From NCBI RefSeq assembly GCF_037975245.1, contig NC_092576.1, positions 25,011,611 to 25,075,610 of the forward strand: a stretch of DNA of 64,000 bases, written 5' to 3'. The position numbers and the translations under genes were made by a program. The notes under the pieces are model-generated. The model was not told the origin of the DNA. It was given only the letters and a program-made list of their open reading frames with translations, and did no database searches. The stretch comes from Apostichopus japonicus (taxonomy: Eukaryota > Echinodermata > Holothuroidea > Aspidochirotida > Stichopodidae). Shown in pieces: positions 1 through 64,000 of the stretch; position 1 is the stretch's first letter, and each line of letters opens with the position of its first letter.

Positions 1-2150
1 AACGACTCTCGAAAAGGTACCGGGAGTATTCAGAGGGACAGCGAGGCACCCCGTCAGTTGAGATCTGGCCCCACAGTCATAGGAGTCCCTCACGTGGTAG
101 TAGTGGTGGCATTCCCACAAGATTTGTGGGAAACGCTCCCTCTTCAGCGGTGTTGTTGGACGGGGGGTATGAGTCGTTACTGGACACACATTCCCAGGTA
201 ACGTGTACTGCGAAGTCATGATACGGGAGAAGACTATCTTACGAAATACCCAACCACTTCGTGAGTTTGGACTCACTGAGGCATGGGGTTATGGGGTATG
301 TTAAGTTTAGTATCACCCCTTCTAAAGGAGATGCAGGTACGAGGTGCAAGGTAACAACGTTTGTTCTCATCCTGCCTAATAGCCCATCTGCAATCAATGT
401 ACAAGACTTAATATGATCAAACACCTCCTTGTTGTTGATTGCCGCCGTAGAGGTGGGCGTCACTTCAACCTTAGCTCAAGATGGGCCCCAACTGGGCTTA
501 GGCTTGCCGTCAAACTGAACAAGTTGGGAAAAGACGGTTGATCATGGTCATTAAATATACCGGGAGATGAAGTGGTGTCAGCGAATGGCAATATATACTT
601 AATTTGAGATATAGAGATCAATTTCCTGGTATGCCATCCCGTCTATCTATGGGCTTCCGTGTACCCATTGCTCACTCAAACTGACCAATTGTGGTCCTTT
701 TAAAAACAATGTGACGGTCCAGAACAACTATTTCGGTAGAGATGTGAGACTTACTGATGGGCACCTCATTGGGGCGGGTGGGTGGGTGGATGCATGGATG
801 AATATATATTTTTATTTTTAGGTTCTTAGTTGTTCTAAATGATCCTAGCGGGTAGAAGTTCCATACAGGTCTGATGAGAATGGTTGATGGGATAACAACC
901 ATGGAGACTGGGTTAAAAACATGCGAGACGGAATATAGAGGCACACTGGGACAGTATGGTATTAATATTATTTTATTTTTCTTTCACAGTTTAACTGAGG
1001 AAAATAGTATTTTGTCTTGAAATGCCACTGGGTGATCAAGGAGCAGTGCAGTACTCAATGTCTAATGTAGTATCTACAGTTATGCAGGAAATTAATTTTT
1101 TTGTGAGATATCATTAACACACAAAGAGATAAATACTCAATTCTCATGATATTGGTGAGTTGTACCGTCATTTTAGGTAAATTTTATAATTCTTTTCATA
1201 ATCTGCTTTTGTGCATGTTTCAAATACTGTAAACAAACCTTAAAGCAACACATGTAATAAACAATGTAGCGTTGCTATTTTCAATGCACTTGACATCGAT
1301 TTTACACTTCGAAATGCAAAGTTTGGTGATTTGGCAATCAAAAGAAAGATGTATGATAAACAAAGTATTTACAGTTAGTAGGTCTGTTTGACATGGTTGT
1401 TGAATATTTCATCGAAAAATATAGAAACGAGAAGAGGATGTAGATTTGACTGGGCAGCAAAACTGCTTTGATGTTATATATCAAAGGAATAATTGCGATT
1501 AGTAAAGTTTCTGTCAAATCTTGAATTACGTTATACGACCAATTGCTCGTTTAAAATGGGTACTGATTCATCCTTTGGTCATTGGTAATGATCTTTTGCT
1601 AGTTGGTGAAATTTCCATTGTGGCAACAATAAGTCTTCTCTGATGGTGAACAACTATGATAATATCAACTGGATCAAGAAAATAAAACAATTAGATTGCT
1701 GAGTTATACCTAGGTCTGAAACACTCCAACCCCCCCCCCCCCACCCTTCATGTTAATGAGGAAGTCATCATCCACTTCGGTGCATTTGCTACAAGAAGCT
1801 TAACAGTATTTATGATGCTTACAATCTGACCAGCCAAGAGTTTACAAGTTAAGATGTTTTGCATTGTTAAGGAACCAGAAAGGGACAGCTAGATCTGCCG
1901 AAAGGAATCCATCCATGTGTTGAAAATCTTTAAGAAAACGTGATGCTGCATTTAAATATATGGAGGTTATGAAATACATGGTAAGTGCTAAGCGCAGTTC
2001 AAAACTGCGATACAAAATTCACTTCTTGATTTCAGTTTCCTTTGCTTTTTTTTTACATTTTGGGAAGATTTCCACTTTCTTTGCTCTCCCTTTCTTGGCC
2101 AAATGGGTGTGTCGACTTTCAAAAGCAGCCTTTTAAGTTAATCCTGTAAA
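1..2150. other. No gene recognised
   Basis: AT-rich sequence with only short chance reading frames. A run of 13 C lies near 1,730 and a GGTGG-rich stretch near 775-795. I see no splice-bordered exon, RNA gene or transposon terminus that I can defend. Confidence 0.5.
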
Positions 2151-2289
2151 CTTTCTTACAATAAGAGAATTCAGCTTATTTCGTCCACTCCCAAATATAT
2201 TGTGTTTTAATGATGAAGACATTGCTTGTACACTTGTTGCAACAGCTGTAACTAAAATATAGTTGTGATCATGTTCTGGTCTGTACTCT

Positions 2290-2690
2290 GCTGGCGGCGT
2301 CAAAGCAGTTTTAGATGTTGATGACTTCTCCTACTTCTCCTCCTTCAATATACAGGCACTCTGTGGGATCCTTTTTTGGTTTATAACGATAAGGAATACC
2401 CCAAACATTCTGTTGGATCTGGATTCTCTGCAGTTGGTTCTCTGTTCTTGAAATACTCTATCATCCAAAATAGGCTGCCAGTTTGCATTTTACGGAGTTT
2501 TTCTGTTGATGGCTTTTTCCCACCTCTTTCTTGCTGATTGGACTCTAGTTGAAGCGGAAAATGGATGAAATAAGAATGGTGGAGCACAATTTCAATGCCT
2601 AAGATGTCTCCCTCTGTGAATACTGCGTTTCTTCTTTCTCCACTGCACAGGCTTCACCTTTTTGCAGTACAGATCCTGTCCATACTACAC
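2290..2690 (-). pseudogene. Unidentified broken coding remnant
   Basis: The longest open stretch (2,381-2,587, minus, 68 codons) has a protein-like composition, with segments such as STEKLRKMQTGSLFWMIEYF. Coding-like sequence continues on both sides only if the frame is changed, for example an open run just downstream that ends with VGEVINI and a stop. A DPTECL hexapeptide appears twice in adjacent, different frames, which suggests a short internal duplication. I do not recognise the family. A decayed transposon protein is possible. No promoter or convincing splice sites were seen. Confidence 0.25.
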
Positions 2691-2700
2691 TTTGTGCCGG

Positions 2701-3540
2701 AAAATAAAAACCTGCAGCAATGCTAACTTGCCACTTCTGTGTTCTTTATTTAGCATGGGATATTATACATATAACTATATCGGACCTTTCATGTTCCTTC
2801 ATAATTTACACCCAGGATAAGGAATGTATGCTGCTGTGTAACTTGGTTATACTACAGGCTAAATATGTTACAAGCGAACAGTGACAATAGCCTAGTCGAG
2901 ATTGAATTAAAATATAAGAAGGCATACAATTCGCCTGAAATGATTCACTTGAGAAAGATTTATTTCCGATTAGGTAGTACTATCAGACTTCAGGATTATT
3001 ACTGCCTTGTTCAAATAACTGGTACTAGGCCTGCAAAGGAACAGTTAAAACGTAACACATGCCGGCTGTACGCTACATGTAGGCAGTGCGAGTTGAATGA
3101 ATGAACTGTTATGAAACTAGATCTGTAACACTTAAAGGACATAAGACTTTGATAATATTGACGAAACTTACCCGAAAGTTGTGTATCACACTTTCTTCGG
3201 ACTCGATCAAAACGGGCACGGAACGTACTCTACAGTACATATTCAGACATACACAGTTAAGTTTATGAAACAACTTATAATAATATAACGTACATAATGC
3301 CGTGGTTATGTTAGTCTTCAAATGCAATTATCGTGAAGTCGAAGGAACGGAACTTAGATGCGACTTTGTGGTAAGCACTTCCCTCCGAGATAATGATAGT
3401 TAGTTATATGTGACACAAATTTCTGGGCTGAGTACATATTGCTATGGTATTTATTACAGGTACATTCAATATGAAAACTAACCACTCAAAGGTGGGATGA
3501 AGGGAGGGAGTTGATGCACATATGACCTAGCGCGACATCA
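2701..3540. other. No gene recognised
   Basis: Short reading frames on both strands without family resemblance. Nothing structural was seen. Confidence 0.4.
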
Positions 3541-4615
3541 TCTAACATGCCCGATAATGCTCTTCCAAAAACTAAGAATGAAACACATCGTTTGGACCAG
3601 TGATGAGAATAGCCTGCTCACCGTCATCAATTACATCATTTTTTTTCCACAGCACCATCAAATTCACCTTTAATTACTCTCACCAACAGGTAAACTTTCT
3701 CTATGTGAATGTTCGCAAGGAACACGGTTCTCTCGCACCAAGCCACAGACACACACCAGTATCTCCATTCTTCAAGTTGCCATCCCCGTCACTGCAAGTC
3801 TGGAATTGACTACAGTCAAGCACTTCGTCTTTGTCGCATTTGCTCTAACAATTCCTCTTTCATTCGCCATATAGATGCTTTGGAAAAATACATTACTGCC
3901 AGGGGCTATAGTGCCATAGTGCCATGAAGCCATTCAGAGAGTCCGCTCCCTTTCCACATCATCTACTTTGGCAGTGAAGAAAAAAGGGACAAGATTGTAA
4001 CAGCAGGCCCCCCTGGTTGTTACTTTCCACCCAAATCTTCTTCCTCCTCCACAGCAAATCACCTCTAAATACCACAACATTCTACTCACTTCAGGTAGAC
4101 TCCAACGAGCCGTCCCTGAAAAACCTATCATCGCCTATCATTATTGTGCGTGCTGCTGTTCCACCTCTAACTTCTAACCCTACACCCATTCAGCATGGTA
4201 CTTTCAAATGTAATCGTACTTCGAGATGCATCATCTGCAGCCACCACATTGTTGATCCAAATTCCATCACCAGCCACATCATGCAACTCACACACAAGAC
4301 TAAGGGTCACATCACTTGCACAACCACTAATATCATATATCTCTTGTAGAGTTTGCGGCATCCAGTATGTTGGCTAAACCAAAACCACCAACAATAAGCG
4401 AATCTATGGTCACAGATCCACAGTCAACACCATGAAGACTGAGACTCTAGTTGGAGTACACTTTAACCTTCCCAACCACACCGCTAACGACATGTCCCCA
4501 CAGGGGATTGCATCCTTAGGTAGCCGTCCTGACCTAGTACTAATCAGCAGATAGAGGTTGTGAATGCAAGGCCTTTGCACCATTCAACCTCATGGGCTCA
4601 ACATTCAAGAAGGAC
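3541..4615 (+). pseudogene. Penelope-like element fragment (RT tail plus GIY-YIG)
   Basis: The plus strand carries, in successive shifted frames, the 3' end of a Penelope-like retroelement polyprotein. From 3,575 there is a remnant of the RT segment after the YIDD motif (IVWTSDENSLLTVINY). From 3,640 follows the STIKFTFNYS / TDTHQYLH / SCHPRHCKSGI / YSQALRLCRICS series typical of the Penelope RT-thumb region. After about 4,195 come a Cys/His cluster (FKCNRTSRCIICSHH), a GHITCTTTNIIYLL stretch, a CGIQYVG core and a downstream HFNLPNHTANDMS motif; this is the layout of the GIY-YIG endonuclease of these elements. The start is missing, there are several frameshifts and stops, and the YIDD region is damaged. 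I infer a 5'-truncated dead copy. A pyrimidine-rich 3' part follows. Confidence 0.8.
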
Positions 4616-4850
4616 ATGACTAACTTTTCTTCTGTTTCCCCCTTCCTTCTCCCCTTGTCCCCCTCCCCCTTTCACTCCTCCTCTCGTAGCTGTCTTCCAC
4701 CCTTTTTTCTCCACACCTTTCTGTCTTGTTCCTTCTCCAGTGTATTTCCTACCCCCTTCCCTGAATCCTCTCGTTGTTCCTCCACTGTCTATCTCCTACC
4801 TCTCCTCTTCCCATGTTGGTTACTTTCTTTCTTCTCTCCATTCCTTGTCT
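4616..4850 (+). repeat. Pyrimidine-rich tract after the Penelope-like fragment
   Basis: About 235 bases that are nearly all C and T on the plus strand. It follows directly on the GIY-YIG remnant and is probably its 3' part. The reading frame across it (4,592-4,852) is low-complexity Ser/Pro/Leu and is not taken as a gene. Confidence 0.5.
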
Positions 4851-7800
4851 AACTTACTTAAGTAACATTCGTTTATATGAGGTGGAAGAGTTCCAATTTT
4901 GAAGTGCATCTTGCAACTCACAGTTTGTTATTAACTCATTGACGTTAATTGTTTGGCCCTCTCAGTAGGCCTTTAAGTTTTATTTGAATATAAAGTCATT
5001 TGGGAAGTGTAAAATTACATTTAATAATTACATAAAATATAGTGTGAAACTGGTTGCCAATCTTTGTCTTGTAAAGGTACAGGGATTTTTTTCAAGTGTA
5101 GATGTTGATACATGAATCGTTTATGTTTTCATTCATGAGTCTTCTCAAGTCTTCCAAGGAAACTTTGTCGCAAACGCATCGTTTTCAGTATCGGATGGTA
5201 TTACACATTTACACAATACACTTTAAGAGATGTGTTGTACATTGCAAGGGTTTGTTGCATAAGTACTGTAAATCTATCTCATTCATGTTTTTAATCAATA
5301 CTACTTTTGATATTTAATAAAGGAGATTTATTTAATTATGTCTGTTAAATGTTGATTGATTGATTAACTGACTGACTGATTGTTTTCCCTTTTGGTATTC
5401 ATTTTATTACTCTGTATGTATGTTATATTTGTATTTCCTTGCACTACTATGTGTATATCTCATATGTTAACTTCTTTTAGTTCCACTCGCAAACGCGTGT
5501 AGGAAGTTTTAAACGTTTTCATCAGTTTGCATGGACTCCATATAATATCTGAACTCATTTCATAAGGTTGAGAGGTAAACCTTAGTTGTGTGCATCCTAG
5601 GAAGGCTGGATGCATCATCATGGCTGACTATTTCGTGGTCCTGATGACTTTTAACATGGCTCTCTGCATGGTAAAGCAGTTCCAAGCATATATGTCACGT
5701 AGTTATCGACTACTTTCGTATGAGAATGTACGACAAAACATTTTCATCATATGCAATGTTTAATTTTTGCTTAGGAGTTTTCGAAATGTTCATATCGTGT
5801 AAGTTTTGTTGATCCATTACCAAGACTGTTGTCAACAAAATCATGCACCCATTCTACATGAAGATGTACCCTGAGCCCTGTTTGTTAAATCCTGAAACTG
5901 CTCCCAAGACAAAAGCGTTGTGTAGGAAACATGTGCGGTGCTTTCAACCCTGAGCCGCCGGAGACACAAACCAATATCCGAACACGAGTGAAACCTTTCA
6001 ATTTTTTTCATTAGGGCAGATTGTTCAAATTCCTAAGGTTATTAATACTGACACTGGTCGTTGAAAAATACAGTATAACAAATCGAAGTATGAAACAGAG
6101 GGTCAACATTGCGATTATTTTTTTTCGCTTCACTTCATGTATGGCCATTGCCGTTATTTACTTACAGTTTGTACATGATGATGATCTGTCAACCGCTGAG
6201 TGCAGCCCATCTGTCAGCTTTTGTAAGTCTCCCTGTTTCGAATCCAAACTTTATTGGAAACGCATAGTTACTATCCTATCCGAAGGTGATTCATCATAGT
6301 TAGAAGGCAATGTTTCTCAAGTTAATGGACAAATCACTTTGTTCTTCGAAACAGGAAACTCGCAGCTTTTAAACATACCTTATAAGGCAGTCTCAAAGTC
6401 GATTGTTGATTATTCGAATAAAATGATACAATTGATAATAATTTGAAGACAATACGCTCTGCATACATTAATTATTCCATTGAAAATAAAAATAAAAGTT
6501 TTAAAAAACATTGCGAGTTCTACTGTCACGACCATACATTGAATTGATTTGTATTATCTATTTACACCACAAACGTATACATTTATTAATAATGTATATC
6601 TATGTGTAATTGGTTATCGCCATTAGTAATGGGAATATTCCTTACTGTAGAAAAGCACTTGTTATATTCTGAACATAAACTGCGTTAAACATTCAACTCG
6701 TCTGTACAGTAATAATAGCCCTATCATTCTACAAAGGAATGGAATACTCGTTTTGAGTAATAAATTTCATATTATATAGAGGTAAATCATCTTTGTCAAG
6801 ATCAAGGTGATAATATTTGATAATATTTGTACTTATGGGGATCCAGTCTTCATACAACTGTTCTTTTCCATGACCTTTGACATTCAAGGTATACACAAAT
6901 CACCATATATATATATACTGCAAAAGGGTTCAAACGGAAACCATATATTAGTTTATCATTCATTGCATTCAGAATAATTGATTTTCGATCACTCTATCAT
7001 TTCTACAGGTTTAAGCTAAGAACATTGTTGGAAAACTGTGCTGATTAATTAAATACCATAATGACATAAATTCACCATTGTGCTACAACAACTCAGAGTA
7101 AACAAAACAAGAGGCACATGGAATGAGATCAACGATGTGACAAGGACATAGATCATATCATAAAACCACTTAAAGCAGCATTTTGCGTCCTGATTCCACG
7201 TTGCCATAACGACATACATAACTAGCTTATATATATATTCAAATCTTACTTCTTATGGTGACATAAAAGTCAACTTTCAACTTTGTTTTTCTCGAAGATA
7301 TTTTGCGTTGTGATCCAAATAAACCTCGCCCATAATATGAATATTTAAAAGCTACGAACGTAATTGACCAATACGTAACACAACACCATGCTTGATTTGT
7401 GTAGATTGTCTATGGCAGTTGTACCAGGGAGCTGTTAGAGTCCAGCTCGCTGGTTTTACCAAGTTACCAACTCGAAGTTTTGAATCTATTTTTAGCAACG
7501 ACTTATAACTAAACCTGCATCTCTGATTGGTTGAATTCAAACTAGTGGGTTGGGGAAACTGTATGCGATTAATATTAAATGTGTAATTTGTCGGACGACA
7601 CTTTTTTCATTATCTGCAAATGTTCTTTATTACTCGCCAATTAACGCTTTTGGCGGGGAAAATACTTGGCTAATATCTTAGTTTTTTTTATTGATATATG
7701 TAAAAATCTCGATTGAACTGTCAAAAAAAGTGGAAAACGGCGACAAAACGCAAAATGCTGCTTTAACGTCGATGGCGAATTAAAGGATGACATTTGGCAA

Positions 7801-10781
7801 ACATGTTAGGTCCAAGTGGTTCAATGCTAAGAGTTCAGGAACAGACTGTAAATACTCACGTTGGTGGGTTCTTGTTCCCATCCGCTATAGTATTTACGTT
7901 ATGAATGAAATAAGTACTGTTTGTTTTAGAATACTCAGTACCGCTTACATAACCACGAAGACGAATTACTGACTTCTCTTGCTTTATTACTAAAGAAAGT
8001 GAAGACAAACAATAAACAGGTACATAGCATAACCGGCTTAGATATGTCGATGAGCACAGCTCCATTGAAGCTAAAAATAAACAAAAAAATAATTGTTGAA
8101 CTTCACAAGTAGAGAAAGTGAACATATGATGCAACCAATGTGCACCCCCTCCCGACACATATTATTTAGTTTGTTGCTGTTACTTAGTATCACCGAACAT
8201 GCATCAAAAGAAATGCATGTCAGCTTGGTACCTGTAAGTATTATACATCCCTTGATATGGAGTCCAAGAAATCATATGATTGACAAACTTCTAGTCAAAT
8301 ACAAAAGAGGGATGCATGAATAAACCATTTAGATATTCCCTTGAATGATCATTTTCAGTACTAGTCTAACAACCATAAATAATAATTGATTTCAAGATGA
8401 GTTATTCCCTCTGTGACAATTTAAAGTTCAATTAAACGATGTAAAATTACGTCAGGATACTGTTTGGAAACAATAAATAGGTATTAATTATTTGGCCATG
8501 ACAATGATGTTGAGCACTAGTTGATTCTTTTTCCAGAACTACTTTGCTCCTTAAAATCTGCTGAGAAATTACAAAGCATGTGGTCACACGCGATGAGACA
8601 TCTGATCGGAACATAAGTAATATTCATGGAATCTGTCACTGAATGAACCAATCATATGCGAGAAAGAAAACAACACGTAGTCTAAATTTTTGGTTATATT
8701 TTTCTTTGTCTGAAAATACAGGCTCATAAACTAGACATCTGAAAATGAACCGAACAATTTCTAATGTGTTTCTTTATTCGGACACGGTGGAAACTTGAAG
8801 GTAAAAAGTGCAGGAGTTTAATAGGAACTTTAAGGGGGTATAATATCACTTCATATATGATAGTTAAATTCAAAATACATAAAAAAAAAAACTGACCACA
8901 CACTCAGTATGATAAAATCTTACTAGCAAAACAGGTTAACGTGATACTGTACCAATACTCAGCACAAGAGGTGTGATAAACAGTATTAAGGATACAGTGT
9001 GTACTGTAGTATACTGCACACATACCAAGTACAGTGTACGAAGTTAGCACACCAACAACTTATACACATTGTCTATGGCCATGGTAAGGATACGAAAAGA
9101 GTATTTAAACTTATCTGACTGATCTCATAGTCTGAATTCAATATATTAATATTAAAGTATCGTCATAATTTAAGTATATAGTAAGTTCTCATGATGGACT
9201 CTTTATAAATATAAAAGTTCTTCCAGTTTGCTTTTCAAAATAAATAGAATAGATAAAGCAACATCCTTTTCTGTCAAGGTCTTGAATCGAGCTCCTCAAA
9301 ACTAACTTCACAAATAACTTTTGGTAACATGACCCCCCCCCCCACACCGTTTCCGTTGGTTATTTCTAACAAGATGCAGTAGTCCACTGATACAATGGCC
9401 AATTAGTAAATACTTCATGGATTAGTTCCATTAATATTCATACAACAACATTGCCGTCCCTTTCGAAGCTCTAAAAAATTGATAAACTGTTTTTTATCCT
9501 TTTATACGATATACTGTTCTTCTAAATACGAAAGCAGTGGCGTAACCAGCGGCCAGAGCAGAGCAAGGGCCCCTTTCCCTTTCAGTGAAATGTCTTGTAA
9601 CCTCCCCCATCCTCTCCCCCTCACTGCACCAACATACATTGGTGGACAACAATAAAAAATGGACGAAAATTTCAATATGAATTGAAAGTTTTGGTTAAAC
9701 CAGTTCACGGTTAAGTTTATCCGTAATTTAAGGGAATTCTCAAATTAATACCAGCCAATTGCGTCTCAAGTTAAATAGTAGCCTAACATTTTGCTTTCTT
9801 TCATCGCTAATAGCCGGCAACTACTACTCCCATTCCCACACGTGCTACTCAACAGATAACCTGCTACTGTGCCTGTTATATCACGTGTATGTTTAGAACT
9901 TCAATCCTTTTATTATAACTTTATTATACCGTTTTTACCGAAATGTTGTTTCGAACGACTATACATATATAAGTCGAGTAATGACATTAATGCCGAAGCA
10001 GACAAAACAATTGAAAGGAATTTTGTTTAACCTAATTGTTAAAATCCTATTGCTATACCTTTTTTCCAAATTCTGAATTTGACTCGGGAAATTAAAAAGC
10101 TGCACTGAAAAATTAATCATCCAATTAAAAAAAAAAATAGTTTTTTTTTTTTAAACAGAGTGTGAGCGATACTTTTATGTCCTGCAAATAGTATAAGAGC
10201 ACAGCACACAGTGTTACCAAACAAGAGTATAGTGACTTCTTCAAGCCCGTAGCCAGGGGCGTCCCTTCCCCCTACATACACACATACAATTATATCTAAT
10301 AGGCATAGCGGTTTATTTATTGCACACTGTAGATAAGCTATCTACGGCGGCAGCCTACCAAGAGTCACCCTATCGTCAAGGAATGCTAACTACCAAATAG
10401 TAGGCTACGTATACATTGGCAGAAATCGAACGGAAATGTTTTTGGCCTTGCTGGAGCATTCTCTAAATTTGATCAGTTGTATCACAGAAAAACTGAAAAC
10501 CGGGTTGTGTTCTGCAAACTTCAACTGGTACCACACCGTGACACCATCATATTGTGTGTTTGTATCACTGGCTACTCACACGGTGCCACAGATAATACTA
10601 GAATTAGCTTTTTATCTTGAGTGATTTATTACCTACTTCAATAATTTCTACTCAACTAATAAATATGAGGCTAATCATATGCAGAATTTTGAACATTTTA
10701 ATATCATTTTACACGTATAATATCTCGGTCGATTGAATTAACTTTGAAAGCTCTGAAGTCTCTAACGTCCATCATATAATA
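4851..10781. other. No gene recognised
   Basis: AT-rich, with short reading frames, GATT/GACT tetranucleotide runs near 5,350, an (AT)n run near 6,905 and a poly-C run near 9,332. I found no exon or element that I can support. Confidence 0.4.
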
Positions 10782-10818
10782 TTGCATACAGGGGCCTACG
10801 GCGGGCCTCTGTATGCAA
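10782..10818. repeat. Inverted repeat (15-bp arms, short loop)
   Basis: TTGCATACAGGGGCC at 10,782-10,796 faces GGCCTCTGTATGCAA at 10,804-10,818, with one mismatch and a loop of about 7 bases. It is GC-rich against AT-rich surroundings. No transposon ends or gene lie next to it, and its role is unknown. Confidence 0.7.
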
Positions 10819-13800
10819 ACGTTCTCGTTGACAGGTCAAAACATTGAATCCACCACATCTCCCTGAGATGAAATCTTGGCTAAGCACTTGGCCTTCTCTA
10901 CAATATGTCAAGTTAATATTTGTAGTGGAAATATATCTTCAACATTGTAATGGGTGACACTCAGCTATAAACTGTTTAAGTTAAGTAAAGAAAAATTCAT
11001 AACGGTAACGTTACCATAGTTTCAAGTGTTTTGGAATGGGGGCACATTGAAAAAATGATCGACTTGGTCGCGCTCGAAAATTGCCCTCCCCCATTTCTAA
11101 TTTCTTAACATAACTTAATCATTACATGTCGTCGAGCAACAAACATCAGGACATGTCGGTATTATGGTATAATACAGCACAGCATTAAAATAACAACTAC
11201 ATTTGATAACATAAAGTTAGCCCTCTCTCGCTTTCCGATATCCACCCCAGAATGACCCTCGGACGTACTTCAAAAATGGAACAAGTTATGTTTCCCTGAG
11301 GTCTGGTAACAATAAGGTAATCATTTATATCGTTATAATCATTATTACTACACGTGGTGGCACTGAATACACTGTGAGTGATATAAATATTGTAAATTCA
11401 TGCAGTGATGAGAAAAACATTAAGATCAATCGAGAAATTTATTAATATTTCGAGCTCCATCAAATATCATAGTATCTTCCTACCTACGCCCCCACAACTA
11501 ACATCACTCTCCTGGTAAAAGGTACTAATTTTCGCGCCTCTTAGAACCGCTCTCGGAAACAAAAAGTTAGTAACCTTTCTAATATTATCCTTTCTTAATC
11601 AACGAATCTAAAGCAAAACTGATAATCATGGAATATTTGAGTAGGGAATTGTTCGTAGAATGGCTGACACATTCCTTTGAAAGCTTTTTAGACAAACATT
11701 ATAAGATTGGTTGGAAAACGAAGAGACTATTCGTATTGCAGATACGGTTACAAAGACACACTACACTCCCTACGATTTGTGCATATTAAGTAATTTAATA
11801 TATTCTTTCGTTTACCTTTAGTTTTTACTTCAATCGAATTTGTATACAGGACTTGTGTTCTTGATACCACGAGGGTGGCAGCAAACGAAGTTTCATGTTG
11901 AACGGTGACGTTGTTTAAAACCAATAATCCAGTGGAATCGACGTTGTAATCTCCGAAAATGTAATCCTCTCTACGTTGGGCAGATCATTCCATCGATATC
12001 AAAGTTTCCCTTCGAGATATACTAACCTTGCTGAACCAAATAACAGCAGATATACTAAAAGGGAATGGACACGTCGACACTTGGCTCTTCCCTGGCTCAA
12101 GAAATTGTGGAGTGTTACATCTCGTCAGGTTATCTTGCTAGATTCCTACAGTTGCTGTCAGAAAAGAAAACATTTAAACGTAGCAATGTAGTAACACAAT
12201 TTATTTGCCACTGCAATGTTCCAAATACATGTTTGTCAAATGAGATATTAAACCGGCACGATATATCAGCATTTCTCATTTAAGCTCATTATACAGAAAT
12301 TAAGCAGGGAGAAATACCCTCCCCACATCGGAAGTCCACGGCATCAACAACCTGACCCCTTCCCAGCCTAAAACAAAGCTTGCACGGGTATGTTGATACT
12401 GTGTATGCTATATGCAAATTTTGGTTCGACAACTGGTGCATCAATATGTTTCCAAATTTGAATTGAATGTGTTACAACATGCTCAATCGTGATCAATTCA
12501 CTCGTCGTTCAAAGGTATTTGGCAGCAACAAGATCGTGTTAGAAATCTAACACGTTAAGTGTAAGAAGTAGGACATTAGAACCTTCAATGACAACACTTT
12601 ACCTTAAAATACTCTAAAAACAAATACACTAAAAGGCAATAAAGATAACAGGCACAAGCATATATTAAAATCACATTAAATGTAAATCTCTAAAATGTGA
12701 TGATAAAAAAGAATATAATTACGATACCTAACCCTCCAAAGCCAATATAAAACATAATACGTATATATGCAAAGAAAGGAGGCTGGTATAAACGGTCACA
12801 TCCTAAACATTATTGAACAAAGGCAGCAATGACCTTTGCCCTACCACGACCCAACGGAAATTTCCCTTTCAACCACGCTAAGGGGAAAAAAGGGTATGTA
12901 ACAGACATTTACCATAAACATAAACAAATACATTGTTCACACAAGAACAAGCGCACGACTAATGTCAGCAATAAGTGAAGACCAAAATCTATATGTCAGT
13001 ACCATGTCAAGTTCTGTTCTATAGGTTTTACTTACATTAATGAGGAACGATTAATATTGCAGTGTTGTACCGATGAAGTAAATCTCATCAAGAATACATT
13101 ACATGACAGATTTGATAAATAAAGGAAACGTATATAAAGGGAAAGAACATGGTCATTTTGACTTTATTGTTATTTATAAAAGTAGACTCGTGTCTGCTGA
13201 GGGACACAACTCACTTCATAACCCCATTGCACTACTACAATAGGGAATGTCATGTAAATTTTTTGTAGTAAGAAAATTATATGGGGAAATTAGATACAAA
13301 TTAGGTGATTACGAAACAACAATTCACAGTTAGTAGGGCATTTAGAACGAATGAAAAAGGAAATACTAATATCGACAGTGAACTAAAAAGGCAAGGTGAA
13401 ATTTGAAGAAATATATAGTTTGAACTCCTTTCATATACGTACTGAGACAAGAATTTGTAAAGCAACGAAAATAAACTTTAGTAGCTAAATGTGAACGCTG
13501 AATCTAATTTGCAGCCGCTTGCTTAAAGTTTTCAGTACAATAGTTATTACTTCGAAATAATTAAGTTTTTAAGACGGTATATATAAGTGTTTTGCTTAGA
13601 AAGTATCTTGGTTGAGTCGGTCCATAAGTTTACTGGTGCATATTGTTGCGTTCCGAGATCCTCAGCATAGCCAAAAGTCCAGCACTTTCAGCCCTCCAGC
13701 AGTACTACCAGGCCCCATTGGTAAAGTTGCTACTTGCGAATCGTTACCAAGGTAAAATTAGAGACCCGAGTGAGGTGTAGTAGAAACAAGAAAAACTCTT

Positions 13801-14385
13801 CCCACAAGTACTTTTTAAGAAAGTCAGCCAGGATAGAACCTGGGCACGAAAACCAAACTACCGAACGACTGATCCGCTCTCAACCCCAGTTTCCTTGCAA
13901 TGAGACTATAATTGTGTGATCATCGTCGGGTGTGTATCACCCATTCCCCTCGATAGAGAACATAACATACATAAGCACTTACGTTTGTGTACTTTCCTGT
14001 TCTGAGAAGGAACTAATTCGTTTGTACTGTTTTCTCACTTTTACTCAATAGTAAAATACAACATGTGAAGTATAATCCCTTTAACTATTCACTAAACAAC
14101 AACAACAGCATTATCCCCTCAAACATATGCAGATAAATTGTATACATTAAACCCAATGATCATATCAATTTGCTAAAACCATATCTCTCTTAATTAGACT
14201 GTAAAACCTATTAATTAACATTTAACCCTCCAAAATTACATGAAAGCCCAATAGACTACATGAATATTCATGACATAGCTGGCTATTAGCTATGTGCACA
14301 GCTTACTGCAGAGGAGTATAAAGACCGCTCACGATACAATATTATATGGATCGCTTGAAAGTTTTCGTTCTGTTTCACGTGCTGT
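10819..14385. other. No gene recognised
   Basis: Short frames only, for example at 11,976-12,283 and 13,734-13,919, none with motifs or splice context that persuade me. Confidence 0.4.
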
Positions 14386-14439
14386 TATGTTTGAAAGAAA
14401 TCATAGACTAGTTTGAAAACTAGTGCCTTCTCAAACATA
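14386..14439. repeat. Two-level hairpin
   Basis: The inner perfect palindrome ACTAGTTT-GA-AAACTAGT lies at 14,407-14,424. It is nested inside outer arms TATGTTTGA (14,386-14,394) and TCAAACATA (14,431-14,439). No gene adjoins it. It could be a small foldback remnant. Confidence 0.7.
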
Positions 14440-15795
14440 TAGCATGTATAGTCACCTACTGTCATATTAAGTCATGACGAAACATTTCATTGAGAATGTA
14501 TTCAATCATCGCGTTTTCTTTTTTTCTGGGGGGGGGGGGGAGGGAATAACTTCAAATGCACTTCAAAATATCATGGATTGTATCAAGAGAACAAAGCAAG
14601 GCTAACATATCTGAAATAGATTTTCACCTTTTCCTCAACTATTCCGTGGTATATGAATAAATGTTGGAGATTTCTGAAATATATAGAGACTATTCATTGT
14701 AACAGACCGAAACTTTTTTCAATCTAAACTTTAAAAACTTAAGATTCTTTTTGGGATACTACACAGGATTAACAGCGACGAGGTCAAGATGGCATCACGA
14801 AGGACTTACCGTACAATTATCTATTTAGCTTGACTGCCCAGTGTGACCTCTGTATATCATCTTATAGCAACAACCATCCCATTTCTAGTGAAATATATGT
14901 GATAAGGTAATATGTTCAACATTTAAAACACACCCTCATCGTCCAGGTCTCTAATACGAAACATATTTCAACCAGAAAAGAAAAACATGAGACTCAACAA
15001 TCTCCTAAGAGACAACGAACAACCTCACCTGTTCGACAATTGGACGTCTGGACGATTAGAAAGGGGATACATGAACAAGGTAATGTGGGTCCGATGAACA
15101 TGAATGTCACGAAGCTGACGTGAATGATTCGAAGAGACAGCATACGGCGAATCACCTGCAAAGGAGTCATAATTCAATTAGAGGTCATTATGGAACAACT
15201 AATACAGGTGACTGTGGCTTGTATAGCAAATTATGGCTTAAAGATCCGGTCCGTTATGCTGCGAATCTTCTCTTGCCCAGATAGTTTAGGCCGTGTGGAC
15301 AATTTTGATGTTCAAGATTTAATCAGAATATAAGAAACATTGGTCGGAAATACAAATATATTTTTGAATAAAATATATTGTAAACAGTAAAACTGATATA
15401 AAAGTGTCATAAACAGAATAAAGCTAAATTTAAAACTACTAGGGCACAGGAATATGCAATAATTGATGCACTTAGTCACCTTAATATTCCCTTTATAAAA
15501 ATGTGTTTTTTTTCTAATATTCAACATTGCTCTCAATAAAACAAGTATAAAGGTGTTTTTGCAATACCTCAGAAATGTTTTTGCAAATAAGGGCGTGGGC
15601 AGCGCGGCTCTTAACTGAATCACGAGAGTGAATACCCGACACGGGGCGCCAACGGCAGACTGAACAAATACTGCCTAACGTGGTCCCCCCCCCCCGATTA
15701 ACTTATGCAATACCTCCGGGGAGAGCCCTAATTTGACCCTACCTCCGGTGTCTAAAAAATGCAACGAAGCCAACCAGGACGGGAAGTTATTAGTT
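14440..15795. other. No gene recognised
   Basis: Contains a poly-G run at about 14,528-14,540 and a GC-richer patch at 15,585-15,720 with a poly-C run. No exon is supported. Confidence 0.4.
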
Positions 15796-15818
15796 ATACA
15801 ATACAATACAATACAATA
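15796..15818 (+). repeat. ATACA pentanucleotide microsatellite
   Basis: About four and a half perfect copies of ATACA in a row, directly before a CpG-containing stretch. Confidence 0.85.
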
Positions 15819-15853
15819 TGGCGCCGCGTAGTCAGCCCTCACTCCCGGACACA

Positions 15854-15937
15854 ATGGCGACATTTAGCAGAAGTGAGAAGATTTCTGTGTTGGTGGTCTC
15901 TCACATTGATAGGCTGAGAGAGATTATTGGAACTTAA
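15854..15937 (+). other. Short ORF after CpG-rich stretch, possible first exon
   Basis: A 27-codon frame begins at an ATG in good start context (CACAATGGC) and reads MATFSRSEKISVLVVSHI and onward to a TAA. It follows a CpG-containing stretch (GGCGCCGCGTAG) that stands out from the AT-rich surroundings, as promoters and first exons often do. No partner exon was found downstream and no family is recognised. It may be chance. Confidence 0.15.
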
Positions 15938-17153
15938 GCTACAAGGTGCTTTAGGTTAGGTTCAACTTTGATGTAACCAAAGCAATGTCATTTAGTAATT
16001 TTGATAATTCAATAATACATTTTGTCCGAAACAGCGTCCCGATTCCGACTGTTTTTATTCTGCTGGTTGCTAATCGGTAAATACAATCCATCCCATATAA
16101 TGAAGGTGAGAGCGTGACATAAAATGTTCACTTATATATTTCATTCTACACCTTTATCATTTTGAGGTCAATACACTAGAACTGATATAACTAATAGAAC
16201 GTACTCGTCAGCTTTGAAATGTCTCAGATAATTATAATATATAATAACCGTGGGTATGCATGAACATATCGGATTCCATAGAGCAAAGCTGCGCGAATAG
16301 TAATTGTATGGAATGGACAAAGTAAACCGTCTATGCTTTAAAGTGTTACTATTTACTTGGAGCTGTTAAGATCAGTTAAAGACATTTAGACAACATATAA
16401 AAAAACATAGAAACATATAAAAAATACCCTGAAAAGATCAGGGCTATAGAGAATTGGACATTTGAATTATCATCGGAATATTGCCAAAAACCCGTCCAAA
16501 AGCAGAAAAAGCTCTTCATTGTTTCAAAAAGATCATATATCGCTCACCTACACCTTTTTTTTTTTAAATCCGATAAATGTTATGTTCTTTACAGACATCC
16601 TTACAAAATTAAAGCAATGAAATTGGGATAGCGCCACACAAGCGTTGTAGGAACAATTTGCATATTGCAGGTACGGTCCGGGTGTGCGTGTGCATGAATA
16701 TTTGTGTATATACGTGTTTAGTTAATGTATTGTATATCCTGGTGGAGGGGGCGTGTCCACAGTTCTTTTTACAATCCTTATATCTCGTTCATTGTGCAAC
16801 CAATTTCCACAATTTTAGCCTCAAATGATAAGAACTATTTAGATAATACTATATTGACATAAAATAAACCAAAAATAAAATGTTATCACTATTGGTAGTA
16901 TGTATTCCAAAATAAGCTACTTGGGGACCTAATTTGCATATTTGCAGATAAAATTAGCCCAATACTAGTGAAAATTATCAGATATGAAATCAACAGTTGT
17001 TGCTCTTTCCATTGATATAAAGTTTCTTGTAAACTAGGTAACACTGCCTTGTAAAAGGAATATACAAGAAAGGTCTTACAAACGTGCGACCATGCTGCCA
17101 GTAAACAATGTTAATAAAATATGATTCAAAGTTTTTCCCCTTTATCTACACAG

Positions 17154-17395
17154 GCTAGAGATGATCTTGCTAAAGTAGAAGGAGCAGTTGCAAGGGTTGC
17201 TATTGGGATGTCTGCGGCTTCGACTGTTTTAAGTGGCCTTTGGTTTTCGGCATAGATGTGGCAGAGAGGCAATAACGAAGACAGACGAACGAAAATTACA
17301 GCGAACCAAATGGCACCAAAAGCAACATAGCAAAGTCAGGAGATTTTTCAGAGCTGCTCCTTGACTTAGAGAAAATTACTTATGGAACTCATTAA
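17154..17395 (+). pseudogene. Terminal-exon copy 0 (ApoL-like?), broken
   Basis: Preceded by a good acceptor (CCCCTTTATCTACACAG). It starts ARDDLAKVEGAVARVA and ends with the shared SELLLDLEKITYGTH and TAA, but a TAG interrupts it after about 34 codons and the frame shifts later. It is the same exon as the open copy in unit A and is taken as a dead copy. Confidence 0.6.
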
Positions 17396-18653
17396 TGAGA
17401 TTTGACAGGTAGAGTAATATTTATTTTAATATAATTGCAATATTTTAATATGTTGTTGATGTTTATCAGTACACTTGATAGAGTACTTTTACATGTCTGT
17501 TTCACCAACACTCGACATCACAATTGAAATGGAACCGAATTTTAAAACAACAGCGAAAATACTTCGGATAGCTTTGAATCAGGTTTCAATGCTGTGTTTG
17601 TCAATACCGTTGTCCCTTGGACATTTTTCGTGCAAGACTATATAAACCAAAATGACATTGGTTGTCATTCATGGGGTTTCTGTTGTTTGCAACAGGCAAA
17701 GAGGAAATATACCTGTGTACAGGCTCAAATATGTTGTAACATGGAATACACAGAAACTATTCTGCCGTTAAAGTTTTACTGTGGGTTTGAACAAAGATAT
17801 ACATTAAATATTTATGTCCACAATCTTTGGCATACCGTTTAAGCAGTCCATTCAAACAATTAAGGTAAATAAAGAAACTTTGGCAAGGAATCCTGTATAA
17901 TTCTTTCCAAAAGAAAAAGGAACATTATAATTATATACGATCAAAAGTATAAAAATCGATACTGGTACACAATATTATATAAATTTAGTCGCGCCCCTTT
18001 GTTTGAACAAGCCAATGGAAGTATATTAGTAAATGCATATGAAGTAAGGTGGAAACAACCCACAACTCATCTTTGATACCAAACAACGTAACAAGTAAAC
18101 TGAATAGTACAAGTGCACATGTACTAGTCTACACATAGTATCCACACAGTACACATATTGCATTTTGCTCAGTTCCGCTTTTGCAAGCATGGAAGCAAGA
18201 AACCTGACAAAAGAACAAAGCGACTAACTAATTCTCAACGAAAGGCACGAAGAACCAAGCCGCGAAGAAAATAGAGTAAAAGGCAAATCTGTATCTGCGA
18301 AGAACAGCACTGAACGTAGCCTATGTCGTGCGATATGCCTAATTCAACATATTGAACAAGGCATAAGCCTACCATTGTTTAAAGGTATTTTTCTTTATCC
18401 GGGACTTTTAAGGTAACGTAGATTATTGTGGATTGATCAATCGGATCGAGGCTCTCTTTTTCAATCTCGAACATTCGGTGAGGCTCGACGAACTTAATAT
18501 TACCACTTATCGTCCAGCAAATTCACTGAATGTATAGGCAGTAGTAGTAGTAGTGCCGAACTCATATAAGATGGGCAGTTTTTGTTCCGTTTTGTAATAT
18601 TTTGTCGTAATCCTCACTTGTATTTTTAAAACACAGAGTCATAAGTTGGTACA

Positions 18654-18929
18654 TTGAAACCAGGTACACCGCCAGTTTTTTCCACTCCCGAAAGGGGTGT
18701 TATTCTAGCAGCAAAGCAAGTAACCTCTTTACTGTTTCAAAATGAACAAGCTATGTCGGTTTTAATGCTGTTGGTTGGTATAACTCTTGTATTATATAGA
18801 TGGCTAAGACTCAAGAAAGAAAAATATGTTTATATTGCCAATCTCACATCAAAGAGAACTAAAGCAAGGAGAGTTCTGACCATCCATACATTCAGCTTCA
18901 ATGAACCAGACACTAAACTACAAATGTAG
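18654..18929 (+). other. ORF made by a deletion joining two unit segments
   Basis: A 91-codon frame. Its first part (KPGTPPVF) is the start of the short conserved segment seen at 38,991, 48,771 and 54,748. Its second part (from STPERGVILAAKQ) matches sequence that in unit C lies about 1.2 kb further on (near 55,990). It contains a hydrophobic stretch (VLMLLVGITLVLYRWL) followed by a Lys/Arg-rich tail, so it could look like a tail-anchored peptide. In units A, B and C the second segment is interrupted or shorter. I see no proof of expression. Confidence 0.3.
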
Positions 18930-19298
18930 TTACGTTCCTTGTAACCACCTCTATGAGGCTGTATTGGATATGGTGGATGTTATTGCTGGAGTTGACTTCC
19001 AAAAACCTGTTCGCTAAACCAATTTGAAATGTTTTCTTGTAGTAATAGTTTGATTGAGGAAATTACACTTGGTAGGAGGCTTTTCATTTGATCCAAACAT
19101 CCACAAATCATCACTTCAAAACAGTTGGATACTTTGAATAATTAGATATGGAAAAGGTTTATACCTACCTACCAACCTACAACATAGGACACATGTCTCA
19201 TAGCGAGCACATTTTAAAAACAAACTCAAACATAGCCTATTCCCTCATATTTTAATAAATCTTTACAATGAAAGGACGTAGTCGTGTCCTCTAAAATA

Positions 19299-21020
19299 GT
19301 GAAAGGAAGCGGGGAAGTAGGGAACAATACAGCGGGCCACACCAACAAATGATGACAGTGACGACAATCTCTTGGCTCAAGTAATCTTCCTTAGTTCCTA
19401 GACCTTTATACACGCCAAGGTCAAAATCAACGACAACAGAAGAACAGCCTGTGTAACATAGAGCAAATAACAAACAGAATATGAGATAACATGATCATGA
19501 TTTTAATACAACAAATGTTCACAGTGTGCAGACTACAACGAAGCCCAGACTTTATGTCCCATTGCTTGAAGAAGCAATGCACAAATGCATCAAAGCTACC
19601 ACGCATGTAGCACAGAACCAATAAGAGTGAAGCAAGCACCGAAATATCGATGTAATTTGAAACTACAACTTCAAAGGAATCTACACACAACGACAAAACT
19701 TTTGAAAACAGTATTAATGCAATGAATGCTCAAGGTAATTGTAAACAGATCAGGGATTCACCAAAGTGTCCTCAACCAGAGAGAGCTGTCATCAACAGAA
19801 ACTATTAACAAAATCCTATTAAATTAATTATAAACACACATGGTACACCCTGCATAACAATATTTACATTTCATAACAAATAGTTACGTAACTCAAGGAT
19901 ACTGTAAATAGCAATAAGTAATCATATACAGCAATGGAGCTTTACCTATAGGGACCGAAAGCCATAACTCATGTTACGCACGGAAGTGATATAATAAATG
20001 GAAACGGCTGAACAAACATGATGTCATAGACACTAACTACAATCTCTTTAAACATCAGACCCATGATTTGTCTATAAAATATCAGCCTTATAAATCCTAT
20101 ATACAACTACACCTCTTAACTCGGTACATCAGCAGGTCTCACGAATATTACAAGAACTATTAACAATAAGGAACGATAGTCTAAAAAGACCTGGTGAGAC
20201 ACTGAATGTGCCTGCCAACTGCACCCTATTGAACTCATTACTCACCAGACCCAAATGGATAAGTTAACAGCGACCCCGTCAACCCAAGGACATCCTCAGT
20301 GATATCACGTCTCACAATATACCACACGACCTGGAGTCTATTAGAAAGAGTGACGTTAACACATAAAATACCTAAAACTAGCACTTAAGTATACTGCAGC
20401 AAGACCCCTAATTACCTGTTAGACACTTTAGTGTGTCACATCACCTAATTCACGTGGGACCTAGTTGTCCTATTTAAATTATTACGTATAAAGTACAATT
20501 ACACAAGACAAACAAAATAAAGATATAACGAACAATGAAGCTTAAAACAGTAAAACTAGTTGCATATAAACAATTAAGCATACTATCGTACACTTAGGTC
20601 TATTAAATTAAATCATCCATATAGGTCCACATAGCCATGGTGTGTTAGGCTGCTAGCCCACGCTGACCCCTGTAGTATTACTACGTTAGGTCATAACCTA
20701 AGTTGGGTCCATAATACCTACATAGCGTTATGCCGTAGGCTAAGCTGAATACATAGCACCTACAGTGTGTCAGACTGGCCTAGGCAGGAACCCTTTGTTC
20801 TGGGTGAGCACATGGGCCACCTCCCAAACTACAATAGCCCCCTCTTCACCCATGTGACTAGAACAACACACTAACACATACCAAATTTAGTATAAAACCT
20901 TATGAATTGATATCACCTTTTATCTAACAGCATCTTGAAACAAATTTACACTAATTAATGATAATTCCTTAAACTCATAATTGTAAAAGGAAACTCTATA
21001 CTAATTCAACATCAACTCAA
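19299..21020. other. No gene recognised
   Basis: Unique within the window. Short frames (for example 19,427-19,696, minus) have no recognisable motifs. A stretch at 20,630-20,880 is richer in GGCC/TAGG words. The left end of an LTR follows at 21,021. Confidence 0.4.
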
Positions 21021-21862
21021 TGTAAGGGAATATTAACCTTATATAATATAACCAACCAAGATTTGGACAAATTACATTCTTCAGAGAAACATTTAATCTA
21101 CATGTCCTCCCACATGCAGCCAAACATTAAATCAACTATCTCTCTGTATACATGTCAGCCACATATATCCAATCGGACCAATCCATTTCAACATTATTGG
21201 TTAGAATCAGATAAATCAAATGTATGCAATTCTGAACACAGCAATTTCACTCGAAATTGGACCTTACCTACGCTAATTCAATTGGCAACCTAACACAGTG
21301 AAGCGATAGACCCTTACTAAATGTCGATCTATAACTTACACAGAAATTGACCTTGAACAACACATCAACCCACAACTTAGTGCTAAACAATGATACATGA
21401 TTTGTTTTAATGGTCAACTCACCGGGTAACACCAGCTTTACAACAATCTTCTCGAAAGTCTCAAGTTAAATACCTTTTGCCCAGCTGAAACTGGCATGTT
21501 GTTTGGATAACAATAGAGAGTGAAGTGCCTACATGGGTGCAGGGCAGTGAGATACATACACTCAGTCGGCGCAAGGATATTACCATAAAACCTTTCTTTT
21601 CAAAATGTAATATGCCTTAATGAAGCAATACATGTAAATGTTGATAAATTACAAAAGTTCCATGATAATTTATAAAATCTAAACAACTAAAACCTAATAA
21701 CTGCTCAATTATCCATGTTAATGACATCATGAATAGTCAATATGTAAATAGTAGGCAGTATATCCTGGGCATGTGAGAGTCAAATGCAAGGCGTACTAGT
21801 GTAACCCACACACTTAGACAGATTAACGTGGCAGCATGAATTTCTACTTTACTACAAGTTTC
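21021..21862 (-). repeat. LTR of Ty3/gypsy-type element (3' LTR, minus orientation)
   Basis: In plus coordinates the repeat starts TGTAAGGGAATATTAAC at 21,021 and ends CTACTTTACTACA at 21,862, so it has TG...CA borders. Its first 170 bases recur directly at 23,351 on the other side of the integrase region. Its last 120 bases recur at about 63,226-63,352. Read on the minus strand it lies downstream of the integrase, as a 3' LTR should, with a purine-rich stretch (GCAGGGAAACT) just before it. Confidence 0.65.
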
Positions 21863-23350
21863 CCTGCGATTAAAGTCCTCGCCCCGATGAACGTTAATCT
21901 AATGCATACTGAACAGTTAGAAATACAATGAACATGAAACCAGCCATGTGATGTCTACTTGACCAAACAACTCTGGTTACACTGAGAAATACAGACTTAA
22001 AGAAAAAAGTATTAGTTCACAGAACTAATGTAAATACAATGTCACAACGATACACCAATCATAAAGCAGCTATGTCACTTATGGATCTGGAATTGAAGAC
22101 CGAGGGAGATGAGCCGGATTGCTTTGTTGACCCTTGGTAATACGTTCTGATCTACGAATACTTTGACATGGTCGATCTGCTTGGGGTATGGTTTCTTCCC
22201 TCCTTGTTTCGTGGAACAACCAGCATGGAATAAGTGCATTTTCATCAGTGTCGTCACGTCATCATTGTCTCCCCCAATTTTCAGGATCCGGGTCATCTTC
22301 CTCAGCAGCTACTCCAAGATGTCCTGACCGTCCTCACTTGGCAAGTATGGAAAGGGCTGGCGGGGATCTAGGATGATTAGACGTCGGTACTGTGCGCACT
22401 GCTCCACCTAATAATGGTCTGATATGGTATACATCTAGGCCTTCATTTATAGCAACTACAATAAAGGGCTCCCTGTTGTACTTGTCTTCCAATTTATGTC
22501 GGCCTTCATGCGCACATTTCTTAAGGAAAACTCTGCTACCAACAAGTATGTGAGGGCTCAGTTGTTGAAGGTCATGTGTCTCCTTGGTGGCTTGTAATGC
22601 AGCTTCCAACTCGGTGAACCTGAAGAGGAGCATCTGCCTGGGCTGCAACAAACTCTTCACCCCAGTCTTCTTCAGTGTTTCCCAGAATTTGTTATATTGG
22701 AGTATATGGCTCACGTCCACAGAGGAGTCGGTAAGGGGAGAACCCGGTGACGCTGTGAGGGGTACAGTTATACCGGAACACAAGCTGGTTAAGTAATTCC
22801 GGCCACTTATGTCGATGTTCAGGCTCAATGGATGTACCATTCCGCACAAAGTCCGGTTAAAACGTTCAGTTTTCCCATTCCCTTGAAGATAATAGGGGGT
22901 GGTGCGGGTTTTCTCTATACCATGCAAGTTGCAAATCTCCCGGATCAATCCACTCTTAAAATTCATGCCTCTGTCAGAATGCATCCGTAACGGTGTGCCA
23001 AAATGACCAAACCAATGATCTCGGAGGGCCTTTGCAACTACAGGGGGTGCCAGTTTAAGACAAGGTATGGCCTGCGCATTTTTAGTGAGTACATCCGTCT
23101 TGACCAGGACATCCTCGAAGCCACCTATGCCACGGTCTCGAGGAAGTCAATTGCCAACATCTCTTGTGGTATGAATGCGAGCAGATGTCGCAGGGGAGTA
23201 CGTACCTTTGGAGTTTGCTCCTTGATAGCAGCACAGGTAAAACAATCCTTCACATAGATTTGCATTTCTCTATGAAGGCCAGGCCAGAAACATTGTGCCT
23301 TAAGAATGCCAAAGGTACGGTTTACGCCTCGGTGTCCACAGTCGACACCG
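21863..23350 (-). pseudogene. Ty3/gypsy-type integrase region, frameshifted
   Basis: On the minus strand the order is that of a retrotransposon integrase. A HHCC zinc-binding segment (CGHRGVNR ... CFTC) starts near 23,340. A first catalytic Asp (AIDFLE) lies near 23,150, a second (HSDRGMNF) at 22,984-22,960, and the Glu in GNGKTERFNRTL near 22,875. A C-terminal part ends near 22,334, and a related open stretch reaches 22,075. A TAG and frameshift near 23,125 separate the zinc finger and first Asp from the rest, so the enzyme is not intact. Gag, protease, RT and RNase H are absent. The zinc finger abuts the LTR remnant at 23,351, so I infer a large internal deletion. The element is inert here. 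Confidence 0.85.
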
Positions 23351-23523
23351 AATGTAGGGAATATTAACCTTATATAATATAACCAACCAACCAAGATTTG
23401 GACAAAATACATTCTTCAGAGAAACATTTAATCTACATGTCCACCCATAGGCAGCCAAACATTAAATTAACTATCTCTATGTATACCTGCCAGGCTACCA
23501 CAAATATCCTATCCATTTCTACA
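23351..23523 (-). repeat. Truncated second LTR of the gypsy-type element
   Basis: A direct copy of the first ~170 bases of the LTR at 21,021 (TGTAGGGAATATTAACC start, GATTTGGACAAAATACATTC inside). It breaks off at about 23,523, where the next repeat (ACACTCTAAAAACAG) begins. By orientation it is what remains of the 5' LTR. Confidence 0.65.
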
Positions 23524-23935
23524 CTCTAAAAACAGTTGGTTAAAAAATTAACCAATACCTTAACCAACACTGGGCACGTATGTCAAATTCGACTTATTGG
23601 TGATAGTTTAACCAACACCTGTTGGTTAACGGCTTTAACCAGCCGTTGGGTAACATTTTTAACCAATAAAATAACTATACGTTTGTACCCAACAGTTGTT
23701 GGTTAAATTAATTGTGTAAATTATGCCCATTATTGGTGAACTTACAAATGTAGGGATCATTAAATTGGCGAATTAAAAATCATTGTATTGGGCAATTACT
23801 GTATTTAAATTGGGCAGTGGCTTTTACCATTACAAAAGGGTTGGGCAGTTAAATGAGCCTTCATTGCCCAATATATGTTGGCGAATGCAATATATTGGAC
23901 AGTGACGGATGAGATCCTCAATGGATTTTTCTTAA
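23524..23935. repeat. TTGGTTAA / TTAACCAA-rich repeat
   Basis: Begins ACACTCTAAAAACAGTTGG exactly where the LTR copy stops. It carries about ten TTGGTTAA or TTAACCAA words in both orientations between 23,535 and 23,710, then several TTGGGCA/TGCCCAA words to about 23,900. The start resembles the terminus of a non-autonomous DNA transposon; similar ACACTCTTAAAA words sit at 44,694 and 57,712. The far end was not found. Confidence 0.5.
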
Positions 23936-24765
23936 TGTAGTTGAAAGACTCCTCACAAGTTTTCTTCATGCAGACCTAATTTGCAACAATCAATTGAATA
24001 TGGCAATGCAAAGAGTAAACAATCCTAAAAAATATTGAAAAATTAACAAACAGTTACATTACAGAAGCCAGATGGATGACATTTTGAGAACTTGTTTTTA
24101 TTGAAAACAATAACCAGCTGAACCATGTGAATAAAATACAAACAAAACAAAACAAAACAACACACAAATATGCTTGGATGTAACAACTTCTTAGCTGTGC
24201 TCTATCAGACCTTTAAGGTGACACAATGTAAAAAACCTCTACTCTTCAAGAAGACCCTTATTCATAGAAAACTTGTAACACTCAATATCTCACATATGTA
24301 ACTATAGATCAATTGATGTATAAACAATCTATGAATCTAAACATCAATCATGATCTGATTAATCAAGGTTTACCTATACATACAGTTAATTAAGAATTAC
24401 ATTGAGTATCATATACGGTGTACATGATTACATTTAGAGACATATTTATGATATATGCCGTACATTGCAGCCAGTGCATTGTTCTTATTTCCAGTATTTG
24501 GATGTATAGTATATATCTTCACCACATATAGAGAAACATGTGTAGGTGAAATTTAGCTACATTAAACCTTACTCACTCATAAAAGATCAGTTGATTAGAT
24601 CGGGATTCCAATAAAAATTAGTAAGGAAAGTTTTGATTTGTACCAGAATGGTATGTAAAAATATGTCATATCATGAGTTTTAATTAAATGTCATTTCAAG
24701 ATGATGCTATTAGGTGTGTGAAGTTTAAAATAATAATATACAAACTTCTTGCTTACAATTATTAT
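23936..24765. other. No gene recognised
   Basis: AT-rich, with an (AAAAC)n microsatellite near 24,139-24,160. Near 24,725-24,785 the phrase CTTCTTGCTTACAATT occurs twice at the edge of the exon duplications. Confidence 0.4.
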
Positions 24766-25131
24766 ATGAGCTTCTTGCTTACAATTTCCTGTTAAGGCAC
24801 TTTTTTTTTCAGGGCCAAGAATGCTATAATACAACTTGGCATATGTGCTTCTTTGATTTCATTAATCACATTTTGAATGAACTGCCAAACAAGACTGCAT
24901 GAAGGTCGATAAGCCATGTCCAAAATGCACATTTGCCATGAAACAGAAATAGACAGCTTTTATAGAAGAGATTTGTGAGAAACTGACCTCTGTTCTAAAA
25001 TAGCAAATATCTAGGTTGGTACCAAGAGGGCTCCTTGCATACAAAAGTAGCTGCAGTATTTTTGTGGCATCAATATCCTTTGAACTTTGTAGAATATTAG
25101 CCATGAATATCTAGCTTACAATTCTTTCTAT
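24766..25131 (-). pseudogene. Extra copy 1 of SAMD3-like last exon
   Basis: Nearly identical, apart from single-base indels, to the next 366 bases, and about 80 percent similar by eye to the gene's last exon at 25,466-25,822. It still encodes ANILQSSKDIDATK and LGTNLDICYF, but the conserved FVILER core is altered and the frame shifts before the end. It is therefore a degenerate tandem duplicate lying downstream of the stop. Confidence 0.75.
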
Positions 25132-25497
25132 ATGAGCTTCTTGCTTACAATTTCCTTTTAAGGCACTTCTTTTTTTTCAGGGCCAAGAATGCTATAATAC
25201 AACTTGGCATATGTGCTTCTTTGATTTCATTAATCACATTTTGAATGAACTGCCAAACAAGACTGCATGAAGGTCGATAAGCCATGTTCCAAAATGCACA
25301 TTTGCCATGAAACAGAAATAGACAGCTTTTATAGAAGAGATTTGTGAGAAACTGACCTCTGTTCTAAAATAGCAAATATCTAGGTTGGTACCAAGAGGGC
25401 TCCTTGCATACAAAAGTAGCTGCAGTATTTTTGTGGCATCAATATCCTTTGAACTTTGTAGAATATTAGCCATGAATATCTAGCTTACAATTCTTTC
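25132..25497 (-). pseudogene. Extra copy 2 of SAMD3-like last exon
   Basis: The second member of the 366-bp tandem pair. It differs from its neighbour by one T in ATGTTCCAAAATGC, which changes the C-terminal frame, and by small T-run differences. It adjoins the real last exon. Such near identity points to a recent duplication or to an assembly artefact. Confidence 0.75.
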
Positions 25498-25822
25498 CTT
25501 TTAAGCCACTAATTACTTTTAAAGGCCAAGATGATCTAAGATCTCTAATGCAACTTGGCACATGTGCTTTTTTGATTTCATAAATCCCATTTTGAATGAA
25601 CTGCCACACAAGACAGCATGAAGGTCGGTAAGCCATGTCCAAAATGTACATTGCTTTGAAACAGAAATCGATAGCTTTCAGTAGTGATTCTTGAGGGACT
25701 GGCCTCCGTTCTAGAATAACAAATGTTTGGGTTGGTGCCAAGAGAGTTCCTTTGCGTACAACAAATGGCTGCGGCTTTTTTGTGGCATCAATATTTGGAA
25801 TTTGTAGAATATCAGCCACTTC
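25466..25822 (-). CDS. SAMD3-like gene, last exon
   Basis: Acceptor TTTTTCTCACAG. It encodes 118 residues from EVADILQIPNIDATKK to KLDIHG and a TAA. The core is QTFVILERRPVPQESLLKAI, then DFCFKAMYILDMAYR and VWQFIQNGIYEI, the conserved C-terminal block. This copy, unlike the two behind it, is fully open. Confidence 0.7.
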   Translation of the reverse strand, partial: EVADILQIPNIDATKKPQPFVVRKGTLLAPTQTFVILERRPVPQESLLKAIDFCFKAMYILDMAYRPSCCLVWQFIQNGIYEIKKAHVPSCIRDLRSSWPLKVISGLKGKNCKLDIHG

Positions 25823-28800
25823 CTGTGAGAAAAATTGAAAAGAAATGAAAATTATCACAAGCTGCTCTTTGTCAATCAATATGAAGTTGTGACAGCAAAA
25901 AGCCTTCCATTCTAGCAGATTTGTATTTAGAAAAAACTTTTTATGAAATTATACTTGGCACAGCCAAACTTCATAACCACCCATATCTATGCTTACAATG
26001 ACATGCTAGTTTAAAAATAAGTACTATGAACGTTTGATACACTTGAAATTTACTGTTTAGTTATCATGTTTAGAAGATACTTTTACTATCATTAACTTTT
26101 TATCACCAACTCATAATTTATTCCTTTAAATCAGCTACACATGTGACCCATATCCTCCTACTGTCATCTACCAAATTGAGCAAAATTTGACAAGCATATT
26201 GTTGTTGTGAAATCAATATTTAAATAATATTACCTAGGCCCTGCCCACTCATGAATATTAATTATCCATTTTGAACCAAACGGAATATGGTTCATGTGCT
26301 TGGGAGCATCTATGTACATGGACACAAATCCAGCATAATTGTTGAGATTCCACATTTACAAACAATCCATCACAAACTACAAAACACATATATGTCATAA
26401 GCATGTTGTCAATGAACTCCAACAAGTGGACAAATGAATGCTTAAACACCTACTGGTTGAATGTCCACGAAGGAGGTGATTGCCTCTTTTACTGAACACA
26501 ATCCTTTCTTTCCCTTTCCTTTCCCTCTTAAGATGACTGGAAGAAGAAAAAATGCCAATGTTTTCTTCTTATCTGTGAAAGTGACAAAACATAACTAAAG
26601 ATAATCTTCCCTCCAAGGTTCACAAAGTCCTTGTGCATACAAATATAACACAATTAACGACCACTTAACATATGAATTGTCATTATCACGTACAGTACCC
26701 ATACAGCACAAATTATTTGTATTTTCTCTTGCCTTTATTTGTTTCTAACACTAGAAGTCCTTTAAGTCATTTTTATCAGAAAATGGCATATCATGAGAAT
26801 GCAATGAAAAAATGGCATATCATGAGAATGCAACATTGCATATCATGAGAATGTAATGAGATAAGTTAGCATCTGTTTGGTATTTTGTGTATGATTATTT
26901 TCAATCATACATGTTTCCTTAAAAAGCCCACATTCATAATGTTGTACTGCTATCACAACCTGTTTGCAAAGTTATCTACTCTTTATATTTTATTATATAT
27001 TCAGATCTCAAAACACTGATGAACCTTTGACATATTTTTTGTTCTATTGTCCTATAGTAGTCACTAGCTTTTGGCTTAAATGAAATCCCAAAGATGGGTC
27101 AGATGGAGTCTAAGCAAGGGAATATACCTGCACCAACCCAACTTGGTTTCTGTCTGAACCAGATCCCATTGATGCTTTTTGTTCAATTTCAGTTTATTAT
27201 TTTTACAAAAAAAGAAAAGGAAGTGTTGTTGTCTTTACAAAAAGTAAACTAAGGCTATTTTGAGAACAAGATCAGATTTATTACAGATAATTGGTCAAAC
27301 CTGATCTTTCAGAAGTTCCTTGTGTGATGGTGGTAAAAGGTTGCAAGGAATGATCAACATACAAAAATTAAATTAGCTCAACTATGTGCACTGAAATAAG
27401 AAGCACTCTTACCAATAGACAAACTCTCTAGGTTAACGTACTCCAATCCAAGAATGCCTTGCCAATTTTCAACCTGTTTGCCATATTCTATAATCCCATT
27501 GTAGTACAAGTCCCATTTCTCATACAGGTGATCCTCATGCTCAGGCAAAAGCACTGAAAAATCTTGTTCTATCTGACAGAGCAAAGGGAAATAGAATACT
27601 TTAATGTGTGTAAGCGTATTCTTTTTTTGATACTCAGCTAGGATGCATTAAAAAATCACTCTCACTGAGTTTGTTAAAGTCTGGTTCCATGAATCTATAC
27701 AAACATGTATTGTTGAAGCTGGATGTGGTAAATCCAACTGCTTGATACCTTTGGCTAGTTTAATAACATTTAGAAAACATCTGGGAAAGAAAAGTAAGTA
27801 TTTAACATTTACGGACAGATGCTTTGAAAATATCTCAGAATACAGCTCAATTTTTTTTTTTCAAAATAATTTTTTAATGTGGTGGGGGAAAATTTGACTT
27901 GCAAAAATTCAATATTTAACATTTGTGATATCATCACTGAAGAAAAGCATATTCATGGGAATAATTTATCTTGTCTCCCTGTAACAAGATGATAGACAAG
28001 TTGTTAGATTGGTACACAATTGCAAGAAATGCAGAACAAACATTGCACATAAAACCATAGCAATGAATGGCAAAGACATCATATTAAAAAAACCTTTGTA
28101 CAAATTGTAAACCATGTTATACCGCTTGTATCTGTACCTTTTTCCACACTGAACATCAGCAACCTTTCTAAAAATCCTAGCTATATCCTTGAATAAAGCA
28201 AGATTTTCATCCAGAAATAACATTTTGTCCAATCTGGTCTTTATAATGCATACAGATCTGCCAGATGCCTAAGGTTAAATTAAAAGTCAGTCACTTTTCT
28301 TCACTGTGTGGCTGATTACTGTCATAAACTTCCAGGCATAAATTAAAAGAGATTTAAAATATAATGCCATGATTTAAAATATAATGCCATGATTTAAAAA
28401 AAAGCAGTGAAACTAGTTCTTTCCAATCAAACTAGATATGTAGTCAATCAAAGTACTGTTTTTAAGTTGGCCAAATAGGCTTGAAAGTGAAATATAGTAT
28501 TAACTCATCAGTGAGGTTAGTGACTTAATTAAATTCAGTGTTTCTGCTGTATCAAAACCTCGCTAGTAATTTTTCCACTTCCTTTTTCAAGAGTTAAAGG
28601 ATATGGTCTTGAATAGTATCTTCGTAATATGTGTATTCAGAGCTAGCTTCCTTAGTATTTTTTATGCAAAATCACCTACGTATTTCTCTGTAATTAAGCA
28701 GCAAAAATTCAAATTTGATAGTTACCATTCCACGGCCTAACAACCTGGGATACTCTTTCAGAATATCTGAAATGTTAGTTGAGTGGTCTTTGATCTGCTG

Positions 28801-30906
28801 TTGTCTGTAAACTGCAGTTTGCCTCACGAAGTCCAATACTTTCTCTCTTGGTTCCATGTTACATTTCAGCCACTCAGTCATCATCACCAATTCCTCTTTG
28901 TTCTCCAGATCAGCTTCTGGCAAGTACAATAAAAACATATATTTCCTACTGAACAGAGATGCCTTAACATCAAATTTTGAAAGTTACCATGGTTGTGGCA
29001 GGTATAACGTATCCTTAGCCAGTCTTTGATCATTGTCATGGCATGAGAGATAAGTCAAATCCTGAGAATAGTTGGTAAAAACCTATTACACATCTCTCAA
29101 TTTTGGTGGAGTGGACACTTTAGTCAAAGGAGTAGGTGGACTTGATGCACTGGGGGAATCTTTCACCATGGCAATCTTCTTTTTACATAAGTAGCGTAGG
29201 TGCTCTTCTAGATACCCTGTCGCCGGTCGTCCTGTGGCACCTTTGCAATACCATGCTTCCTGCACATGAAATCAGCATACTCTTTTATCAAACTGAAAAT
29301 CAAACCTTCCTTATAGCTTCAGATCTTACACACTGAAGTATGGAAGCAAAATTCAAGCTAACTCAGAAAATTATGTGACTTATTGATCTACATGTAAGGC
29401 TGTTGTACACCAACATGTAGAACTTCATAGCTGGTTGAAACTAAGGCTTTAAGCCAGCAAACAACAAACATGTCTTGTACATGTTCCACAACTGCACGGT
29501 AACAATATGGACGCTATGACTAAGGACACTGTGGCACTACATACTGTCCTCACATAATATTGTATGCTTACTGATGAAACAGTATTGTCCCAGGGGACAC
29601 TATTACAATTGATTTTAAGTGATAAGCCTGAAAGTAATGGGTTTGACCCTAATTGCACATATCATCAATAAGTTGCAGAATTCTGATATTTTATGGAATA
29701 AGGAGGGTACCTACTGAACAACAAACTCAATTAATACCTTGGTTAGATTGAGAGATGAAGCCCACTGAAAACCAGTGCCTATGTTACAGTTTTTGGATTT
29801 CCCAATGTGAAATTTGAACATCCATTTTGATAGTTTTAACATATTAAAAGGCCTTGTCACCCAAGTGCTGACTTCAATTAGAAATTATTCAGTTAAATGA
29901 TGCCTATATAATCCTGGTAGTATTGAAAATAGATTTCAGTATCAGTCCTCTATGAGATGAACAAATTACTTGGTAGAACCCACAGAAGATTATATAACTT
30001 GACTACAGATACAAACAGGATTGATATTGTGGGCAGTAGGTTGTGTTCCACATTTTAGAGACATTTTTAAAGGGCAGATAGGAAACTAGTCACCTCAACA
30101 CAACAGCAAAAGTGGTCTATACTATGGCTAATGACAATAAAGCCGAGGGATATTAGAACATAAACATGCTAACATAACCCAAGGGAGATTCTGGATCCTT
30201 CAGAAAAGGAAACAAATCAACAACTGCTGCTGCTAACGCTGCCTTAATGAAGGAGCTTGGCCTGTAGATTAAAAAGGAAATAGGTAAAATGTTGACAACA
30301 ATACAGCAAATTGTATCCTATCTATTGAAACAATCCATTCAGAAACATAACCATATTGAATATTTTTTATTATAAATTATATTAAAAATATCTCTTGGTC
30401 TCCAGGGCATTTGAAAAGCCTATTAATCCGTGTTTATATTAGGAGGGTTTGCTATTCCCATAATATATCATAGGGAATAGATGTCTTAAACTAGCTATAC
30501 TCACTTATCTCCATAATGATCAACCATGTGACTAGTACAAATTTCCACAAGAATGTGTCGATCCTGTTTTGAACATAATTTCTTGCAAGAGATGCTTCAT
30601 TTAACATCGACTAAAGCACTGTGTTAAACTCAGTGGCAGTTAAGTAGTATACTGTTAATAATATTACTAGTGTTAGTATTAGGCATACTAGTATAGTACT
30701 ACTACTAGTATTAACGTTAGCCTAGTATAAGCCTAACGTTGGCCTATGAGCCTAACGTTATACTGTCACTGGGGGTCTCAGTGCCCGCATAAGTTCATAC
30801 TTTTTACCGATGTTAAGCTACACTTACCGATGGAAGTTTCATGTAGAGACTCGACCTCGTATTTTTTCAAGAAAATCAAGACAGCACTGTCTTCGATATC
30901 TGCCAT
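25466..30906 (-). CDS. SAMD3-like uncharacterised multi-exon gene, possibly decayed
   Basis: Eight exons chain on the minus strand: 30,828-30,906; 30,505-30,610; 30,174-30,261; 29,151-29,259; 28,726-28,916; 27,413-27,572; 26,454-26,536; 25,466-25,822. Most borders are good GT-AG sites and the phases agree at nearly every join. The product begins MADIEDSAVLIFLKKYEVES. It then shows LFPFLKDPESPLGYEAWY, TGYLEEHLRYLCKKK, DILKEYPRLLGRGM joined to IEQDF, KEAITSFV, and a C-terminal TFVILER ... AIDFCFKAMYILDMAYR ... FIQNGIYEI block. This order is familiar from large families of uncharacterised, often 'SAMD3-like', proteins in fish and marine invertebrates; their function is unknown. Oddities are an in-frame TGA at 30,597-30,599 in exon 2, a weak exon 4 donor and two extra last exons downstream. 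It may be a recent pseudogene. Confidence 0.6.
26454..26536 (-). CDS. SAMD3-like gene, exon 7
   Basis: Acceptor TTTTTTCTTCTTCCAG, donor CCA|GTAGGT, 83 bases. It encodes ILRGKGKGKKGLCSVKEAI and TSFVDIQP, a basic linker followed by the KEAITSFV motif. It starts in the phase left by exon 6 and ends in phase 0 for exon 8. Confidence 0.6.
26781..26852. repeat. Three short tandem copies in an intron
   Basis: GGCATATCATGAGAATGCAA occurs twice and a slightly changed third copy follows, in the large intron between exons 6 and 7 of the minus-strand gene. Confidence 0.8.
27413..27572 (-). CDS. SAMD3-like gene, exon 6
   Basis: Acceptor TTTCCCTTTGCTCTGTCAG, donor TTG|GTAAGA, 160 bases. It encodes IEQDFSVLLPEHEDHLYEKW and then DLYYNGIIEYGKQ, the family's 'F..LFPE....L..KW....I..YA' stretch. 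Both splice sites are strong. Confidence 0.7.
28726..28916 (-). CDS. SAMD3-like gene, exon 5
   Basis: Acceptor TATTGTACTTGCCAG, donor ATG|GTAACT, 191 bases. It encodes ADLENKEELVMMTEWLKCN through DISDILKEYPRLLGRGM-type residues (seen: NISDILKEYPRLLGRGM). It ends in phase 0 and joins IEQDF of the next exon, as the family pattern demands. Confidence 0.7.
29151..29259 (-). CDS. SAMD3-like gene, exon 4
   Basis: Acceptor TTTCATGTGCAG. It encodes EAWYCKGATGRPATGYLEEH and LRYLCKKKIAM, matching the family's TGYLEERL-like motif. The donor is unclear: the phase required by exon 5 is met by CCCA|GTGCAT at 29,150 or by a similar weak site just beyond, and the frame stays open to a TAA near 29,095. Confidence 0.55.
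30174..30261 (-). CDS. SAMD3-like gene, exon 3
   Basis: Acceptor TTTTTAATCTACAG, donor TAT|GTTAGC. It encodes PSSFIKAALAAAVVDLFPFL and KDPESPLGY, the family's FPFLKD signature. It joins exon 4 in phase 0 to give GYEAWY. Confidence 0.65.
30505..30610 (-). CDS. SAMD3-like gene, exon 2 with in-frame TGA
   Basis: Acceptor GTGCTTTAG and donor AA|GTGAGT. The length of 106 fits the phases of both neighbours. In that frame it reads VDVK, a TGA at 30,597-30,599, then CKKLCSKQDRHILVEI and HMVDHYGDK, which runs smoothly into exon 3 (PSSFIKAALA). I saw no alternative acceptor of the right phase after the TGA. Confidence 0.5.
30828..30906 (-). CDS. SAMD3-like gene, exon 1 (start codon)
   Basis: The ATG at 30,906 lies in good start context (ACGCCATGG), followed by 26 codons (MADIEDSAVLIFLKKYEVES, then LHETSI) and a strong donor, G|GTAAGTG. 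The short acidic then amphipathic start resembles the first helices of a SAM-type domain. It ends in phase 1. Confidence 0.6.
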
Positions 30907-31078
30907 GGCGTTAGCTGTAATCTTGATTACTAAACCACCCTGTCAGCGATCGTACTATGCATGACGTGTTATGTAGTGTGTGTTATAGATGCTGCACTGA
31001 TGTACGTACAGTGTACATATATGTGTACGCGCGAATTTTTTACTCAGTGAGCGGTAAAGTTATAAACAAGTTGGGGGT

Positions 31079-31280
31079 GTGTCTAAAACGAAGACCTCTA
31101 AAACGAAGATCGAAGACAGAAGACAGGTGAAATCTCTAAAACAAAGACATCTAAAACGAAGACCGAAGATAGAAGACTGGAAAAATCGAAAACAAATAAA
31201 GAAGTCTTCGTTTTTCGATCTTCGTTTTCGAGATTTGCAAAATAGGCAAATCTCGAAAAGAAAGACCGAATAACGAAGAC
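31079..31280. repeat. GAAGAC-type array with nested hairpins
   Basis: Imperfect copies of CTAAAACGAAGAC lie at 31,083-31,180. They are followed by a reverse-complement run (GTCTTCGTTTTTCG) and a perfect hairpin: TTTTCGAGATTTGC at 31,225-31,238 and its complement at 31,246-31,259, with a 7-base loop. The array ends with ACGAAGACC near 31,281. It sits 170-380 bases upstream of the minus-strand start codon at 30,906, so it may overlap that gene's promoter. Several frames across it stay open because of composition only. Confidence 0.8.
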
Positions 31281-31511
31281 CTGCAATAATAATCATTCAA
31301 AACAGATACAATGGTTATGAAACTCTCCGAGAAGATCATACAAGGTTTAATGGCCGTGTCAGCGGAGACGGGGAGTGGGGATTATGAAACTATATAGTTC
31401 GTGGTAAGGAGCATTGCATTAAAGCTTATGAGCATCCGTACAACTGTGTAATTTTATTTGCCACGCTTAAGTCTATGACTAAGTAGAGTGTACATATGTG
31501 TAATCAAGACA

Positions 31512-31562
31512 ATGGAGAAGGATTCGCTCAAAGTCGTTTTACTAATGACAAAAGAAATATAA
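31512..31562 (+). other. Short conserved ORF MEKDS, unit A
   Basis: MEKDSLKVVLLMTKEI then TAA, with ATG in the context ACAATGG. The same start and first codons occur in B (43,739), C (50,784), D (56,985) and E (63,628). It could be the 5' end of a signal-like exon or an upstream ORF. No downstream partner is proven. Confidence 0.3.
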
Positions 31563-32824
31563 ATTCACTTAGCAACAGCAACGTCATTTTGCTTCGGGCA
31601 ATGTCTAGTTTATCACAAGTACGAAGTATTTACACTTATATTGCGTCATTTGTACACTCTAACTTTGTTATATGCTCAAGTACAAAGATATTGTTAGGAT
31701 TGTTCGAGATTCCAGAAAATTATACAGTTACACTTAGGTTGCCACCATGTTGTGATATAAACATGTAATGTGTGTCCAGTGGAACAATTTCTCCTCCTGA
31801 CTAATCCCCTAAATAAATCATTCCGATTTATTACCACACCATGTGAAAACTTAGAATTGTTTTTTACTTTGATTCAAAATATTGTACCTTTACTTTTTCT
31901 GAATGACCACCCCTGATCCCCCCTCCCCCACCCCATCTCCATTCAACTCTTGTATTATCAAAAGAAGACGATAAAGGTATGAGCATAGGAATATGGAACA
32001 TTTAATTGTTGATGGGCTATTTGAATAAGAACTCTCCAAAACTATAGTAACCTGTACATACCTACAATGACAGCTCAGGTCAAACGGCGAGGCAATATTT
32101 AATACAGAATACTAAACAAATGAAACTGATTAATTATGGTGTTATGACAATAACAGAGTTATTATCCAGTTCTTACGTATATAGAAGTGGTGACTGCCAT
32201 ATAACTGACAGTATATATTCGTATTCAAGATGCAATTAGTCCATTATAATACCACAAGAAGTCTGGATGAAAATTGACAATGAAAAGGAGGTTTTAACAG
32301 GTGTGCCAATGTGAGCCGTGTTGCGTATACTGTGTTCGCCATTTAACAGCAACGTGCAGAATGGCATAACCCGACTGGTAATGGTTGCTCATGTCAGGTA
32401 AGAGAGTGGCAATTACATTCAAATAAGAAGTATAGTATAACAGAAATTCTAGTCAAAATATTTTTTTTCTAGAAAAGGTTCGGCTTGACAAGATATTCTC
32501 GTACGGTAACTCTGAACTAGTTAATTACAAGTTTATCAGCCGACAGCTGACAAGGTGTCTGTAGTCACAGCTGAGTTTGCGCATTGCTTGTGGAATTCAG
32601 ACGTTTGACTTAAACATTCTTGTCGGCGCGCAACCATCGGCCTAGACCAATGCTACATCAAGTAAGCGTACTATCACAATATGTTCAACTAAGGACGATA
32701 GCGAGGGCGATTTTATATCAAAAACAATTACAAAATGCTGGTTAACAAAATACATCGACACATTTAACAGTACATGCCACGTGTCCTGCAAACGTCCGTT
32801 CGTTTATGCAATGAGTATAGCCGG

Positions 32825-32852
32825 TATATAAAACACCCGCTGAAGTCATTCA
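32825..32852 (+). promoter_or_regulatory. TATA/Inr core promoter, unit A
   Basis: TATATAAA at 32,825 and a TCAGAC initiator-like word whose A is at 32,852, a spacing of 27 bases. Both elements and the spacing recur in unit B. The putative terminal exon lies 2.2 kb downstream on the same strand. Confidence 0.45.
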
Positions 32853-35028
32853 GACTATGCTTAGCGTTACTAGGGAACATCAGTTCAAAGTTGTTTGCAA
32901 TATGTACCAGGGTGTGTTTAGGATTTTGTCGTTTGTTTACTAACGCTTTTAGTGCCTACGCTGTCCGGGTCGGCTAGATATAGCTTACTTAGTAGGTTGC
33001 TCCCAAATGTCGTGCATTCAAGCCATGGATTTGATTGTAACCTCACGATTATTTTACATCATGCCATCGAAGTTCATTCTGGGGATGTATGACTAATGAA
33101 CTGTCACAAGTTTGTATAAAATAACTTTTCCCTGTCTTCTGTGTCCAGAGATCGAACTTCACTGCACTAACTTCCTAGGCCATAGGCTAATACTGAGCAG
33201 AAGTAGTATTTAGTAGCGGTAAAGATAGAACTTAGACTAGGGCCTAAATATGCCTATAACCACTAGTCTAACTTTTACTGACAGATACTGGATAGGCATT
33301 GGCTAGAGTTAACGTGTAAAAGTTATGATATCGTTACAAACGAGAATGGCATAGGCCTTATTTCGTCAACAAATGGCCTGACGTTACAAGTTGGGCTGAG
33401 CATAAATATATTAACTATATTTAATATATTCCAATTAATATAGTATATGCTGATAGGTTTATTCCCTCCCTGGTTTATTTTAGTAATATTAATACCATTC
33501 TGAATGTTCTGCTAGTGTGCCTACCAATGTTACAACGACAAACAATAATAGTCTGTGTTTGTTTATTTATTTTTTGTCAACCTGCAGGAGCCGTGGGAAT
33601 CTAAATTAGTAAATGCTGATAGTGACTGATAGGCTACACGCAGATGCAGAACGAACTTGTTGAGAATGCTAGCCAATCTAAATGACAATGTTTCTACCAT
33701 CGTTAAATACTAGGCCTAGCCTAGGCCCCCTAGGCCCATATAACTGTTCAAAAGAACAAGTGAAAACTTGATTTTCCAATTTCAAACTCCCAAAATGATG
33801 GAATGTTTTTTATTGCTGATTTAGGCCCTATTTATAAAGACCCATAGGTCTAAGCTAGTCATGAGTAGGCTATTCTATATGATTACTAAACTCAAAAGTT
33901 CAGGGTATAATTAAGATATGTACACTTTAATAAACCTTACTCAAGGTAACTCTCAACCAATGGTGTATGATTATACAGAACGTGTTGAATGTACTGATTT
34001 ATAATAGAAACTATTAGGTTGCGTAGCTGTCAAAATGAACGTTTTAGTCTTCAGCTGTGTTCCTGGAAGCCTATACTGCCTTGCTTATACATTTGGCGAA
34101 TTAATCCTGTGCTGTAAACTGCTGCTATTGATGTTTATTTTCAAAATGTTGGTTCAACCTTTGTTTTGATTCAGAAGTGTTTTATTTATAAAGAAAATAT
34201 ACGCTCCTCTTAGAAACAGGCCAGCACCTTCAATATTGTTCTCGAACAAGCCCAACACATACTCCCTTGCACGGATCAGGCTATAGAGAATTGGACATTT
34301 AAATTATTATCGGAATATTGTCAAACTACCCGTCCAAACACAGAAAAACAGTTGTAAAACTCTTCATTGTTGTAAATAAATCATATCTCGCGCACCCTAC
34401 GCCCATTTTCAAAAATCTTATAAATATCATTTTCTTTACAGGCTTTCTTACAAAAGTAATGGAATAAATCTCGGGATAGCGTCACAAAAGCGTTGTAAGA
34501 ACAATTTGCACAATGCAGGTACTGTGCGGGTGTGCGTGTGAGGGTATATACTTTTATCTTATATACGTGTATTGTTTATGTATTGTATATTCTAGTGGAG
34601 AGGGCATGCCCAGAGTTCTTCTTACAATCCTACTATCTCGGTCACTTTTCAACTACTTTCCACAAGCCTCAAATGATGGGATATATTAGATCATACTAAT
34701 TTAACATAAAATACACCAAAATGAAGTTTGTATTACTATTTTTAGTATGCATTCCCAAATAAGCTATTTGGGGACCTAATTTGCATATTTGAATACAATA
34801 TCAGCCAAAAATTAGTGAAAGTTATCATATATGAAATCAACAATTGTAACCCTCTTCCAATGATGTAAAGTTTCTTGTCCAAACTATCCCTCTGAATTGA
34901 TTTACTGCTTACTAAACTAGGTAACACTGCCTGTAAAAGCAATATGGAAGCTAGGTCTTACAAACGTGGGACCATACTGCCAGTAAAAAATGTGAATAAA
35001 ATATGATTAAAAATGTTAACCCCTTTAG

Positions 35029-35283
35029 GCTAGAGATGATCTTGCTAAAGTAGAAGGAGCAGTCGCAAGGGTTGTTAGTGGGATTTCTGCACCATCGATT
35101 GTATTGCGTGGCGTGGCTTTTCTTGGTGATACCATTTACGATCTAGTTCAGAGAAGCAATAACGGAGACAGACGAAACGAAAATTCAAGCGAACCGAACG
35201 ATTCTAAAAGTAACAGAGCAAAGTCAAAATACTTTTCGGAGCTGCTCCTTGACCTTGCGAAAATTAATTATGGAACTCATTAA
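35029..35283 (+). CDS. Putative terminal exon, ApoL-like, open copy (unit A)
   Basis: Starts after an acceptor (TTAACCCCTTTAG) and runs 84 codons to TAA. It begins ARDDLAKVEGAVARVVSGIS. A hydrophobic GVAFLGDTIYDLVQ segment follows, then a polar Asn/Ser/Arg linker, then YFSELLLDLAKINYGTH. A hydrophobic segment ending in an aspartate-valine-like helix, a Lys/Ser spacer and a final Leu-rich helix is the plan of the C-terminus of apolipoprotein L proteins. That name is inference from pattern only. The paralogues at 17,154 and 53,116 carry about six more codons before FLGD, so this copy has an in-frame deletion. Upstream coding exons were not found, so the gene may be incomplete here. Confidence 0.4.
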   Translation, partial: ARDDLAKVEGAVARVVSGISAPSIVLRGVAFLGDTIYDLVQRSNNGDRRNENSSEPNDSKSNRAKSKYFSELLLDLAKINYGTH

Positions 35284-35630
35284 TGAGATTTGACGGGCAG
35301 AGTAATATTTATTTTAATATAATTGCAATATTTTAATATGTTAATGATGTCAGTACACTTTACAGAGTACATTTACATGTCTGTTTCTCCAACGCTCGAG
35401 ATCACAATTGATGTGGAAACGAATTTTAAAAAACAACAGTGGAAATACTTCGGATGGATTTGAATCAGGTTTCAATGCCGTGTTTGCTTATATCACTGTG
35501 CCTTAGCCATATTTCGTACAAGACTATATAAACCAAAATGACATTGGTTATCATCCATGGGGTTTCTGTTGTTCGCAACAGGCAACGAGGTACAATACCT
35601 GTATACATGCGCAAATTGGTGTTTGCATAG

Positions 35631-36573
35631 TAGTAGTGGTAGTAGTAGTAAGTTGAGTCTCGTTTATCCGACATGCTCATTGATTAACCTCCGCCACGTA
35701 TCACGATCTTGTGGAAGGTTTATTGCTTCTTCGAAATTGTTAATGTTAACGTCCTTAAAGTGGACTTTATTTTTCCAAGCAAGTTACTCACGGGCCTTCC
35801 TACTGGTTAGCAGTATGTCTCAGTGCTTCTCTTAAAACAACCTTTGCTGGAGCGTCCTCCTGGAGTCTTGCTACATGACCGAAACATTTCAATCTTCTAT
35901 GTGCGACTATGGATGACCAAGGTGTTTGGTTGGTTTCATTGTAGAGCTCATCGTTTGATAACCAATTGTTATTCTTCCATCTAATGTTGAGAATATTAAG
36001 AAGTAGTCTCCTTTGAAAAGTGTCAATTTTGTGATTGAAAATTTCTCTGTTTTTGTGCAATTGATTTTTAGATTCCTTCCTGTCAGTTTCTCAGAAACTC
36101 GTTTTTCGATATCTTGCAGTATATGCTGACCAGGCGATGCCCAAGAGATATCAGCAGCGTATTGTTGGTCTACTGTGAAAAACAAGTTGGTGGTTGTGCT
36201 GCAATCATGATCAGCTATCTGAGATTGCAGGATAACTGCGTCGATATCATTATCATCTGATTTCAAAGAGTTAGTTAGATAAGTAATAAACAATAGTGCG
36301 CTTGCACTGTCTCCTTGTGGTGAACCAATGTTAGTGTTAAAAGGAATTCCGGGTGTGCCCTCTAGTTTGAGGGTGTAGGAGACGCTATCGATTAGCAGTG
36401 ATATCAGGTGAAGTTCGTCGTTGTCAAGAAACTTTTCTAGGTCATTAAGCAAGGATCCTCTCTGAATTGTGTCGAACGCCTTGCTCATATCTAGCATCAA
36501 TAGATTTATAATGTAATAGCTTTTTCTGCTAGCACTTTAACATAGAAGACGAGTTCAGCTCTGCAGCGTCCTG
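35631..36573 (-). mobile_element. Non-LTR retrotransposon fragment in unit A
   Basis: The minus strand encodes RT blocks LDMSKAFDTIQRGSLL, GSPQGDSASALLF and QQYAADISWAS, then a C-terminal TFQRRLLLNILNIRW ... WSSIVAHRRL ... GHVARLQEDAPAKV part, broken by deletion. The catalytic YADD box reads YAAD, so it is inactive. The 3' end carries a TAC-repeat tail next to GTTTGCAT. The same element at the same site in unit B is longer. Here the 5' part is lost by a deletion joined at the shared word GTCCTG (36,568-36,573). Confidence 0.85.
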
Positions 36574-36635
36574 TATAATGCTTTCCGAAAGAAGAAAAGA
36601 AAAACGATCAATAGTGTAAAAATCGATAACTAAAA

Positions 36636-38440
36636 TTTCAAAAAAGAATAAACTATAAAAAAGTACCTTCTTAATCCTTCCAGTACCAATAAAATTAAAT
36701 ATACTCTTTATAAAAATTAAAACAAAATTTATCAGATTAGCCAAGAGGATGTATCGTGAAAATACTCCAATTGATAAAATTAAAGATAATGATTTGTTAA
36801 TTACAAATAAATTTGACATGGCCGAGAAATGAAATGATTTTTTTGGCTAATATAGGTAACAACCTTGCAAGTTTTATTCCCACTTGTCACTCAAAATTTA
36901 CAGACTTTCTTACTGATAGTACCCCATCATCTCTTTCTCTCACCAACCCACTCCTCTGAAATAATCAACTTAATAATGTAATTAAAAAATGAGTTTTTGT
37001 GGTCTTGATAATATTTCTGTTCAGTTTCTCCAAGAAAATCGTTTTATTATAGCTGTCCCTCTTACATATATTTTTAATTTATCGATATTTACAGGTGTTG
37101 TTCCAACTCGTACCTAAGAAGCTAAAGTTACTCCAATCTTCAAAAGTGGTCATAAGCTATCTATTAACAATTACAGGCCCATCTCAGTTCTTCTATCTTT
37201 ATCTAAACTTTTAGAGCGTATAATATATAACCGTACTGTACATTTTTTCGTCAAGAACAACATTATTACTGATAGACAATTTGGATTTTTAGGGGGCGTT
37301 CTACAGCTATGGCAGCTTTGGATGCATCACACTATATCATTAATGGCTTCAACAATAAGGAATATTCTTTGGGTGTATTTTTAGATTTATCTAAAGCCTT
37401 TGATAGTGTCAATCATGGAATTCTTTTCAACAAATTGTATCATTATGGCATAAGAGGGGTTGCATTTAATTGGTTTCTTAATTATCTATCGGGCAAACGC
37501 CAATGTGTACATATTGATCATCATTATTCTAATGTTAGTAAAATTACATGTGGCGTACCACAAGGGTCAATTTTAGGTCCGCTGCTTTTCACTTTGTATA
37601 TAAATGATATTATAAATTGTTCACACACCTTGTATTTTACACTTTTCGCAGATGACACCAGTATAATGTATAAAAACAAAGATATAAATCATGCTGCATC
37701 TACTATAAATTTTGAATTAGCTAAAGTCTCTACTTGGTGTGAAGTTAATAAATTATCTTTGAATATATACAAAGCCCACTTTATGATTTTTCACCCAAAC
37801 CACAAAAAAAATCATGAACATAGAAATATTTATTGGCAACTCACAGTTAAAGCGTGTTGAAGTTACAAAATGTCTAGGTATATTTATTGATCCTGCTCTA
37901 AAGTGGTCTTCTCACATCTCCAAGATTAAAACTACCATCTCAAAAACTGTTGGAGTCCTTTATAAAATCAAAGACTTTGTTCCAATGTATATTCTCAAGA
38001 ACTTGTATTATACTCTCATACTACCTCATCCTAATTATTGTAATATTGTTGGGGGCAATGCATATTCTACCTACCTAAAGCAATTACTTTTATTACAAAA
38101 GAAGGGTGTTATTACACAGTCTGATTTCTTAGCACATACCCCACCACTTTTTAGCTCACTGAACTTACTTGATATTTTGTATTTACATACCATTGTGCAG
38201 TTTTAATTTTTAAGTATATTAATAATAAATTACCAGTCAATTTTAATGATTACTTTAATTTCAATTATAATATACATAACTACTACACCAGATCCTCTGG
38301 ACATTTATTTTCATTGGCCATAAATACCGATGTCTTTAAACGTTCCATCGTCTGTTATGGTGTTAAAATATGAAATAGATGAAGTCATGCATAAAGAAAT
38401 ATTAAGTACCTTAATTCATTTCATTCAAGTTGAAAAATCA
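36636..38440 (+). mobile_element. CR1/Jockey-like non-LTR retrotransposon
   Basis: The plus strand carries most of an RT domain. There are decayed N-terminal blocks from 37,020, including NNYRPISVL (stops present), and then a long open stretch at 37,309-37,860 with LGVFLDLSKAFDSVNH, GVPQGSILGPLLFTLYIND and an intact FADDTSIMY box. A frameshift near 37,820 leads to 37,814-38,206 with KCLGIFIDPALKWSSHI and the thumb region. It replaces unit sequence between the block matching 47,945 and that matching 48,150 in unit B, and is absent from B and C. The endonuclease is lost. The clade is inferred from the FADD and GVPQGSILGP contexts. Confidence 0.85.
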
Positions 38441-38990
38441 TCTTTGCATTTCGCTAATGTCCGCTTTTGCTTGCATGGAAGCAAAATAGTTACCGCAAGA
38501 AAACCTGACAAAGGAAAGAAGTGACAAACTGATCCTCAACGAAAGACACGAAGAACCATGCCGCGAAGAAACAAAGTAAAAGGCGGATATCTATCTGCAA
38601 AGAAAAACACAGAACGTAGCATTTATCGTGCGATAAGCCTAACGCAATATATTGGATGTAGGCCATAGGCCTACTGCTATGTTTTGATGGTATTTTTCCT
38701 TATCCGAGACCTTTAATGTAACATAGATTACTGTGGATCGATCACTCTGATCGAGGCTCTCTTTTTCAATCTCGAACATTCGGTGAGGCTCTTGAACTTA
38801 CCATTACCACTTATCGTCCAGCAAATTCACTGAATGTTTAGGCAGTAGTAGTAGTTTAAGTAATCGCATTTCGTGTTTACATGTGGAGTTATAGTGATTA
38901 GCTGATCGAGGTACTGTAAGAGATGAATATTCATACCCTACTGTGTTTATATGCGTCGTTGCTTTACGTTTCCTGTATTTTTATAACACA

Positions 38991-39077
38991 GATTCATTAC
39001 TTGGTACATTGAAACCAGGGACACCGCCAGTTTTTAAATGCAATATAGAGAAAAATATAAGGCCTGACTATGTGTAA
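38991..39077 (+). other. KPGTPPVF conserved short segment, unit A
   Basis: After an acceptor-like TATTTTTATAACACAG the frame reads SLLGTLKPGTPPVFKCNI and ends in TAA. The B (48,771-48,856) and C (54,748-54,832) copies keep the frame open and stop within one codon of the same place despite substitutions. It may be a small terminal exon. Copy 0 is spliced by deletion to other sequence. Confidence 0.3.
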
Positions 39078-39767
39078 TGTTTTTGTTCAAAGATACAGTG
39101 CAACTCCAAGATTTTGCTACTTATTTTTTTAGATAACTTTAGTTCAATGTACGTATACTTGATATAGGTATACGACACCTATATGCACTAGTCCATATAT
39201 AGCTCCTTTTCTGGTATGGTGAATGGTAATTTCAAAAGACAATAGAACCATAGTTGAGATCATTGCTTATTCACTAAAGTGAGCGGTTTGCGTATGGCTA
39301 TGATGCATATCACATTTGCAACATATTAATCGTGGAGGCACATTTAGTGGCCTACCTATATATCCGCCACTGTTACAAGGCCCATTCTGCTCAGGATAAA
39401 GCCACAGCTGGTTTTTTCTCCGACTGACTTAGTAGGTGGACTGAGCTCTCGTGGAAAGGCCAGAAGTGAATGAATAATTGTATAAAGGAAGGGGACTGCA
39501 TTTGGGGCATTGAAGCCGGGGGATTTGGGGTCCTTCAGCAGAAAGCAATTACATCAAATGGAGCATTCTGTGGCACGTGAAGACTGTAATTTATGCCTAA
39601 ATAGGTAGGCACAACCGTAAGATTTTGCTTATAAATATTTTATGTTATGTTTCTAAAAAATAGTGGGGTCAATTCCACTAGCAGTAATGGTCCAACTCAC
39701 CCGACTGAACCATTTCCATCGATTGACAATAAGAGATAGGGAAGGGATGACCCCGGGTCCACTTTTA

Positions 39768-40214
39768 GGTAGCATACGCCCATTAAAAGCCCCGTTGACT
39801 TACACACTAAATCACAAAAGTAATATGGTCTCTAAGTTTAGATATAGGTTTTCACTAGCTAAACGCAAGTTGGCCTTTTATGGCACTATCAATTGTTTGT
39901 ATCATGACCATGTAGAATTTTTGCTATCCGAGCCGGAAGTTTTCGTCACTTGTAAACAATCCTCTTCACTCAGTGGTAAACAATTTTCCTACGCTGCTCC
40001 TGGGAGGCCTTAAAGGGGTCTAAAATTGCCTCAATTGACAAAATTTTCTCACTACATGTACTTCCATTCATGCTTTTTAACATGCAAGCCACAAAAGGCT
40101 AGATCATGATTGATAACAGGGCATAACAGATGTTCCCCTGCTGCTTATTGCCTCTTTTCTTGAAGGAGAACACGTGGGGGGCATTGATATATACGCTAAT
40201 ATGAGTATGCCACC
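39768..40214 (+). repeat. Left direct repeat of the 2.7 kb element
   Basis: 447 bp, GGTAGCATACGCCC start and GAGTATGCCACC end. Outer flank TTTTA, inner flank TTAAG. Confidence 0.8.
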
Positions 40215-41104
40215 TTAAGTGAAGGATGATTTTTTTTTAATACCAAAATGATACTTTACATAGTCGTCACAATATAAACCACAACGAACTTCTATGCAAT
40301 TATCATTTTAGGTCCATAAAGATGTATTTTCAGAGATTTCAGTATGAACGGTGCAGTGTGTTAATACATATGAGCAATACTGTGTAAGCAGTAACCAGGT
40401 CTACGCCTGCAACAACATTCCGGTCACCAATTTTGATAAGCTTGACCAATTTGGGTGCATTTATGATTCTTGCAGGTTTTATTGTTATCCCTGATCACAG
40501 TTCACTTGGTCTGGCTTGCCCTACCTGCAGAAACGTCATCCAGGGAAGGGTCAGCGGGGAGGGCTTTTTCGTCTCTGGCTCTGAAAAGTGATGAAAACTA
40601 CTTTTGTTTAACTCAGCTGATTGCTCCCAAACTGACCTACAGGACATACCCCAATGTATTTCTGAACTGTTTGGAACATGTTAAGCTGATACTGCATGTC
40701 AATCCAGTGCAACTGTTAAGTTACTGAGAATAAGAGAAGAGAATTGAAGGTGTTCTTTGCGAAAACTTGATCATTGAGATTTGTAAACCACAGCCTCACT
40801 GTAACAGTATGGACAGTAGTCAAAAGGACAGCTTACTGAAATGCTATCTAGATACACTGTCCACCTCAACAGCATATCCAGTCCATTTAAAGGTTTGTGC
40901 ATAGGTTGTTGCAATGTATTAAAGACAGTTATAAGGGAAGAGAGGTGGATAGGGGGGCATATTTCATGATAAAACATTCAAATTTGTTGCTCGGCAGAGA
41001 ACAACCACATCAAATTACCTTATTCTCCATTGGTGGTAAGCACTGGTTCCTATAGTTACTACAGTAGATCTCCCATGGAAGCATCAGGATATCTCTTTCT
41101 GCTG

Positions 41105-41383
41105 TCAGAGTTGTTTGGGATTTGTCGTTACCTCATCTAACCAGTTAAGTCCATTGATACCACACCCATTCAAAGTATATAGCTGTGAATGCTCAGGACT
41201 TAGCACATCATCTTTCTCTGAAAATTGACAAAACAACAGAAAATTCATGATAGTGAAAATATGCTCAAAAACCGCTTGATGCATATATGCAGGAGCAGAA
41301 AATGCATACCTTTGGGAATTATTTGCTAAATAAGACTCAAAACATTCTCTGTGCAAGGTATTAGCACTCAGCAGCCACTCCAC
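41105..41383 (-). other. Unidentified ORF inside the 2.7 kb element
   Basis: 92 codons (MEWLLSANTLHRECFESYL ... NGCGINGLNWLDEV). A donor-like GAG|GTAACG lies near the end. No family is recognised. It may be a captured exon or chance. Confidence 0.2.
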
Positions 41384-42016
41384 TTAGGATACAGACCTCA
41401 TAAAACATTGTGCTATAGCTGGTGTAGACTTATTCTAGGATACTAACGTAACGCCATTATGAACCTGAGGCCTAGGCCTAAGCTAACAACATATCGGGTA
41501 TTTCATGCATTGAAACTGAGTTTTTGACCTTACTAAAACACCAGGTGCTTCCAACTTTAGCAAAAATAACCTAAACTACGATTACCATGTACTTTAGGTG
41601 CTCACAGATGTCAAATTTCACTGAAATTAGTCGTTCACGTCACACACACTGCAGGCATTTGGGTCTGATTCTGAAGGATTTTGAATTTCGTGCATTTGGC
41701 ACCTATATACTTAGCAGGTTCAAGGAAGGAATCAAATTACGGAAGCTTTGGTAGGTCAAGGCTTACTGACCCAATAGTTTATTGGGGAGGAAAACTGGTA
41801 AGAAATGCTCAGAATGTTGTTCTAGTCTCATGTATAGAAACGCACATGCCTCTTTGTGGTATTTTAAGGCTGTGTCTAATTTATGCGTAAAAATCACCCA
41901 AGCTTGAAATTTTCAGACGTTTGCTTGAAAACCATTTTTACATACCATTGCAACTACTTTATTAAAAAATTGTGATTTCTAGCACTTAAAATGATAAATT
42001 TGGCATTTTTGCTTAA

Positions 42017-42461
42017 GGTAGCATAAGCCCATTAAGAGCCCCATTGACTTACACACTAAATCACAAAAGTAATGTGGTCTCTTAGTCTATAGAAGTTTTC
42101 ACTAGCTAAACGCTACCCATCACCGGATAGCTGACAAGTCAGCCTTTCATGGCACTATCAGTTTTCTGTATCATGACCATGTAGATTTTTTGCTATCCGA
42201 GCCGTCACTTGTAAACAAACCTCTTCACTCAGTGGTAAACAATTTTCCTGGGAGGCCTTAAAGGGGTTTAAAATTGCCTCAATTGACCAAATTTTCTCAC
42301 TACATGTACTTCCATTCATGCTCTTCAACATGCAAGCCACAAAAATTGAGATCATGATTGCTAACAGGTCAAAAAGATGTTCTCCTGCTGCTTTTTGGCA
42401 CTTTTCCTAGAGGAGAACATTTGGGGCGGATTGATGTTGACGCTAATAGGAGTATGCCACC
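42017..42461 (+). repeat. Right direct repeat of the 2.7 kb element
   Basis: 445 bp, GGTAGCATAAGCCC start and AGTATGCCACC end. Inner flank CTTAA, outer flank TTTTA. It has an extra ~18 bases (around CATCACCGGATAGCTG) and lacks two short segments present in the left repeat. Confidence 0.8.
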
Positions 42462-43833
42462 TTTTAGCACGCAACTGACCGCCATAACAGATCTCACACC
42501 CAGTGACCAATTTACCCTCATTGAGTATCCTGGCACCTGTCATAATGGTTTTCCTTAAGTTCAGAGCTTAGATACTGAGTATATCAACAAGCGTAAAATA
42601 GAATTACCATCTAACAAATACACAAAATGTATCAAATCATGCCAAATGGCGGTGACTTGTGAGTTGTCGCAACTCTACCTACTGTTCTGCGTTGACGTAT
42701 TTAAGTCAAACACAATACGTACAAACATTCCGTAGTTCCTGACAATTTTCATCTAAATATTGCTTGTAAATTCATTATTTTAGGCGTCAATATTTTTGTC
42801 AGAATACTTCAACAGCAAGTGAACTTTTCAAATTAGGGAAAAGAATCGAGGTGCATGCTTTTCATATACTTGCGTAAATCCACTCCTTCCAAAGGGGTGT
42901 CATTTCTAGCGGCAATACAATTAACCTTTATCATGTTTCAAAATGAATAAGCTTTGGGTCGATTTATGTTGTTGGTCTTTGGTATAACTCTTGGATTGGG
43001 TAGATATAGCTAAGAATCAGGAAAGAAAAAGCTGTTTTCATTGCCAATCTCACAGTAAAGAGAATAATAGTAAGGAGAGTTCTGACCATCCATACATTCA
43101 GCTTCAATGAATGTAGTTACGTTCCTTGTAACCACCCCTATGAGGCTGTATTGGGTGTGGTGGATGTTATTTCTGGAGTTTACCTCGAAAAAGCTGTTCG
43201 CTGAAACAATTGAAATGCTTTCTTGTAGTAATAGTTTTATTGAGAAAATTAAACTTCGTACGAGGCTTTCCATTTGATCCGAACATCAAAAAATCATCAC
43301 TTCAAAACGGTTGTGAGAATATCGGTTGTATAATTCAACAGTTGGATACTTTTAATAATTAGATATGGAAAAGGTTTCTACCTACCTACAAATCTACAGC
43401 ATAACAAACATGTCTCATAGCGACCACTTTTTAAAAAGAAACTAAAACATAGCCTATTCGCTCATATTTTCATAAATCTTTACAATGATAGGACGTAGTT
43501 GTGTCCTCTAAGATAGAAGCCAACTCTGTAACTGTAGCTCTGAAAACAAAACCAATTTTTAAGCTATGCTAAAGTCTATGAATAAGTTGAGTGTACTTAT
43601 GAGTAATCAGTAACAAGAAATCCGTAGTCAAAACCGTTAATGGTTGACTATGGTTGGCTACTGTACCGTATCATGCTTGAACAATAATCGGAATTCATAG
43701 ACATAAATAGTACTGGAAACGTAAAAGAAACCAAGACAATGGAGAAGGATTCGTTCAAATTCGTTTAACCAATGATAAAAGAAATATAAATTCACTTAGC
43801 AACGGCAACGTCATTGTGCTTAAGTGAATTGTT

Positions 43834-44064
43834 TTGTATATCACGGGTATGCAGTGTATTTATACTTATATTGCGTCATTTGTACACTGTAACGTTGCTA
43901 TATGCTCAAGTACAAAGATATTGTTAGGGTTGTTCGAGATTCCAGAATATTATACAGTTATGGAAACGACAAAACACACAATTAGGTTGCCACCATTGCA
44001 TGTTGTGACGCATATACAGACATGTTATGTGTGTCCTCACCAGTGGGACAATATCTTCTCCTAA
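43834..44064 (+). other. Conserved ORF YIASFVHCN, unit B
   Basis: The frame reads IYTYIASFVHCNVAICSS, then KILLGLFEIPEYYTV and IRLPPLHVV. The same frame is open in A (31,496-31,768) and E (63,705-63,905), and its second half in C (50,959-51,162). No family is recognised. Conservation may only reflect recent duplication. Confidence 0.3.
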
Positions 44065-45113
44065 TCCCATAAATGAATCATTCCATTTTATTACCACACC
44101 ATGGGAAAACTTCTAATTTTTTTTTTTTTTAGTTTGATTCAAATATGGTACCTTCACCATTGCTAAATGACCACCCCATCCCCATCTCTATTCAACTCTT
44201 GTATTATCAAAAGAAGACGATACAGGTATGAGCATAGGAAAATGGAACATTTAATTGTTGATGGGCTATTTGAATAAGCACTCTCCACAACTATTTTAAC
44301 CTGTACATACCTACAATGGCAGCTCAGGTCAAACGGCGAAGCAATATTTCATAAAGAATACTAAACAAATGAAACTGATTAATTACTGTGTTCTGACAAT
44401 AACAGAGTTATTATCCAGATCCTACGTATATAGATATGGCGGCTGCCATATAACTGACAGTATATATGAGTATTCAAGATGCAATTAGTTCATTATAATA
44501 CCACAAGAAGTCTGTATGAAATGTGACAATGGAAAGGAGGTTTTAACAGGTGTGCTAATGTGAGCCGTGTTGCGTATACTGTGTTCACCATTTAACAGCA
44601 ACGTGCAGAATGGCATAACCCGACTGGTGATGGTTGCTCATGTCAGGTAAGAGAGTGGCGATTACATTCAAATTGGAAGTATAGTATAACTGCTACACTC
44701 TTAAAACGACCTTGTAATTTTTCCGACCAGAAATTCTAGTCAAAATATTTTTTTACTAGAAAAGGTTCGGCTTGACAAGATATTCACGTACGGTAACTTT
44801 GAACTAGTTAATTTACAAGTTTATCAGCCGACAGCTGACAAGGTGTCTGTAGTCACAGCTGAGTTTGCGCATTGCTTGTGGAATTCAGACGTTTGACTTA
44901 AACATTCCTGTCGGCGCGCAACCATCGGCCTAGACCAATGCTACATCAAGTAAGCGTACTATCACAAGATGTTCAACGATGGACCATAACGAGGGCGATT
45001 TTGTGTCAAAAACAATTATAAAAAGCTGGTTAACAAAATACATCGACACATTTAACAGTACATGCGACGTGTCTTGCGAACGTCCGTTCGTTTTATGAAT
45101 TGAGTATAGCCGG

Positions 45114-45141
45114 TATATATAACACCCGTTGAAGTCATTCA
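45114..45141 (+). promoter_or_regulatory. TATA/Inr core promoter, unit B
   Basis: TATATATAA at 45,114 and TCAGAC with A at 45,141, again 27 bases apart, in sequence otherwise close to that of unit A. The downstream gene body is deleted here, so any transcript would lack the full terminal exon. Confidence 0.4.
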
Positions 45142-45779
45142 GACTATGCTTAGTGTTACTAGGGAACATCAGTTCAAAGTTGTTTTGCAATATGTACCAG
45201 GGTGTGTTAAGGATTTTGTCGTTAGTTTACTAACGCTCTTAGAGCCTACGCTGTCCGGGTCGGCTAGATATAGCTAGGCCTAGTAGGGTGCTCCCAAATG
45301 TCGTGCATTGAATCCATGGATTTGATTGTAACCTCACGATTACTTTACATCATGCCATTGAAGTTCATTCTAGGGATATATGACTAATAAACTGTCACGA
45401 GTCTTCTGTTTCCAATATAGAACTTCACTGTACTAACTTCCTAGGCCATAGGCTAGTACTGAGTAAAAGTAGTATTTAGTAACGGTAAGATATTACTTAG
45501 ACTAGGGCCTAAATATGCCTATAACCACTAGTCTAACTTTTACTTACAGTTACTGAATAGGCATTGGCTAGAATTAACGTGTAAAAGTTATGATGTCGTT
45601 ACAAACGAGAATGTTATAGGCCTCATTTCTTCAACAAACGGCCTAACGTTACTAGTTAGGCTCAGCATATATAAGTAAATATTCTAATTTATATAGTATA
45701 TGCTGATAGTGAGTGTTGGTTTGCCAGGTCTGGAGCAGCCTCCCTGATTGTTTTAACTTCCATTCTGAATATTATGAAG

Positions 45780-45881
45780 ACAGACGAACCGAACGACTTC
45801 AAAAGTAACAGAGCAAAGTCAAAAGACTTTTCGGAGCTGCTTCTTGACCTTGCGAAAATTACTTATGGAACTCATTCATGA
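45780..45881 (+). pseudogene. Terminal exon remnant, unit B
   Basis: Only the 3' half remains (TDEPNDFKSNRAKSKDFSEL, then LLDLAKITYGTH). The 5' half and acceptor are deleted. The usual TAA after GTH has become TCA, so the frame runs on to the next codon, TGA. Confidence 0.65.
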
Positions 45882-46216
45882 GACTTGACGGGCAGAGTAA
45901 TATTTATTTTAATATAATTACATACTTTTTATATGTTAATGATGTCAGTACACTTTACAGAGTACATTTACTTGTCTGTTTCTCCAACGCTCGGGATCAC
46001 AATTGAAATGGAAACGAATTTTAAAAACAACAGTGGAAATACTTCGGATAGATTTGAATCAGGTTTCAATGCCGTGTTTGCTTATACCACTGTGCCTTAG
46101 CCATATTTCGTGAAAGACTTTATAAACCAAAATGACATTGGTTGTCATCCATGCGGTTTCTGTTGTTTGCAACAGGCAACGAGGCACGATACCTGTATAC
46201 AGGCGCAAATGGGTGT

Positions 46217-47735
46217 TTACATAGAGGTAGTAAGTTGAGTCTCGTCTATCCGACATGCTCAGTGATTAACCTCCGCCACGTATCACGATCTTGTGGAAGG
46301 TTTCTTGCTTCTTCGAAATTTTTAATGTTTTTAAATTGCGACTTAATTTTTCCAGACAAGGTAGTCACGGGCCTTCCTACTGGTTAAGCAGTATGTCTCA
46401 GTGCTTCTCTAAGAGTAACCTTTGCTGGAGCGTCCTCCTGGAGTCTTGCTACATGACCAAAAAATCTCAATCTTCCATGTGCGACTATGGATGACCAAGG
46501 TGTTTGGTTGGTTTCATTGTATAGTTCATCGTTTGATAACCAATTGCTATTGGTACATCTAATGTTGAGGATATTACGAAGTAATCTCCTTTGAAAAGTG
46601 TCAATTTTTCGATCAAGATCCTTTGCTGTGCCCCAGAGTTCGCAATTGTACAACAAAATACCCTTTAATAAAGCCTCACAAATCCTAAGCTTAATGTTTC
46701 GGCATATTTTTTTACTTTTGAAATACTTGACAGTGTGTTGAAAGCACCGTTGGTTATTTCCTCGGTTAATTTCTTCTTCGGTCCCCAGCAAGCTTCAAAC
46801 ATTTTTACATTTCTTTCAACTTTCGTTTCCTTTTCTTGTGATTGAAAATTTCTCAGTTTTTGTGAAACTGATTTTCACATTCCTTCCTGTCAATTTCACA
46901 GAAACTTGTTTTTCGATATCTTACAGTATATACTGACCAGTTGATGCCTAAGAGATATCATCAGCCTATTGTTGGTCTACTGTGAAAAAGAGAGTTGCTG
47001 TAAACATGATCAGGTAACTGAGATGTTAGGATAACTGCATCGATATCATAATCATCTGATTTCAAAGAGTTGGCTAGATAAGGTATAAACAATAGTGCGC
47101 TTGCACTATCTCCTTGTGGTGAACCAATGCTAGTGTTACAAGGAAGTCCGAGTTTGCCCTCTAGTTTGACGGTGTAGGAGACGTTATCGATTAACATTGA
47201 TATCAGGTGAAGTCCGTCGATGTCAAGAACTTTTTCTGGGTCATTAAGCAATGATCCTCTTTGAATTGAGTCGAACGCCTTGCTCCTATCTAGCATCAAT
47301 AAATTTATAGTGAAACCTACGGATGTTATAGCTTTCTCTGCTATCACTTTAAAAGCGAAGACGAGTTCAGTTGTGCAACGTCCTGAAGTGTAGGCTGTAT
47401 GGGTAATGGGGAGGATATGCTCATCAATTAACGAACGAATCCTCCTGGCCACACAAATTGCAAGAATTTACCTTAGTGTTGATAATAAAATGACTGGTCT
47501 GAAGTTTTCTGGTGGACCTTTAGTCTTTCCCGGTTTTTGAATAGGATTTAAGATTCCTCGTTTAATTTCAACTGGGAAATCTCCTGATTCGGCTATACTA
47601 TTTAAGATATTTGCCATGGGTTTGCGGGTGCATGGGGCATATTTGAGATGTTCGGCTGTGATATTGTCAAAACCTGAGGTTCTATAATTTTTGAAGGATG
47701 AGACTGCTTGTTTAATTTCATATTCATCTTTGCAT
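46217..47735 (-). mobile_element. Non-LTR retrotransposon in unit B
   Basis: Reading on the minus strand from 47,746: FKNYRTSGFDNITAEHLKYA and PVEIKRGILNPIQKPGKT (RT N-terminus), then LDRSKAFDSIQRGSLL and GSPQGDSASALLF, then an ADDI box preceded by a stop codon, then the RRLLRNILNIRC ... GHVARLQEDAPAKV C-terminus. Several stops and frameshifts are present. It is flanked by TTTACAT (left) and TTTGCAT (right), a likely 7-bp target duplication. Copies 0 and C hold the empty site. Confidence 0.85.
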
Positions 47736-48770
47736 GGAATACACAAAAATTATTCTGTCGTTAAATTTGTATTGTGTTTGAACTAAGTCATATATTAAAT
47801 ATTTATGTCCAAATACTGGCATACCGTTTAAAAAGTCCATCCAAACAATTAAGGCATATGAAAAAACTTCGGCATGGAATCCTGTATAATGCTTTTCGAA
47901 AGAAGAAAAGAAAAATGATCAAAAGTGTAAAAATCGATACTATGTGGTACAAAGTATTTATTCATTTCAATCGCGCCCCTTTGTTGAACAAGCCAAATAA
48001 ATATTATATGTTAGGTAATGCATTTTAAGTGAAAAGAAGAACAAACAACGTAACACGTAAACTAAATAGTACAAGTTAATATGTACTAGTCTACCTATAT
48101 ATCCACACAGTACACACAGTACATTTATAGTATCCTAATCATGTTACGATTGTTACTTCATTTCGCTAATGTCCGCTTTCCAAGCATGGTAGCAAAGTAG
48201 TTACAACAAGAAACCTTACAATAGAACGAAGTGACTAACTAGTCCTCAACAAAAGGCACGAAGAACCAAGCCGTGATGGAAATATAGTAAAAGGCGAATC
48301 TGTATCTGCAAAGAACAGCAATGAACGTAGCCTATGTCGTGCGATATGCCTAATTCAACATTTTGGATCAAGGCATAGGCCTATCATTGTTTGTAGGTAT
48401 TTTTCCTTTTCAGAGACTTTAAAGGTGACGTAGATTATTGTGGATTGATCCTTCGGATTGAGGCCCTCTTTTCAATGTCAAGCATTCGGTGAGGCTCAAC
48501 GAACTTACCATTACCACTTATCGTCCACCAAATTCACTGAATGTATAAGCAGTAGTAGTAGGTCAAGTAATCGTTTTTGTTGTTTACATGTAGAGCGATG
48601 TAGTGATTAGCTGATCGAGGTACTGTAAGTGATGAATATTCATACCCTACTGTGTTGATATGATTCTTTGCTTAACGTTTATAATAAAGGCAGTTATTTT
48701 CAAAACAAAATACGAATTGTACCATTTTTAATAATTTCTGGTAATCTTCACCTGTGCTTTTAGTACACAA

Positions 48771-48856
48771 AGTCATTACTTGGTACATTGAAACCAGGGA
48801 CACCGCCAGCTTTTTATTGCAATATAGAGACACATATAAAGCTTGGCGATGTGTAA
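48771..48856 (+). other. KPGTPPVF-type segment, unit B
   Basis: The frame reads SLLGTLKPGTPPAFYCNI and ends in TAA at the same place as unit A. The acceptor is altered to ACACAAAG. Confidence 0.25.
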
Positions 48857-51800
48857 AGTTTTGTTCAAACATACAATGCAAATTGACTGTAATGTTTAGA
48901 TTACTTTAGTTGTCTGCACGTATACTTGATATAGGTATACGACACCCATATGCACTAGTACATATATAGCTCGTTTCTGGTATGGTTGAATGGTAATTTT
49001 AAAAGGCAAAAGAACCATAGTGACCATTGCTTATTCACTGAAGTAAGTGGTTTGCGTAAAGCTATATGCATATTATATTTGCAGCTTATTAATCGGGGAG
49101 ACACATTTAATGTTCTACCTATATATCCGCCATTGTTGCAAGGCCCATTCTGCTCAGGAGAAAGCCACAGTCGCGTGCACAGGATTTCGAAGGTAGCAAT
49201 TTCTTTCTCCGACTGACTTAGTAAGGGGACTGAGCTCTCGTGGAAAGACCAGAAGTGAATGAAGAATTGTATAAAGAAAGGGGACTGCACTGGGGTCATT
49301 GAAGCCGAGGATTCGGGGTCTTCCAGAAGAAAACAATGACGTCAAATTGAGCATTCTGTGGCACGTGTAGACTATCAGTTATGTTTAAATAGGTTGGCAC
49401 AACCGTAAGATTTTGCTAATACATACTTTATGATATGTTAAAAAATGGGGACGATTCCACTCACAGTAGTGGTCCAACTCTGCCCAGCTAAATACACAAC
49501 TCACCTGACTGAACAATTTTCCATCAACTGACGATCGGAGGTAGGGAGGGGATGGCCCCGGGTCCACTTTTCTCACGCCACTGACCGCCATGAACGATCT
49601 CCTACCCAGTGACCAATTTACCCTCATTTGAATATTCTTGCACCGGAGCTTTATATACTGACTATATCAACAAGCGTAGAAGAGAATTCCCACATTTAAC
49701 ACATACACACAATGTATCAAATGATGCAAGGTGGCGGTGAATTGTGATTTGTCGCCGTTCTAGCTACTGTTCTGCGTTGACGTATCTAAGTCAAAAACAA
49801 TACGTACAAACATTCCGTCATTCCTGACGATTTTCTTCTAAATTATGCTGGTAAATTCAATATTTTAGGCGACAATATTTTTTTCAGAATATTTCAACAA
49901 CAAGTGAACTCTTCAAATTAGGAAAAAGAAACGAGGTTTGGCTGGATTAATGCTGTTGGTCTTTGGTATAACTCTTTTATTAGGTAAATGGCTAAAACTC
50001 AGGAAAGAAAAACCTATATATTAATGAGCCAGACACTAAACAACAAATGTATTTACGTTCCTTGTAACCACCTCCATGAGGCTGTATATATGTGCAGTGG
50101 ATGTTATTGCTGGGATTTACCTCGAAAAAGCTGTTCGCTGAAACAATTGAAATGCTTTCTTGTAGTAATAATTTGATTGAGGAAATTACACTTTTTAGGA
50201 GGCTTTCCATTTGATCCAAACATCCACATATCATCACTTCAAAACGGTTGAGTGAATATCGGTTATATAATTCAGCAGTTGGATACTTTGGATAATTTCT
50301 TAATATCTTCGACGATGTTTATTCATGAATTATATGCAACAAAAAATGTTAAATGTCATTGGTTATGTCTAATAAGATATGGAAAAGATTTTTAACCTAC
50401 CGAAAAACCTACGAAAAAAGTTTCAGAGCGACCATTTTTAACAAAGAAACTAAATAATATTTGCTAACATTTTAATAAATCTTTACAATGAAAGGACGAA
50501 GTCGTGTGCTCTAAAATATGGACCAAAGTCTGTAAACTGTAGCTCTAAAAAGCAAAACCAATTTTGTGCAAAACTCTACGAAAGATGATTTGCGTGTAAT
50601 TTTGCAAGCCACGCCCAGGTCTATGGATAAGCGGAGTGTACATATGAGTAATCAGTAACAAGAAATCCGTAGTCATAACCGTGAACGTTTTACTATGATT
50701 GGCTACTGAACTGTATCATGTTTGAACAATAATCGGTATTCATAGACATACGTAGTTCTGAGAACGTGAAAGAAACCAACACAATGGAGAAGGATTTGCT
50801 CGGAATCGCTTTGCTTATACTAAAAGATGTATGCATTAAATTAGCAACGCCAAAGCTTTTCTGTTTCGGACAACGCATTGCATATTACGTGTAAGCAGTT
50901 TATTTATAATAATATTGCGTCAGTTTTTCACAGTAACTTTGCTACACGCTAAAGGGTATTGTTTGAATTGTTCGAGATTCTAGAATATTATACAGTTATG
51001 GAAACGACTAAATACACAATTAGGTTGCCACTACTGCATGTTGTAAAGCATATACAAACTTATGTTGTGTGTGTCCACTCAAACGTGGAACAATTCCTTC
51101 TCCTGACTAATCCACTAAATGAATCATTCCGATTTATTACCACACCATGTGAAAACTTCTGATTGTTTCATACTATGATTCAAAATATTGTACCCTCACC
51201 ATTTCTTATGATAACCCATTCCCTCCCCTCCACAATCGTCAACACTTGTATTATCAAAAGAAGACAATACAGCATGGCATTGGCATATGGAACATTTAAT
51301 TGTTGATGGGAAATTTGAATAACCGTTCTCCACAACTATTGTAACCTGTAAATACCTACAATGACAGTTCAGGCAAAACAGCGAAGCAATATTTAATACA
51401 GAAACCAACAAAATGAAACTGATTAATCATGGTGTTCTGTCAACAAAAGAGTTATTATCCAGTTCCTACGTATATAGAAATGGCGGATGCCATGTTACTG
51501 ACAGAATATATTCGTATTAAAGATGCAATTAGTCCATAATATTACCACAAGAAATCTGTTTGAAATGTGACAATGGAATAGAGGTTTTAACAGGTGTATA
51601 AAGACCCATAGGTCTAAGCTAGTCATGCGTAGGCTTTTCTGGATGTTTACTAAAGTCAAAAGTTCAGGGTATATATAATTTAGATTTTTTTTTTTTTTTG
51701 TATCTGGCTGCGTATTCCCAGGCATGAAATAGCCATAGAAAAACAAATAAGCCTAATTAAAAACTTCATCTTGCTCGATGAAAATATCTAATTCACTGTA

Positions 51801-53115
51801 TATTGTATTATCACTGGGAAAGGAATTTTAACCAGTTACCACCTATGGTAGCCTATTACTTGTGCACAGGCTACTAATTCACCCAATATTCAAGTTAATC
51901 TTATTTTTAAACGTACACCCCTGTCACTGCGCCAGATCTATACACTTAACTGAGCCCAACTTATGGTAACTCTCAATCAATGGTGTATGTATATACAGAA
52001 CGTGTTGACGGTAATGGTTTATAATAGAAACTATTCGGTTGTGTAGCTGTCAAAATGAAAGTTACTCAAATTGAAGTGCTTACTATTACTTGGCATATTC
52101 TCCGACATGAACTATTGAGCTTCAGCTGTGTTCCTGTAAATATAGGCTGCCTGGCTTATACATTTTGCAAAGTAATCTTGTAGAATGCTGTGCACTGCTT
52201 CCATTGATGTTTATTTTCAAAATGTTGGTTCAACTTCTGTTTTGATTCAAAACGTGTTTTAAATATAACAAAATATATAGGCTCCACTTAGAAAAAGGTC
52301 AGCACCTGTAATATTGTTCTAGGACAAGCCCAAAATATAAAATACTAACCTTCAAAGATCAGGGCTATAGATATTTGGGCATTTGAATTATCATCGGAAT
52401 ATTGCCAAAAAACCCGTTCAAACACAGACAAACAGTTGAAATACTCTTCATTGTTGAAAATAGATCATATCTCGCGCACCCTACACCTATTTCAAAAATC
52501 TTATAAATAACATTTTCTTTAAAGGCTTTCTCACAAAAGTAATGCAATGAATTTCGGGATAGCGTCACAAAAGTGTTGTGAGAACAACTTGCACAATGTA
52601 GGTAATGTTCGCGTGTGCCTGTGCGGCTGGGCGTTGTATACTTGTATTGTATGTACGTGCATTGTTTATGTATTGTAATACTCTGGTAGAGGGGCGTGTC
52701 CACAGTTCTTATTACTAATATCCCGGTCACTTTTCAACCAATTACCACAAATTTTGCCAAAAATGATTGGAAATATATTAAATAATACGAATTCAACATT
52801 AAATACACCAAAAATACTATTTTGAGTATGTTTTCCTCAATAAGCTATTTGGGTACCTAATTTGCATAATTGAATACATAATTAGCCCAAAATTAGTGAA
52901 ATTTATCATGTATGAAATCAACAATCGTTACCCTTTCCATTGATATAAAGTTTCATGTCCAAAATATTCCTGTGAATTGGTGAACTGCTTACTAAACTAG
53001 GTAACACTGCCTTGTAAAAGGAATATGCAAAAGGAACTTACAAACGTGGGACCATACTGCCAGTAAACAATGTGAATAAAATATGATTCAAAGTTTCACC
53101 TTTTTATTTACATAG

Positions 53116-53386
53116 GCTACAGATCTTTATAAAGTAGAAGGAGCAGTCGCAAGGGTTGCTAGTCGGTTTTCTGCGCCATCGATTGGTTTTAGTGGCCTAT
53201 GGTTTTGGCATAGACGTGGTTTTTCTTGGTGATGCCATTTACGATCTGGTTCAGAGAAGCAATAACGAAGACAGACGAAATGAAAATTCAAGCGAACTGA
53301 ACGACTCTAAAAGTAGCAGAGGAAAGTCAACATACTTTTCGGAGCTGCTTCTTGACCTTGCGAAAATTACTTATGGAACTCATTAA
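53116..53386 (+). pseudogene. Terminal exon copy, unit C, frameshifted
   Basis: Acceptor TTTATTTACATAG. It starts ATDLYKVEGAVARVAS. A shift around 53,185-53,220 moves the rest, GIDVVFLGDAIYDLVQRSNN and SELLLDLAKITYGTH, into another frame. It retains the codons between the two halves that unit A lost. Confidence 0.6.
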
Positions 53387-54747
53387 TGAGATTTGATGGC
53401 CAAAGGTAGTTTTATTTCAATATTATTGCATAATTTTAATATGTTGCTGATGTCAGTAAAATTTACAGAGTACATTTACATGTCTGTTCCACCAACGCTT
53501 GAGATCACAATTGAAATGGAACCGAATTTTAAAAATAACAGCAAAAATACTCCAGATAGCTTTGAATCAGGTTTCAAGCCGTGTTTGTCAATACCATTGT
53601 TCCTTGGTCAATTTCATGCAAGACCATATAGCCCAAAATGACATCGGTTGTCATCCATGGGGTTTGTGTTGTTTGCAACAGGCAACGATGTACAATACCT
53701 GTATACAGGCGCAAATTGGTTTTTGCATGGCATCCACAGAAATTATTCTGCCATTAAAGTTGTACTGTGTGTTTAAACTAAGACATACATGATATATGTA
53801 TGTCCAAATATTGGCATACCGTTTAAGAAGTCCATCCAAACAATTAAGGCAAATGAAGAAACTTCGGCATGGAATCCTGTATAAAGCTTTCCGAAAGAAG
53901 AGAAGAAAAACGATCAAAAGTGTAAAAAATCGATAATGTGTTGTACAAATAATGTATTCAATTAATCGCGCCCCTTTGTTTTAACAAGTGAAAGAAATAC
54001 TATTAGATAATGCATTTTAAGTAAGAAGAAAACCCAACAACGTAACGAGTAATCTTAACAGTACAAGTGCACATGTACTAGTCTACACATAGTATTTAAA
54101 CAGTACACACAGTATATTTATATTATCCTAATCATTATCCGAATCTTACTGCATTTAGCTAATGTCCGCTTTTGTAGTTACCGCTAGAAACCTGACAAAA
54201 GAATGAAGTGACTAACGTATACTCAACAAAAGGCACAAAGAACCAAGCCGCGAAGGACATATAGGCGAATCTGTATCTGCAAAGAACAGCACAGAACGTA
54301 GCCATATATCGTACGATAAGCCTAATGCAACATATTGGATGTAGGCCTAGGTCTTCCTATGTTTGAAGGTGTTTTTCTTTATCTGAGACCTTTAATGTAA
54401 CGTAGGTTATTGTGGATTGATCACTCGGATCGAGGCTCTCAATTTCAAACTCGAAAATTCGGTGAGGCTCAACGAACTTACCATTACCACTTATAGTCCA
54501 GCAAATTCACTGAATGTATAGGCAGTAGTAGTAGGTTAAGTATCGTATTTCGTGTTTACTTGTAGAGTAATTTAGTGATTAGCTGATCGAGGTACTGTAA
54601 GTGATGAATATTCATACCCTACTGTGTTTATATGCTTCGTTGCCTAACTTTCATAAGATGGGTAGTTTTCTTAAAAACAGCTTTACGAATTTACAGTTTT
54701 GTAATAATTTGTGGTAATCTTTACCTGTATTTTTATAACACAGATTC

Positions 54748-54832
54748 ATTACTTGGTACATTGAAACCAGGGACGCCGCCAGTTTTTAATTGCAATATAG
54801 TGAAAAATACAAAGCCTGGCGATGTGTATTGA
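54748..54832 (+). other. KPGTPPVF-type segment, unit C
   Basis: Acceptor TTTTTATAACACAG, then SLLGTLKPGTPPVFNCNI and onward to TGA one codon past the stop used in A and B. Confidence 0.3.
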
Positions 54833-56099
54833 TTTTGCTGAAACCAGCAGTGCAACTCTAATGTTTTGCTACTGTTATGTTTAAATTACCCTAGTTGTCT
54901 GTACGTATACTTGATATAGGTATACGACACCCATATGCACTAGTCCTTAGATAGCTCGTTTCTGGTTTGGTTGAATGGTAATTTCAAAAGACAAAAGAAC
55001 CATAGTTGAGATCATTGCTTATTCACTGAAGTAAGTGGTTTGCGTATAGCTATATGCATATCACATTTGCAGCATATTAATGGGGGAGACACACTTAGTG
55101 GTCTACCTATCTATCTGCCAATGTTACAAGGCACATTCTGCTTAGTTGAACCCACAGTTGCGTGCACAGGATTCGAAGGTGGAGGTAGCAAATTCCAATT
55201 TTTCTCCGACAGACTTACTTAGGAGACTAAACTCTTGTGGAAGGGCCAGATGCAAATGAGGAATTTTCTAAATGAGGTGGACTGCACTAGGGTCATTGTA
55301 GCCGGGAGATTTGGGGTCCTCCCGATGAAAACAATGACGTCGAAGGGAGCATTCTGTGGCACGTGTAGACTGTAATTTATGTCTAAATAGGTAGGCACAA
55401 CCGTAAGATTTTGCTAATAAATACTGTATGTTATGTTTCTAAAAAGAGTGAGGTCTATTGTACTCGCAGTAGTGGTCCAACTCTTCCCAGCTGAATACAA
55501 AATCACCCGACTGAACCATTTTCCATCGACTGACGATCGGAGATAGGGAGAGGGTGGCCCCGGATCCACTTTTCGCACGCCATTGACCGCCATGAACGAT
55601 CTCCTACCCATTGACCAATTTACCCTCATTTGAGTATCCTGGCACCTGTCATAATGGTTTTCCTTAAGTTCAGAGCTTAGATACTGACTATATCAACAAG
55701 CGTAAAATAGAATTACCATCTAACAAATACACAAAATGTATCAAATCATGCCAAATGGCGGTGGCTTGTGAGTTGTCGCAAATCTAACTACTGTTCTGTG
55801 TTGACGAATCTAGGTCAAACACAATACGTACAAACATTCCGTCATTCCTGACGATTTTTTTTATCTTAGGAATGCTTGTAAATTCTATATTTTAAGCGTC
55901 AATATGTTTTTTTTTTTAGAATTCTTCAACAAGTGAAGTCCTCAAAGTAATAAATGAAAAAGAGGTGCGTGTTTTTCATATACGCGTAAATCCACTCCTT
56001 CGAAAGGGGTGCTATTCTAACAGCAGAACAGTTACCCTTTGCAATTTCCCAAAACAGCTAACCATTTCAAGAAATGTTTTCAAATGATAGTTTTGGGGA

Positions 56100-56241
56100 T
56101 TAATGCTGATGGTCTTTGGTATAACTCTTGTATTAGGTATATGGCAAAGAACCAGGAAAGAAAGCGTTGTTTCTATTGTCAATCTCATATCAAAGAGAAT
56201 GAAAGCAAGGATAGTTCTGACCATCTATACATTTAGCTACA
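56100..56241 (+). other. Hydrophobic-basic ORF segment, unit C
   Basis: The frame reads GLMLMVFGITLVLGIWQRTR and then a Lys/Arg-rich tail to TAA. The copy 0 version (18,754-18,929) is also open and longer; those in A (about 42,960) and B (about 49,950) are stopped early. A membrane segment followed by positive residues is a plausible tail, but no upstream exon is known. Confidence 0.2.
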
Positions 56242-56715
56242 ATTAACCAGACACTAAACGTTACGTTCCTTGTAACCAGCTCTACGAGGCTGTATTGGGT
56301 GTGGTGGATGTTTTTTTTTTTCTGGAGTTTACCTCGAAAAAGCTGTTGGATAAATAATTGAAAACATTTCAATTGAAATGTTTTCTTGTAGTAATAGTTT
56401 GATCGAGGAAATTACACTTTGTAGGAGGCTTTTCCATTTGATCACAATCATCACTTCAAGAAACGGTTGAGTAAATATCGGTTATATAATTCAACAGTTG
56501 GATACTTTGAATTATATACAACGAAGAATGTAAAATGCCAAAGGTTATGTGTAATAAGATATAGAAGAGGTTTTTTAACCTACCTACTAACCTACCACAT
56601 AACAAAAATGTCTCATAGCGACCATTTTTAACAAACAAACTTAATAATAGCCTATTCGCTCATATTTTAATAAATCTTTGCAATGAAAGGACGAAGTCGT
56701 GTGCTCTAAAATATG

Positions 56716-59278
56716 AACAAAGTCTGTAAACTGTAGTTCTAGAAACAAAACCAATTTTATGCAAAACTGTACGAAAGAATGTTGATGACGTGAGTGTAAT
56801 TTTATAAGCCACGCTAAAGTCTATGGATAAGTAGAGTGTACATATGAGTAATCAGTAACAAAAAATCCGTAGGTCATAACCGTGAACGTTTTACTATGAT
56901 TGGCTACTGAACCGTATCATGCTTAAACAATATTCGGAATTCATAGATATACGTAGGACTCAAAACGTGAAAGAAACCGAGACAATGGAGAAGGATTCGC
57001 TCAAAATCGTTTTACTAATGATAAAAGAAATATAAATTCACTTAGCAACGGGAACGTCATTTTGCTTCGGGCAATGTCTTGTATATCACGAGTGCGCAGT
57101 GTATTTATACTTTTACACTGTTATGTGTGCCCACTAACCAGGGTAACTATGTATTCTTCTGACTAATTCCCTGAATGATTCATTAACGATAACCCACACC
57201 CTCCCCTCCCGCTTCTCTTACCCTTCAACTCTTGTATTATCAAAATAAGACGATACAGGCATGAGCATAAGAATATAGAACATTTAATTGTTGATGGGTA
57301 CTTTGAATAAGCGCTCTCCACAACAATAGTAACCTGTACATACCTACAATGATAGTTCTGGCCAAACGGGAAGCAATATTTAGTACAGAAACCAAAACAA
57401 ATGAAACTGATTAATCATGGTGTTCTGTCAATAACAGAGTTATTATCCAGTTCCTACCCAAAAAGACATGGCGGTTGCCATATAACTGACAGGATATATT
57501 CGTATTCAATTAGTCCATTATATTGCCACAAGAAGTCTGTATGAAATGTGACAACCGAATGGATGTTTTAAAAGGTGTGCTAATGTGAGCAGTGTGACTT
57601 GGCCATTTAACAGCAACGTGCAGAATGGCATACCCCGACTGGTGATGGTTGGTCATGTCAGGGAAGAATGTGGCTATTAAATTAACATGGAAAGTATAGG
57701 ATCACTACTACACTCTTAAAACGACCTTGAAATTTTTCCGACCAGAAATTCTAGTCAAACTATTTGTCACTAGAAAAGGATCGGCTTGACAATATATTTG
57801 ATGTCCAGGTCGGCTAGTTATATCTAGGCCTAGTAGGGTGCTCAAAAGTGTCGTGCATTGAAGCCACGGATTTGATTGTAACCTCACAATTCTTTCACAT
57901 TATGCGATCGAAGTTCATTCTGGGTATATACGACTAATAAACTGTCACAAGTTTGTATAAAATAACTCTTCTCTGTCATCTGTGTCCAAAGATAGAACTT
58001 CACTGTACTAACGTTCATGGCCCTAGGCTAGTACTGAGTAATAGGAATATTTAGTAACCGCGGTAAAGATAGAACTTAGACTAGGGCCTAAATATGCAAA
58101 TAACCACTAGTCTAACTTTTACTTACAGTTACTTGATAGGCATTGGTTAGTATAAACGTGTAAAAGTTATGATATCGTTACAAACGAGATTGGAATAGGC
58201 CATATTTCGTCAACAAATGGCTTGACGTTACTAGTTAAGCTGAAAATATCCTAATTAGTATAGTATATGCTGATGGTGATGGTGGGTTTGTCAGGTCTGG
58301 AGCAGCCTCCCTGATTTATATTAAATAATATAACATTCTGAATATTTTGCTTGTCTGCCTACCAATATTACAACAACAACCAAGAATAGTCTGTCTTTTT
58401 TGCCAACTTGCAGGAGCCGTGCGAAGCTAAACTAGTAATTGCTCATAGTGACTGATAGGCTACACGCAGATGCAGAACGAACTTGTTGAGAATGCTAGCC
58501 GATCTAAATGGCAATGGTCCACAGTCGTTAAAATACTAGAGCTAGCCTAGGCCACTAGGGCCTATATAACTGTTCAAAAGAACTAGTAAAAAACTCACCC
58601 CCCCCCAAAAAAAAAATGATGGCTTGTTGTTTATTGCTGACTTAGGTCTAATTTAAAAAGACCCATATGTCTAAACTAGTAATGCGTAGGCTATGCTACA
58701 TGTTAACTAAAGTCAAAAGTTCAGGGTATAATTTAGATATAAACTTGTGTGAAGCTTACATCGCAATAGCTGTTACATATGCTGCGTATTCGCAGGCATG
58801 AAATATCCATAGAAAAGGGTATATGCCTAACTGACAACTTTTATCTTGCTCGATTGAAATATCTAATTCACTGCATGTTGTATTATCACTAGGAATTTTA
58901 CCAGTTCCTGTGACTTATGGTGGCCTATTACATGTGCACAGGCTACTAATTCACCCAATATTCCAGTCAACTGTTTTTGTTTTTTAAAACTTGCACTCCT
59001 TTTACTGTGCCAGATCTATACACTTCACTGAGCCCAACTCAAGGTAACTCTCAACCAATGGTGTATGTATATACAGAACGTGTTGAAGGTACTGATTTAT
59101 TGTAGAAACTAGAATGTTGCGTACGTAGCTGTCAAAATTAAAGTTACTTAAATTGAAGTGCTTACTAGTATTTTGCATATTCTCCGACAAGAACTATTGA
59201 GCTTCAGCTGTGTCCCTGAGGTCTAGGCTGCCTGGCTTATACATTAGGCCAATCAATCCTATGTAATGCTGTGCACTG
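56716..59278 (+). repeat. Tandem unit D, truncated
   Basis: The 5' third of the unit. It lost the promoter block (join near 57,795, AATATATTTG|ATGTCC) but keeps the TAGGCCTA blocks. It ends at about 59,278, where C (52,200) and A continue. No terminal exon. Confidence 0.8.
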
Positions 59279-60440
59279 TTACTAAGTTGCCCGATAATGC
59301 GGTCGAAAAACAGTGCACACTAATTGCTTATTCTTCAGATTCTTGAATCAGGTTTAACAATAAAGTACACTCCTGTTAATTGCATGATCCGTTTAACACT
59401 TCAATGGGAACAATGTGACTTAGAGAATTATGATTGTGATTATATTGATGATTGTATCATGATTTGATCATAAAAACACAGACAATTTGCTGTGCTATTA
59501 TAGTTTGCTGCATGGTTTTTAAATGATATGGCAGCAATGGTTAAGGTTCATTGCTGTATAAACGTCCCTGCCCACCCACTGATGGTGGTGATGAATGCCA
59601 CAATGTGATTATTTTCATTTCGCCACCATTAATGCATTGGTACAGTATTATAAACTAATGTTTAATACGAGCTGTCTGACGACATAATTAATGCAGTAAA
59701 GCTGCTTTTACTGTAAGAAACAAATAAAGTCGATATTAGTAGTGGTATTTTTTTATTGTTATTGTCCATTTGTAGCATTTCTCAATTTGGAGCAATACCT
59801 GATCATGATTTTTAAACCCTCAATATAAAAGTCATTGCACAGCTGGATGCAGCTTATATCCCGATATTCCTATTGCACGGAGTTCCTAAGAGTTCATTAA
59901 TAACAACAAAATAGTACAAACTTCAAATGGCAGTTACACATGAATGATTGGTAACTTTTCTTTGGAAATTCTATGGCCAATGCCTGAGAAATATGAAGTT
60001 GAAGTTCCATTGTTGTTCTTTAGCTCTTGTAAAAAAAAGGGGCAACTATTTTTCTTTAACAATTAACAAACTCATATTTTCAATCTGATGAAGATGAAGT
60101 TGTTTTTGCTTGATATACTGATACTTTTATGACTTTTTTCCCACGTCTTGCGCACGTTATGACACCACTTTTGTTCATATATGACCCCTGTAGAGTGAGT
60201 TATGTACCAATTTGTTGATGATGTCACAGAAATGTTACATTGACTTGTGTACAAGAACGTTAGTTAAAATAGGATACAAATACTCTAACTTGGGACAAAT
60301 TTAAATGTCTGTTTGCTTTGAACTACATACAAATGAAGATTACCTAATCTTCTGAATCGCTATATTTTCACTGTCGCCAAGAAAGTCTTCACAATCGTTA
60401 TCTAGAAACAGTTCTTGCACATCGCCAGGTATAACTTTCT
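59279..60440. other. No gene recognised
   Basis: Non-unit, AT-rich sequence with short frames only. Poly-A/T runs and no clear element ends. Confidence 0.4.
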
Positions 60441-60444
60441 CGGG

Positions 60445-60777
60445 TCATCTCAGCTCTAGTGATTCTGTCCATTCATTGTCAACAATGTTTCCAGCTTCAT
60501 AACTACTTACGATCGCTGTGCGCCAGTCTCTAGCAATGAAGTTTGATCTAAGAATGTTTAGCTTAAGAATATGCTGGCATGGTGGTAGCAATGACATATC
60601 AATGATCTTGTTCTGCTTTGTAAATTTGCGATCAAAGATTGTATATCTGGCTTCATTGACATATTTACCCTTTAGGATATATAGCAATGCCACATATTCC
60701 TCAAGATCTGATGGTGCAAGAGTTGTATTAGATAACAACACAGGCACATATCGCAAGGTCTTCAGAATGAGCGACAT
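60445..60777 (-). pseudogene. C-terminal part of an uncharacterised HAFTGCD-type protein
   Basis: 110 codons on the minus strand, including DLEEYVALLYILKG, VNEARYTIFDRKF, DMSLLPPCQHILKLNILRSN and ARDWRTA. 'Y..LY....VN..RY..F...LPPC...L..H..R.NY....W' is the usual end of a large family of uncharacterised, probably transposon-derived, invertebrate proteins. The matching upstream part lies on the opposite strand just beyond it, so the coding order is broken. Confidence 0.55.
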
Positions 60778-60967
60778 TGACCTAACACCAGCACAGAAGA
60801 CATCACTTATTGGCTTTCACGCTTTCACAGACAACGACTTCAACTCTTCCTTCTTTGAAAAGGAAAACAAACCTGCTGGAAGCTGCTGGAATGTAAGCCC
60901 TAATTCCTCGATACTTTATCAAATATTGCGGTATCTTCTGCTTTGTATGTGGAATTTGGGCTTTTAA
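60735..60967 (+). pseudogene. HAFTGCD-type protein middle part, opposite strand
   Basis: The plus strand encodes GTYRKVFRMSDIDLTPAQKT, then SLIGFHAFTDNDFNSSFF, then CWNVSP. The 'IGFHAFTGCD' core is recognisable, with the C of GCD changed to N. In intact relatives this part precedes the LPPC part on the same strand, whereas here they are head to head and overlap near 60,740-60,777. Confidence 0.5.
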
Positions 60968-61680
60968 CCCAAGATATTCCCCCGCCCAGAGAGAATCCCC
61001 CTTCCATGGGGTTGCGTTCAGGATTTGGGCTTTTTACCCAAGATATTCTTATTCCTTATGAATTCTAGTTCAGAAAAAAAAAACATGAGATAAAGCCTAC
61101 TTCCAGGTGATACCTAGCTGATTCATAGCCTGGCTTATAACTATATTAAATCACTAATTTCATTTTCCATAGAACTGGAACAAATATTACATGCACTTGT
61201 GCGTTGTAAGATGTAATAGGGTGACGGTAACCAGCCAGAAGTCCACTGCGAAGTTTAAGGGAAATGTCAAGGTGTTAATTGTGTGTGTGTGTGTCCAAAA
61301 CTCTTCCCAAGAGTTTGTGTTAAGATGTTGCCATGGATATGGCAAAATTAAGAAAGAAATGTTTGCTTTGACTTGCAAACTCCACGGGTATTCGGACGCT
61401 CAAATCTAAATAAAAAATTTAGTTGTGACTTAGGTTGAGTCAAATTGTCAAATTGTTGTGTTAGATATGCAAAGTTTAGGTTGGTTTAATTTTTCAAATA
61501 CCTGTAATACAAGCAAACATGAGATGAAAAAACAAACATGGCTTGATTTATCATAGGATATCATTATTAATATACTTTAGTTTCAGTTTCAAAAACAGTA
61601 ATATGAATTTAAAAATGGGATCAGATTTTCTTGCCCTCACCCTTTGCTTTTCAAGTGAGAAATAATTCATAGACTATTAC
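60968..61680. other. No gene recognised
   Basis: Two near-repeats of TTTGGGCTTTTAACCCAAGATATTC (60,955 and 61,025), a short (GT)n run at 61,281 and short frames on both strands without motifs. Confidence 0.4.
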
Positions 61681-61721
61681 TGCTTATCTTGTTTATTGTT
61701 TTCACTATTTCGTCACTGCAG

Positions 61722-62051
61722 ATTGGAACCATTTTGACTGAGTTCCTGTCTAAGGTTAGCCAGACTCAACTATTTATTGTAATCATAGGAGAGAAGAGAA
61801 GGAACCCAGAGCAACAATTTGTGATACTAGAAAGGATAGCAATACCAGCTAGTTTTCTGAACAATGTAGTTGATCTATGTTTCAAAGTGCTTTGTGTATC
61901 GGACCTTTACCACCCTTGGAGTCTTGTAACGTGTGGGATTTCATTCAAGAGATATTTACGGGCTCGGGGAGGGGAAGGGGAGACTAAGGTTAACATAAAG
62001 TGTTTTGACCTTGAAGAATGTTGTATCATGCACTGCGGAAACTTGAAATGA
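61722..62051 (+). pseudogene. SAMD3-like last exon, second locus, frameshifted
   Basis: After an acceptor (TTTCGTCACTGCAG) the frame reads IGTILTEFLSKVSQ, then QQFVILERIAIPASFLNNVV and DLCFKVLCVSDLYHP, paralleling FVILER ... DFCFKAMYILDMAYR of the minus-strand gene at 25.5-30.9 kb. Near 61,920 the frame slips: the expected VWDFIQEIF continues in another frame and soon stops. No upstream exons were recognised on the plus strand. It is a divergent paralogue fragment. Confidence 0.6.
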
Positions 62052-62320
62052 TATGTGAAACAGGGTGCATACACGCCATGAAAAAACCTGGAAAGTCATG
62101 AATATTTCTATTTCATTTGCGGCATTGAAAATCATGATAAAGAGTCAACTAGCTTTAATGGTCATAGGAATGTAACATTTATGAAAAAATATATTGAATG
62201 TACTGTTTAATTTTTATTCTTTTTTGTCGTTAGGGCGATCTTTGCAATTCAATGTGCACCTAACATTATCTCTCCCATATTATGATCCAGTTAAGTTAAG
62301 CTAAAATTAAATGTATTACT
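62052..62320. other. No gene recognised
   Basis: Contains the phrase CCATGAAAAAACCTGGAAAG followed by TCATGAATATTTC, which looks like a dispersed repeat end, but nothing that I can name. Confidence 0.3.
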
Positions 62321-62636
62321 ATGGTGAACGGCAGCGCAGTTGGTGGATTGATGAACTGCGGCGCAGTCGGCGGAATGGTGAACTGCGGCGCAGTCGGCGG
62401 AATGGTGAACAGCGGCGCAGTCGGCGGAATGGTGAACGGCGGCGCAGTTGGCGGATTGGTGAACTGCGGCGCAGTCGGCGGAATGGTGAACAGCGGCGCA
62501 GTCGGCGGATTGGTGAACAGCGGCGCAGTTGGCGGATTGATGAACGGCGGCGCAGTTGGCGGATTGGTAAACTGCGGCGCAGTCGGCGGAATGGTGAACG
62601 GCGGCGCAGTTGGCGGATTGGTGAACTGCGGCGCAG
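62321..62636 (+). repeat. 27-bp GC-rich minisatellite, about 11.7 copies
   Basis: Each unit contains GGCGGAATGGTGAACTGCGG and varies at a few sites only. At 27 bases it equals nine codons, so frames stay open: GAVGGMVNC-type repeats (62,321-62,653) and RRSRRNGEL-type repeats (62,311-62,640) on the plus strand, and all three minus frames. It is far richer in GC and CpG than its surroundings. I see no exon context and do not call it a gene. Confidence 0.9.
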
Positions 62637-62653
62637 ATGAAACGAAGTGTTGA

Positions 62654-63225
62654 ACCTGGTCTTCTAGGTTATTTTACTCGTCGTCCGATCCGACTTCCTG
62701 GGCTGGTCCACCACTGTTTTTGCCAATAGATGACTCGTTCGTCTCCTAACTCATGGTCACAATCGTTCTACCCCTCCTATTCGGAGCCGGGAACCGCCCC
62801 TTCGTCCGAGCCCGTAGTTGCTTTTAAACAGAAACTACTTCCTATACCTATAACGTGTGAACCTACACTTAAACCTATTAGAAACATAAACCACGCCCAG
62901 TCTTAAACCATCAACCAATAAAACATGATTAAATACGACATGCGTGCTGGTTAAGATTTACCCAGACCTAACATTTTTGGCCCCTGGAACGTAAACTAGA
63001 CGTCCTACTCCGTGACCTCCAAAATCGGTCAACACGAGAGAGTTCCCCCTTAACAGTTGTTCATAAATCAAGCAAGTTACACCCCCTTATAAGATTTTAT
63101 CTAACAAACAATTCCCGTAAAGCGTCTAATAATGTAAAGAATCAACCCAAGTTAAAACATTTGATTGGATAAAATACATGTTTACGCTAACGACAAACAA
63201 GGAGCTTTGACGTGTCGTTACATCG
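62654..63225. other. No gene recognised
   Basis: Non-unit sequence with no motif that I can name, between the minisatellite and the LTR fragment. Confidence 0.4.
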
Positions 63226-63352
63226 GATATTCAATAAGTAAATAGTTGCTTCTTGAGGCAGTACGTCCTGGACATGTGAGAGTCACATGCAAGGCCAACT
63301 AGTGTAACCCACACTTAGACATTAAAATGGCACCATGAATTTCTACTTTACT
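63226..63352. repeat. LTR end fragment of the gypsy-type family
   Basis: Matches 21,735-21,862 (GGACATGTGAGAGTCACATG, CACCATGAATTTCTACTTTA), ending CTACA directly against unit E. No internal sequence adjoins it. Confidence 0.7.
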
Positions 63353-64000
63353 ACAATAGGAACCAAAATCTGTAAACGGTAGCTCTGACGAAAAAAAATT
63401 GTGTGCAAAACTCTACGAAAGAATGTTGATGACGTGCCTGTAATTTTACAAGCCACGCTAAAGTCTATGAATAAGTTGAGCGTACACATGAGTGATCAGT
63501 AACAAGAAATCCGTAGTCATAACCGTGAACGTTTTAATATGATTTTCTACTGACCCGTGTCATGCTTGAAAAATAATCGGAATTCATAGACATAATAAGT
63601 GCTGAAAACGTGAAAGAAACCAAGACAATGGAGAAGGATTCGCTCAAAACCGTTTTACTAATGACAAAAGAAATATAAATTCACTAAGCAACAGCAACGT
63701 CATTGTGCTTCGGGCAATGTCTAGAATATCACGAGTACGCAGTATTTATACTTATATTGCGTCATTTGTACACTGTAACTTTGCTATATGCTCAAGTACA
63801 AAGATATTGTTAGGGTTGCTCGAGATTCCAGAATATTATACATTTATGGAAATGGCAAAACACACAATAAGGTTGCCACCATTGCATGTTGTGAAGCATA
63901 TATAAACTTATTTAATGTGTGTCCTCACCAGTGGAACAATTTCTTCTCCTGACTAATCACCTAAATGAATCATTCCGATTTATTACCACACCATGTGAAA
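63353..64000 (+). repeat. Tandem unit E, start (runs off window)
   Basis: Matches the beginning of units B, C and D from their ATATGGACCAAAGTCTG position onward, including the MEKDS ATG (63,628) and the open YIASFVHCN frame (63,705-63,905). The array continues beyond the window. Confidence 0.85.

Follow-up and report, generated by a model that had tools for sequence, protein, structure and literature searches.

DNA transposons with paired ends have been described within the Kolobok superfamily under the name KolobokP, with consensus sequences for 228 families (Kojima & Bao 2022, PMC9587614). According to that description, full units are organized as LTDR-INT-LTDR, an internal region (INT) lying between two long terminal direct repeats (LTDRs) of about 450 or 660 bp, and each LTDR possesses perfect or imperfect inverted ends of 11-18 bp and the terminal bases 5'-RR and YY-3'. 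Solo LTDRs and multimers are also reported there, and the target site duplicated around the former is 3-4 or 4-5 bp long. A strong target preference is said to be absent from KolobokP, whereas the Kolobok superfamily at large produces TTAA-specific duplications (PMC9587614). Non-autonomous families from oyster range from 1,738 to 3,261 bp, two Corbicula monomers measure 2,637 and 2,453 bp, and the INT of KolobokP-1_MeMe starts and ends with TATA (PMC9587614). In the literature searched, no other eukaryotic DNA-transposon lineage with a paired-end layout was met; Teratorn, likewise called composite, is a transposon-herpesvirus fusion.

Two further systems share part of this organization. The KolobokP report discusses the composite transposons of bacteria along with IS26 translocatable units, in both of which the direct repeats are mobile elements and a circle with one repeat can enter a resident copy; they differ from the element discussed below in being bacterial and in carrying the transposase inside the repeats (PMC9587614). 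The CMITE and CMITE-IN elements of corals are small inverted-end elements with TTAA duplications, found in tandem arrays, and they offer a likeness in that inverted-end elements take part in the assembly of a new element (PMC2872659). However, they are about 100 bp long with piggyBac-type CCYT ends, and direct terminal repeats of ~450 bp are not described in the parts of that report that were consulted (PMC2872659).

The locus presented here belongs to a window of 64 kb, the whole stretch of Apostichopus japonicus DNA that was analysed. Two LTDRs of the same orientation were delimited, the left one at 39768..40214 (447 bp, GGTAGC...GCCACC, with ~18-bp imperfect inverted ends; + strand, an arbitrary choice) and the right one at 42017..42461 (445 bp, +). 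Between them lies an INT of 1,802 bp (40215..42016), and the total unit extends over 2,694 bp, from 39768 to 42461. The sequence TTTTA flanks the unit on its left (39763..39767) and right (42462..42466) sides, an outer duplication supported by the sequence and by empty sites in two duplicate segments, while TTAA, as read from the sequence, stands at both the start (40215..40218) and the end (42013..42016) of INT. The double flank pairs to which the preliminary description drew attention are real. They are unlikely to be due to chance, since flush matches of five and four bases arose at rates of 0.0014 and 0.0052, respectively, at random places of the window (200,000 draws). It is worth noting that the boundaries can slide, and for this reason the duplication lengths are ambiguous, from 3 to 7 bases outside and from 2 to 6 inside. 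The longest common strings on the sliding boundary were CTTTTAG for the outer pair and CTTAAG for the inner one. Inspection by hand showed that all four repeat ends read AGGT; if the element is taken to include this A, only TTT remains flush on the outer side and only TA on the inner side. Under the TTTTA/TTAA boundary, the repeat termini are GG...CC in both copies, and the alternative boundary turns them into AG...CT.

Each repeat displays inverted ends of its own. When the first 18 bases were compared with the final 18 after reverse complementation, 14 of the 18 positions matched in either copy, a level reached by only one of 200,000 random window pairs for the first repeat and by four of 200,000 for the second. 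This result bears out the earlier proposal that the repeats are themselves inverted-end elements, and each LTDR can be regarded as a mobile-element-like unit that might, in principle, undergo excision as a small transposon. The repeat ends read GGTAGC/GGTGGC and, together with the TTTTA outer duplication, they led to the rejection of a piggyBac-type MITE, characterized by the CCYT motif and TTAA duplications.

A non-coding LTR retrotransposon (TRIM or LARD) whose LTRs measure 446 bp would also show direct repeats and a 5-bp outer duplication. However, the termini are GG..CC instead of TG..CA, 18-bp inverted ends are present within each repeat, and a plain LTR insertion leaves the inner TTAA pair unexplained, a point on which the preliminary description was right. 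The inner edges of the repeats read TTAAGTGAAGG and, in reverse, TTAAGCAAAAATG. Examination of these edges by eye, in both orientations, revealed neither a TGG-type primer site at one of them nor a purine tract at the other, two marks of an ordinary LTR element. An LTR element was rejected on the basis of its termini, the inverted ends and the missing primer site and purine tract (by eye), and it can be considered extremely improbable.

Comparison with the published account of KolobokP (PMC9587614) revealed several likenesses. The LTDRs, which measure 447 and 445 bp and enclose 1,802 bp, are close to the ~450 bp published, their ~18-bp imperfect inverted ends correspond to the 11-18 bp reported, and the GG..CC (or AG..CT) termini fit the RR..YY pattern. 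The outer duplication, whether it is counted as 3, 4 or 5 bp, agrees with the 3-5 bp published for solo LTDRs, and the 2,694 bp of the unit fall within the range of the oyster non-autonomous families and near the Corbicula monomers. Finally, INT is bounded by a 4-base direct pair, TTAA in this case and TATA in KolobokP-1_MeMe. The element differs from Kolobok members outside KolobokP, for which a TTAA-specific 4-bp duplication is reported (PMC9587614): the outer duplication is TTTTA (or TTT/TTTT), and TTAA is found only inside. This non-TTAA outer duplication was weighed against the KolobokP reading, with which it agrees only if KolobokP, as stated in that report, shows no strong target preference. 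Since anatomy, terminal bases, size, the 4-base pair of INT, its non-coding nature and two empty sites all agree, the element is very probably a non-autonomous KolobokP monomer, LTDR-INT-LTDR, an assignment made by anatomy and through comparison with published KolobokP descriptions only.

No stop-to-stop frame longer than 92 residues was found in INT, and Pfam searches (E<=1) gave no match for its two longest frames or for a frame spanning the left flank and the left LTDR. When the six frames of INT were searched with stops replaced by X, the only match was at chance level (E 0.13, 12.8 bits for a cut-off of 27). The element differs from the published KolobokP in that no trace of a transposase or His-Me nuclease was found with Pfam, and this counts against the KolobokP reading. 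However, the missing coding match bars the autonomous class only, because it is expected of non-autonomous members. A second point against a family reading is that a single unit is known in the window: no second INT copy was detected there at E 1e-3, and no further LTDR copy beyond the pair. A local origin of INT was rejected, no second copy being present in the window (E 1e-3). INT was also considered as an inverted-end element in its own right and discarded, its ends (one of which, reversed, is GCAAAAATG...) having no common inverted repeat. A 14-base, 93% inverted pair (40300-40313 and 41984-41997) lies near the ends of INT and not at them, and was taken as chance. In our opinion, INT is probably the family's own internal region and not foreign passenger DNA. 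A search with a 26-base repeat pattern gave 0 matches in prokaryotic contigs and 0 in viral contigs, which is unsurprising for eukaryotic DNA. With the gathering thresholds of Rfam, 0 matches were obtained, and ARAGORN yielded 0 tRNAs.

The same anatomy could be produced by a macrotransposon, in which two short inverted-end elements of another superfamily, by chance directly oriented and each in a TTAA site on one side of 1.8 kb of ordinary DNA, moved once as a whole. Macrotransposons are known from the Ac/Ds system of maize, where two linked, direct-oriented elements move as one unit, with hAT ends and 8-bp duplications. These are opportunistic pairs and not a lineage, which distinguishes them from KolobokP. 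An interior with neither a second copy in the window nor a coding match would be compatible with such an origin. However, two independent insertions with identical inner flanks would be needed, and the repeat length, the end bases and the pattern at the inner boundary are already those of an established lineage, so that a macrotransposon appears highly unlikely.

Other repeated and coding features are spread over the window. Reverse-transcriptase fragments at 35907-36536 and 37276-37860 match Pfam RVT_1, and a fragment at 46961-47467 resembles the 35907-36536 stretch and has no Pfam match of its own. Broken frames resembling a retrotransposon integrase occupy 22334-23415 on the minus strand, with a weak rve match below the Pfam cut-off, and near them is a direct repeat of 156-163 bp (21019-21174 and 23351-23513, 88% alike), the second copy of which overlaps the second frame. 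Tandem repeats were found at 24763-25818 (369-bp unit, 2.9 copies, 88% matching) and at 62321-62636, where a 27-bp unit in about 12 copies is open in several frames. Self-comparison also disclosed that large parts of the window, within 16412-19303, 31446-59278 and 63227-64000, form an array in which several duplicate segments have diverged, with pieces that are 73-95% identical. This array is a source of natural empty sites for several insertions. Two of the duplicates contain a stretch of 464/467 bp (32498-32961 and 44785-45251) that is absent from a third near 57800; it was considered as a solitary LTDR owing to its close length and dropped, no matching inverted ends being visible by eye.

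The 2,694-bp unit plus one duplication is cleanly absent at two sister loci of this array, at ~49.57 kb and ~55.57 kb. The empty target site TTTT lies at 49568..49571 in duplicate segment A, which reads CCACTTTTCTCACGC, and at 55570..55573 in duplicate segment B, which reads CCACTTTTCGCACGC, whereas the occupied locus reads CCACTTTTA-[element]-TTTTAGCACGC. In a third duplicate, near 18.68 kb, the whole surrounding stretch is missing, and this segment is silent on the insertion site. Both empty sites have C as their fifth base (TTTTC), where the occupied locus has A on each flank of the element. A C-to-A change in the target may have preceded insertion, or else the duplication may consist of TTT/TTTT with one A belonging to the element. 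The TTTTC of the empty sites, where TTTTA flanks the element, was counted as a point against the KolobokP reading preferred here.

Divergence between the two LTDRs was estimated from a global alignment of 469 columns, 381 of them identical and 46 containing gaps, which were distributed over blocks of 22, 11, 10, 2 and 1 bases. The 42 substitutions among the 423 compared positions were made of 21 transitions and 21 transversions (raw divergence 0.099, K2P 0.107). The surrounding duplicate segments were more diverged, at 0.150, a figure that pools two comparisons having one segment in common (Fisher p 0.004), and the host distance among the three segments was 0.156-0.186 K2P, with left and right flanks taken separately. 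Because the LTDR pair stands at 0.099 and the duplicate segments at 0.150, the data fit an insertion that would have occurred after the duplications. The preliminary description had read the indels between the repeats as fitting two separate copies; this argument is weak, since with an LTDR divergence lower than that of the host segments, the differences may postdate insertion.

The LTDR differences were not evenly distributed. Before alignment column 310, 18 of 265 compared bases differed, and after it 24 of 158; among the 423 compared positions, the best change point was position 306 (permutation p 0.0035). Substitutions concentrate in the last third of the alignment, and the larger gaps in its first two thirds. 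Such unevenness is not predicted by a simple clock running since one insertion, and it counts against whole-unit insertion of a KolobokP element. It would fit non-identical copies that were partly homogenised, as could be the case if the element had been assembled at the locus in two steps: a solitary LTDR would have settled at TTTTA, and a circle made of one TTAA-flanked LTDR and the 1.8 kb would then have recombined into it. The latter model, in which a circle enters a resident LTDR, is published for KolobokP (Fig. 5b1 of PMC9587614) and yields the exact layout, with outer and inner pairs that differ. The preliminary description had arrived at it from the flanks, and its account of the layout stands; the event itself is not needed at this locus, as transposition of a whole KolobokP unit leads to an identical end product. 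For the same reason, a single locus cannot tell whole-unit transposition from two-step assembly. Moreover, the divergence over the last 158 compared LTDR bases (0.152) does not exceed that of the host duplicates (0.150), so that these differences need not predate the array. We consider two-step assembly improbable here.

Under the preferred reading, that of a non-autonomous KolobokP monomer, the transposase class can be inferred as KolobokP: an enzyme encoded elsewhere in the genome would act in trans on the outermost ends of the LTDR pair. The outer ends of the left and right LTDRs would be joined to the target TTTT(A), and insertion of the whole 2.7 kb would create the outer duplication. The complete unit could have moved in one piece into TTTT(A/C). 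The inner TTAA pair would not reflect a second target event at the locus; we infer that it is the inherited INT boundary of the family, possibly the fossil of an LTDR that once lay within a circular or tandem INT and was bounded there by a TTAA duplication of its own. An LTDR placed between copies of its own INT would indeed resemble an insertion with a TTAA duplication. A more general proposal can be formulated, which we consider rather unlikely: the inner 4-base pair could be a lineage-wide mark of KolobokP, left by insertion of an LTDR into its own circular or tandem INT, with units being rebuilt by circles that enter solitary LTDRs. If this were true, the TTTTA and TTAA (CTTAAG) pairs, the uneven LTDR divergence and the two empty sites would make up a rebuilding event that can be read base by base.

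By its anatomy, the element is best filed as a further example of the known KolobokP kind, real and well bounded, and as more than an LTR element. At this locus, one insertion can be set against two empty sites that have been preserved. The inference drawn earlier from the bare sequence was a sound reading of the anatomy of a real and little-known structure. These observations suggest that the KolobokP lineage could be recognized in raw sequence by a signature of double flank pairs.
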